Assembly: GCF_965363235.1 (NCBI RefSeq)
Contig: NC_134845.1
Location: forward strand, 23,500,524 to 23,564,523
Direction of reading: 5' to 3'
From: Mytilus galloprovincialis
Taxonomy: Eukaryota; Mollusca; Bivalvia; Mytilida; Mytilidae
Length of the DNA: 64,000 nt
Shown here: positions 1 to 64,000 of the stretch, piece by piece
Position numbering within the stretch: the stretch's first letter is position 1
How the letters are laid out: each line of letters begins with the position of its first letter
Notes under the pieces: generated by a model
The model's input: the letters and a program-made list of their open reading frames with translations, nothing else
Database searches by the model: none
What the model was told of the DNA's origin: nothing
Position numbers and translations under genes: made by a program

Positions 1-754
1 TTCTACGCGACATTATGACCATAGTGATTTTTAAAGCAAATCTAAGCAAGTGCTAGGCTTAGCTTTCTGATAATCCTTATAACATAGTCGTCAACCATTT
101 TACATGAAATTAAAAGGACCGGAATACAGTAATCCACCACTTTTTATATCAAGGTTTTGTCCAGAAATACGCAGAACTGTACAGTTTTAAAAATGCAGTG
201 ACTAATTGATGAAGTAATGTCATCATTACAACAATGATCAATTAAACGCTTACCAAATACTTTAAAAATCATTTAATAACTATTTTTTTAAATACACAAA
301 TGTTACTTAACATTTGTTTACCTCAATGATCTATGTTCTGTCATACCCTAAAAAAATAATGCTTGTGTGCATTACATCAAAAAGTTGTTAAGGGATAAGT
401 ATATTCAAATATCAATTCAGCTGACAATCTAGATACTCAATAAACCTAGGAAAGCATTAAGTACTATGTGTTATGATCTTACTTTCCTAAAGTGTAGACA
501 TATCCTGGACAATCTTGTATACCCATTATATGATTATTTAAGAAGTTAATTTCATGTATTTTTATATACACACCTTTCCTTTTAGTAGAAAGACAAACCA
601 ATCGCATTGTTCACTGTAATCTACAAAAATACAAACGAAATATTATAAGCTGAACGTGTGAAGGTATTACCTTGGCAATTCCTTGTCTCATTTTGTTGTC
701 ACAGTTTGGTGAAAACATTCTACCTCAGGTATAAACTACCTTAGCTGTATTTGG

Positions 755-905
755 CAAAAGTTTTAGGAATTTTGGTCCTGAATGCTCTTCAATTTCGTAC
801 TTTATTTGACCTATTTGACTTTTTGGATTCAAGCGTGACTGATGAGTCTTTTGTAGACGAAACGCGCGTCTGGCGTATATACTAAATTTAGTCCTGGTAT
901 CTATG
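755..905 (+). repeat. Dispersed repeat carrying a hammerhead motif (copy 1)
   Basis: About 150 bp shared with 45003-45155: both copies contain the AATGCTCTTCAA segment, then the ribozyme core, then a tail reading CCTGGTA-C/T-CT-TTGAT or close to it. Divergence between the copies is moderate, so this is an old dispersed element rather than a recent duplication. I recognise the family as abundant in mussel genomes (recall, not a search). Confidence 0.75.
832..882 (+). ncRNA. Hammerhead ribozyme motif, type I-like, minimal stem III
   Basis: The conserved catalytic boxes are in order: CTGATGA at 839-845, stem II GTCT/AGAC (846-849 with 855-858) closing loop TTTGT, GAAA at 859-862, a very short stem III from CGCGCG (863-868), then T869-C870 with predicted cleavage after C870. 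Stem I (832-838 with 871-877) is imperfect. The family cleaves its own RNA, and hammerheads with tiny stem III usually work best as dimers in multimeric transcripts. Activity is inferred. Confidence 0.65.
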
Positions 906-1494
906 ATGAGTTTATTTAGTTAAATACATGAATTTCGAAGTAAACACAAATACTCATAATAGAAGTTCGGCACAATACCACCATTATCAATAGATATACT
1001 CCATATATAATTAGTATACACATATCTGTAGTGACGTTTTATATTTCTATAAACGTTTTCCATGTGTAACTGGTAAATAATTTAGTCAAGGATTTCGTAA
1101 CCATGAATAACCTAATTTTTGCCTCTTGTCGAAAGTTGCCCAAGTGTCAACTTTTCCTAGCCTACATTTGCTATATAGAAAGAAGCCCAATACAGAAGTA
1201 CACTTATCAAAAGATATACTTTGTCACAGATGAACACCGATTTCATGTGGATGTTATTTTTGTTCCTACCGACGGTGATCATATTTTCTAATTTATTCGC
1301 TATGCAAGTGTCTGTTGTGAAATATTTAACATCAAATAAATGATGCATATACATTGTTTATTTATTGTTGATGCATTTATCAGTAGCTAGTTATTCGGGA
1401 ATTTCGTAAACATATATTATTGAAGAGCCTGTAATTTCTGTGGCTGTCGCAGAAAGCGGTCTGTTAAAATATTTGGTATTTTTTTTTTCTTTTT

Positions 1495-1700
1495 TGATTT
1501 GTGATAAACTGGCCGTTGGTTTGTTTTCGTTTTAATTGTTTTGTTATAAGTCTTGTCGGGGCAATTCATAACTGACTATACTATATGTCTTTAATACTGC
1601 TAAAGTTGCTTTAAACGCAATCTGTATAATGTTGAACAGATGTCTCATTTGCAATTTTAAGAAATCTCTATTTGCAATTTTAAGAAATCTCTATTTTGTA
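1495..1700 (+). repeat. Degenerate dispersed repeat fragment with 23-bp tandem duplication
   Basis: A worn copy of the common dispersed family seen better at 9395-9700 and 60600-60935: GCCGTT..GTTTTCGTTTTAATTG, then a GTCTCATTTGCAATTT end. At its 3' end the segment CAATTTTAAGAAATCTCTATTT is directly duplicated (about 1650-1695). Confidence 0.45.
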
Positions 1701-2409
1701 TTAATAAAGTATGACAAAAAAACAAGGACACATGGACAATATTTGAAAGATGCTTGTTCAAAGTAATTTTATTAGTGTTATCAAGATAATCATACTTGAT
1801 CATAGTATAAATGCCCTAATTTCATAGAAAATGTTTGCAAAGTCGGATATGTAAAGTTATAACAACCCTCGATTAATGCTTAAATCTGTAAAATAGCATC
1901 TTACTTTTATTAAAATAAATTAAAAAAAAGCATATCATTATTCTGGTAAGCAAAACGCAAAATTTAAAATAATAATTGCATGAAAAAATGCATATTCCGT
2001 TTTCATACTTGGAACCTTGAATCTTACTTTTGATGGAAGACCTAATAACAAGTGTTACTTACTTGACGACGGAAATAAGAATGTCCAATTATTGTTGTAA
2101 TTGATCTTAATTGGAGTTAATCTAATAAATTCAACATTCCATATTAGAATTACGCAAACATATAATTTTATTAACATTAGTAGTAATGCTGTCTGCGCAA
2201 CGACTGATAAGATTAAAATGAACCTTTGATATTAACCTCGTGGTGAATTTTTATCCGGGTGCTTTTGTCAATTTTGATAATAGTAATCGATTTTTTGTAA
2301 GTATACAGAAACTTTGGATTATGCATAAACATATCAATCGTTTATTGTTGGCTATCATTGTATATGTTTTTCTTTTCTTTTTTTTTTGTTTTTTTTTGTT
2401 TTGGTATTA

Positions 2410-2900
2410 ATAAGTTTAATGAAAGTTGTTTTCCTTTCATTTGATGTCTTTGAGCTTTTGATTTTGCCATTTGATTAGGGACTTTCCATTTTGAATTTTC
2501 TTTAGAGTTCAGTATTTGTGTCATTTTACTTTTTAGGCCTTAAAGTATGTCCTATTTGTCATGTTGAGGCCCTTTGTAGCTAGTTATGCATTATTGTTTT
2601 TCCTCATTTTTTTTACGACCGAAAAGTTGCCAACATCTACGGCATCTGGTCTCTATTGAATCGAGTATCTTACTTCATCTTCAGGAATTGTGGTGCAATG
2701 TTAGGCTTGATGTGGATTTTTCACTGGTAATTTTAAATTTCCTTTCGAGTACCCGCGATAAGGACAACATGTGGTTCAATTATACCTGTTCACCTTTTTG
2801 AACTTCCTTAAATAAGAAAATGTGATATTAGTGTCATTGAGACAACGTCACAATATGTAAAAGGTCATAGCGGAGCCTTGACTCACATAGAACATCTATA
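2410..2900 (+). repeat. Degenerate dispersed repeat, gene-free
   Basis: Contains phrases I recognise from mussel interspersed repeats (GCCATTTGATTAGGGACTTTCC, later GTCATTGAGACAACG). Short open frames occur at 2342-2524 and 2586-2801 but show no domain, and the first is a translated T-rich tract. No gene is supported between 905 and 3100. Confidence 0.35.
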
Positions 2901-3168
2901 AAGTGGAAGTATTTATTTCATTTGACCCGTATTCATGTCATTTGTCTTCATTAGTTTGATTTTGAATTATTTTGTGTTATGGAAAAAAAATTGTCTACAA
3001 ATTGCAAATTTTAATTTCATTTGTATACTACCGATTGTTAGCCATTCAGAAAAAAAATGACAGCTCCATGTTATTCCTTGTGGATACTGGGCTACTCTAG
3101 CATGCAACCATTTGTTTTGTTCAGACAAAAACAAACAGAAGATAACTCTGAAACAAAATAAACTTTTA

Positions 3169-3456
3169 AAATATGAGGGGGAGGACAGGGGTAAGGGAGA
3201 CAGGGAGAAAGGGGGTAGGAGAAAGGAGAAAGGGGGTGGGAGAAAGGAGAAAGGGGGTAGGAGAAAGGAGAGGAAGGCTGGGAGAAAGGAGAAAAAGTTG
3301 GAGAAAGGAGAAAAAATAAAATATCTCTCCTTTTAAAAAAAATTCTAATATTTCAAGAAAAAATATCTCAGAAGGAGATGTTTTATTCTAATGGGAGAAA
3401 GGAGAACGGGGTAGGAGAAGGAGAAGAGGGTACCCCCTGTCCTCCTCCTCAAATAT
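3169..3456. repeat. Polypurine G/A-rich minisatellite inside an inverted repeat
   Basis: From 3178 to about 3315 the plus strand is almost pure purine, with a GGGGGT-AGGAGAAAGGAGAAA unit repeated with drift. At 3393-3436 a second purine block follows. The left edge (AATATGAGGGGGAGGACAGGGG) reappears reverse-complemented at 3432-3456 (CCCCCTGTCCTCCTCCTC), so the whole unit is bounded by inverted repeats. The 74-residue lysine/glycine open frame here is only the translated minisatellite. Confidence 0.6.
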
Positions 3457-4709
3457 GATTATTCGACAAACAACAGACAATACCACAGCTATAAAGAAAA
3501 CATTACGGAAGGACAACCAACAGTATACAGAGCATGAAACATCTGTTATGGAAATAAAGATATGTTGGATCAATTAGTGTCATAAGATGATTCCAAGAAC
3601 ATGAAAAAACCAAGAGCAAAGAAACAATGCTTTTATTGCTGTCTCAGAGTCACAATTCAAACTCTTTTAACATGGGTTGGAACTATTTACCACTGCGAGT
3701 GTAAGATGGCATTGGGCATCATATGAGCGAACATCTTTGCTAAATTTTTGTGTATTGACATACGCAGGTGAGATGTAATTTCAATGAGTTATAAATTATA
3801 TTTTCCAAAGAAGTTAAAAATAGGTAAACTTAAGAGAGCATAACCTGTAAGATACAGAAATAATATATAGATTAAGACACCACTTAACACCTTAAGAGAT
3901 ATAGTATCTTATATTGATATAACCGACATTAAGTTGACTTTTATAGCTACAAATATCTATCATAATAGAAAAATAAAAGATATTAGGTATCTCTTCATGA
4001 CAAAAACTCGGTACATACACAGCTAAAAACAAACTAAACACATAAGCAAATACAAAAACAAGGAAACAGCGCTTTTATTACATTTCGTCGTCTCAAAGTA
4101 ACAGTGAGGCCTGCAACACGTTGTCTCTTCATAAATAAAAGTTTATCACCAGGTTGGATACTTTATAATGAAATTGTATTGCTATGTAGTGGGTGATATA
4201 AAAGTACTATGTTAAGGATTGTTTATTATTCCTGTTATGTACTTTGAGATAACGACTCAAAGTGTTAACAAAATTAATGGTGACCTCTTTGAACTTCCGT
4301 TAATATCTGTTCCCGTATCTTTTGTAGTGAATCCGTATCCTAAGCAGTGTTTTAACTTTCAAGATAATTAATGTGAGTCAAATAATCTTCAAATTGCGAA
4401 AATGGAAAATCTAGTAATTAGTTATTGATAACATTGTGGTTGGTTGATCCAAGGTAAACATGCGTTACAGTCCTTGAGATTCAGAACACTGTACATACAT
4501 CTACATGATCTACGTAAAGTGAACGTTATGAATTTTTTTAAATCAACTTTTCTCGTAAAGTCAAAAACTCAAATTAAAAGTACAATAATAATATTAAACT
4601 TGGAGCGCAGGAAGGCTTTAAGGGAAACTGTTTCTTCTTTGTGAATCATCGATAAAAAGAGTTCGTATGACATGCAAATGTGGAACAATTGGTCATCGTA
4701 CAAACCTGT

Positions 4710-4735
4710 AGTCTTATATATATATATATAACCGT
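4710..4735. repeat. TA microsatellite
   Basis: Short (TA)n run. Similar runs lie at about 6852-6870, 24582-24598 and 32465-32482. The flanking 3.5-8.0 kb is AT-rich and shows no exon with family conservation on either strand. Confidence 0.7.
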
Positions 4736-6979
4736 ACGACCTTCAACTGATAGACAAGTGAAGTTCACTTTAGTAATCTTCAAAACATGAACGCGATTGC
4801 AGATCCTCAAATAGTATTATGTTTATTGTTGACAAAATGATATGATACCTGTTTGCGTTTAGTGAATTTTAAGTCAGATGTGTGTGCGTTTCCTTATCAG
4901 TTTTGCATTATTCCTAAAAAAAACTTATTTAACTCCCTCAAGCAAAGATAGATGTTCTCGGAACGTGCTAGAATTGGCCCTTAGATTTTGATGTTTTTAT
5001 TAAGACCAAGATACTACACATGTCACATAGAAATACTAACTGTCTTAGGATAATACCTTTGAGACAAAAATACATTGTTTGGCAACTTCCTTTAAAATTT
5101 ATCAAGTTATGGAACAAACACTATTTGTATTTTTAACGTCAATTTTGAGATTTTTTTCCATAATTTACCTTGTTCGCCATCAACGATCTAAATCGTTTTT
5201 GTATTGATGAATTCTAAATCATCATTGGAATCTTTCGGTTACAAAACACGAAGGATCGTAAGTGGTGGCCAGCGTTTGCCTAAAGCTTTCAAGTCTGAAA
5301 ATTGCATAAAATCATCATATAATTTGACACAATTTCCAAAATAGGCTTACTTTAGAAAATATAATTAATTTTCATTATAAGAACTGATTTATCATAAAGG
5401 CTTTCGAAAAAGGTCCATTTAGGAACCAAATTGTGATCTTTTTGGTGTTTAATGATAAAGTTGATATTTTAAGCCATATTGTCCAATTAGTGAAACTTAC
5501 AATGAGTTTGATTTGATCTACCATGAGTTCGGCTACTCTGCTTATTTTCTTATGATTTTAATCATATAGATCCTATTTACACTGGATTACGCTACGAACG
5601 CACGAAGTTGATATATCTCATATCTAATAATATAATTGTTTCATAATATAATCTTAAGTTTATTACTTATATAACTTTTATTGCAGTGCATTATATTCTA
5701 ACATAACTTTATCTTTTACTTATTAAAGAAAGGCAACAGTAGTATACCTTTTTAAAAAAAATCATTAATAGATTGAGAGAAAATTAATCCGGGTTACAAA
5801 CTAAAACTAAGGGAAACACATTAAATATAGGAGAAAATAGTCATGAGTAGTTAATTTTTTTTTATTTCAAATGTTCTTCAACTTACTGTTTTATCCTTCC
5901 AGTCGTGTTTTTTTTTTTTTATTCGAGCACTATATGTTATTATAATTTCATTCTGTATGACCCAAAAGCCTTAATGGACACTAATAGTTATTACCATAAT
6001 GACCACGCATAATTGGTGAACTTTTCCGGTGATGGACATAACTCGAAAGTGTTATATTTCCTTAGAATGTTGTAAAACTGTTCTTTTAAAGTTGCATATA
6101 TATTTTTCACCCTGAAGACATATTCGTTACTTATCTGTCTACACAGTATAGTGAATGATGAACTATGTCCTATATGTTTCCATACAGTTGCATGTGCTAG
6201 GTTTCTAGTTTTAACTACTTACCTGATATATCTTTAAAATATTTGTTTGGCTTTATTGATTCTATATTTCAAATCATTAAGTGAAATTCAACCTGTAATG
6301 CATGTAATCTTTTTCAGTCGTTCTTGACATTTATTCGTTATCAAATTAATTTCATCTCAGTAACTAAAATATTCGTCACCTTCATACATATTTTCTGACA
6401 CACTTCCTGATTGCAGGCTTCTTGTTCACTTATTTGATACAATGTATTCTCCATGCTACAAATGTATTTCCCATTCGAAAGATTATCAATATCAAAAATA
6501 TTTTTTTAATCGATATGAAATAATACCAGGGTTGATCATTTTTGTAACTTAAATTCTTTTAATTTAAAAACTGAAAGAGCAATTTACAAACATGCTTGTA
6601 ACATTTGATAACAAACTTGCAGAACATAGTGATATGTATCGTTGCATAATAGTGAGATTTGTGACGTTGTATTTTACTACCATAACAAGGCATTCGATGT
6701 GGGAAATACATTTTCATCAAGTATTTATACCGTATTTAAAACAGGAAAAAGTACAAAATAACAAATATTTATCTTGTAGTAATGATTTCAGTTTTAAACA
6801 GTAACATAATCAACATGTTACAGAATTGAATATCAAACTCAAATCGTGTAAGTATATATATATATATATAAACAACCACCAAACTTTAAATTGACTCTAC
6901 AAATATTAGGTAATAGATTGATCAAAAGGCCATGAACGACAAATTCAGCGGAGAAACTGACACCCTGATTTATATATGT

Positions 6980-7145
6980 TACAGTAAATAGGTGAAATTA
7001 GGAAGTACATGTAATTACTAAAATTTAGGAATTACATGTAATTCCCGATGCATTTGGTGAATACAAGCAATTCCTGAATCTGCCTAGTTAATACCAGTAA
7101 TTACTAATTTTTAAATAAATTTTTACATCTATTTACTTACTGTTA
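6980..7145. mobile_element. Possible small foldback/MITE remnant
   Basis: ACAGTAAATAGGTG near 6982 is echoed inverted by ATCTATTTACTTACTGT near 7128-7144. The interior carries several copies of a TAATTACT / GGAATTAC-like motif. Termini are imperfect and no target duplication was identified. Confidence 0.35.
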
Positions 7146-8025
7146 AAACAATGTTGTTATGTGGTCAGATGATAAAAAAATTAAGGTGATTATGATAAGA
7201 CGGTCAGTGAAATGGTATAAAAAAATTATCATCCTAAAAATATACCGTTTTGCTATTTAAAAGGGGCATTCGCTTTATAATAGATTTTTATTTTATTTTG
7301 AATAATCAAGTTTCACTTATAGCAGAAAATGGTCTTAAATATCAAATTTATCATAAAACGCCATAAAGGTCACATTTGGTTCGTAAATGGGTCGTAAATT
7401 ACAAACAATTAAATATGATTTTTGTTTTTGTTTAATCACATTATAATTCGCTTTTTGCAGATAGATTTAGTTCATTTTTTTCAGAATAAGCTAAGAAACA
7501 TGGCTGATGAGTTATTCACTTGCAAATGAAAAGTTCGATCTCAATGTAACCGTTTAGCTGGAGATGGGTTACCAATGTATTTAACTATTAAAACGAATTG
7601 AGCGTCAACAAAAGGGATGATTCGAACCATTGGGTTGACTGGTTCGATCCACAAAAAGATCATTATTATACATGTACTGGTAAATATAACATACGTTTTG
7701 AATGTGTCATTTGATTAGGACTTACCGCTAGAATTGACTATAAACACAAATAATTACAACAAAAGACGTGAAAGAGATGATTTCAGCTTCCCAATTGTGA
7801 CCTTTTCTTTTTTTCCAAATGGTGAAGTTGAAGTCATCATTATTTGTCTGTTTGTCTTCCCCCTTTTGTGAGCAACGGCGTTGTCAGTGTATTTTCGATT
7901 TATGAATTTTACATAGCAATAAAAGAAAATCAAATATAATATACATCAATCTAATTAAAAACCGATCTCTCATCGCTCCCGTGTTCTATTATGTCGCGTG
8001 GGAGATCTAACTAAACACACTTTGA

Positions 8026-8370
8026 GTTTATTTAATGGATGAGAAAGGTTAAGAAATAGAAACAGAATCGTAGCGACTACCAATGCAAGCCAGACCTCCC
8101 TCTCAGTCGACATTTGAGATCCCCTGGCCACACTAAGGCAGATCTCAATCGACTGACCATTAAAATCATTGACCACACCTCTGCTTGGTCTAAGGAGGAT
8201 AGACTCGCTCGGGAAAGGTTTTGGATAAAGAAAATTAACAACTTTGGCAACAAATGGGATAAATGAAAAGATGTAGTTCGACTCCGTGTAGTGCTTCACA
8301 TTTAGGTTATATTACTTATTATTACAGTTTCTGTTTCTATTTCTTAACCTTTCTCATCCATTAAATAAAC
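8026..8370. mobile_element. Foldback element with 42-bp perfect inverted ends
   Basis: The 42 bases at 8026-8067 (beginning GTTTATTTAATGGATGAG) are exactly reverse-complemented at 8329-8370, enclosing about 260 bp. Perfect arms imply a recent event or strong sequence turnover. The 109-codon minus-strand frame at 7970-8299 lies mostly in this unit, matches no family I know, and is not called a gene. Confidence 0.6.
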
Positions 8371-8768
8371 TTGTTGAAGATACCAATTTAAATTGCTTAA
8401 TTTTTTGAGGGATGTATAAGTACCAAGCCACGTTCTTCTAGTTATACCTATTCAAAACTTATTATTACATTTTAACGGCTGTTTGTTCGCGATGTTTAAA
8501 TACTCAGAGTCTGTTGCAGCTACTTTACTCTGTCAATTTAAAATATTTATAAATTTAGATCGTTCAGTGCTGTCTATTTGGTAATTTTATTGACGTAATC
8601 ATTCTTGTACCATCATAATTGTCGTTCCCGTTAAAGTTTTAGAATTGTGCTAGTTCATACCATACATTATTATTTGTATTTAAAGCATATATTTGAACTC
8701 TCTGTTTTAATAAGCAATATATAACCGATGTCATGTTTAATAATTTTATTACACCAAAAGCTTCATTT

Positions 8769-9031
8769 TGAAGCCCAGGTGGTCGTGTGGTCTAGCGGGA
8801 TGGCTACAGTGCAGGCGATTTGGTGTCACGATATCTCAGTAGCATGGGTTCGAATCCCGGCGGGGGAAGAACAAAAACTTTGCGAAAGCAAATTAATAGA
8901 TCTAACATTGTTGGGTTGATGTTTAGACGAGTTGTATATACATAATGTACACAGCCATGTATCACCATCACTGCTGGTGATCCGATGGATAAATCTGTTG
9001 TAGAGATGTCACTGGCTCAGACGTACTTATA

Positions 9032-9064
<33 letters not shown>

Positions 9065-9065
9065 T
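8769..9065 (+). mobile_element. tRNA-derived SINE
   Basis: A tRNA-like head with pol III box A (TGGTCTAGCGGG, 8788-8799) and a perfect box B (GGTTCGAATCC, 8847-8857) is followed by a tRNA-unrelated body (ACATTGTTGGGTTGATG, then the palindromic CACTGCTGGTGATCCGATGG) ending in a TA/CA microsatellite. The same sequence recurs four times at 24.6-25.7 kb on both strands, showing a dispersed family rather than a tRNA gene. It resembles tRNA-related SINEs described in molluscs. Confidence 0.85.
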
Positions 9066-9394
9066 TCATGGCTCTACAATCTAACGATTCATGTATCTTT
9101 GCATTGCAGTTATGTTTTTCTCTGACGGTTTATGAAGTTTTATGCTAAATTATTTGGATATTGGATGTTAACTGAATGATGATTAAGTCTCAGATGCATG
9201 CTTTTGAAATATCAGTCAATAACTCTCAGATCAGTACTTTATGTCTTTTTGTTATTGGGATGTACAAGTACCCAGCCAAGTCCACCCTATACTTTTGTTG
9301 GATGTATTTCTATTGATCTCCACCTGATTTTTCAACTGGTTTTTATAGTATGGTCTTTTTGTTGTACTCTTACACAACTGTTTCAGGTTAAGGG

Positions 9395-9700
9395 AGAGTT
9401 TGGCGCCCGTTAACATGTTTAACGCCGCCAAATTCTGTATGTGACACTCCCAAGTCAAGCACATGTGATTCAGTGGTTGTAGTTTAGTGCTGTTTTACAT
9501 ACAAGTATTTGTTTTTCTTTCAATATTTTGTACATAATTACATAAATAAGGCCGTTAGTTTTCTCGTTTGAAGCGTTTTCATTTGTTTTTCCGTTTTTTT
9601 TTTTATAGCTGACTACGATAAGGGCTTTGTTCATTGTTGAAGGCAATGTAGTGACCTATAGTTGTTAATTTCTATGTCATTTGTATACTAGTAATAGACA
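9395..9700 (+). repeat. Dispersed repeat family R1, fairly complete copy
   Basis: Order of landmarks: GTTAACATGTTTAACGCC, CCCAAGTCAAGCACATG, TTCAGTGGTTGTAGTTTAG, GGCCGTTAGTTTTCTCGTTTG, TATAGCTGACTACG, TTGTTGAAGGC and GACCTATAGTTGTTAATTTC. The same order occurs at 60600-60935 and, inverted, at 50757-51090. No coding frame spans it. Confidence 0.65.
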
Positions 9701-10789
9701 ATCATACATAATCTTCTTTTTCATACATTGTTACATAATTTTTCATTATTTCATACACCAAATATGTTTGACCTATTGCTTATGCCAATTAAAAATCAGA
9801 CAACCACATAAAACATAGCAGTGGCCAATGAACCATGAAAATGAAGGGGTCAGATGAAACATGCAAGACTTACATTTACAACTTAAATTCATTCTATACA
9901 CCACATATAGTTGACCTAATGCATCTAGTATCTCAGATAAGGGCCTAACCATGTAACTTTAACCTAGATCACTGATCAATGAAATGAGGTTGAGGTTAGT
10001 AGAATCTTGTCTGACGGACATGCAGATGATGCAAGGAACCCATGTACAAAATATAGGTTTCCTATTACTTGTAATAAGTGAGAAATTCACAGGACCAAAA
10101 CAAAAAACTAAAATCTATTTTCATTAATACTTTTTTCAAAAAGCAGCAATCATTGAAACATGAAAATCTTATCTCTTTTCAACTTTATGAAATATGGTTT
10201 TATTTAAATAGTTTTCCTTCGTAACTGGCCAGATACAAAAGTGCTTCCTTCAGCACACATTGATATACTTTTTCTTTTACCATACATTTATTTGGCTGTG
10301 CAAAACCTTATTTCATCGGCATACATTTCATGTTAGCTGTTTTAAGTGTGTTTCTTTATCCCTTCATATGATATACATATGCACTGATATTAAATGAAAA
10401 CCAAACATGGCATGCAACCAAGTAATAATACACTGAAGAATTCTTGTCTTGAACAGACACAAAATTTTGCAATATGGTGTATTTTATCATGTTTGTGACA
10501 CACTCAATTTTGCTACTAACTTGAGACAATCAGTAAACAACGTTTCACTTATCAGTTCTGGTACTTACAACAAACACTACATGTCAGAAGGTACAAATAT
10601 CTTTTTTTAAGAGAACACTATAAATAAGAAGACCCTGTTTTTAAATTAAGATGTAAATAGCATTGATTTTTCAATTGAAAAAATATATTTTATTTACTTT
10701 TTTGATTACATGTTTTTCAACAATTGGTATTCCAGTAGGAACCAACTGAACTCATCTATTTGTTACCTATTCTGTCATCGGACTCAAGA

Positions 10790-11110
10790 ATTCTTTTACA
10801 CTGAGTTTTGATGTGCGTTTTTGTAGTGTATTTGTTTAATCTACATTGAATAGCGGTAGAGGGGGAGGGTGAGATCTCACAAACCATGCTTAACCCTGCA
10901 GCATTTTTGTGTCTTGCATTATTTTTAATTCTAGTTCATGTATATGTTTTGGAGTTTAGTATGAGTTTACATCCATTTTCACTGAACTTGTACATATATG
11001 TGTTTAGGGGCAAGCTGAAGTCTGCCTCTGGGTGTGGGATATTCTCAATGTTTTTCCTTAAATTTACTTATTCAGGGACGGCAACCCAACAGCAGGTTGT
11101 CTCATGCGTT
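10790..11110 (+). repeat. Dispersed repeat family R2 (retroelement 3'-UTR type), diverged copy
   Basis: Matches 31100-31400 in order: TTTTGATGTGCGTTTTTGTA, GGTAGAGGGGGAGGGT, GAGATCTCA, TTGGAGTTTAGTATG, TTCACTGAACTTGTA, GGGGCAAGCTGAAGTCTGCC. Small open frames at 10886-11113 and 11034-11225 are shadows of it. Confidence 0.6.
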
Positions 11111-11219
11111 TGAAAATTTCATACATATTGACCTGATGAATATTTTCTCCACATATCAGATTTGCTTTAAATGTTTCAGTTTAAGAAATATAAACCAAAA
11201 ACTACATTTTACTGCCAGT

Positions 11220-11440
11220 TTCTAATTTTAGTCATGGCGGCCATCTTTGTTGATGGGCAGAGTTGTCAAGATAAACAAGATACTCTAAGGATCTTTTAGG
11301 CCTAGTTTGATTTAATTTGGCACAGTAGTTTCAGAGAAGAAAATTTTTGAAAAGTTAACAGACTAGGTTGGAAGAGGGACGCCGAGTGATGAGAAGAGCT
11401 CATTTGGCCCTTTTAGGCCAGGTGAGCAAAAAATGTTGAC
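11220..11440 (+). repeat. Dispersed repeat tail
   Basis: Contains GGCGGCCATCTTTGTTGATGG and the phrase CTCATTTGGCCCTTTTAGGCC..GGTGAGC, which I recognise as a recurrent mussel repeat end. It abuts the AT-rich stretch that may be the SPCS3 3' UTR. Confidence 0.4.
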
Positions 11441-11449
11441 AGTGTGATT

Positions 11450-13599
11450 GAATGATAAATAAAATGACACTTTATTTTTATTCTTTATTTTTCATTTAAT
11501 TTATTTCTAATAAATAGTTTTTTCTTAATTCATTTAAGATATTTCAAATACACTTTGAAACAAACATTTGCAAATTTTGATACTTTGAAAAACATGTATT
11601 CTTAAACAGAAAAAATACTGCAGTTTACAAAATACTTCCTAAATCAATATTTAAATATAGACAGTAAGTTCTTCCAAAAAAATTACTTAGTTCAGTCTTC
11701 TGTAAATGTTTCTGGTTACATTTGTGTTTTTTAAATAAAATTTAAGTCATAGAAAATACATGTTTTGTCCCTAATGTTCTCTTAATAAACAAAACTTAAA
11801 ATGAGAAATTATGTTTCACTATGACACAATGTATTTTTCAAAACTTTCTATGTAATGAGAGTGCATCAGAAAATATTACAACATGAGTCTCAAGTGAGAA
11901 CATCACACCTTCACCTGACTTCATACATAAACCACAAATACACAATTATACATGAATATGATATAAAAAAAATGATCTTTTGAAGGACTGGGGTGAAATC
12001 CTTTTGTATTGTATATATTTTGATGGGACCCCCTCACTCATTATTTTATACTTTAACATTCTCAACAAAAAGACTTGGAAAATCAAACTGAACTCTTAAT
12101 TAAATATTTCTAGCTCACTGACATAAACTGTGGATATCAACTTTTGTAGATTTGAGAAAAAATATAGTTAAGTGGATATTTGATTATGTGGTTTTGCCAA
12201 AGTATGCATAGAAACATTGACGTATATTTGAATTTCTTTGAACATTTAAGTTTGTGGTTAACCTATTCCTCAAAATTCATATAAATTTGTATTCCACAAA
12301 TACGGATCAATACACAGTACTTAGTATTTGTTAACAAACAAGTCATTCACATTCATAATATCTCTCAACAATACCAAGCACAGGAGCATGAAAAATGTTT
12401 ATACAAATAGCTAGCACTATAACAACTAATATATATTGAATTAGTTTTCAGCTTTCATATAAGATATATTCTAAACAAAAATAGATGGTACTCTATGGTA
12501 AATGAATTTACAATGGTTTGCAGTTGCTTATTGTTAATGCACCAAAAACTCCTTTCAACATACATGAAGAATTGGTGTTTCCAAACTAATATTATAAATC
12601 AATATGAACCATGAAAAACATGTTTTCTAACACAGGCATATCAGCAATGACAAACTCATGTAACTTTCAATCATTACAATCATACCAAAACATGAATAAA
12701 GGCATTTTAAATGAACTAGCGTTCCCACTTATAATCCAACCAACAAATTAATAGCATATACAGACTGATCAAGTGTATAGACTTTTTGCATCTTATTTGA
12801 TAAAAAATCAAGTATTCTCATAAACTGGTACCCAAAAAATAAATTCACAATAGTATTTTCATTTGACATAAAAGTGTGTTAACATCATATCTCTTCTAAA
12901 TTTTAAACAGACAACAATTAACACCAACAACAAATAAAAAAGGAAAAACAGTTTCTCATATTTAAAACCACATTCTATTTAAATCACCATATAAAGGTTT
13001 TCTTTAATTAGTCTATCCTCTGTCAGACTTTTTATCATACTTGAATAAAGCTACAGAAAAGCTTTAGTCTTAATTTGCCAATTATAACCTTAAATATGAG
13101 GATTTCTCCATGTCCACTTTACAAATACTTATCAATACTGTACTATCATTGAGCTCAGCAAATTTAACCTCTTACTTTTTACCTAATTTTTTTTTCTTGT
13201 GCCCCAAAACAACATTTCCTGTTTACTTTATAAATTTTAATATATGATATATAAAATTAATGAGAATTTAAATTATTTTTTGTCATTATTGCTCAATTAT
13301 TTTCATCTTTCAACAGGGTTCTATTTTAATTTCTATGTTTATTGCCCAAAATGAAAAGCTAAAAAAGAAACAGCAATTTCCAATATTTTAATTACTATAA
13401 ATACTCATTTATTACAAATTTGAATGAATTATTCAAATTAAATGACTTCATGAATTTAATTCCAATCCACCTAAAGTGAAAATATTCGATTAATAAAATT
13501 ATTTCATTGAAAAAAATTTTGTCCGTTGATAAACAATGGTGGTCATTCCTAGCACCATACAATAAATGAGATTGCATTTGTTTCTGTGTCTTTCGTTGG
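11450..13599 (-). other. Gene-free AT-rich stretch, possible SPCS3 3' UTR
   Basis: No repeat family or exon is recognisable over about 2.1 kb directly downstream of the SPCS3 stop. Minus-strand AATAAA signals lie at 13408-13413 and 13338-13343 (190-260 bp past the stop) and again near 11471-11476, so the transcript could end early or run through the whole block. Transcript data would decide. Confidence 0.35.
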
Positions 13600-16500
13600 T
13601 TAATATTTGGATGACTGGTACTCATCTGGGAATTTTACTCTATGCTGTCCTTCACCCATCACCTTTGGTAATGTTCCAGCGTTTGGTATGACATTCCAGG
13701 ATAAGGTCAAGGTTACATTTTTATTTCCCCTGTAAAAAAAGTAAAAGCAAACTATTACTTTATATTAATCATTATAATAAAACCAAATCTAAAGATAAAG
13801 TCTCACTTCAAAAACAAGCACATAATTATTTCATTTATCTTGGATGGATTCTTACACATTGAGTAAAGGTTAAAGTAAACACAAGAATACTGATTAATTG
13901 AACTTGACTTGTGATTTTCAGCCATATCATTTCCCTCAGTCATGTCAGTATTATTCATAACATATTTTCTAATTTACCTACATTACCTGCAAAACATGCA
14001 AAATATTCACTTTACCATATATTTTTTTTTATAAAAGTTGGGTTAATACTGCAGTATTTTTTGATAATAAGAGACAAATTATATCATGTATATAAATTGA
14101 AATAAGTTGTTTATGAAAGTTTTTTTACATAAATTTTGGTGTTATTTTTTGGTTTTTAAATTGCATCTCATCTTAAATTATCTCTAGAGGAGGAGGTTCA
14201 AGAAGAATAACATTTAGCTGTAGATATTTTTTTACTTAGAATTAATAACACATAATTGTGGACATTGGTATAGACCCATTAAAGGACCAAATATTGTCTT
14301 TTGATACTTTGATAAAGTTGAAGTTCATGGTCAACTTTTACAAAATGTTAACATGGTTAAATCTGGTATTTCTTAGTTAAATTACTTACTTGAGACCATT
14401 TCCGTAATCCCAGAAATAGTATTTAGTATTGCTACTTCTGTAGTCCAACAAAGAGTTTTCTCCCCTCTTAATTATCTTATCCCAAATAACCACTTGATTC
14501 AAAACCTGCAAGGACAAAACCATATATGACATTGTTCGTGTTGTTTAAAGTTCATTGAAAATATACTGTTTGCAATTAACTCATTTGCTTGCTCAACTCA
14601 AAATAATAAGAAGCTCATTGGAACATTGGAATTAATTATCTTAAATCAAAAGTGAATCATGAATGATAGTAACAATTTCCAGTTTTTATGCACATCTAAA
14701 TCATGTAATAAAATTTTACATATGAGCATGATGAGCTGCGTAGGATAAAACTGACAGTATGCAAATGAATATGAATACATCTGTTAACATATTTTATGTT
14801 GAAACAATTTCCATGTAAGAGACCAAAACTCATCTCATATTTCATTTTTGAATGTTTGAAAATCAAGCAGTCTTACTAACTATACACATGTACCAGTGCA
14901 TGTATCATAAGGTTAATTTCTATCCGATGTAGCTCATAACTTATTAATATTGTTGTTTTAGGTGATATTGTTTCAAGAGTATTCCGTCCTTGAGGGCTCT
15001 ACAGCCAGTCAAAATTGATAAAAAAACAAAACATAAGCAAGTCAATAATTATCAAACTAATAAATCAAACCACACATTCCGAATCCTGTAGCAAACATTG
15101 TGTGTAGCTTATTACTGAATTTTCTATAGTGTTTGTAAGTTATACTAAGCTTTTGTTGATTGACTGTCTAGAATATATTCGTCATACATTTTCTATGAAT
15201 AACACATGAATACGTTGTGCACTATAAATACTTACGTGAGCTTTGGATTCATACTCTGCAGTCAAATATAAAAACAGCTGTTTGACATTCCAGTTAAATA
15301 TTTTTGACAGATGTACAGAATGTTAAAGAAAAATATATCCAATGTCTAATATGATATGTGATTTATTTCTTAGATAATCATGATAATCGATATTCAATAA
15401 TTTTATTCTGATATTTTTTAAACAATTTGCATACTGAACTAAAGGAGTAGGTCCAGTAAGACCCCAAAATATAGAAGTTTTACAAAATTGTTAAAATGTA
15501 AACTTTTAGTTACCTATTGGAAAGGCGAATGCTTGTGCCACATAAATATGGTCTGTTTTTGACAATACAATGCACATTTATTGGGAACTAGCATCATTAA
15601 GTCATGCTAAATTACTAAAATCTTCACAATTTTAGCATTTTAGTTAAAATTTTTGACGGTTTCGTCTTAAATGAAAGAAGCCGCATATGTGTTCATTCTT
15701 AATATTGAAATGTAAGTTGTATTCAATGATAATACATAACATACATAAAGGTTGAGGATGAACATGGATGCGGCCACTTTTATTTTTGACAAAAACCATC
15801 TGAAAAGTGACATTTTTTGGGCATATTTGATAGATTTTTCATATTTAAGCTTGAGTCGGAGCGCTTTTGATGACTAACTCAGTTAAAACTTTTCACATAA
15901 ACTAATTGTATCAACTTAAATAGACACTTAAGTGCTTAAAAAGTGTCCAAAATCTTTCTTCAGATGAACCTGAAATTTGAGGCCAAAATCGGCCTTACCG
16001 GACCTACTCCTTTGCAAATAGTCATATTCATATACCATTTTTATACTTATGTAAGTCTTTATTACTCAAATGTAACCAATACACAAAGAAGAAACTCCAT
16101 ACTGATAAACAGCTACACTAGGAGCTGACCCCTTGTTTTGCACATTGAAATTGTTGCAAGAATAAAATGGAGTATTTAAAAGGTTTTTAATCATTTATAG
16201 TCAGTAAAATAGCCATGTAGAAATAGAATTAAGAATTTCAATCTTAGCATACAATATCTAGTGCATAACATATGAAAAAATAACTTTATTTGATGGTTAA
16301 AGTCCCATAACTCTGGAATTAAAAATTGCAGAAATTTTAAAATAAAAAAAAAATCTTTTCACCAATATTGTCATGATTGTGCAAATTTTAAAGTAAACCA
16401 AATGTGAGAATAACTTTAAGGGGACAGTTTAAAGTCTTGTTACTCTAAAAAAAATCAGTTAATATTCAAAATCAATAAAGAGTTGCATTTAATCATTCCC

Positions 16501-19500
16501 AATAACGTACAGCATTAATCTTTTAGTTATTCAATCCAAGCATACTCTAGTAATCAAGTGAGCAATACATGCATGTAGGTGAAAAATTGCCTTAAATCTA
16601 TTAAAAAAAAAGATTAAAAACAAAAGGGAGATCTGGAAATCCATCCATCATTCACTTATATTCTTTACAAGAGCAAATTTTTAATCTCCATATTGAAATT
16701 GAAACTTTATTTCTTTGTTTACCTTTTATTTGACATGTTCTATCTTTAATACCATGCATCTTGATGCATCACTGTGTATTTATGTTTAACCATGTGTTGT
16801 TTACGAGACTTTTTTTTTTTTTTAAATTTGTGTGTATATTCATTTGTATTAATGTGTAGTCGATATGAAAAGCTCACTCGATCTTATAAGTGTTTCTGTA
16901 GTCTGTTTTCTCACTTATTTCAAAAGCATTTTTAATTTTTGAAACATGTGTCAGATGCTTCTGTTCAAATAAACAGGGTTTAAGCTAGGATTTTGAGGGC
17001 TTTAGTCACTTTTGCGCGCTATTAAAATACAGAAAGGGACTTAGGATGTATATTACTAGCTTCATCTTTGACTTTGTCAGATTTTAAAGGACTTGGGCAT
17101 GATTGGCAGTAATTGTATGATTTGACTGTATTGGCTCTTATCATGAAAGATTCTGACAAGGGATCTGAAAATTTAGTTCACAATTTCTCTTCAGTTAGTT
17201 CCAGAGGACATTCCTGATCAACAAAAGTTAGATTCCTTTTTTTTCTAAAACAAGGAATCACAGCAGAAATAACTTGCAATGATTATCTCACTGCATAATC
17301 ATTATCCCTTTTAAAACGTCTAAATCGATATTTGGAAATTTCTATCAAGTTGGAAATGAATAAAAATCCTCTTTGGAACGATTATACTATAACTTAGTGT
17401 AAGGAGGTTGTAAACAATCACGTTTTCTACTTTCGGTTTTAAAATGAAATGAAAACGGGAAGTGAAACGTGGATAATAAATTCAAAACGAGTCGGATTCA
17501 TCAGGAAGTCATCATTTTTCGATTAAGATTCCTTTAGTAAGAGATATATATTGTCTCTTTCATTTAATTCATACTAAATTATTTCGTATCTTGACATTTT
17601 TGCTGTCTATAAATAGTCGAGGGAATATTTTCACGCATGCATAGCACACAGTACAGGAAGCACCTGTTTGACTCGTGAAAACATTTTCTGACCATTTTGA
17701 TTAAAGTTCTAAATCTTAAATGGAATTTTTCGAAAGTATTTAAATATACCTAAACAGCATGGTGACAAAAATCTGAGTTCTGAATCTGAATCTGGCATTT
17801 TTATTAGTTAAACTTTTTTTCTGGCCAATGCAGCCACCATATAGCAGTACTTAGTCTTTGCACTATTATTAAAGAGATCATTGATTAATAATTGATTTGA
17901 TTTCTGTAACTTTGTCATGTTTTTGCTATTTTTAAAGGATATCTGCTTGCATATCAAAAACAACAAATCCCAAGTCATTCTTCTCTCTTCCAGCACTGTA
18001 ATCTGGTACATTCTTCCTGTAAGTAAAAGAAATATTGTAATAAGGATCAAACATTTTTGAAATACATGTATATACATTTTCTATTTGAATTATCATTCAA
18101 TATATATATATATGAATTTCATGTACTGAAACAAGAAACTTAGACTCAAAATAAATGGTATCAATCACAAACATTGTAGAATCAAAGCCTTAAAGGCTGT
18201 AAAAGCAATTGCTGTCATGTTAATGTTTGGGGACTTTTATTTTTCATCCACATATATATAATAATTAAACCTGACATGAGTGTTGTCTAGTTAGAAGTAA
18301 GAAGGTTTTAACTTTATATAAATAAAAGACTTTAGCAGAAAGTCATTTTTAATATGTTTTATATTTCACAAGGAGACAACACGTTTACCAGGCTAAAGTT
18401 GGGGTCAAATATACATGTGCTGAAACATATAACTCAAAAAGAAATCATCATGGATTATCCCCTGGTAGTGTTTGTAACTGGGCAATAATTTCCTTTATTG
18501 ATTTAATTTTAACAATTTTCATTATTAATTTATATTTAACCATTAACACAAATGATTAAGTTAACACATTTCAACTTTCCAGACGCAAATGTTAAAAAAC
18601 GGGAAAGAAATAAAATATCTTACAAGACATAAACATGTAAAGAATAAATATATATTTCAGCTTAATAAAAATATTTTCATAATGGTACTTTGTCATCATT
18701 TTTAAAACTAAGTTCCAAACATTATTGCTCAGTTGATATACATGTATGTCCTTCTGATGCGGTACGAGCACAGGCACTTGTTTCTATCCAAAATAGTTTT
18801 ATATGGATAGCCGACCTTCCTATGGATAGAAACAAGTGCATGTGGGTACGAGATAACTATAATTCTCATGCAATCCCGAAAAGAAGGGGGGGGGTTCATC
18901 ACAGACAAACATGACATTAAATCGTTATCACTGATGTATTGTTTAGGGCCAGTTGAAGGACGCCTCCGGGTGCGGGAATTTTTCGCTGCATTGAAGACCT
19001 GTTGGTGACCTTCTGCTGTTGTATGTTTTTCTATGGTCGGGTTGTTGTCTCTTTGACACATTCCCCATTTCCATTCTCAATTTTATTATACGAACAAGAA
19101 CAAACAGCTCTACGTTGCTTTAACATTTATCAATTTTCAGGAAACATTGCGAAAAATGATCTTCAATATTTCGAAAACATGTGAAATAAAATTGCTAACA
19201 CGGTGGACCGTCGAGTGTCAACAAACGTAGTAGACTTGTTCACTGAAAAGACGAGGATAATGGTTTCATCTGACATTTGTTATGCATTCCCAGTTTTGAT
19301 CATGATATTTAAAAAGACGTACTTTTTTTCAATCTATGTAACTAGAAAATTCCAAATTGAAATATCTCTTCATCTGGACCGACGTTTGGACGAGTCCATT
19401 TCATTAGTAAGGTGATCGATAAATATTACGGAGTTTGACAGAAAAGGAAAACGAACTTATTGTTATGTGTTTTCAACAAGGGTTTCGTTCCGCTAAATTA

Positions 19501-22466
19501 TTTGCGCAAACAAAGTTTGTCTATTTTTAGATTACAGGTAATCATTTGACACTACGCATTAACCTGTGTAGTGATTTTGATTTTACGATAAATGTATGAA
19601 TGAACGATAATTTTATGAATGAACAAGAGCACCTGACCTCTTAAAGAAACACAAATTAAACACATAAAACCGTATTTAATAGGAGATAATTCAGTTAAAT
19701 TTTCAATACTAAATCAACAACTGAAATGAATCCATATTTTGTTGAAACATCGTACGAACGGCGGAAAACGGAATCGCAGTTATAAAAATGTACTTTTTTT
19801 TCACTCGGACTTCTATGTTATTTGATAGTCAAACGGTTGACCCTTTAAATACAAAAATACATCTACAAAAACATATTCTGAAACTTCTTAAATCCACTAA
19901 CGTTTTTTTTAAGTTTCAAGCTATGTATTGCATTAGAAAACATACATAGGTGTTAAAGAATGACAGACCAGGAGCCTGTTTAACAAAATACTATGGCTTG
20001 ATATGGGCGGAGTCTCTGATCTGGGTCACAAAGATGGCCATACGCGATAGCATAAAAGCAATTGCTTTAAAAACAAGAACCCCAAAATAGCAGATCATTC
20101 TAACTCATAGATTGTGAAATAGGCATCAATAAGAAAGTTCTCAGTCATCCAAAAACAATAGTACAGTGGAAACATCTGATGGAGATTAACATATGTCAAA
20201 AGATAGTTGAGGGATTCACATGTACATTTTTTAGACAAAATAATTATGGTTGACATACTTGGGTAGGCCTCCTCTGAAAATTTTTTACAACAAAGGGGAT
20301 TCTGAGACAAGTGCCTGTGTGAAAATCATCTGAAAAATTTCCAGAGGAAAACTCATCTAGGGTCCCTTTTCCATCATACCACCACCAAATACTAATTTTG
20401 AATGGCTATTTTATTTGCGCTGTAAGGTGTCAAAGCAAACAAATAAATACCCTTACAAGGCATCATAAAATTATCTCCGATCCAGACATCCTGGCATTTA
20501 AATTTTTCAAGGGGTGATGCCAATAGGAATCCTCTAGATTTCTCATCTATTTGAAGGTGACTACTGATTATTTATATTGCCGATTATTTTTTAACCAGAG
20601 GATACAGTATGATAAAAATCAAAATTGGAGATATTATGTAGACTAGTGTCTTTAACAACATTAAAAGAGTAAAATTACTATTTTCAACTGGTGTCAATAT
20701 ATATCAATTAAATTAATTTGCATTGAAGTCTATGGAAAATCTAGAGGATTCTTATTGGCATCACCTCTCAACATACACCTTATCGCTAATCCTGGTTGAC
20801 TCGGCCGCTTGAAATTTTGACGCAAACAACAATCACTTTTCCATTGTGGCGTCAGATATTTTGTTTTATGACGTCAAAATTTTACGGGAACCTGTGCGAT
20901 ATCCAGTAATGGCGGACAAATAGTGATAAGGAGTATTGTTTACATAACACAAATGCTAATCATTGATTGGTCAGTTTCATGTTGTGATGTCACTGCAGAT
21001 CTGAGAATATATAATATGGAGAAGAAGTCCCCTATTACAGTAGAAAATATCAATAAAAATTTCTTTTTAGAAAATCAGGAAAATTTTCATTGTCCTAATA
21101 ACTCAAAATCGTTCAAAATTATTTTTTTTGTCGCTTTTTTAATTCCCGCATTTGCGCAAAACGCAGAAATCTTCTCCCGGTCTTGTTTGTCATGAGACTG
21201 AGTGAAATATATATTTTTATCAGTCAAGTAAAATATAGGAAGGAAAACAATAATAATTTCATTTCCAATTATTCTTTGATATGAAAAAAGGTGACCTGAT
21301 GATATTATGTTTCTTGAATCAACGTCACAACTAAAATCCCTAACAACAGAACTAAAATCGGAAACATACTGTATTTCCGTTTCTTTTTTAACAGATTTAG
21401 AACTTAAAATATGTTTGAATAAAAAAAATATCATTTATACAGACTTCGTCCCATTTCACAGGTTATGCCTGCTTCATATTATTGACTACAAAATACAATG
21501 TCAATATACCCAGAAAAACCTAGTGTTCATGTAGCTGTGGAACCGTAGCTCTTAGGTCCTTATGTTATTTTGCGGACCATAGATGGTCCGCAAATGGTCC
21601 GCAAATAGTCAAAAAATAACATAAGGACCTAAGAGCTACGGTTCCGCAGCTAGTGTTCATGGTGTTTGACATGTGTACAAAAACAAGTATTTTCTCTCTG
21701 TTCATGGGAAGCTTAGATTTTAAATAGAGCATATCTTTTATGACGGAGCAGAACTTTCTAAGACACCCAAACGTATATAACTTTATATGGGGACGAAGTC
21801 CCCAATAACAGTAGAAAATTCAATAAAAAAAAAATTCGGGAAAATTTCCCGAATTTTTCATTGTACTAATGAACTCAAAATCGTTCAATTTTTTTTATGT
21901 CATGTTTTGAAATCCCGGACCTGCGCAGAAATGTACAATATACTTCCTTTTTCCGGTCTCGTTTGTATGAAACTTTGAGTAAAATATATATTTATCAGTC
22001 TAGTATAAAATAGGAAGGAACGCGTAATACTTATTTCATTTTTAATAATTCCTTGATATGAAAAAACGTTACCTAATGATAGCGTTTCTTGTTTACATTG
22101 CATATGACGTCATAATTTAAATAACGTCACAACTAAAATCCCTAACAACAGAACCAAAATCGGAAACGTTACTGTATTTCCGTCTTTTTTTTGACAAATA
22201 ATTGAGTTACAAAAAAATAATTCATACAGACTTCGTCCCCATTTACAGGTAATGCCTGCATCATATTAATTAACATATGGATTTTTCTTCCACGGTGAAA
22301 TAATTTGTAAATTTGACACTAACACTATAACTCTTCCTGTTCCTAAATAAACTGGAGCCTTGTGGTCGTTAAAAAATGTTGTTAAAAAGCAACAAAAAGT
22401 TAGCCCTGCCATCACACTAAGTGTGAAGGCAAAGATTGTGTTCAATCTGGATAAAACTGTGTTCAT
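13600..22466 (-). CDS. SPCS3: Signal peptidase complex subunit 3 (SPC22/23 family)
   Basis: Five coding exons on the minus strand: 22466-22324, 18016-17943, 15312-15236, 14505-14390 and 13729-13600 (stop included). They join in phase to 179 aa; the human protein has 180. SPCS3 is a type II membrane subunit of the ER signal peptidase complex and supports cleavage of signal peptides by the SEC11 subunits. Visible evidence: a signal-anchor segment at residues about 10-32 ([17 protein letters not shown]), then family-typical [60 protein letters not shown] and a short C-terminal tail. The NVT sequon (Asn141) is on the lumenal side. The start ATG has A at -3 and begins the conserved MNTVLSR. Introns 1, 3 and 4 are GT-AG; intron 2 is AT-AC. 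Introns carry MITEs (15441-16013, 21005-22268). An ETS-like CGGAAGT lies upstream at 22487-22493, as in housekeeping promoters. Identification is secure; UTR limits are not. Confidence 0.95.
15313..17942 (-). other. SPCS3: U12-type AT-AC intron (SPCS3 intron 2)
   Basis: Read on the minus strand, the exon ends ..CAAGCAG and the intron opens with ATATCCTTT, the exact minor-spliceosome 5' consensus. It closes with TTCTTTAACATTCTGTAC: a near-perfect branch site (consensus TTCCTTAAC, one mismatch) with the branch A 10 nt before the AC end. Joining at these points gives GCA-GAT-CTG-TCA and restores the conserved ADL..IFNWN run. No GT or AG at either boundary would preserve the family sequence. Confidence 0.88.
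15441..16013. mobile_element. MITE-like element in SPCS3 intron 2
   Basis: AAAGGAGTAGGTCCAGTAAG at 15441 is matched, inverted with two differences, by CTTACCGGACCTACTCCTTT ending at 16013. The 573-bp interior has no credible coding frame (the frame at 15943-16128 is an accident of the right end). Confidence 0.65.
18772..18840. repeat. Hairpin-forming inverted repeat
   Basis: GCACTTGTTTCTATCCA (about 18774-18790) pairs with TGGATAGAAACAAGTGC (about 18824-18840) around a 33-base loop. It lies beyond exon 2 in SPCS3 intron 1, just before an R2 repeat end. Confidence 0.55.
18943..19085 (+). repeat. Dispersed repeat family R2, 3' end only
   Basis: GGGCCAGTTGAAGGACGCCTCC through TTGTTGTCTCTTTGACACATTCC to TCTCAATTTTAT closely matches 31371-31510. 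The 110-residue minus-strand frame at 18729-19061 is a translation of this repeat. Confidence 0.75.
20512..20765. mobile_element. Small foldback element
   Basis: GGTGATGCCAATAGGAATCC at 20512 is the reverse complement (one change) of the block ending at 20765, giving 29-bp arms around about 195 bp. Located in SPCS3 intron 1. Confidence 0.55.
21005..21480. mobile_element. MITE-like element, copy 1 of a tandem pair
   Basis: Begins GGAGAAGAAGTCCCCTATTAC and ends CAGACTTCGTCCCATTTCAC, so its tips are inverted copies of each other. It is colinear for its whole length with 21778-22268 (shared ACTCAAAATCGTTCAA, ATCAGTC, GGAAGGAA, CACAACTAAAATCCCTAACA). Open frames at 20923-21195 and 21087-21434 are shadows inside it. 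Confidence 0.6.
21532..21649. mobile_element. Near-palindromic insertion with flanking direct repeat
   Basis: TAGCTGTGGAACCGTAGCTC to about 21571 is reverse-complemented with one change up to 21652, around a short core containing GCGGACCATAGATGGTCCGC. CTAGTGTTCATG occurs on both sides (21520-21531 and 21650-21661), as expected of a target-site duplication. Confidence 0.6.
21778..22268. mobile_element. MITE-like element, copy 2 of a tandem pair
   Basis: GGGGACGAAGTCCCC opens and GACTTCGTCCCC closes the unit, giving terminal inverted repeats. Colinear with 21005-21480. It ends about 55 bp from SPCS3 exon 1, so it occupies the first part of intron 1. Confidence 0.65.
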
Positions 22467-22600
22467 TTTTCCTGCCGGGTCAAAACGGAAGTAGTCGTCA
22501 GCTTATGCTGGTTATCTCTTGCAACAGAGCCAAGCGGATAGAGGACAGGGAACCTGTTTATCGTGGCGTTCTCGTTTTTTCTCGTAAGCAACGAGAACAA
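22467..22600 (-). promoter_or_regulatory. SPCS3: Putative SPCS3 5' UTR / promoter
   Basis: Less AT-rich sequence directly upstream of the SPCS3 start codon with an ETS-type CGGAAGT at 22487-22493 and no TATA box. A short inverted repeat (GTTCTCGTT / AACGAGAAC, about 22568-22596) follows. The start site cannot be placed from sequence alone. Confidence 0.4.
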
Positions 22601-22879
22601 GTGCAGTAAAATAAAAAGTTAATTTCGGTACAAAGTCCGGAAAAAGTAAAAGAAATGCCATAATAAAAAAAAATAACGCTTCTTCTGATATGCAAATATC
22701 CTATAGTAGTACTTGTCTGAGTGATCGAGTATTGAATTTTTGGCCTTTGCTATGAAAATCGTCCCACACTTAATCGCCCCACTTTTTCACCAACTTGCCC
22801 CAATTTCTAAAAAATATGAAGGCCATGCAACCCTGGCAACTTTCAGGCAATAGCCACTGATTGGCAAGAAAACTGAAAA

Positions 22880-23700
22880 TAAAAATATTTCTTTTAATCT
22901 AAATGGTAATATTATACATTGGGAAAAAGTAGTGAAATTACTTGGTGTAACAATTGACTACCAGCTTAAGTTTGATGCCCATATTTCTAACATTTGTAAA
23001 AAGGCATCAAGACAGTTACATGTACTTAAACGCATTGGTAAACATCTAACAACATTAGGTAGACTTACTAGGACTTACAACATATTATTCATTGATCATG
23101 TCAAATTTTAATTATTGTCCTGTAATATGGCACTTCTGTGGTGATTGTAATATCAGAAAAATCGAGAAAATACAGGAGCGTGCCCTTAGATTTATCCATG
23201 AAGAGGCTATTGTAGTACTTCTTCTTCTTCTTCCGAATACGGGAGTAGACTCCTAGGTACGAGTGTAAAACTTCGCGGAACTTGTGTGCTATGTACACTA
23301 TGAACAACTGTCAGTAATTAAATCAAAATTACCGTCAAGTTTGAAAATCAGAAGAATTAGAATGATAAGTAAGTAAGTAAGTAAAATTTTATTTGGATTC
23401 GGCATATTGACAAACATTACAAACATCAGCTCTATAAATGAGCTTTTCACCGAAAATAGAGGTGTATAATAAAATAATTAATAAACAATGTTATATCTAC
23501 ATAAACTTATTGAAATTAAAAATGTGGGCTACACTCATTCATATATGCAGGAACCAAACTCTGGAACGAACTGCCGAAAAAGAGAGGGAAGAAATGCCAT
23601 TGGGTCAGATTAAAAGTTTGGTTGGTATAACTTGGAGGGCAGTTAGTGACAGTGTTGCTCCTCATTTATTTACTTATTGTAGCAATTTTAGTTTGACAGT
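22880..23700 (+). pseudogene. Broken non-LTR retrotransposon (LINE) 3' end
   Basis: Translated pieces show the C-terminal part of a LINE reverse transcriptase in shifting frames: KLLGVTIDYQLKFDAHISN, ICKKASRQLHVLKRIG, then SNFNYCPVIWHFCGD and KIEKIQERALRFIHEEA, and finally AGTKLWNELPKK near 23550. Stops and frame changes between them show it is dead. A TAAG/TAAGTAAGTAAG-like stretch (23358-23380) may mark an internal element end. The family within jockey/CR1-like LINEs cannot be fixed by eye. Confidence 0.65.
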
Positions 23701-23814
23701 ATAATTTATTATTGTGTAACATATATATTAATGCATTCGGGTTAAATTACATTTCAAAGGGTACAAGTTAACCCGGTATTTTATTAATTTGAACGGTGTC
23801 TTGTTCATCTTTAG

Positions 23815-23970
23815 AACCGCCCAGTACCTCATCAGTTTGAAACTGCCAGGGTACTGCCAGGGTACCGCCCGGTATCCCATCTTTAGAACCGCCCGGTACC
23901 CTATCTTTGGAACCGTTGAGGTACCTGCCTGGTATCTTTAGAACCGCCTGGTACCCTATCTTTGGAACCG
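23815..23970. repeat. GC-rich ACCGCCCGGTACCC minisatellite
   Basis: Imperfect 28-33-bp units built on CTTTAGAACCGCCCGGTACC, about five copies, conspicuously GC-richer than the surroundings. Directly followed by TATATATAAGGGG. Confidence 0.65.
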
Positions 23971-23975
23971 TCTGT

Positions 23976-24010
23976 AATTATATATATAAGGGGATGCGAG
24001 AGAGATCAGA
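23976..24010 (+). promoter_or_regulatory. TATA-like box after GC repeats (possible LTR promoter)
   Basis: TATATATAAGGGGATGCGAG lies immediately 3' of the GC-rich units, a promoter-like arrangement. A candidate LTR start (TGTAACATATATATTAATGC at about 23716) lies upstream, but no clean LTR end or target duplication was found, so this is tentative. Confidence 0.3.
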
Positions 24011-24584
24011 CGGTGAGAGGTTTGGATAGTAAGCTAGAAGAATTGAGAGGGATATTGTGTTAGTGAATAAGGATTTAATTTATTGTTCAACTGTTATATT
24101 ATGTTAAACTGATATTATAAATTTGACAGATTACATAGTGATTTTAATTGAGACTGTGTTGTGGTTTATTTTCTTTGTGCCATTTGAACATGGATTTTAC
24201 GTAATTTACTCTACCTCAAAATAGCACATCGAACAAGAATCCATAAAAAAACGACAACGCTACATTATCTTGTATAATCTGGCTTTTAAATTTTGAGGCA
24301 GAATTTCAAGTATGTTTTATGTGTTTTAAATTTATGTATTGTGCTTGTCATTTATGTATGTCGGATAAAAGCTGTACAGAGCTTATGTTGTATTGTTATA
24401 TATAACCGACTTTAACTTGATCTTTAATGCTTATGTTTATGCCCACTCTTGTTTACCCACTTATGAAAGGGGTTAATATCCCGCTAAAATAAAGTCTGCA
24501 ACCTCGCCCCACTCATGACAAATAGATAAACCACGATAAATTTAGTGATGCCAACTGGCCTCACTTATGAAAATCCTGTTGTAT

Positions 24585-24990
24585 ATATATATATATACAA
24601 CTCGTCTAAACATCAACCCAACAATGTTAGATCTGTAAATTTGATTTCGCAAATGTTTTGTTCTTCCCTCGCCGGGATTCGAACCCATGCTACTGAGATA
24701 TCGTGACACCAAATCGCCTGCACTGTAGTCGTCCCGCTAGACCACACGACCACCTGGGCTTCATAAAAATGAAGCTGTCGGTGGCCGGGTGTTACCTTCC
24801 CACGTCAGTTTTAATTTAGCGTCGTACTACAGTAAATGATATATATATAAGGCATGGAGATGTTATTACAGTCACAAAAAATAATTATATTTATAAGTAC
24901 GTCTGAGCCAGTGACAACTCTACAACAGATTTATCCATCCGATCACCAGCAGTGATGGTGATACATGATGGCTGTGTACATTATAAATTT
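24585..24990 (-). mobile_element. SINE copies, minus strand, head-to-tail
   Basis: Minus-strand box B (GGATTCGAACC on plus, about 24665-24675) and box A (CCCGCTAGACCA on plus) belong to a SINE whose 5' head (AACATCTCCATGCC..) lies at about 24865. It is preceded, in its own direction, by the 3' tail of another copy (24870-24990: GTGACTG, CAGACGTAC, CCGATGGATAAATC in reverse). The two are joined tail to head. Confidence 0.75.
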
Positions 24991-24996
24991 TAAAAA

Positions 24997-25390
24997 ATAA
25001 CATCTCCAAGCCTTATATATCATGAACTGTATGTAGTACGACGCTAGATTAAAACTGACTTGGAAAGGTAACACCCGGCCACCGAAACCTTCATTTTTAT
25101 GAAGCCCAGGTGGTCGTGTGGTCTAGCGGGACGGCTACAGAGCAGGCGATTTGGTATCACGATATCTCAGTAGCATGGGTTCGAATGCTGGCGAGGGAAG
25201 AACAAAAAATTTGCGAAAGCAAATTTACAGATCTAACATTGTTGGGTTGATGTTTTAATTAGACGAGTTGTATATACATAATGTACACAGCCAGGTATCA
25301 CCATCACTGCTGGTGATCCGATGGATAAATCTGTTGTAGAGTTGTCACTGGCTCAGACGTACTTATAAATATAATTATTTTCTGTGACTG
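24997..25390 (+). mobile_element. SINE copy with extended 5' head, plus strand
   Basis: Head AATAACATCTCCAAGCC..CGACGCTAGATTAAAACTGAC, then tRNA-like part with box A (TGGTCTAGCGGG) and a mutated box B (GGTTCGAATGC), then the family body and tail ending TTTTCTGTGACTG. The tRNA-like part is about 95 bp internal, so the element has a non-tRNA leader. Confidence 0.75.
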
Positions 25391-25439
25391 TATCTTACAT
25401 TAATTTGTAGGATCCTTTACTATATATAATTTAGCTGAT

Positions 25440-25720
25440 CTGTAAAAATAACATCTCCATGCCTTATATATCATGTACTGTAGTACGACGCTAGATTAAA
25501 ACTGACGTGGAAAGGTAACACCCGGCCACCGACAGCTTCATTTTTATGAAGCCCAGGTGGTCGTGTGGTCTAGCGGGACGACTACAGTGCACGCGATTTG
25601 GTGTCACGATATCTCAGTAGCATGGGTTCGAATCCCGGCGAGGGAAGAACAAAAAAAATGCGAAAGCAAATTTACAGATCTAACATTGTTGGGTTGATGT
25701 TTAGACGAGTTGTTTATATA
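25440..25720 (+). mobile_element. SINE copy, plus strand, 3'-truncated
   Basis: Starts with the same AACATCTCCATGCC head about 50 bp after the preceding copy, keeps intact box A and box B (GGTTCGAATCC, about 25625-25635), and stops after GATGTTTAGACGAGTTG. It lacks the CACTGCTGGTGATCC tail. Confidence 0.75.
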
Positions 25721-25849
25721 TAGAGACATATAATATGTATTTAATATATCTATGTTCCTGTCCCACTTTAATATGAATAAAATCAGTTTTTGTAGTTCTT
25801 TTCTTTTTGTTGAAATAAGAAAGTAGTGAATATCAATATTTCTGTGACG

Positions 25850-26770
25850 TGAATGCCATCTAGCCCCACATGTGAAAAATACAAAAATCCTGATGAATTG
25901 TATTTAAAGAAAGTGAAACAGAATTTTAAACTTTACTTTTTTTTTCATTTAGTGGGAGGCTGGAAACATGGAGGGAAACAAATAGTCCACCTTTGCTATA
26001 AAAAAAAATGTGGACTCATGCATTTTTTCTGTTTGATTAAAAGTTTATGCTGAATTGAAACATACATATAGATTTTAAAAAAAATCTTGCATCTTTTTGG
26101 AGATATCAATCCAGGAAAGTGGAAGGATATTATGATTACTGGAAATGGTGCAGCCGAGTCAAAACAGCAAACAGAAAGTAGAAACAAATGTTTTGACTTC
26201 AGGGCTACCTCTGGGGTTACGTAACATTTTATTCTTTGTGGCGTGATCCAATTTCCCCCCGGTTAAATCGCAATTTCACATATACATACATGATATGAAC
26301 ATCAAAAAACATTTTTGTAGCATTTTTTATTTTTTATTTTCAAAGATCAGCTGTTTTGCATGTAAGTCTATATGGAGCAGTCAATTACGAGACTGCAACA
26401 AATACTCGGGTAGCAATAGTGAAAGAGTAATTAAACAAAAGCTTGAACTGAAATTTATAGGAATAACAGTAAAACAACAGTTTCCAAAGCAAGTGCGTAT
26501 TAAACTGACATTCAGAAATTCTAACAGACAAGCCATAACATTAATTTTGAGAAAAAGTCTGCACCTCAACAAGAAAAGAATATCATGTCACATGATTCAA
26601 TCTTGGTTTGGCAACTCATGCTAAAACCAGTTAATTCTGTTCATTATTTTTGGTTAATGCTTTGTTTTCAGCATAGCAAAATTATTTTGTTATCTTTACT
26701 GTATTTTATTTTTGCTTATGTGTTTTTTTCCTCTCATAAGTGCATACTTCAGTATGTGTTTAACTTTTAA
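25850..26770 (+). other. Unrecognised open-frame region
   Basis: Plus-strand frames at 25853-26053 and 26295-26624 (66 and 109 codons), plus a stop-free run near 26086-26220 (LFGDINPGKWKDIMITGNG..), sit close together. None shows a domain I recognise, a good start context or a convincing splice chain. It could be a decayed retroelement. No gene is called. Confidence 0.2.
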
Positions 26771-27239
26771 AATGCTCTATGAACTATTGCTTTCTATGTT
26801 TAATTAATGTGAGCATGACTTTATATGTATGTTTTTGTTTTACTGTTCTCTGTCGGTTTCAAAAGCTCTTCAAAATGTTTGTATTTGTATTGCACATACC
26901 GACTTTGAATTAAGCTTTATGATCCTTTATGTCTAATGGTTTATGTCTTATTAAGTATGTCTTAGAAGGAATTCATAACTTAAATCGGACAATGTTTGTA
27001 TTCAAGTTTAGGTTTTTTTATATTTTTTCTGGACAACCGTCGAAAATTTATTTTCGGAACGATTTCGCGTTTTTGTGCCTCAAGTAAATGCTGAAGGTTA
27101 GAAATCAAAACTGTAAATCATCAGTCGAATAATTTCCTATCTTGGTTCATGTAAGCTTAGTTTATCATTTTTACAATACATATTATGTAACTTAAGAATG
27201 AGGATATCACGTGGTTTTATTCCCAATGAGAAAACTATC

Positions 27240-27665
27240 CACAAGAGGTTATATGAAGTGAATGTAAGCAATAACAGGCAACCGAACGGCCTCCATTAAT
27301 GAAAAACAAAAACCTTATCGCATATAGTCGGCTATAAAAGGCCCCCCGACATGAAATATGTAACAACTCAAACGAGAACCCTAACGACCTTATTTATAAC
27401 ATACCAATTTACAAAAATGAATACGACCGACATGATGATGGAAGTTTTTAACGACCTTGCCTGGCAATACAGCCCTCGCAAGACCGACATGAACTAAGTT
27501 AACGAAAATCCTTGAACTACAGGCCTTTGACTTGGGACAGCGCTACATGCAGAAGTGACAGGGTTTTAAAATCATGTGTTAGAGCGCTGAACCCGATGAA
27601 TCCCTAACATGGGACAGTTGCGTAACAGCACAACATACAAGAACAAATAAGTCGGTCAAACATGG
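27240..27665 (-). repeat. Dispersed repeat family R1-type, inverted copy
   Basis: Reverse-strand landmarks of R1: GGCTATAAAAGGCC, AACTCAAACGAGAACCCTAACG, GGCCTTTGACTTGGGACAG and CAGTTGCGTAACAGCACAAC. Much diverged. Confidence 0.5.
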
Positions 27666-27669
27666 TAAA

Positions 27670-29130
27670 AGGTCATTTCTTTGGATTTTTTGGTCATTTT
27701 TTATATTAACGTTAAAATATGAACATAAGACATTCAACTAAAAAACGTATAAGTACTATTTGTTTTTTTAGATATAGATAAACCCCAATTTCCATGCATC
27801 AACTTTGAAGAATTTTCATTGAAGGATACTTAACACATAAGACAAAAATGTGTCGGATCAGCTTTTTCATGAAAGACCTATACTATCATTGTTTTATCAC
27901 AACTTCACTACCGGCTCATGAGTTTTGGAGAGTAAAAATCCATATATCAGAAAGAACGAATCTCATTATGTCTAACATTCAGGCTGGAGCCGTCATTTCC
28001 TTTATTTGGACTCCATTTGGCGACCCCCTTATGTCACTTGGACCCGTTTAAAAATTGCTCCAGATCACAAGATGACATTAAAGCAACCTAGCTAAACAGT
28101 TCAAAACGGATCTGATTCTCAGTTTCAGACATTTTTAAAGGGCACAATGACATGAGTTGACCATGTCGAAGCCATTTTAATCATAATCTATTTAGAGTTG
28201 TTTCGAAATTTCAAGTTTTAATAATAAAAAAAAAAAAAGTAGAAAAATAATAATTAAAAAAAAAGAATTCTATACATCACAAGATTGATAAAACTATCCT
28301 TTTGTATTGTAAATATAGTTGAATTGATATCCAACTGACGCTCACTATTTCCTTTCAGTCACACATTTTAAAGTCAAAGTTTCGTTATCATTATCTTTTT
28401 TTAATTTCCCACTGTTTGAGTTTATTTTTATTTTTTGTTAAAACAATGAGTTTAACCTAAGAGAGGACTTGCCGCAATTTTCTATGTAGTGTTTATGTTC
28501 CTTTATATTGTTCTATGTTCACAGTGGATTTCGCTTTCAAAAGTTTTACCAAAGGGTTCAATGTTTTCATTGTAATATCAAAAGGATTACAAAAGAAAAT
28601 AGATTAGTGCATTCTTTTGTTATAGAACATCACATATTGGTTCATATTTGAGTTTCTATGGTATAACACATTCCAATTAGATCATTTTCTTAACAGTTAC
28701 CTACATTCAGTCAGGGTATCGATAAATGTACATTTTAAAGGTTACAAAAATAGATAACACACTGCACAGTTTTACATAATACAAATATGCATAGTCTAGT
28801 ATAAATATTATGGGTTATCAGAATATTTTTAAAAGTTTAAAATCAAATACGATTTCAGTTGATAATATTTTAAAAGAAACGTTCAACTTGTATTGGTAAG
28901 TTATTATAATATAATGAAAATAAAATAAGTAAACGTTTAACATTATATATATATATTTCTTTAAATGCAATTTCAGCGTATATATTTTTTATTCTGAATG
29001 AGTAAAACAAAGTTTATTTTCTTTGGTAAAAAAGACCAATACCACATCTTGACTAACATCGTTGCATACATAAGCAGTTGATGCCGGTATGGCGGTTACA
29101 TGAATGACATGAATAGTAAAGCAAAATTGT
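27670..29130. other. Gene-free AT-rich stretch
   Basis: Contains poly-A runs near 28227-28262 and a TA run near 28944. No exon, RNA gene or defined mobile element was recognised on either strand. Confidence 0.4.
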
Positions 29131-29139
29131 ACATTCCTT

Positions 29140-29870
29140 AAAACATTAAAGCCAATATATAACTCTAACAAAAAACAAATCCTTGTACAAATGCAATGAA
29201 TATGGAGAATTTTCAGACTGTCAATAAACAGGAAGTGACTGCATGGCAGATGTAAAAGAAAAATCTGACAGATATAAAAATTGCTGACACGCTTCAGTAA
29301 TCATTTTCAAGATACAGACCAAAATAAAAATCGTTACGTTTTATAAAAGCCCAGAAAAATTCGAAATACTTTGCTCGGCAAACAGGAAGTGACTGCACCG
29401 TAGCTGCGAAAATTACTAACCCACTACAACTGAGAATCATCAATCACTAGACTATAAAATCCTTCCTCTCCAGAGAAGTTATTTATAAGATAATCATTAA
29501 AATAAAATCCTTTCCAATGAAATGTTATAAGAAAGTTTCAAACTAGCACCAAACAGAAAGTGTCTACATGACAGATGTAATCATTTCTTACGCACTACAT
29601 CTCTACATTATCAAGCAGAAAACCAAATGTAAAGGCATTCACATACCTCGGTGGGAAGAAAAGATCCGAAGGAAATGTTCCTTAAACAATATATATAATT
29701 TCAATTTCAGTTTCGGCAATGAGAAACTGCCCGGTTAACCGGCAAACTTAAAAATCGTTAACATGCTACAAGTCAACATTATCAAGCTGCAGATCGAATA
29801 TAAAATCACCCCCTTAACTAATTAAAGTCAAGAAAACTTCGAGGAAAGTTTTCTTCCCGAGGTACTTTGA
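29140..29870. repeat. Degenerate about 155-175-bp tandem repeats upstream of HSPA12
   Basis: ACAGGAAGTGACTGCA at 29228 recurs at 29382 and as ACAGAAAGTGTCTACA near 29555. Each is followed by GATGTAA or GCTGCGAA, a CTACA..ATTATCAAGC-like phrase and ATAAAATCC/ACC. A fourth weak unit lies near 29735-29870. The array ends about 250 bp before the HSPA12-like start codon. Confidence 0.5.
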
Positions 29871-30113
29871 TTTCATTTGATTTTCTTAAATCAATATAAT
29901 TGCAAGATTCCAGGACAAATTATTGGTAAAGTCTTTTAACCGATCGACTGTCACAAAGTCTCCGAAATGAATATGCAGCTAATCCCTGGTTGCAAAAGAG
30001 AAACCAATTTAATATACACCATGCTATTCGAAGCTTAGACATTTTTAATTTTCCATATTTACCAATGAAGATCACGGAATAAATACATATACTTTGATAC
30101 TGAACAACAAGAC

Positions 30114-33100
30114 ATGGGCAACTGTTGTGATTTAGAATCAACAAACCAGAACAGGCCACCGCCATTGCCACCTCCATTGCCACCACGGAACAGACAACAT
30201 GGACCAGCACATGTAAGTTGTATGAGAAAATAAACTTTCACCGTTGCGTATTCGTGTAATACACTTTTTAGATGATTTATTTCAATCCATTACTCGCATG
30301 GTGAATTACACAAACTTATGAAAATACACAATCTGAAGGGAAAACCTGTGGCTATAATAAATTGAGAACATTATAATGTTCAAAATATTTTCATTTCGAA
30401 GACTAATGGCCCGAACCTGTAAGGAAACAGTTAAAATTATGTTTTGAAATTTTTAAAAAGAAGTGATAAGTCTTTTTGGAAATATATTTTTTTGTAATTG
30501 AATTTGAATATAGATTTTAACGATAGAAATTTATGTATTACTGAAAAAATTATTACACAAGGGTTTTCGATATCACAAACTAGTCAAAACATTTACTAAA
30601 TTTTATCATCGGTATAAGGACATCATTCGTAAATATAGCTCAACATGCAGACTTCTTATATGTTCAGGTATTTCACATTCAATTTTTTATGGAAATATTC
30701 TTTATAAAGCACACAAATGTCAGTATTCACCTCAGAAGCTAACAAAACCTTTACATAGACTTATTAAGAAGGGATATAGCTACGATACTGTTGTCAGGTC
30801 ATTAAAGATTGCATATTTTGGCGTTAATAATGATTCACATATAGGGTCTTTGCATCGGAACTAAATACATTTATTTAAAAACCAGTTGTTGACATGACAC
30901 GGGTTATGTTCTTCTCATATATGTTATGATGATATGATACTAAACCCCTAATAGGAAGGATTGGGCCTGATATTCATATAATGAAGACATAATCTTTCAA
31001 TCAGTTTAATTGAAGTCTGGAGCTGGCATGTCAGTTAACTGCTAGTAGTTTGTTGTTATTTATGTATTATTGTCATTTTGTTTATTTTCTTTGGTTACAT
31101 CTTCTGACATCAGACTCGGACTTCTCTTGAACTGAATTTTAATGTGCGTATTGTTATGCGTTTACTTTTCTACATTGCTAGAGGTATAGGGGGAGGGTTG
31201 AGATCTCATAAACATGTTTAACCCCGCCGCATGTTTGCGTCTGTCCCAAGTCAGGAGCCTCTGGCCTTTGTTTAATAGTCTTGTATTATTTTTAATTTCA
31301 GTTTCTTGTGTACAATTTGGAGTTTAGTATGGCGTTCATTATCACTGAACTAGTATATATATTTGTTTAGGGGCCAGCTGAAGGACGCCTCCGGGTGCGG
31401 GAATTTCTCGCTGCATTGAAGACCTGTTGGTTACCTTCTGCTGTTGTTTATTCTATGGTCGGCTTGTTGTCTCTTTGACACATTCCCCATTTCCTTTCTC
31501 AATTTTATAATACAGATAACTGCAGGTATACTGAGTGATAAAGAAACTTAACGGTATTTTACAATGCGATTGTCGGACAAATCACAAGGTATTTTGTTAA
31601 ATTCATTTGCCACATATAACTTATAATTTGTTACCCGTCGCTGTCTGCCTCCATGCACAGATGTAGAGAATTAACTTTTCGCAAATAATTCCTCTCAAAC
31701 TTGTACGCCTTGCAAATGATATTAATGTTTTTTTTTCTTCTTGTTGAAGGCATAGCAGTGAATTTTGAGATGAGGATCAGCAGTTAAAGAGTTGTTTCTT
31801 CGCTTTCATAGTTTCATATGGGAATATTGATTTTGTGTCAGGAATATGATTGATATACCATTTTCCTTCTTTTTCATTATAAAGTTTATAGAGTTTCTGG
31901 TTCATCTATAAGGTGCAAACGCCTTTTTTAATTTCACATAGCATTTGGATACTACTGCTTTTTAGTAAACAATGATTATCTTATATCAGTTTTGGCATGA
32001 TATACGTTTACTGGGTTGACAAGGGCGATTATGGATGGAATAGTCATAGTTAATTTTATGGTTAACACTCAATCAGAAGTCAAAGTTTAGGAATTGGCGC
32101 GATTTCTTATGGGTTGGAAACCCCCTTTTAAAAATGACTAGATTCGGCCTTGAATTAGCATTTCCTATGTACGCGCCACATGCTACTTTGGTTAAGTCAA
32201 TAATTATTACTGGCTAGCCTATTTACAAGTGTATCTTAATTACTGCGGTTTCGAAAATTTTGACTTTGATCGTTCAAGAAAATTTTAATCAATAAATATA
32301 ATTCGATCTGGCTTCGATTTTCTATTTAAAGACATTTCAAAGAATTGCTGCTCCCTGCTTTGTCTCAAGCTATAGGTACATGAAGTAAAACAGCAATGGG
32401 AAAGACAAGCCGACATTTGTCAATTACAATTTTTATCTTGGTTTGAGACGAAACAGTTCAAAACTATATATATATATATATTACTTATAACATTTCAATT
32501 TTCGTTACAATTCAAAGATTTATTTTAGACTTTAAACTCATATGAACAGTATACATATTTTGTCGAACAAATTTATCTCTAAACAGAATTTTAATTTGTC
32601 ACTCTAAACCCAGATCAATGTCCTATTTCTGCAACTGTAAAATAATTTTCGAATGAACAAGTTGGTCTTCATAATCGAAATTCATTGTTGTTGAAAACTG
32701 TGTAATTTAATATTTTCATTTGATCATTTCATTTAGCAATATGAATATATAGTAGAACCACCGCAACACCATGTGTATTTAGACCTTGACCAGGTTACAC
32801 AACCATCTTCTCCACCGCCGTACTCATTACATGACCTAAATCTACCCAAAAATACCCTGTCATCAGGTAGAGGAAGGGTAAGTTTTACACCAAATGAAAG
32901 TATGGAATGAAATAATGGTTCAAAGTCATACATGTACATGACGAAATGACATTTTGTCAAAGTCATACATCAATTACTGTCATCCTCATGCCGAAAGTTT
33001 GTTGTCAAGAAGAATCGAAAACTGACGTCGAAAAAAATACATATTCTTTCGTTTTACCAATTTACATTCAGAGTCAACATAATAAAAACAATAACAATTC

Positions 33101-36100
33101 CAAGAATTTGAATTTTAACTCAAATACTGATAAATAAATCTCGGACAACGCACATTCGTAAATTGATGTGTTATAGTGAACAATATATGACTAGTTGCCA
33201 CTATAAATTATTCAATTTACAAATAACACAACCAAAAGAAATAATTATTCATCTTTTGCAAGTCAGTTATATGTAGTATAAGTCACTTTCACAGTCAAAA
33301 TGTCTGAAAAAAGCGTTTATTATAAGAAATATGGAGCTTAAATATTTTGGTCAGGCAAAGTGATTGAATTTGAATTTAAAATTTGTTCTTATTGAGAATT
33401 ATTTTGCAGGGCAATGATGGGCGTAGAACAATAAGAGGTGTTCAAACTAAGCGTCCTTCCATGTTCACACCAGAGAATTTCACAGTATGTACAAAACGAT
33501 TCAATATTAACTTGTTGAATTATGTTAAATAAATCAGAGACAGCGATACAAAAGGCAATTATAATTTTAAAGAATGGGTCCAAAGAAATTGGTAGCGAAG
33601 AAGGACTAACATAATAATTCAACATGTTTTGATATTTGCATCAAACTTTGATAGCTGCTTTTTCTCCCTTTATATTGTGGGAGAGAATTTAATTTCAAAA
33701 TTATATACAAAACGTTTTTTGCTACTGTTAGGGAACACCTGCACAACCGTAACTATTGTATCTCTTCCAATTTGAGCAAAGCTTTTTCAAGAAAATCTTG
33801 CAATTGTGTCCTTCAGTACTATAGAATTTTATAGAACAAAGAACGATAAAGTGTCATTGGACCACACATGACCCTGAACATGATATCTGAACTAGAAGTT
33901 TGTATTGCATGTACTTAATTTACATACATTTAATGTCGATCTATCCAAATATCTTAATTTCAGCGACCAACACAAGAAAGAGTTTTTGTAGCAGCATTAG
34001 ACATCGGAACAACATTTTCAGGATATGCGTTTTCTTTTCGTCATGATTATCTGGTTGACAAGCTTAAGATATCTACGAACATGTGGGCACATAATAGTGG
34101 TCTATCAGCAAAGGCTCCGTCAGCTATTTTGATCGGCCCAGGAAAACAGGTCGAAGCCTTTGGATATGAAGCCCAGCTGATGTATGCCAATCTGGTTGAA
34201 AATTCGCGGGAAAGTGATTACTTCTACTTTAATAAGTTTAAACTTATCCTATACAATAAACAGGTACTATTGGGTCTTTTTCTTATCAATAAATAAAAAG
34301 ACACTTATGTACAGATCTAACAATCTAAAGATAAAGACTAAAAAAAGGGGGAGTTGAGATCCAAAACCAAACTAATCAGCCCCACCACACAATGTCATTG
34401 GCATGTGCCCGTCTCAGTCAGGACCCTCGTCAGTAGTTGTCGTTTGTCATATCTCTGGGTTTTTTTTTGGTTTGTTTGGTTTGTTTTTTTTTTGGGGGGG
34501 GGGGGGTGATTAAGTGACATGAGTGTTGATGGAAGATCTTTGATTAGTTGTGGTTTATTTAGTGACACATTTAATATACATGGTAGGAAAAGGTAATCTG
34601 AAAAGTATTAAAATGATCTTGTTGACAAGTTGAACACTTACTACATTATGAATTTGCCTGTCTAAAGTTAACAACCTGTTATACAGTGGTTGTCGTTTGT
34701 TGCTGTACAAACGATTGGTTTTCCGTTTCCGTTTATTGTTTTAAAAAGAAATCTCGTTTGATTTGTTCAATATATTGTCATGTCGTGGCTTTCATAGTTT
34801 GCTATGATGCATGTGGTTTGTTGATTTTTGAAGGCCAAACAGTGAAATATAATTGCTGACATCTTCGTCATTAAGTATCTTGCTTAGAGTTGTCTCAATG
34901 GCAATCGTATACAACGTCTTTTTATCTTTATACTGATTATGATATGTATTTTGCTACCAGTATTCTATATGTATAAGAGTAGGCGATACTGCACAGCTAA
35001 TGGGGGAAAATACAAAAGTCTGAAATGGTTGTTCTTTGTCTGTTTTGCTTATTTATTTATCTATTTTAGTTTGGTATTGTATATATGTCATATATAATCT
35101 TTGCTATCAATGAACTCAACCAAGATTTAACTACAAAAACATTTTTTTTTCATAAAAAAATAATTCAACAAGGGCTCAGTTTTCAATGAGATCTACATAT
35201 AGAGTACATGCTTTATTCGCTATCTCCATACATAATTGACATTTCTTAAATTTCCCCCTGTTCAGGATCTTAACTACAAAACCAGAATACAAGACATACA
35301 CGGTAAAGATATGTATGCCATTGACGTTTTTGGTTTAGTAATCAGTTTCCTAAAGAACCACCTTCTTGATCGATTGAAAGGCCAAGACAGTTCGTCCATT
35401 GTTGGAGAAGATATGATTCATTGGGTTTTAACCGTGCCTGCAATATGGAGTGACAAAGCAAAGCAGTTTATGAGAAAAGCAGCCGCAGAAGTAAGATCAT
35501 CTTTGAGTTGCACACATCAACTTGTTTATATTTATTATTGAGACTTAATATTACTTCACAAGCTGTACCTTTCGACAGCAAACTCGTCAATGAAGGGAAA
35601 CATTACAATGGGTCGACAACGTAGCGATAAAATCCTGCATCCGGAGGTGGTCCCCAGCTGGCCACAATAAAATTGTGTACTAGTTCAGTGAAAATGGACG
35701 TCACTTTAAACTCCAAAACATATAAATGCACTAAAATTAAAAAAAAAAAACATACAAGACTATCATAGGCCAGAGGCTACTGACTTGGAATAGGCGCAAA
35801 AATGCAAAATACATTACAATTTCTCTTCTTATATTGAATCATCTGCCATTTATCTTGAAGTGTTTTTTTTATATTTCTCGCTATTGAAAGTTGGTGATTT
35901 TGTTTAGTTTATACAATTGTAGGCTAGTATTCCAAGTAAAAGTCTGACTCTTGCCCTGGAGCCAGAAGCAGCGTCTTTGTTCTGTAAAACATTCCAGCAT
36001 GCCGTACACGGAAATTCACAAGCCGCCATACGAAAAGGAAGCAAATACCTGTTGATTGATCTTGGAGGTATAATTTGTCATTTCTAAATGAATATCTTTG

Positions 36101-37502
36101 GGAAAACAAACATACTCGAATTAAACAGTATAGTAGTAGGATATATGCTAGATCGTGTTTATATCAAAAGTGACCCTTTTCTGTTTATATAAAGAGAAAG
36201 TTCCAAATGCAGCATTTAACACTGTTGGATTTGGTAACGACGAGAAACAATTGAAACAAAGTCTTTCTCTATTTCATAGTTATACATTTATGAGATATTA
36301 TATATATAATTGTAATATCCTGATTGAAAATCAAATGTCTTTCATTTTTTAATTTTTCTATCTAATCCAAAATAAAGTAAGTATAACAACAACTAAATAT
36401 GATGTTATATTGTTGTATACAATTTAAACACAACCAATTTATTTCAGGTGGAACAGTTGATATCACGGCACATAAAGTACACATTGACGGCACACTACAA
36501 GAACTTTATCAAGCCACCGGAGGTAGATGGGGAGGCACGACTGTTGATAGCGAGTTCCAGCTGTTTTTGTTTAGACTCTTTGGTCAACAAGTGATGGAAA
36601 AGGCATATAGAAAGTATCCTAATGAGATGTTGGAACTATCTTTGGATTTTGAAGTGAAAAAGCGAGTTTTTGAACCAAAACAGACATTAGCCGTTGCAAT
36701 TAAAATACCCGTTTGTCTACATGAATTATTTTATGAAATAAATTCAATGACAATTGCGGAAAGTGTTCAAAATTCAACTATGAAACATACAGTGGAACTG
36801 AAAAGAGACAAAATGATGATAGTACCAAAACAATTTTACAACTTCTTTGATAGTTCATTAACATGTATTGTAAATCATGTCCATGGTCTGCTCCATAAAC
36901 AGGATCTTTCAGACATTAATACCATCTTGTTAGTTGGTGGGTTTGCTGAATCCCATGTTGTTAAAGAAGCAATGCGGTTGAACTTTCCAAAGATGCGTAT
37001 TGTGAATCCGGATGATTGTTCGCTGAGTGTCCTTAAAGGTGCAGTTTTATTTGGTCATGATCCACAAGCTATATCATCAAGAATATGTAGGTATACATAT
37101 GGTATCGCGATTACGATACCGTACGTTCCTGGTGTTCATCCGGTAAGAAAAAGACAAATAATTAAAGGAAATGCTATATGTGATGATATATTTGACATTC
37201 ATTTGAGAATTGGTGAAAAGGCCGAAATAGGAAAACCACGAAAAGAAGCTGTGTATCAAGCTGTACAAGGTGAAAGATTGGCGATTCTGGAGGTTTTTGC
37301 ATCAACTGATCCCAAACCTCACTTTGTAACTGAAGACACATGTTTTGAATTAGGATCATTAGTTATTAATCTGACAGATTTTAACAGAAATGAAAACAAA
37401 GTAAACGTAACTCTTCATTACAATGGAACTGAATTAGATGTTGTGGCGAGAGAAGTGAGTACTGGCAAATACATGACGGCAACGCTAGATTTTCTAGGCT
37501 AA
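30114..37502 (+). CDS. HSPA12: HSPA12A/HSPA12B-like Hsp70-family protein
   Basis: Seven coding exons: 30114-30212, 32737-32877, 33410-33484, 33964-34263, 35266-35490, 35923-36067 and 36448-37502, all with GT-AG ends and consistent phase, giving 679 aa (human HSPA12A has 675). HSPA12 proteins are distant Hsp70s with an actin-like ATPase fold but no classic substrate-binding domain; the family is expanded in bivalves. Visible nucleotide-binding motifs: phosphate 1 ALDIGTTFSGYAF (about 116-128), the VLTVPAIWSDKAKQFM segment, LALEPEAAS, phosphate 2 LIDLGGGTVDIT split by intron 6, and the adenosine motif LLVGGFAES (489-497). The N-terminus starts MGNCC, followed by a PPPLPPPLPP run and a PPPY motif, predicting a myristoylated, palmitoylated membrane form. 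The start has G at -3 and +4 and an in-frame stop at 30066-30068 with no ATG between. The vertebrate insertion before phosphate 2 is absent. Whether A- or B-like is not decidable here. Confidence 0.95.
30514..30864 (+). pseudogene. C-terminal ORF remnant of a retroelement
   Basis: A 117-codon open frame without an ATG at its start reads KGFRYHKLVKTFTKFYHRYK, later GISHSIFYGNILYKAH, then LHRLIKKGYSYDTVVRSL, and ends with TAA. Its G-(I)SHP-like, FYGNI and KKGY..VV.SLK pattern resembles the C-terminal end of a reverse-transcriptase polyprotein (inference from pattern). It sits in HSPA12 intron 1, directly upstream of a complete R2 repeat, which is therefore probably its 3' UTR. Confidence 0.5.
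30865..31510 (+). repeat. Dispersed repeat family R2, fullest copy
   Basis: Contains AATAGGAAGGATTGGGCCTG, CTCGGACTTCTCTTGAACTG, GGGGGAGGGTTGAGATCTCA, GTCAGGAGCCTCTGGCC, TTTGGAGTTTAGTATGG, GGGGCCAGCTGAAGGACGCC and a TGACACATTCCCCATTTCC end. Other copies: 10790-11110, 18943-19085 and (inverted) 35580-35830. Confidence 0.75.
34310..34940 (+). repeat. R1-type dispersed repeat in HSPA12 intron 4
   Basis: GGGGGAGTTGAGATCC, GTCTCAGTCAGGACCC and GTGGTTGTCGTTTG open it, and a TTTTTGAAGGCCAAACAGTG..GTTGTCTCAATGGCAATCG end closes it. A T-rich plus poly-G run (34486-34507) interrupts the copy. Confidence 0.6.
35580..35830 (-). repeat. R2 repeat, inverted copy in HSPA12 intron 5
   Basis: Reverse-strand R2 landmarks: ATCCGGAGGTGGTCCCCAGC, TAGTTCAGTGAAAATGGACG, AACTCCAAAACAT, GGCCAGAGGCTACTGACTTG. 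Confidence 0.7.
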
Positions 37503-37645
37503 TTAATTCTAAAGTAACATATAGTACAACGTTGATCTAGGATAACACTTTCCCAATGCAAGAAAGTTGAATTGACGTGACACCAAAACAACCATTGGTT
37601 GAAACGTAACACTCAAAGCAGAGAAATTGTGCGTATTTTATTTAT

Positions 37646-37651
37646 AATAAA
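37646..37651 (+). terminator. Polyadenylation signal AATAAA for HSPA12-like gene
   Basis: The first AATAAA after the stop codon, 144 bp downstream, in an AT-rich context. Consistent with a short 3' UTR ending well before the convergent neighbour. Confidence 0.55.
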
Positions 37652-38131
37652 AATTCGTAACAATTGAGCAGAATGGATGTAACAATTTGGGTAATTACTA
37701 ATTAGTAATTATAACAATCAGCTGTTTCATTCGATTAGTTTTTTCAATATATGTATGCATAACATATAATATACTTTGCTTGTAAACAAACCATGCATAC
37801 GCTTCTAATATAAATAATCCAGTATGTGTAGGAATCATATATTATATTTACTAGTATCATATTCTTTATGCATCATCGATGAATTTCATATAGTTCAATT
37901 AAGTAAAAAAAGATTTGCGGTTACAACAAAAATACCAAAATCCATGCAAGCCAGAGTACGAAATGCCAATACACAATTCATAAAACAGTCAAAATTGGAA
38001 GTATAAGTATCTATAATATCATGTAAAATACACTTCTAGACATTGTCAGATAATACTGATAAAATACAGCAAGTCGACAAAAGTCATGCTTCTGTTGCAA
38101 TTTTCATTATACATCACATAACGTGATAAAT

Positions 38132-38155
38132 TATTATTATTATTATTATTATTAA
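38132..38155. repeat. ATT microsatellite
   Basis: About seven ATT units in the short interval between the convergent HSPA12-like and LRRC74-like genes. Confidence 0.8.
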
Positions 38156-38452
38156 AATAAAATTTGAAATTCAAACCATATTTTCTTTCTTTTTAAATTC
38201 CATAAATAGGAAATGTGTTACTTTGGATTCGTCATTATTCAATTTTCGTCGTCAAAGGTAAATCACGAATTGTAATGTTCCTCAAAGAACACATTTTCAA
38301 TAGGCTTGTAAACAGGCTGGCAAATACGGGAAATCCTATATCCACAAAAACAAAAGTTTACCCCTAACCACGAAAATTGATATCCACAAAATCAATTGAT
38401 CTACAGTGACTGGTATGACTTTAGTATACATTTTGTCCCGTATAAACAACGA

Positions 38453-41400
38453 TTATTTTTGGCTTTCTCTAGTAACATTAAGAGCAATTCGTAATCTAAC
38501 AGCTTCTCTTAGCTGTTCCAGTTTGTCAAATCCCTTGAAAAACTTCCTATCTGTCTTTGACTTCATTCTCAATTTTGTGATACGTCTCTGATACTCTTTG
38601 TGCTTTATTGTCAATTCCCTGTAGACAAAAGTAAAATGGTCATATTTCAGACAACGAGAAGTGTTTGGGTATTTTTAAAGACTATTTTTGGTAGCCAAAG
38701 TATTTAATCTATTTTTGATTTCTTGTTATTGTTTTATCATGGCAACCTGCCTTCCCCTCATTAACGATAAACACTTTACTTTACAATTCAAACCAAAATG
38801 CGTTGCAGCCTCACTAACTAATTGGTACATCTCTCTTTCTTAATAAACAATATGTTAATTTATGCTGTACCGGATGTTTTCATTTTGCTAGAATTTTTAT
38901 AAATTCACAATAATTGAATAATAAAACTGTATAGGTTTTAAAAATGTACATTTTACTGTTCAGCTGATCTCATCAATTTGAATGTTCAATTTATATAGGT
39001 TACCGGTCTCGTAATATCATTTTCTAACATATATAAATTTTGCTTATTGACTTTAATTTATTTGGTTTGTTTTAATATGTGTGTACCTCAATAGTCCCTC
39101 CCTATACAAAGTTTAATCTGTTTTGTTTAGAATCAATTAGGATTATTTTTTATGCTGAGTTCACACGTAATTCGAATTCGATTCGCATTAACTAATTCGA
39201 ATTAGTTTAATTCGCATTTGAAACGTGTTACGTCCTAACGTCAATTATAATTCGAATTGCAATGCGCGTAGAGGGTATGAACGCGATAAGCGAATTCGAT
39301 TCGCATTCGATTCGAATTCAATTCGAATTAAATATCCGTGTGAACGAGGCATTACTTTCTCTTGTAACATTTAATTAAATACTTACTCAAAATCTACCTG
39401 TCCGTCCTGATTTATGTCAAGTTTCTTCATTAATATGTCCAGTGCTCTACTACTAAGGGGGAGATCAATGCTCTAAAAATCAAAAGATCAAACAGTAAAT
39501 TTACAAAAATACCGAACGTTAGGTAAATTCAAAACCAAAGTCCCTTTACAAACGACAAAACCAGAGACTGAAACACATCAGACGAAAGGATAACAACTGT
39601 CATATTCCAGACTTGGCACAGGCATTTTCATGGACTAAACCTGGTTGTATAGTTAGATTTATATACATTTAATATACTTTAAAGATAGTATACCATTGAC
39701 AGTTAAGGAGTTTCGCTAGAAGTTAACTTAATATCTATGCTAAAATAATAGTTGTTGCTAGAATTTCACATGAGGTGAGATCATGTTATTCGAAAATCAT
39801 CGATCGTTACACAATTCCAAAATCATAAAATTATACTATGCACAACGGTATAGCTTTAATCCAGATTTCTGTAAAAATGCAGACTGTTTATGCGTATTTT
39901 TTTTTTGTTTGGTACTTAAATTGTAAAAATAGTTCGAATTGCATTAGAAACATAATAATTATTTGTGTTGTAAAATTAGATAACGTTTGCCTTTCAGAGT
40001 ACTTGTTATAATATTCATAATGAAACAATTACAATTCTAATATGACGACAAATTATCGTCAACCTGTACATGCTGTATAATCACAGTATATCTACTTTTA
40101 GCACTAGCGCACATATACACGTCACCAGCTGTTCCGTGTTACCTCCAACGAAATTATACTACCAGGTATTCTCAATTTTCGACATCAAAACCGACAGTTT
40201 ATGTAGGTTATGTAGGTCAGATACAATATAGTTCACTCTATTCTAAAGCAAAATAAACAAATCATTCCATTTCAATTTATTTTTCGTCGTAAATATTTCA
40301 TAAAACGAAAATTACGCGAAATGATGTTATCGTCTTGGCATGGCAACGAAACAAGGTGACGTCACAAGTATGTTTTCGTAAACAAAAAATCAGATTTAAA
40401 CAGCAGGCGTTTTTAAAAAGTTTCTTGTACGCCTCAGAATGCAATAAAATTAGTGGGGGGAAATATATGGGTGGAAAAAGCGATTTAAGAATTATATAAT
40501 ATTTCTAATATTATCATATGTGGTTAAAATGGAACAGCAAAAAAGTGTCGTGTGTATAGGGCTTTCACGGTTAACAAAATTACTTTGAAATAATTCATGG
40601 CAGCCGTAGATTTGTTTTCATTTAACCATGGTTTGTGCACTTATTTCGTATTTTAGGCCTTGCTAACACTCAGAGTAAAATACTCGAATATAAATGCCCA
40701 ATCCATGGTTAAATGAAATCAAATCTACGGCTGCCATGAATTATTTCTTAATTATCGTTTCCTCAAATTTTCTAGCTTGTATGTTTTTTGTAATCTTTGA
40801 GGTTGCAAGTATTACTAGAAAGACTATCAATTCGTGTTTCATTAGTATACCGAAATTTCCAATTCATCATATACTTGAAGTTCGGGTAAAGGTGTTTTTT
40901 TTTATCAAATTTGAATTTCTATCTTTGTTTATGAAATATATCACAATATATGAAGATCAGATTTTAGTATATGTGTTATCGTTATGTAAGATCGTCAAAT
41001 TTTCAACTAAATGTACAAGTTCTCTCAGCTGTTGATTGAAACGCAACGAGAATGCAACTTTGACAACGTTAGAACTGTATTATATATAAACCAAGTTACC
41101 GTCATTCCTCTCTGAAATTCATCTCTCGTCAGTGTATCACTATGGTCTCTATCAAGATTGTGTAATAAGTCAATTAATCTAAGATTCTTCTGCTTCATAT
41201 ACTCAAACAGTATTGTCATTGGATCATCTGTATCTAGGACACTTGTATGTTCACCTTTCGTGATTTCATCGTGACGCAATACAACTCCGTGTTTGACGCG
41301 TATATTTCTCTTTTCTTTCACCTCAATAAGCAATTTCATAAAACTGTCATCAACTAAAATATCCTGTAATAATACATCATATTTTCAAAACAACGAAAAT

Positions 41401-44400
41401 AATTTTAAGGTGGTACCTAACACTACAGGGAGATAACTCTGTAAAGTCAGCTAAACGTTTTAACTACGTTGTGTTGTGAAGGGAATATTGAGCTTCTTGG
41501 TGATCAAAATTGGTGTTTGTCAAACTGCTATATAACCAGTGTAATTTTTCTGATAAAATGTTTGGTTCAAAATTTTTGAAATTTTTACATTTTTGTTAAA
41601 GAGTCAAAGTAAATATTTTGTCAAAATTTTATCAAAATTAAACGAGCCAAATTAATTTTAGTAATAGTATTGGGTACCACCTTAATACGATATTTGTCGA
41701 CTGTAATTAAGTACTTCTTTTTATCATTGGTAATTATACCACATCTTTCGCATCTTCTTGAAATTATTGATGTTGTTTATGCTTTTATTTTCTCAAAATT
41801 TATGCTGAATGCAGTATTTTTAATTCTTTTTTTTTAAATTTCTTATGTTGTTAAACATGTTTACAGTTTGAAAGAAGTGTAGCCAATAATATTTACATGA
41901 CAGAAAGCTCAATTGGTTATATTTGATAAAAATAATATTATTCAATTTCAATGTTATAGGCAACATGCACTTACAGATAAGTCTAAATCTTCAATTGCCG
42001 ATTCGGAAATAAATATAGAGCGTAAGACATCTATTGCACCATCTGTTGTTAATGGGTTGAACCCAATCTGTAAAGAAATTTTAAATATTTAAAATTAAAA
42101 GTTTACACAGCATAAATTATTAGGACTGACACACGTTTTCAAATAACACTATTATTATCTGATTTGATAAACGTACTTATTCTATCGGGCAAGATCTGCA
42201 CCTAAATCTTGAGCACTCTACTAGCCGACCTTTTTTGGTTATCGACACACATAATTATCTCTATCATTTCGATTTTAATATTGAAAAAAAAGTTGGACTG
42301 TCAATGACTTACCCTGAGTATCTTGAGAGTTTTATTTTTGCGTACTCCTGGGAGCAGTTGTCTAAATGCATCTAGAGAAATTCTGTTGGAAGTCAAATCT
42401 AGTTCTGTTATTGTCCTATTGTTTAACAGTGTTTTGCCCATCTCATAACAGCCTTCCATACCAAAACCATTCCATGCTAGGTTTATAGACTCAATTGTAT
42501 TATTTATCTGAAACAGACATCAAGTACTGTGCTAATGCTGAATTTACTGATACATTGCATAAAATAACGAAAGAGCAATCGAAAATAACACTTCAGATGA
42601 ATGAAAACTCAAATACATGATTAAAATCAGAAGATGTGGTATGATTGCTTATGAGACAACTATACATAAAGTTTAATTGAACATATCACTTTCGAGTTTG
42701 TCCTTCACCGGAAACAACTCGTCAATTATGCGCGCCTTTATGACGTCATTTATAAGAGAGAGGGGATCGCCTGTATCCCTGCACTATTAAAGTTCGTCAG
42801 GCGTCTTAGCGATCGTCTTCTTCGTGCAATAAAACTAGAAATAATGTTTGTTCTGTCGACTTGTTACCTAATCACTAATGACAGCAGTGCTGATTGTCAA
42901 TTATGAGAATTCAATTTGCCGAAAAAATCGTGCAATATATCATCAGAGTTTTCCAACCACTCGCTCAACATCAGAACGGAAGTGACGATGCTCCTAAAAG
43001 CATGAATAGTGTTTACTATAACCAAAATTTTTGACGGAAATGCATCGAACTCGAAACTTGTCTGTTAGATGTAATCAATACTAGTATACCATTAGATGTT
43101 ATCGGCAACACTTTGATTGTGAAAATCTTATGGCAATACTTTAACAAAATAATTTACGAAAAATAAATACGACAGACATGAACCACTAAGCTACATGCTC
43201 CTGGCATGTAATAGGCACATAAAAATGTGGCCGGTTTAGCCATTTTAATGAGCGCTGAACCCTCCCCTGTCCTAGGAAAGTTGTGTAACAGCACAACATA
43301 ACAACAAACTATCAAAATAAATTGAAAAGGGCTTTACTCAACTGATCGATACAAATGAGAGAAAAACTAACAAAAACACAGACCGGACGTGGCGGTGTAT
43401 TTATACATCCCTAACAATAAAAATGACACGAGGTTCAGACCAGAAAGTACTTACAGTAACTGACAGCTAGTTCAGAGACAGCAACAACTAATATAATAAT
43501 TTCATGAATCTAAGACTTAAATATCTATAAATACAATTACAATTCTCACAAAATATATCGGGCAATGCTAACATATATGTATCAACAGATATTAGTACTG
43601 AGGATGTGCATATGTGCATCATAACAATAATACACAGTATGAGTCAAATTTTCCGATAACAAAATCAATATCTATACCACTAACAACAGTATTCAAAGAG
43701 CTAGTCACAGTGTTAAAGTGGTATCCTTTAATTATATGTTTATTTAACAATGTTCAAGGATCCTATATTTAGGGCTTGGTATAAATCATCACCGTAAAAA
43801 TAAGAATGTGCTGCATTGTTTGAAATAAGTTTTATACAGGTAGAGCAAAACTTCAACGAAATCTGTATATGTAGCAGAGAATTTAGTAAAGGTTATAAAT
43901 CATTTTTGGAACGATATCCCTTTGTTATGAATTAAGTGATCCTCCGATACATAGGGCTTAAAATATCTTCCCTTTTAGTCAGACTGATCATGGACAAGAA
44001 ATTTAAAAAAAAAGTTAAGCACATAATCATTTTATTAGTATTTGCATTAGAATTATTATAACAATGCAAAACGTAAGGTTTTGAAAATCATAATATGAAA
44101 TACCATCTTTACAAAGAAAAGAATAAATTTAGTAAACATAGTCAATTGTCAGTCGTAAAATGTGTTGTATTTGAAATGTGTTATCACCATGTAATCATTT
44201 TTTGGCGGTTTATTTTTAGTATTCGTAAAAACGTTTTACCTGTAAACAATAACATAAAGAAACTGCTCCTCGTTGTCGAAGATGATTCCAACTGAGGTCC
44301 AGATATGTTATTGTATCATTGCACTCTAAAATCGAGAAGAAAAAAATCTAAATTTGTATAAAATTAAATGAAGATACCAACGCGAACAATTCTACTTCAA

Positions 44401-46623
44401 TAACAATTATGAAATTCAGAGCTGTCAGTACAATGTAACATCGGACGTTACACTTAATAGTTGATATACAAAATATCAATAACACATTTTATGATAGAGA
44501 AAGTATTGTCAATATTTTTATTTTGTGACAGAAGTGCATATAGAAAATTTGCAGCTTCATTTCTTCTTTTAGAACACAGAAAGAACAAAAGTATCGCAAT
44601 TCTACAAAAGCTACAGAATAGTTTGTTTTTGAGTGGGAAAATAACTTCAAAACGACATGTTATTTCGATGGTGATAATGATCGTCGATTACCGCGAAAAC
44701 ATGTCGCCAGTGGCTTTAGTCACAAACACATCGTACTGGTCAACCAATTCAAGATTATGACTGTAAATCATAGGTAGTGTCGATTTCAGTCGTTCTCCTT
44801 CGTAACAGAGTTGAAGTAGTGTTTGTGTAAGGAGCAAACTCACTGTTGCTGAAGTCCGTATAATGATAACACGCAGGGATATACCAGGTCAACTGCAATA
44901 TAAAAAAACGCCATACGATAGCGAGTATGGTCTACGTTACTGCTGAGAATATAGGAAATTGACAATTGGAAAGTTTAAATTGTAACATTTGTCCTTTATT
45001 CTTGCTTTTAGGAATTTCGGATCATCAATGCTCTTCAACTTTGTACTTGTTTGGCTTTATAAATATTTTAATATGAGCATCACTGACGAGTCTTATGTAG
45101 ACGAAACGCACGTCTGGCGTACTAAATTATAATCCTGGTACCTTTGATAACTAATTAGAGTCATCCAACTGTATGACTGTCAAGTACGACAAAAAAACGT
45201 ATTTATTAAGGACTTTTCAATAAAAAAAAATTGGAGGAAATCGACATAGACTTTGTATTATCTAAACATAAGTGATAATTGTATACTATTGCTACCTGGT
45301 AGTTGTAATTGCTTATGTGAATAAAAAACATTAATACTATATATGTCCTATGCACACACTTAATTATTTTCTTTTCTAAAGAGTAATGCATTAGATGTAT
45401 AATACTCACTGACCATTTATGAATGAGAAAGTATACTCACCTAAAGCTTTACCGAGAACAATTCCTCCTTCCTCTCGAAAACTATTTTTACTTAAAGATA
45501 AAGTTCGTATAGACTGATTTTTCTGCAAATAATTATGATAACTGATATTTGTAGCCATGACTTTGAAAATAATAACCGTTACTGTTATCATTAATACTGT
45601 TATTATCATAATTCCAATTATTATCCATTTGTAAGAAATATTTAGCTTTTTCCATTTGAAAATACATGTTATACAACTTGAAATTAAATGCATAAAATTG
45701 CTAACATAAACAAACATTTTTTGCAACCATAAAAAAACATAGCATAGCTATGAGATATCGCTAAATTACTGTTTATGACATGTTTTGTAAAACAAACAGA
45801 TAACTTAAGTTTTCTCTACTTACTTTTACTAAATTTGATAAAGGTACAGCATCAGCTTCAGTAAATCCATTAGCTTGAACATAACATTAAAACAATATTT
45901 GTATTGTGAAGTAGCGTGAGTACAGAAATTATGTATACTTAATCTGTTGGATGTTTACTAATTTACACTGTATACTATGGAAGGATATGTTTCATTCGTA
46001 AGTTGTAATTGGCTTTGAACTAGCTTTATGTTTAAATGAAAACTATAAGTGATTTGTGTCTATTATTTGTATGTGAGGTGATATATTTTTTGTTAGTTTT
46101 TATTATACTTTGTGCTGATCTAAGGCTTTGTAACTGAATTGTTTTGGCTCTCATATTGTGCTGTTACACCTGTCCTGAGTGGGGAGGGTTGAGTGCTTGC
46201 ACAAAGGTGTAAACACGCCACAGACATGATTATGTGTCTGTCCCAAGCCTGTAGCCTGTAATTCAGTGGTTCTTATTGGTTCATGGCTGTCCTATTTTGG
46301 TTTTTCAATAAATGTATTGTTAATTATTATACCGTTATTTTTGTTCGATATTTTCAAATTTTCATGATTGGCCTGCATTGCAGAGTATTTGTTTCTGAAT
46401 TTTCCCTTCGGAAAAGATCACAAGGTGACCCATAGTTGTCTTATGAGCAATCATAACTCTTTTCTTTATTCAATTATACAGAAAATATCAATTATTCCTT
46501 TAGGGATACGTTATATTTATTTTTATTTTTATTTCAAAATAAACACACCATGTTTATTTCATTATTAACATGACCGACAATGTTTACCTATCCTAAGAGT
46601 TTGAATAGTTCGTTTAGCCCAGT
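38453..46623 (-). CDS. LRRC74A: LRRC74-type leucine-rich repeat and EF-hand protein (5' end missing)
   Basis: Nine minus-strand coding exons were rebuilt: 46623-46588, 45873-45824, 45522-45441, 44325-44240, 42507-42313, 42067-41975, 41363-41100, 39472-39387 and 38618-38453 (stop included), about 351 aa, all phases consistent. Leucine-rich repeats of the ribonuclease-inhibitor type run through the first six exons (SIRTLSLSKNSFREEGG, TITYLDLSWNHLRQRGA, TIESINLAWNGFGMEG, TITELDLTSNRI, TLKILRIGFNP). The alpha/beta part ends in IEDLDLSDILVDDSFMK, and two EF-hands follow: LDRDHSDTLTRDEF and LDINQDGQVDFEE, both with all calcium-coordinating positions filled. A basic helical tail ends the protein. 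The order matches LRRC74A/B proteins, whose function is poorly known. The 36-nt first exon is the least certain; further 5' exons should lie beyond 46.6 kb and were not found, so N-terminal completeness is unknown. Choice between LRRC74A and B is uncertain. Confidence 0.85.
39153..39351. mobile_element. MITE rich in ATTCGAATT, in LRRC74-like last intron
   Basis: Ends match inversely around TTCACACG (ATGCTGAGTTCACACG left, CGTGTGAACGAGGCAT right). The interior is full of ATTCGAATT / GATTCGCATT palindromic words. About 199 bp, no coding frame. Confidence 0.6.
40587..40747. mobile_element. Foldback with 45-bp arms in LRRC74-like intron
   Basis: GAAATAATTCATGGCAGCCG at 40587 is inverted, nearly perfectly over 45 bp, to 40747, around a 71-bp loop. 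The frame at 40694-41035 is an intronic accident including the right arm. Confidence 0.6.
41405..41685. mobile_element. TTAA-ended MITE in LRRC74-like intron
   Basis: TTAAGGTGGTACC at the left end and GGTACCACCTTAA at the right end form perfect 13-bp inverted tips including TTAA, the target preferred by piggyBac-type elements. 281 bp, non-coding. I recognise the family as common in mussels. Confidence 0.75.
43145..43335 (-). repeat. R1-type dispersed repeat, inverted, in LRRC74-like intron
   Basis: GAGCGCTGAACCCTCCCC, TCCTAGGAAAGTTGTGTAAC and AGCACAACATA match, reversed, the GTTACACCTGTCCTGAGTGG..GAGTGC copy at 46150-46210. A short fragment of another copy (AAGATGTGGTATGATTGC) is at 42633-42660. 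Confidence 0.5.
45003..45155 (+). repeat. Dispersed repeat carrying a hammerhead motif (copy 2)
   Basis: Colinear with 755-905. It lies in the intron between LRRC74-like exons 45522-45441 and 44325-44240, on the strand opposite to the gene. Confidence 0.75.
45077..45120 (+). ncRNA. Hammerhead ribozyme motif, copy 2
   Basis: CTGACGA (45083-45089), stem II GTCT/AGAC (45090-45093 with 45099-45102), GAAA (45103-45106), minimal stem III CGCACG, TC with cleavage expected after 45114. Stem I GCATCA/TGGCGT pairs with two wobbles and one mismatch. The core allows C at the variable position of CUGANGA. Confidence 0.65.
46140..46330 (+). repeat. R1-type dispersed repeat
   Basis: GTGCTGTTACACCTGTCC, GGGGAGGGTTGAGTGC, GTGTCTGTCCCAAGCCTG and ATTCAGTGGTTCTTATTGG follow the family order. 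It ends about 260 bp from the first recognised LRRC74-like exon. Confidence 0.6.
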
Positions 46624-46639
46624 CTGAACATGTGTAAAG

Positions 46640-48600
46640 GCTTGTATGTGTTTATTGTTTTATTTATTAAAAGAATCCAGGTCAATGCTTGCATATGAAA
46701 TGTGCAATCAAATGATGTTTAGTACTTTACACGATATAACAAACAATTTCAGCTAATGATAATACCATTTTCGGAATTACATTAAAAGCTTTAAATGGTT
46801 TAACTATATGTTATAAACAATTTCCATTGTCATCTGACTTTCAAGTGTGTTGTGAAATATAGTTTTAGTACTATGATAATGGTGCCGTTTTAATTTCAAT
46901 ATGTCATTTTGTATAGCTATATTGATAAAACATAATGGTTTGGTTTTGAAATCAAACGCTTTTAAATTATCCATAGTGTTATTAATTATACAGCCAAGAA
47001 ATTAATATTTCGGTCGTTATATGATGTCAAACGTAACGCGCTTGTACCTTGATACATTCGATGCAGTAACAATTTTTAATCGATTTATGACTTTTGAACA
47101 GCGAATTACTAATGTTGTCTTTGTTTATCTAATGTACCAATTTGTATGTAAATGTTTCAACAGTCATATAAATTGAAAACAAGTTCATATGCATTGAGAG
47201 GATGCAAAATACAAAACCATGAAATATTAGAATATAATCAGAATATAAGAGAAACGTCAATTTTGTTGGTCTTTGTCAGCATTTTGTTGGCAGATTTAGG
47301 ATAGAAGAAGCATTTACTGCAAAACTATTGTTCATGTCAAATAAATTTCTAGAAAACATACTAAACCACGCTGAATATTTTTTTTGTTATGTAGTTTACC
47401 AAAACTTTTAAGCAAATAATATGTCAGTCCAAAGCAAAAGTCACACAGAATTTAATGAAAGAATTTTTTTTTCAAAAAAGACATAAATATATATCAAGCT
47501 ATATAAGAGTTATTTCCAAAATAAAAATAAAAACATGTAAATGTAATGTCAATAGATCATATTGGTAAACGATGTTCTTCTTATAATATCAAGAATGACT
47601 AGAACACAATATCTTGAATAAAATAACATTCTCCAACAGCTTATTTTCATATAGATATTTGCAGTCTAAGCATGATTTATTGACAGTGCTTGACTTCGTT
47701 AGTTTTTATGAAACCCTCATTTTTGAATTTGCTATTTCCAGTTAAATGTCTCAAAATTAAATTTGGCAATAATTTTCATCTTTAGATTGTCATTTTATTT
47801 GTATGTTTCTTTTCCAGTTCATTCTTTAATTTACCGACTGTGGCATTCGTTACAGTTGTCATTTTAAATTGCCTGGGATTTAAATTCAATAGTACCTCCC
47901 AGATATTTTATGAAATATTTTGAGTTAATGAATATTTAGTTATCGTTTACATTATATTAATTATGGTATGAGATTGAGGATTGTATAATTATAGTGGTTG
48001 GAAACTTGTGTGCGAATTTATAATACACTAAATTCAACTGAGGTGGTTAATAGCTTCACTCCCTGTGGGTTTCATTTAAATTGTACCTACACTTCAGTGT
48101 ACGTAATGCACGATTTTAACAATGGGTGTCATTTTAATTATACAAGCACTTAGTCAAATTTGATGCAGGATTAAAACAAACCAGCGAACCTGGTTAAATA
48201 AAATGTAACGCTCAAGTTCTTAACTGATGTAATTTTTGTCGTACATATCCAACAATCCTCATTGAAATCAGTAGAAATGAATATTTAAATGTCGTATGTT
48301 TTATCGTAATGCTCCTTCCTTTAACTGAACAATATGCATAACTATTTGCTACAATTGATTGTCTGTAATATATGATTAATTAAAACAATTAGATAAAACA
48401 TCAGTGACAGGTAAATATGCCTAATTGCCTCATCACTTTACAAATAAATAATAATACATTGCTTTGATCAATCAACCAGGTAGCAATGAAAATGTATTTT
48501 CATTAAAGTTCAATCACATTTTAACTAATATAATGCAAACATGGATTGGTTTTAACTGACATTCTGTGTTTTAGGGTGTTTTTATTTACATGTATGGACT
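46640..48600. other. Gene-free stretch upstream of the LRRC74-like exons
   Basis: AT-rich. The missing 5' exons of the LRRC74-like gene should lie here or further upstream, but no minus-strand LRR exon with acceptable splice sites was found by eye. Confidence 0.35.
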
Positions 48601-48639
48601 ATGATTAAGCCCTTCACTTTCCTTATGTGCCGGTTCTAA

Positions 48640-48905
48640 GTCTAAGTGTAGAGCCTGTGATTAAGTTGTCATTGTTTCGTGTCTGTCATCTTGTATTTCT
48701 TAATAGTATTGTATAAATCTGGCTGTTAGATTTCTCGTTTGAAAGTTTTACACTTTACATTCCGGATTTTTATTGCTGACCTCACTGTACGAATATTTTG
48801 CATTGTTGAAGGTCGTACGGAAACCTTTAATTGATTATATTTTCGTAATTTGATCTCAGGTGGAGTATAGGTATCTCATTTGCAATTTAAGCAATTGTTC
48901 TTATC
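48640..48905 (+). repeat. R1-type dispersed repeat
   Basis: GTGTAGAGCCTGTGATTAAG, GGCTGTTAGATTTCTCGTTTG, TTGCTGACCTCACTGTACG, GTTGAAGGTCGTACGG and GTATCTCATTTGCAATTTAAG are diverged R1 landmarks. Confidence 0.55.
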
Positions 48906-49612
48906 TTTGTAAGGTAAGAAACATCATGTTTAAGATACACCATAGTTGATCAATTCGTAAATATTTTAAGTCTTTTTTGCGTTTGTTGCAAGACGGTTAC
49001 CGTATCTTATCTAATTAATGTAAAAGCAACACACACGAAAATGATTATGAGATGATCCTCAATGACTAATCAACATCATGTTTACACTGCTACGATATTG
49101 GTAACGTATTATTAATGTTGAAGACAAAAATTCTATTGTATATTGTAGATATGATGAATTATTGTTTTATAACATATCATAATTGTTGAAATTTGATAGA
49201 TAAAGTGATGACTTATCTACTTTCCCAATAACTGTTACAGATATAACTAAGTAAATATTAAAACACCTACTAACACAAAATGCAGGCGTCACCTAAAACA
49301 CTTCAATATTCGCTACCATATAACTACATATTGACAAAGTCATAGACAGGTCATTTCGGTCCACTTATTGCTAACAGTAGCATTTTCATTTTTTAAGATG
49401 TAAAGGACAAGGGTTTAAAAGTTTGAGAGGTGTGTATTTTTATTAATAAATCTCAAGGTATAAATGTGCAAGGAAACATTCTTGACGAAATTGTTAAAAG
49501 CAATAATGAATTTCCTTTTATATATAATATAACTATAATAGATTTTACGTGATATGAATAGTTCATCCTCTCTTGAAACAGAAAGATTTTAGCTATTAAA
49601 GTTTATTAGGGA

Positions 49613-49621
49613 TTACCAATA
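49613..49621. repeat. Left 9-bp target-site duplication of the giant element
   Basis: TTACCAATA directly abuts the left tip (ATGGGCGTC) and is repeated exactly at 62021-62029 after the right tip. Confidence 0.85.
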
Positions 49622-49633
49622 ATGGGCGTCAAG

Positions 49634-49875
49634 TTGGTTACCTATTCCCTATTCCCTATTCGTTACCTATTCCCTATTCCCTATTCGTTGCCTATTCGTT
49701 ACCTATTCCCTATTCCCTATTCGTTACCTATTCGTTACCTATTCCATATTCCCTATTCGTTACCTATTCCCTATTCCCTATTCGTTGCCTATTCGTTACC
49801 TATTCCCTATTCGTTACCTATTCGTTACCTATTCCCTATTCCCTATTCGTTCCCTATATATTCGTTACTTATTTG
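49634..49875 (+). repeat. Left tip short-repeat block
   Basis: About 240 bp of two interleaved words, CTATTCC and CTATTCGTTAC, in 7-11-bp steps. It is mirrored by about 61800-62007 with slightly fewer units (46 bp shorter). Translated in any frame it gives repetitive PYSLPIRYLF-type peptides that are not genes. Confidence 0.85.
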
Positions 49876-49919
49876 ATTTTTAATATCCTTCCCCCTTTTT
49901 AATTATGGCATGGAATAGT

Positions 49920-50500
49920 TTAATATGGCTGCCGTTACCATGGAAACGGCACAATTGTGAAAAAAATGAGTTTTGGTTTTTGGTGAACTGTTTGGATATG
50001 CTTCAACTCAGAATCATCATATTTTAAAACAATGTAGGTGCCCACTATATACAGGTCTTGGATGATTTTGGCGATCATTGGAACTACTATGTTGCCATGG
50101 AAACTACACCAAAATTTTCAAAATTCTAAAAATGCTCAAAACTTCATGAAACTTCACAGTAATGATGAGCAACATTGGAGTTGGAATTTCCAAAATAGGT
50201 CTTGTTACCATGGAAACAATGCAAAAAGGTCAAAAATTTCAAAAATAAGAATTTTCCGCAAACTGGATGAAACTTTACAGGAATGGTAACTGGCATAGGC
50301 AGAGTTGGATTTTGAAGTTAGAATTTTCAAAATGGCCGCCGTAACCATGGAAACAGCAAAAATATCAAAAATTCAAAATGTTCAAACTTAATGAAACTTT
50401 GCAAAAATGTTACTAGACATCTGTAGATGCTCTCTTTGACTTTGGAATTGTCAAAATGGCTGCCGCTCACCTGGTAATAGGGGGAAGGGGTGCCTTCCGT
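49920..50500 (+). repeat. Four degenerate units centred on CCATGG X-box-like palindromes (left arm)
   Basis: GTTACCATGGAAAC (49934-49947), GTTGCCATGGAAAC (50091-50104), GTTACCATGGAAAC (50204-50217) and GTAACCATGGAAAC (50341-50354) each head a unit of about 110-155 bp with TCAAAA(A)TTC and ATGAAACTTTAC/GC phrases. The motif fits the RFX X-box pattern. The 83-codon frame 50038-50289 is a translation of these units. Confidence 0.7.
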
Positions 50501-50756
50501 TATTGCTAGCAATTACAAATCTAGTTGTTAATAGTCTTACATATGGTAATAGTTCTGAATTGGTTGAGGTAAAATGATCTTTTTATGACTTATTTATATG
50601 TGTTTGTGCTCAACCGATCCTTTTACTTCATGTTCGATACGCATTTGTTCCTTACTTGTTTTTTTATACGTTCTACCTTTTAACTGCTTTATGTCCGTAT
50701 GTTTGAAGATGGATCTTGGTTCGACGGGATGAAATCACCGTGTTAGCGCTTGCTAA

Positions 50757-51090
50757 AAAACGAAGATGTGGTATGATTGCCAATGAGACAACACTCCACA
50801 TTAGACCAAAATGACACAGAAATTATCAACTATAGTTCACTGTACGGCCTTCAACAATGAGCATAGCCCAAACCGTGTAGTCACCTATAAAAGGCCCAGA
50901 CATGACAACCTCATACAATTCAAACAACAAAACTGACGGCCGTATTTCATATACAAAAAAATAAACGGAAATATGTAACACAAAAACAAACGATAACTAC
51001 TTAATTTCAGGCTCTTGTCTAGGGACAGGCACATACTTACATAATGTGGTAGAGTTAAACATGTAAGCAGGGTGTACATCGTTTCGGAGC
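50757..51090 (-). repeat. Captured R1 dispersed repeat, left arm
   Basis: A good R1 copy in reverse orientation (AAGATGTGGTATGATTGCC, GGCCTTCAACAATGAGC, CTATAAAAGGCCCAGACATG, GGCTCTTGTCTAGGGACAGG). Its mirror is at 60598-60931, and the 64-codon frame in it is identical in both arms. Confidence 0.8.
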
Positions 51091-51099
51091 ATGCTATTA

Positions 51100-54000
51100 C
51101 CTTGTTTAATTCGTTCCATCACTCGCTTATAATTCGCTTATAATACGTGTATCTTACGTTGCACCTTTTAAAACATGATTTTCAATTGTTTTGTTGTCTC
51201 TGGTGGAAGATTTGGGCTCTTAGAGGTGATATAACTCTATAAGTGCATTTGTATCCGTTCCAGCGGTCGGATAATACCCTGTTAAATATTCGTTACTAAT
51301 TCGCTTTTAAAAAGTTTGTTGTACGTTGCACCTTTTAGAAAAGGATTTCCAATTGTGTTCATATCTCTGGTGGTAATAATGTGTTCTTATAGATGAAATA
51401 CCCCTATAAGCGCATATGTACTCGTTCCAGCGATCGGTTAATACCCTGTTACCTATTCCTTACCTATTCGTTACCTATTCGTTACCTATTCACTTATAAT
51501 ACGTTTGTTGTACGTTGCACCTTTTAGAAAAGGATTTTCAATTAAATTCATATCTCTGGTGGTAACAATGTGTTCTTAGAGATGAAATGACCCCATTAGA
51601 GCGCATGTACCCGTTCCAGCGCTCGGTAAATAACCTGTTACCTATTCGTAACTTATTCGCTTTTAATGCGCGGGGTATACGGTGCACCTGTAAATAAATC
51701 GTGTTTTAATTGTGTTCAGGTCTCTGGTGGTAAGAATGTGTTCTTAGAGATGAAATGACCCCATTAGAGCGCATATACCCGTTTCAGCGCTCGGTAAATA
51801 ACCTGTTACCTATTCGTTACTTATTCGCTTTTAATGCGCGGGGTATACGGTGCACCTTTAAATAAATCGTTTTTTAATTGTGTTCAGGTCTCTGGTGGTA
51901 AGAATGTGTTCTTAGAGATGAAATTACCCTATTAGCGCGCATGTACCCGTTCCAGCGCTCGGTTAATACCCTGTTACCTATTCGTTACCTATTCGTTACC
52001 TATTCGCTTATAATACATTTTTTTATACGTTGCACCTGTTAGAAAAGGATTTTCAATTATGTCCAGGTCTCAGACGGTAACAATGTGTTCTTAGAGATGA
52101 AATGACCCCATTAGAGCGCATGTACCCGTTCCAGCGCTCGGTAAAAAACCTGTTACCTATTCGTTACCTATTCGCTTTTAATGCGCGGGGTATACAGTGC
52201 ACCTTGAAATAAATCGTGTTTTAATTGTGTTCAGGTCTCTGGTGGTAAGAATGTGTTCTTAGAGATGAAATTACCCTATTAGCGCGCATGTACCCGTTCC
52301 AGCGCTCGGTTAATACCCTGTTACCTATTCGTTACCTATTCGTTACCTATTCGCTTATAATACATTTTTTTATACGTTTCACCTGTTAGAAAAGTATTGT
52401 CAATTATGTCCATGTCTCAGGTGGTAACAATGTGTTCTTAGAGATGAAATTACCCTATTAGCGCTCATGTACCCGTTCCAGTGCTCGGTAAATAATCTTG
52501 TTACCAATTCGCTTTTAATGCGCGGGGTATACGCTGCATTTTGAAATAAATCGTGTTTTAATTGTGTTCATGTCTGGTGGTAACAATGTGTTCTTAGAGA
52601 TGAAATGACCCCATTTGAGCGCATGTACCCGTTCCAGCGCTCGGTAAATAACCTGTTACCTATTCGTTACTTATTCGCTTTTAATGCGCGGGGTATACGG
52701 TGCACCTTGAAATAAATCGTTTTTTAATTGTGTTCAGGTCTCTGGTGGTAAGAATGTGTTCTTAGAGATGAAATGACCCTATTAGCGCGCATGTACCCGT
52801 TCCAGCGCTCGGTTAATACCCTGTTACCTATTCGTTACCTATTCGTTACCTATTCGCTTATAATACATTTTTTTATACGTTTCACCTGTTAGAAAAGGAT
52901 TTTCAATTATGTCCATGTCTCAGGTGGTAACAATGTGTTCTTAGAGATGAAATTACCCTAATAGCGCTCATGTACCCGTTCCAGTGCTCGGTAAATAATC
53001 TTGTTACCTATTCGTTACCTAATCGCTTTTAATGCGCGGGGTATACGCTGCAACTTGAAATAAATCGTGTTTTAATTGTGTTCAGGTCTCTGGTGGTAAG
53101 AATGTGTTCTTAGAGATGAAATTACCCTTTTAGCGCGCATGTACCCGTTCCAGCGCTCGGTTAATACCCTGTTACCTATTCGTTACCTATTCGTTACCTA
53201 TTCGCTTATAATACATTTTTTTATACGTTTCACCTGTTAGAAAAGGATTGTCAATTATGTCCATGTCTCAGGTGGTAACAATGTGTTCTTAGAGATGAAA
53301 TTACCCTATTAGCGCTCATGTACCCGTTCCAGTGCTCGGTAAATAATCTTGTTACCTATTCGTTACCTATTCGCTTTTAATGCGCGGGGTATACGCTGCA
53401 ACTTGAAATAAATCGTGTTTTAATTGTGTTCATGTCTGGTGGTAACAATGTGTTCTTAGAGATGAAATGACCCCATTTGAGCGCATGTACCCGTTCCAGC
53501 GCTCGGTAAATAACCTGTTACCTATTCGTTACTTATTCGCTTTTAATGCGCGGGGTATACGGTGCACCTTGAAATAAATCGTTTTTTAATTGTGTTCAGG
53601 TCTCTGGTGGTAAGAATGTGTTCTTAGAGATGAAATGACCCTATTAGCGCGCATGTACCCGTTCCAGCGCTCGGTTAATACCCTGTTACTTATTCGTTAC
53701 CTATTCGTTACCTATTCGCTTATAATACATTTTTTTATACGTTTCACCTGTTAGAAAAGGATTTTCAATTATGTCCATGTCTCAGGTGGTAACAATGTGT
53801 TCTTAGAGATGAAATTACCCTATTAGCGCTCATGTACCCGTTCCAGTGCTCGGTAGATAATCTTGTTACCTATTCGTTACCTATTCGCTTTTAATGCGCG
53901 GGGTATGCGCTGCAACTTCAAATAAATCGTGTTTTAATTGTGTTCATGTCTGGTGGTAACAATGTGTTCTTAGAGATGAAATGACCCCATTAGAGCGCAT

Positions 54001-55925
54001 GTACCCGTTTCAGCGCTCGGTAAATAACCTGTTACCTATTCGTTACTTATTCGCTTTTAATGCGCGGGGTATACGGTGCACCTTTAAATAAATCGTTTTT
54101 TAATTGTGTTCAGGTCTCTGGTGGTAAGAATGTGTTCTTAGAGATGAAATGACCCTATTAGCGCGCATGTACCCGTTCCAGCGCTCGGTTAATACCCTGT
54201 TACCTATTCGTTACCTATTCGTTACCTATTCGCTTATAATACATTTTTTTATACGTTGCACCTGTTAGAAAAGGATTTTCAATTATGTCCAGGTCTCAGA
54301 CGGTAACAATGTGTTCTTAGAGATAAAATGACCCCATTCGAGCGCATGTACCCGTTCCAGCGCTCGGTAAATAACCTGTTACCTATTCGTTACCTATTCG
54401 CTTTTAATGCGCGGGGTATACGGTGCACCTTGAAATAAATCGTTTTTTAATTGTGTTCAGGTCTCTGGTGGTAAGAATGTGTTCTTAGAGATGAAATTAC
54501 CCTATTAGCGCGCATGTACCCGTTCCAGCGCTCGGTTATTACCCTGTTACCTATTCGTTACCTATTCGTTACCTATTCGCTTATAATACATTTTTTTATA
54601 CGTTTCACCTGTTAGAAAAGGATTTTCAATTATGTCCAGGTCTCAGACGGTAACAGTGTGTTCTTAGAGATGAAATGACCCCATTAGAGCGCATGTACCC
54701 GTTCCAGCGCTCGGTAAATAACCTGTTACCTATCGTTACCCATTCGCTTTTAATGCGCGGGGTATACGGTGCACCTTGAAATAAATCGTTTTTTAATTGT
54801 GTTCAGGTCTCTGGTGGTAAGAATGTGTTCTTAGAGATGAAATTACCCTATTAGCGCGCATGTACCCGTTCCAGCGCTCGGTTAATACCCTGTTACATAT
54901 TCGTTACCTATTCACTTATAATACGTTTGTTGTACGTTGCACCTTTTAGAAAAGGATTTTCAATTGTGTTCATGTCTCTGGTGGTAACAATGTGTTCTTA
55001 GAGATGAAATGACCCTATTAGCGCATATGTACCCGTTCCAGCGCTCGGTTAATACCCTGTTACCTATTCGTTACCTATGCGTTACTTATTCGCTTTATAT
55101 ACGTTTGTTGTACTTTGCACTTTTTAGAAAAAGAATTTTACTTGTTTTCATGTCTCTGGTGATAACAATGTGTAATTAGAGATGAAACGACCCTATTAGC
55201 GTGCATGAACCCGTTCCAGCGCTCGGTTAATACCCTGTTACCTATTCGTTACCTATTCGTTACCTATTCACTTATAATACATTTGTTGTACGTTGCCCCT
55301 TTTAGAAAAGGATTTTCACTTGTGTTCATGTCTCTGGTGGTAACAATGTGTAATTAGAGATGAAATGACCCTATTAGCGTGCATGTACCCGTTCCAGCGC
55401 TCGGTTAATACCCTGTTACCTATTCGTTACCTATTCGTTACTTATTCGCTTTATATACGTTTGTTGTACGTTGCACTTTTTAGAAAAAGATTTTTACTTG
55501 TATTCATGTCTCTGGTGGTAACAATGTGTAATTAGAGATGAAATGATCCTGTTAGCGCTTATGTACCCGTTCCAGCGCTCGGTTATTACCCTGTTACCTA
55601 TTCGTTACCTATTCACTTATAATACGTTTGTTGTACGTTGCACCTTTTAGAAAAAGATTTTTACTTGTGTTCATGTCTCTAGTGGTAACAATGTGTAATT
55701 AGAGATGAAATGACCCTATTAGCGTGCATGTACCCGTTCCAGCGCTCGGATAATACCCTGTTACTTATTCGTTCCTTATTCGCTTTTAATGCGCAGGGTA
55801 AGTATACGTTGCACCTTGAAATAAATCGTTTTTTAATTGTGTTCATGTCTTTGGTGGTAACAATGTAATCTTAGAGACGAAATGACCCTATTAGAGTGCA
55901 TGTACCCGTTCCAGCGCTCGGTTAA
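51100..55925 (+). repeat. 168/179-bp tandem array, left arm (roughly 27 units)
   Basis: The CCGTTCCAGCGCTCGG landmark recurs at 51611, 51779, 51947, 52126, 52294, 52473, 52629, 52797, 52976, 53145, 53324 and 53491, i.e. spacings of 168 or 179 and once 156. The 11-bp steps are added or lost copies of CGTTACCTATT. Three unit types differ after that sub-repeat (CGCTTATAATAC.., CGCTTTTAATGCGCGGGG..GGTGCACC, and ..CGCTGCAACTT) and recur in order, forming a higher-order repeat. No coding capacity. Confidence 0.9.
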
Positions 55926-56147
55926 TACTGTAAACCAACTTAATTTCGCGAGCGATTTATTTTCGCGATTTTCGCGAGTAGAAAAATAACGCGAAAATAA
56001 ATCGTCGCGAATATGTAAAACTTGGATCTTTCCTTATTAAACTTCATCAAGTAAATCAGAAAATCGCGAAATTAAATAGCCGCGAATTGGTCAAGAAAGG
56101 GTAAAACGCGAAATAAAGTATTCGCGAAAATAAGTTGGTTTACAGTA
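55926..56147. mobile_element. 222-bp MITE at the centre of the palindrome
   Basis: TACTGTAAACCAACTT and AAGTTGGTTTACAGTA are perfect 16-bp inverted ends, and the interior is rich in TTTTCGCG/CGCGAAAA. Removing it with one TA restores CGGTTAATACCCTGT, a normal array sequence, so it inserted into an array unit at TA. Confidence 0.85.
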
Positions 56148-59100
56148 CCCTGTCATTTCGTCTCTAAGATTACATTGTTACCACCAAAGACATGAACACA
56201 ATTAAAAAACGATTTATTTCAAGGTGCAACGTATACTTACCCTGCGCATTAAAAGCGAATAAGGAACGAATAAGTAACAGGGTATTATCCGAGCGCTGGA
56301 ACGGGTACATGCACGCTAATAGGGTCATTTCATCTCTAATTACACATTGTTACCACCAGAGACATGAACACAAGTAAAAATCTTTTTCTAAAAGGTGCAA
56401 CGTACAACAAACGTATTATAAGTGAATAGGTAACGAATAGGTAACAGGGTAATAACCGAGCGCTGGAACGGGTACATAAGCGCTAACAGGGTCATTTCAT
56501 CTCTAATTACTCATTGTTACCACCAGAGACATGAATACAAGTAAAAATCTTTTTCTAAAAAGTGCAACGTACAACAAACGTATATAAAGCGAATAAGTAA
56601 CGAATAGGTAACGAATAGGTAACAGGGTATTAACCGAGCGCTGGAACGGGTACATGCACGCTAATAGGGTCATTTCATCTCTAATTACACATTGTTACCA
56701 CCAGAGACATGAACACAAGTGAAAATCCTTTTCTAAAAGGGGCAACGTACAACAAATGTATTATAAGTGAATAGGTTACGAATAGGTAACGAATAGGTAA
56801 CAGGGTATTAACCGAGCGCTGGAACGGGTTCATGCACGCTAATAGGGTCGTTTCATCTCTAATTACACATTGTTATCACCAGAGACATGAAAACAAGTAA
56901 AATTCTTTTTCTAAAAAGTGCAAAGTACAACAAACGTATATAAAGCGAATAAGTAACGAATAGGTAACGAACAGGTAACAGGGTATTAACCGAGCGCTGG
57001 AACGGGTACATATGCGCTAATAGGGTCATTTCATCTCTAAGAACACATTGTTACCACCAGAGACATGAACACAATTGAAAATCCTTTTCTAAAAGGTGCA
57101 ACGTACAACAAACGTATTATAAGTGAATAGGTAACGAATAGGTAACGAATAGGTAACGAATAGGTAACAGGGTATTAACCGAGCGCTGGAACGGGTACAT
57201 GCGCGCTAATAGGGTCATTTCATCTCTAAGAACACATTCTTACCACCAGAGACCTGAACACAATTAAAAAACGATTTATTTCAAGGTGCACCGTATACCC
57301 CGCGCATTAAAAGCGAATGGGTAACGAATAGGTAACAGGTTATTTACCGAGCGCTGGAACGGGTACATGCGCTCTAATGGGGTCATTTCATCTCTAAGAA
57401 CACATTGTTACCGTCTGAGACCTGGACATAATTGAAAAACCTTTTCTAACAGGTGAAACGTATAAAAAAATGTATTATAAGCGAATAGGTAACGAATAGG
57501 TAACGAATAGGTAACAGGGTATTAACCAAGCGCTGGAACGGGTACATGCGCGCTAATAGGGTCATTTCATCTCTAAGAACACATTCTTACCACCAGAGAC
57601 CTGAACACAATTAAAAAACGATTTATTTCAAGGTGCACCGTATACCCCGCGCATTAAAAGCGAATAGGTAACGAATAGGTAACAGGTTATTTACCGAGCG
57701 CTGGAACGGGTACATGCGCTCGAATGGGGTCATTTTATCTCTAAGAACACATTGTTACCGTCTGAGACCTGGACATAATTGAAAATCCTTTTCTAACAGG
57801 TGCAACGTATAAAAAAATGTATTATAAGCGAATAGGTAACGAATAGGTAACATGGTATTAACCGAGCGCTGGAACGGGTACATGCGCGCTAATAGGGTAA
57901 TTTCATCTCTAAGAACACATTCTTACCACCAGAGACCTGAACACAATTAAAAAACGATTTATTTAAAGGTGCACCGTATACCCCGCGCATTAAAAGCGAA
58001 TAAGTAACGAATAGGTAACAGGTTATTTACCGAGCGCTGAAACGGGTACATGCGCTCTAATGGGGTCATTTCATCTCTAAGAACACATTGTTACCACCAG
58101 ACATGAACACAATTAAAACACGATTTATTTCAAGTTGCAGCGTATACCCCGCGCATTAAAAGCGAATAGGTAACGAATAGGTAACAAGATTATTTACCGA
58201 GCACTGGAACGGGTACATGAGCGCTAATAGGGTAATTTCATCTCTAAGAACACATTGTTACCACCTGAGACATGGACATAATTGAAAATCCTTTTCTTAC
58301 AGGTGAAACGTATAAAAAAATGTATTATAAGCGAATAGGTAACGAATAGGTAACGAATAGGTAACAGGGTATCAACCGAGCGCTGGAACGGGTACATGCG
58401 CGCTAATAGGGTCATTTCATCTCTAAGAACACATTCTTACCACCAGAGACCTGAACACAATTAAAAAACGATTTATTTCAAGGTGCACCGTATACCCCGC
58501 GCATTAAAAGCGAATAAGTAACGAATAGGTAACAGGTAATTTACCGAGCGCTGGAACGGGTACATGCGCTCAAATGGGGTCATTTCATCTCTAAGAACAC
58601 ATTGTTACCACCAGACATGAACACAATTAAAACACGATTTATTTCAAGTTGCAGCGTATACCCCGCGCATTAAAAGCGAATAGGTAACGAATAGGTAACA
58701 AGATTATTTACCGAGCACTGGAACGGGTACATGAGCGCTAATAGGGTAATTTCATCTCTAAGAACACATTGTTACCACCTGAGACATGGACATAATTGAC
58801 AATCCTTTTCTAACAGGTGAAACGTATAAAAAATGTATTATAAGCGAATAGGTAACGAATAGGTAACGAATAGGTAACAGGGTATTAACCGAGCGCTGGA
58901 ACGGGTACATGCGCGCTAATAGGGTCATTTCATCTCTAAGAACACATTCTTACCACCAGAGACCTGAACACAATTAAAAAACGATTTATTTCAAGGTGCA
59001 CCGTATACCCCGCGCATTAAAAGCGAATAAGTAACGAATAGGTAACAGGTTATTTACCGAGCGCTGGAACGGGTACATGCGCTCAAATGGGGTCATTTCA

Positions 59101-60560
59101 TCTCTAAGAACACATTGTTACCACCAGACATGAACACAATTAAAACACGATTTATTTCAAGTTGCAGCGTATACCCCGCGCATTAAAAGCGAATAGGTAA
59201 CGAATAGGTAACAAGATTATTTACCGAGCACTGGAACGGGTACATGAGCGCTAATAGGGTAATTTCATCTCTAAGAACACATTGTTACCACCTGAGACAT
59301 GGACATAATTGACAATCCTTTTCTAACAGGTGAAACGTATAAAAAAATGTATTATAAGCGAATAGGTAACGAATAGGTAACAGGGTATTAACCGAGCGCT
59401 GGAACGGGTACATGCGCGCTAAAAGGGTAATTTCATCTCTAAGAACACATTCTTACCACCAGAGACCTGAACACAATTAAAACACGATTTATTTCAAGGT
59501 GCACCGTATACCCCGCGCATTAAAAGCGAATAGGTAACGAATAGGTAACAGGTTATTTACCGAGCGCTGGAACGGGTACATGCGCTCTAATGGGGTCATT
59601 TCATCTCTAAGAACACATTGTTACCGTCTGAGACCTGGACATAATTGAAAATCCTTTTCTAACAGGTGCAACGTATAAAAAAATGTATTATAAGCGAATA
59701 GGTAACGAATAGGTAACGAATAGGTAACAGGGTATTAACCGAGCGCTGGAACGGGTACATGCGCGCTAATAGGGTAATTTCATCTCTAAGAACACATTCT
59801 TACCACCAGAGACCTGAACACAATTAAAAAACGATTTATTTAAAGGTGCACCGTATACCCCGCGCATTAAAAGCGAATAAGTAACGAATAGGTAACAGGT
59901 TATTTACCGAGCGCTGAAACGGGTACATGCGCTCTAATGGGGTCATTTCATCTCTAAGAACACATTGTTACCACCAGACATGAACACAATTAAAACACGA
60001 TTTATTTAAAGGTGCACCGTATACCCCGCGCATTAAAAGCGAATAAGTAACGAATAGGTAACAGGTTATTTACCGAGCGCTGGAACGGGTACATGCGCTC
60101 TAATGGGGTCATTTCATCTCTAAGAACACATTGTTACCACCAGAGATATGAATTTAATTGAAAATCCTTTTCTTAAAGGTGCAACGTACAACAAACGTAC
60201 TATAAGTGAATAGGTAACGAATAGGTAACGAATAGGTAACAGGGTATTAACCGATCGCTGGAACGAGTACATATGCGCTTATAGGGGTATTTCATCTATA
60301 AGAACACATTATTACCACCAGAGATATGAACACAGTTGGAAATCCTTTTCTAAAAGGTGCAACGTACAACAAACTTTTTAAAAGCGAATTAGTAACGAAT
60401 ATTTAACAGGGTATTATCCGACCGCTGGAACGGATACAAATGCACTTATAGAGTTATATCACCTCTAAGAGCCCAAATCTTCCACCAGAGACAACAAAAC
60501 AATTGAAAATCATGTTTTAAAAGGTGCAACGTAAGATACACGTATTATAAGCGAATTATA
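56148..60560 (-). repeat. 168/179-bp tandem array, right arm
   Basis: Inverted copy of the left array with the same unit types in mirrored order, about 350 bp (two units) shorter. Frames within it (for example 56192-56377, 58224-58415) are repeat translations. Confidence 0.9.
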
Positions 60561-60597
60561 AGCGAGTGATGGAACGAATTAAACAAGGTAATAGCAT

Positions 60598-60931
60598 GCT
60601 CCGAAACGATGTACACCCTGCTTACATGTTTAACTCTACCACATTATGTAAGTATGTGCCTGTCCCTAGACAAGAGCCTGAAATTAAGTAGTTATCGTTT
60701 GTTTTTGTGTTACATATTTCCGTTTATTTTTTTGTATATGAAATACGGCCGTCAGTTTTGTTGTTTGAATTGTATGAGGTTGTCATGTCTGGGCCTTTTA
60801 TAGGTGACTACACGGTTTGGGCTATGCTCATTGTTGAAGGCCGTACAGTGAACTATAGTTGATAATTTCTGTGTCATTTTGGTCTAATGTGGAGTGTTGT
60901 CTCATTGGCAATCATACCACATCTTCGTTTT
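60598..60931 (+). repeat. Captured R1 dispersed repeat, right arm
   Basis: Mirror of 50757-51090. Landmarks ACATGTTTAACTCTACCAC, CCTGTCCCTAGACAAGAGCC, GGCCGTCAGTTTTGTTG, ATTGTTGAAGGCCG and GTCTCATTGGCAATCATACC. Confidence 0.8.
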
Positions 60932-61187
60932 TTAGCAAGCGCTAACACGGTGATTTCATCCCGTCGAACCAAGATCCATCTTCAAACATACGGACATAAA
61001 GCAGTTAAAAGATAGAACGTATAAAAAAACAAGTAAGGAACAAATGCGTATCGAACATGAAGTAAAAGGATCGGTTGAGCACAAACACATATAAATAAGT
61101 CATAAAAAGATCATTTTACCTCAACCAATTCAGAACTATTACCATATGTAAGACTATTAACAACTAGATTTGTAATTGCTAGCAATA

Positions 61188-61770
61188 ACGGAAGGCACCC
61201 CTTCCCCCTATTACCAGGTGAGCGGCAGCCATTTTGACAATTCCAAAGTCAAAGAGAGCATCTACAGATGTCTAGTAACATTTTTGCAAAGTTTCATTAA
61301 GTTTGAACATTTTGAATTTTTGATATTTTTGCTGTTTCCATGGTTACGGCGGCCATTTTGAAAATTCTAACTTCAAAATCCAACTCTGCCTATGCCAGTT
61401 ACCATTCCTGTAAAGTTTCATCCAGTTTGCGGAAAATTCTTATTTTTGAAATTTTTGACCTTTTTGCATTGTTTCCATGGTAACAAGACCTATTTTGGAA
61501 ATTCCAACTCCAATGTTGCTCATCATTACTGTGAAGTTTCATGAAGTTTTGAGCATTTTTAGAATTTTGAAAATGTTGGTGTAGTTTCCATGGCAACATA
61601 GTAGTTCCAATGATCGCCAAAATCATCCAACACCTGTATATAGTGGGCACCTACATTGTTTTAAAATATGATGATTCTGAGTTGAAGCATATCCAAACAG
61701 TTCACCAAAAACCAAAAACTCATTTTTTTCACAATTGGGCCGTTTCCATGGTAACGGCAGCCATATTAAA
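61188..61770 (-). repeat. X-box-like units, right arm
   Basis: Mirror of 49920-50500. GTTTCCATGGTTAC-type motifs at 61334-61347, 61471-61484, 61584-61597 and 61741-61754 (all read on plus). Two substitutions against the left arm within the 83-codon stretch 61399-61650. Confidence 0.7.
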
Positions 61771-61799
61771 CTATTCCATGCCATAATTAAAAAGGGGGA

Positions 61800-62007
61800 A
61801 GGATATTAAAAATCAAATAAGTAACGAATAGGTAACGAATAGGGAATAGGGAATAGGTAACGAATATGTAACGAATAGGGAATAGGGAATAGGTAACGAA
61901 TAGGCAACGAATAGGGAATAGGGAATAGGTAACGAATAGGTAACGAATAGGGAATAGGGAATAGGTAACGAATAGGCAACGAATAGGGAATAGGGAATAG
62001 GTAACCA
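61800..62007 (-). repeat. Right tip short-repeat block
   Basis: GTAACGAATAGG / GGAATAG words, the mirror of the left tip block. The three overlapping minus-strand frames here (61787-62061) are all translations of the repeat. Confidence 0.85.
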
Positions 62008-62020
62008 ACTTGACGCCCAT

Positions 62021-62029
62021 TTACCAATA
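62021..62029. repeat. Right 9-bp target-site duplication of the giant element
   Basis: TTACCAATA immediately after the right tip CGCCCAT, identical to 49613-49621. Sequence beyond it (TAAGTCTG..) is unrelated to that left of the left copy, fixing the boundary. Confidence 0.85.
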
Positions 62030-64000
62030 TAAGTCTGAAAACTATTGAACATACCGGACAAGCGAATTTTTCAATTACTTTAGTTTTGAAATTGACAATA
62101 TCAATTACCGTGCATCAACTTAGTGCGATAACTTTATAGTTTAAATGGATTTCTCATTATTATAAATAATGAATAAGATTTTCTATATCAAAGTTATCAG
62201 ACAACAAAGCGTGCTAATGGAAAATATTAATTTGAAATAGCATTCTAATTTAACGTTCGACACGATAATCAGTTGTATTTTGCTATAATATGCAATTAGT
62301 CGAATGATATTAAATATTATAACTACAGTAATAATCTAATGGAAATAAGTTGCGTACAGTAAAACGGAACTAACTTTCCTAGTTTTCATAGAAAGACTAT
62401 ACTGAAAAGAGTGCTGAATTAATTACATATGTTAGGAATCATTGATGATTAACAATAAATGCAATGTACTATCAATTCAGCAATATTTACGATGTTTATG
62501 TTATTGTTAAGACAATCTGGACATAATGTAAATTCTCTATATATCGCAACACCAAACCAATTTTACCAAAAAAATACCTACTATATCTATAACGGTTTTT
62601 CAAATAAAATTGTTTAGGAGGCTCAAAATCAAAGATCGAGGATATTGTTGTTTTTTTACCTTTGAAAGTTTTGGATGCACCATATATCAACCTATGTGAA
62701 GGTGAATAGTGACATTCGAATTATTCTTCAAAAATGTCAAGGTTTAAATACATAAATACCATTGACCACTATTTGTTTTTCTCAAACATATGCTATACCA
62801 AAGCATGAGAAAATGCATGAACGGTACCAATTTAATTACATTACATTTCGATAGTCATGGGACTATTACTGATTAAAAAAAAAACTGTGATATCGAGAAG
62901 GTAAACTTATGCTTGTTTGTGTCTGCTTCTGCGTATACTGGTTCTAAAGAAATGATACTAACAAGGTTTCATGTTATTCGTGACCATTAAAGGGTGTTAG
63001 AAGAAGGTTTGGAAGTAGGTCTCATAATGGTCGGTGATAGGTATATCCATCTTGGACTACGATTTTAGAGCTGCGACTTATAGCGGAAAGTTTTGAATAC
63101 ATGTTTCTTAAATATCAATATACATAATTTAATAACGCAGTAAACTTATCGTAATGTGTAAGAAAAGTCAAGCTAAACATTCGGAGAACCTGCTGCTAAA
63201 GGTGAATTAGATTCTATGATGAATATTTTTTCAACCAAACCTCTACATTTTTGTATGTTCTTATTATCGATATCGTGTTAACTTCTACTCAAAGAGTTAT
63301 TAGGTACAAACAGCAACACCATATTTAACTGCAATCGACGTTATAAGGTCACCATAACCATCTTTTGAAATCGTGTTGCAATTTCAATTATTTTCTTAGA
63401 AGTTACTGTTAAATAGTTTGAATGATTAGACTTGTATATACCATATCGATTTATTAAAAATTCTATTATTCGAAATTTACAAAACATGTTTGCATATACA
63501 TTGCTTAATCATGTATGCCAACAAACCTTTCAATATCAGAGCGAAATCAATATAAGGCTAGTTCGTTTACAAACAAATATTATGTTTTTGCATTTCGATA
63601 CTAATCAAATAGTTGAGGCTTCATTAAATAAGAAGTAAACATTTCTCTACATATTTGGTTTACAAAGCTAATTAATACTGGAACTAGTTTCAAATGAATT
63701 TTATTCATTAGAGTCCAGGAAGTGTTATATCATTAGTAAAGTAAAAGAATCACGGCAAATAATTTCACACGAAATTTGTCAACTGAAATAAATGTGAGAA
63801 TTAATATTCAGAAAAATTTCATTCAATTCTTCACACCAAAAAAATATATAGATAAAATATAAAACGTAGTTCCCTTTTCAATGTGCAATGTTCAATGCAC
63901 AGTCAAAGGTGAGGACATATTCGACGAAGACAAACTTCAATCTTATGTTATGTATATATAGGGAACATGTTAATTTTTAACGTTACAAGACGTTTCTGTA
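62030..64000. other. Gene-free stretch
   Basis: AT-rich, with short frames at 62496-62690 and 63432-63638 that show no domain or splice context. No RNA gene or repeat family was recognised. Confidence 0.4.

Follow-up and report, generated by a model that had tools for sequence, protein, structure and literature searches.

A young family of large foldback transposons with satellite-like arms in the mussel Mytilus galloprovincialis

The FB elements of Drosophila have inverted arms made of short tandem units and are flanked by 9-bp target duplications. The mussel element described here resembles them in both respects, although the sequences and sizes of the units differ and its satellite-sized monomers and overall scale set it apart. 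The closest described system is Tetris, a foldback transposon of Drosophila virilis, whose long inverted arms likewise carry satellite-sized tandem units (about 220 bp), and which is described, like the mussel family, as having 8–10-bp duplications, no coding capacity and no autonomous partner found (PMC4079207). However, Tetris arms measure at most 1,735 bp, compared with about 6 kb in the copy studied here, and its three structurally complete copies (PMC4079207) stand, by description, against at least 46 paired mussel copies. Composite, repeat-bearing inverted ends are also found in Tm1, a Mutator/Foldback element of root-knot nematodes that shares with the mussel family mostly 9-bp duplications, the lack of a clear target motif and many non-autonomous copies; it differs in being small (1,080 bp in one example), in having motifs of about 14 bp and in including a copy with a Phantom-type MULE transposase (PMC3169594); no transposase-bearing copy was found in the mussel family. 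Galileo, a member of the P superfamily, offers a further likeness in its foldback shape, its copies without transposase and its tandem arm units, which can act as transposase binding sites, but it makes 7-bp rather than 9-bp duplications and its arms, of at most about 1.26 kb, are much shorter than those of the mussel element (PMC3573991, PMC3688188).

Set beside these systems by their descriptions, the mussel elements constitute a foldback family that is new, belongs to the same kind as FB, Tetris and Tm1 but is much larger, and stands apart from these in scale, copy number and its record of remade centres. Full-text searches, with subscription journals mostly outside their scope, returned no mollusc paper for ‘foldback element’ but several papers that pair foldback with mussel or bivalve; in two oyster papers examined among these (PMC8268682 being one), the word foldback occurs just in a citation of Tetris. 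An oyster satellite table labels two satellites, one of them 182 bp long, as DNA/MuDR (PMC8268682), which is a precedent in bivalves for a link between satellites and the Mutator-like superfamily.

The window, which is the whole 64,000-nucleotide stretch of DNA that was analysed (C8:23500524-23564523), was searched against its own assembly of 1.385 Gb. A reading made from the letters alone (the sequence-only reading) had described a large inverted repeat bounded by a 9-bp duplication, and this description holds: TTACCAATA is present at 49613–49621 and again at 62021–62029, with inverted tips immediately inside. The span that it gave, 49613–62029, identifies the right locus but includes the duplication, whereas the element proper occupies 49622–62020. 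The features of the locus are as follows.

49613–49621, no strand: left target site duplication, TTACCAATA; its 9-bp size is borne out on other copies
49622–62020, no strand: foldback element, 12,399 bp
49622–49637, + strand: left terminal tip, ATGGGCGTCAAGTTGG, 16 bases; 227 exact copies genome-wide
49638–49870, + strand: left tip array of GTTACCTATTC / CCCTATTC units; inner border approximate
49871–51190, + strand: left non-satellite domain; borders approximate
51191–55927, + strand: left array of satellite-like monomers (28 detected); pairs with the right arm as far as 55886
55928–56145, no strand: MITE-like insertion, 218 bp, with inverted ends CTGTAAACCAACTTA and TA on both sides; read from the sequence
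56148–56153, no strand: turning point, CCCTGT joined to CATTTCG; a single occurrence genome-wide when up to 2 mismatches are allowed
56148–60491, − strand: right array of satellite-like monomers (26 detected); pairs with the left arm from 56152 onward
60492–61805, − strand: right non-satellite domain; borders approximate
61806–62004, − strand: right tip array; inner border approximate
62005–62020, − strand: right terminal tip, inverted, 16 bases, identical to the left tip
62021–62029, no strand: right target site duplication, TTACCAATA; read from the sequence

Inward from each end, the 16-base tip is followed by about 200–230 bp of 11-bp and 8-bp units (GTTACCTATTC and CCCTATTC, respectively), a domain of roughly 1.3 kb and an array of satellite-like monomers. 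The left arm contains 55 exact copies of GTTACCTATTC, every one in forward orientation, and the right arm 53, every one reversed, with a single occurrence elsewhere in the window. The non-satellite domain holds a stretch that is 67–87% related to dispersed repeats elsewhere in the window. Most monomers consist of a core of about 145 bp carrying 1–4 copies of the 11-bp unit, and this variation accounts for most of the differences in monomer length; 45 of the 52 monomers measured are 167/168 or 178/179 bp long, with extremes of 156 and 189 bp.

The palindrome is near-perfect rather than perfect. When the arms are aligned, with the left arm extended 9 bp into the central insertion, 5786 of 5835 positions are identical (99.16%) and 49 are substituted. 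There are 14 gaps, chief among them a 349-bp block of two monomers and a 49-bp end at the centre. Nor is the centre a plain turn: it comprises about 45 bp of left-arm remainder, split by the 218-bp MITE-like insertion, which lies between TA dinucleotides and adjoins the turning point. All but one of 27 left monomers (26) have a right-arm counterpart that matches them at least as well as any monomer of their own arm does, and monomer order is kept at both ends of the arrays (L01–L06 with R01–R06, and L21–L27 with R19–R25).

The 9-mer TTACCAATA occurs six times in the window against 1.88 expected, and just two of these copies adjoin tips; one 9-bp match at a fixed spot would arise by chance with a probability of about 1.5e-5, given the local flanks. 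From the window copy alone, the duplication can be read either as 9 bp with a tip beginning ATGGGC or as 7 bp with a tip beginning AATGGGC, because an A precedes the tip at both ends. Other copies (for example, those with CAAAATCTT, TTATAAAGC and TACCACGGT) fix the duplication at 9 bp and the tip at ATGGGC, and the 7-bp reading is excluded because the duplicated bases of some copies are non-complementary at their ends. We rejected the idea that a resemblance between TTACCAATA and GTTACCTATTC acts as a targeting signal, given a chance of about 7% by rough estimate and the lack of a clear common motif among other targets.

Exact copies of the 16-base tip number 227 in the assembly (112 forward and 115 reverse), with none for a control pattern read backwards; no match extends the tip by an A, C or G. 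The element belongs to a young mussel foldback family with more than 200 end sequences in the genome, and the outcome that the sequence-only reading had regarded as damaging, tips found only at this locus, did not occur. Among the matches listed, 99 tips lie on C1–C4, where they were paired by eye from their positions to give 46 inward-facing pairs and 7 unpaired tips. These pairs span 6,264–21,153 bp with a median of 12,331 bp, and the longer side of the largest copy reaches about 12 kb.

Target duplications were read at both ends of 37 pairs, namely the window copy and 36 of the 46 listed pairs, ten of which were left unread. An exact 9-bp duplication is present in 27 of the 37, rising to 32 when up to one mismatch is allowed and to 34 at up to two, compared with 0, 0 and 1 of 1332 combinations in which partners were swapped. 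Five pairs therefore lack a 9-bp duplication within one mismatch, and three exceed two mismatches; no exact duplication of 7, 8, 10 or 11 bp was seen in any of the 37. The targets are AT-rich and share no clear motif. Further insertions flanked by different 9-bp duplications, which had been anticipated for a mobile element, are thus plentiful.

Fold-back artefacts, in which a read folded back on itself yields a false inverted repeat, are known to generate long inverted arms that are nearly identical, and an origin of this kind had been named beforehand as a potential refutation. The two arms, however, differ at 49 positions and by 14 gaps, exact 9-bp duplications flank both ends at 27 of the 37 sites read, and a single centre junction recurs at 49 places in the genome (see below). 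An assembly or sequencing artefact therefore has a negligible chance of explaining this locus.

A search for an empty site, also proposed from the sequence alone, had a divided outcome. For the window copy, no match to the unoccupied target was found in its own assembly at up to three mismatches, whereas a clean related empty site was recovered for the copy at C2:6564471-6576068, which interrupts a dispersed repeat. An uninterrupted member of this repeat lies in the window itself.

5772–5839, + strand: uninterrupted dispersed repeat, the related empty site for the C2:6564471-6576068 copy, with a single 9-bp target

When joined, the flanks of the C2 copy match this repeat at 84% (58 of 69 columns), and a 32-base pattern spanning the join, searched with up to three mismatches allowed, matches the genome 4,556 times (2283 + 2273), with 0 for the control.

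On the basis of the 9-bp duplications at the tips, the many unrelated insertion sites, the empty form of a target and the dispersed palindromes that share a centre, we conclude that the element is very probably a non-autonomous foldback DNA transposon. Long inverted arms make up most of the element, the arms contain tandem repeats and dispersed copies carry duplications, all of which are marks of foldback elements. Of 15 copies read through, 14 contain inverted monomer arrays; the exception is L027, and in another copy, L029, the centre is occupied by roughly 1.2 kb of unrelated sequence. These 15 copies were checked for coding potential by frame length, and no frame of transposase size was found in them, in agreement with the earlier statement that the element has no transposase; stop-to-stop frames of at least 150 amino acids are limited to three, all of which traverse the tip array.

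Bivalve mobile elements that contain satellite-like monomers also include the Helentron/pearl-type rolling-circle elements with satellite arrays, as in oysters. Those elements have rolling-circle ends and make no target duplication, so the inverted tips and 9-bp duplications present here are foreign to them, and we find membership of the mussel family in that group barely credible.

Thirteen copies with readable centres contain eight distinct turning points. One centre junction is common to five of the 13 and, at up to two mismatches, is present at 49 places genome-wide. On C1–C4 there are 25 examples of this shared junction, 21 of which are inside a listed pair and four of which are within 9 kb of an unpaired tip; the remaining 24 lie outside C1–C4, beyond the listing of tips but for one tip. 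Because the shared junction is located in or beside different elements, a finished palindrome has been copied to dozens of sites. Whole palindromes, rather than their parts, move as one unit, which confirms at the level of the family what had been proposed for this locus.

The diversity of turning points (eight types in 13 copies) and the fact that the junction of the window copy is unique in the genome at up to two mismatches are the observations that would favour another origin, wherein an element with one arm folds back after its insertion; palindromes would then form in place and the single arm would be the part that moves. Folding in place would not account for a genuine tip with its target duplication at each end, and it is contradicted by the 49 copies of one junction, given that all 25 on C1–C4 are in or beside different elements. 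This origin is very unlikely as a result. The unique centre of the window copy may nevertheless have formed after the copy was inserted. Palindromes of the order of 12 kb are expected to be unstable, and a young family that moves as near-complete palindromes of 6–21 kb does so despite this expectation.

When junctions were scored by script, six copies gave overlaps of 1–3 bp, four gave filler of 1–2 bp, and two gave values of 18 and 32 bp. One of the four filler copies, L033, carries the shared junction, and its different value is due to how the sequences were aligned. For the window copy, the script value is swamped by the MITE-like insertion, and the junction was read by eye as 2 bp. Such overlaps and filler would be expected if the palindrome broke at its turn and the ends were then joined, with template switching as an alternative route to a change of centre.

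To compare arms within and between copies, we used the non-satellite domain, for which 64 of 74 arms were usable (ten were dropped for short or interrupted coverage). Across the 29 elements with both arms usable, mean identity is 98.8% within a copy versus 98.1% between copies. A tree of the arms places both arms of one element together in 15 of its 21 two-leaf clusters, compared with a mean of 0.3 and a maximum of 4 in 10,000 shuffles of the labels. The partner arm is the single closest arm in just 10 of the 29 elements.

Elements that share a centre provide a more stringent set, with 12 of 14 usable. Within-copy identity exceeds the mean between-copy identity in all 12 and exceeds every between-copy value in six. 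In eight of the 12, variants occur in both arms of the element and in no other sampled arm (22 in total, alongside 64 private to one arm), and in the other four no private variant is common to both arms. Because these elements share one ancestral palindrome, variants private to both arms of a copy have passed from arm to arm, have arisen twice or have been lost elsewhere. Comparisons of left and right arms between copies are uninformative, as a palindrome has no fixed side, and arms oriented by the shared centre show no same-side signal.

The arrays present a different picture. On average, monomers (567 in all) are nearer to those of other copies than to those of their own opposite array in 14 of 15 copies, a count that includes L027, which has no inverted monomers. 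The window copy alone is reversed, with means of 0.983 for its own opposite array versus 0.976 for other copies. Overall, a partial conversion between arms is supported but not proven.

These observations lend moderate support to a process in which the two arms of a copy exchange sequence, by gene conversion or by recombination between them, and a centre that breaks is joined again at a different point; centres would thereby be remade while the arms stay matched. We give this process about an even chance of being correct. More tentatively, and on balance doubtfully, the element could be a self-renewing giant palindrome, one in which rejoining of central breaks renews the turn, recombination between arms maintains their match, and the element thereby survives and spreads. 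If so, each insertion would record the breakage and repair of a palindrome, and the family would continually redistribute satellite-like arrays through the genome. In any case, dozens of site-marked copies with shared or private centres would make it possible to measure palindrome breakage, repair and homogenization in an animal genome. The family also connects the spread of satellite-like arrays in bivalves with a mobile element, and its insertions can serve as markers for mussels.

Movement of the family probably depends on a transposase supplied in trans, for which the MULE superfamily is the likeliest source. Such an enzyme would bind the tips, and perhaps also the GTTACCTATTC units, excise the element and insert it at a staggered 9-bp cut. 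MULE duplications are of 8–11 bp and usually 9, and 27 of 37 pairs here have exactly 9. Mutator ends commonly start with G, and the family tip, ATGGGC, does not. In the account of Tm1, 9 bp is the duplication size commonly made by MULE transposases (PMC3169594). The genome contains at least 140 matches to the MULE domain (from 150 of 324 candidates scored), and 16 of the matches among those scored share one value, 51.4 bits, as expected of a recently spread family. On C1–C4, none of the 47 MULE matches lies less than 124 kb from a listed tip, and the autonomous MULE relative sharing the tip that the sequence-only reading suggested seeking was not found when the exact tip and the C1–C4 neighbourhoods were examined.

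Merlin transposons also make duplications of 8–9 bp, and the elements could accordingly be moved by an enzyme other than a MULE, whether Merlin, P/Galileo-like or an undescribed transposase. This reading gains from the fact that no tip-bearing MULE gene was found on C1–C4 with the exact tip, and from Galileo, which shows that a foldback shape can arise on P transposases (PMC3573991). Furthermore, a mollusc survey reports, in its frame-based part, 63 Merlin elements over its species and assigns bivalves at least one element of every superfamily (PMC10294476). Its automatic libraries, by contrast, record MULEs in every genome, whereas Merlin is almost confined to cephalopods there (PMC10294476). 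The duplication measured here is 9 bp, with no exact case of 7, 8, 10 or 11 bp in 37 pairs, and thus no sign of the 7-bp duplication that marks the Galileo/P group; MULE genes are also abundant in the genome. A non-MULE enzyme is thus rather unlikely, and a MULE transposase remains the preferred candidate.

Searches for relatives beyond the mussel produced two sets of matches that were set aside. Fifteen viral contigs match the 16-base tip, which is about the number expected by chance by our own estimate; none of the 15 continues into an 11-bp array, and neither the doubled 11-bp unit nor the monomer motif has a match in viral contigs. The monomer motif likewise has no match in genome contigs outside the mussel. 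The doubled 11-bp unit was found in one contig of a cyanobacterial metagenome-assembled genome (L016), where an 83-bp array consists of a near-identical 11-bp unit. This contig has long open frames, and among the matches listed just the 83-bp array corresponds to the window; we treated it as convergence.

In the remainder of the window, nothing reaches the Rfam gathering score, and nine frames gave no Pfam match above the cut-off. An exon at 36387–37499, for which a PDB sequence search returned no match, has as its best named match an HSPA12-like protein of Mytilus californianus, at 94% over 59% of the query.

Individual features were noted in several copies of the foldback family elsewhere in the window's own assembly (contigs C1, C2 and C4). 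In a tree of same-centre arms, that is, the non-satellite domains of copies having one common palindrome-centre junction, the two arms of C4:18259418-18276364 pair crosswise with those of C1:70042359-70059156 (A with B and B with A), a pattern resembling the outcome of a flip of one copy's centre by recombination between its arms. Another copy (L027, C1:91605062-91611809) carries 20 monomers on one side and no inverted monomers on the opposite side; it retains both tips, and its target duplication has one mismatch. Approximately 1.2 kb of unrelated DNA occupies the centre of a further copy (L029, C2:24179880-24186637; about element position 2830-4336), and is possibly a captured sequence. In the left arm of the largest copy among those listed, C1:77585895-77607047 (21.2 kb), a total of about 4.9 kb is unpaired.

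The foldback copy in the window contains an insertion almost exactly at the turning point of the palindrome:

55928-56145: MITE-like element of 218 bp with inverted ends CTGTAAACCAACTTA, flanked by TA on both sides

The foldback tip shares with this element the motif AAGTTGGTT, which lies close to the element's ends; the coincidence may be due to chance.

Among the MULE-domain candidates of the assembly (150 of 324 scored), at least 16 matches exhibit an identical score of 51.4 bits, and 8 of these 16 reside in open frames of 459 amino acids. This 16-place set has the appearance of a MULE family that was active in the recent past.

Outside the mussel, a contig of a cyanobacterial MAG (L016:80-162) contains a tandem array whose 11-bp unit is almost the same as that of the foldback element, a likeness that is probably due to convergence.

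The window also carries another repeat family, represented by a cluster at 24588-25722, in which units of up to 258 bp occur in both orientations and are mostly 94-98% alike, and by a further copy 16 kb away (8701-9032) that is 75-98% alike in parts. Positions 5772-5839 belong to a dispersed mussel repeat, of which a 32-base piece yields 4,556 matches with up to 3 mismatches; at one place among the matches listed, this repeat is arranged in tandem in 55-bp steps. Because the right flank of the family copy C1:80491133-80506826 matches window positions 45124-45153 (97% over 30 bases), this copy may also sit inside a dispersed repeat.

Finally, window positions 33958-37499 contain frames that resemble the exons of an HSPA12-like gene (heat shock 70 kDa protein 12A). 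The frame at 36387-37499 was assigned to this gene from homologues, and the remaining frames are presumably exons of the same gene, judging by position.
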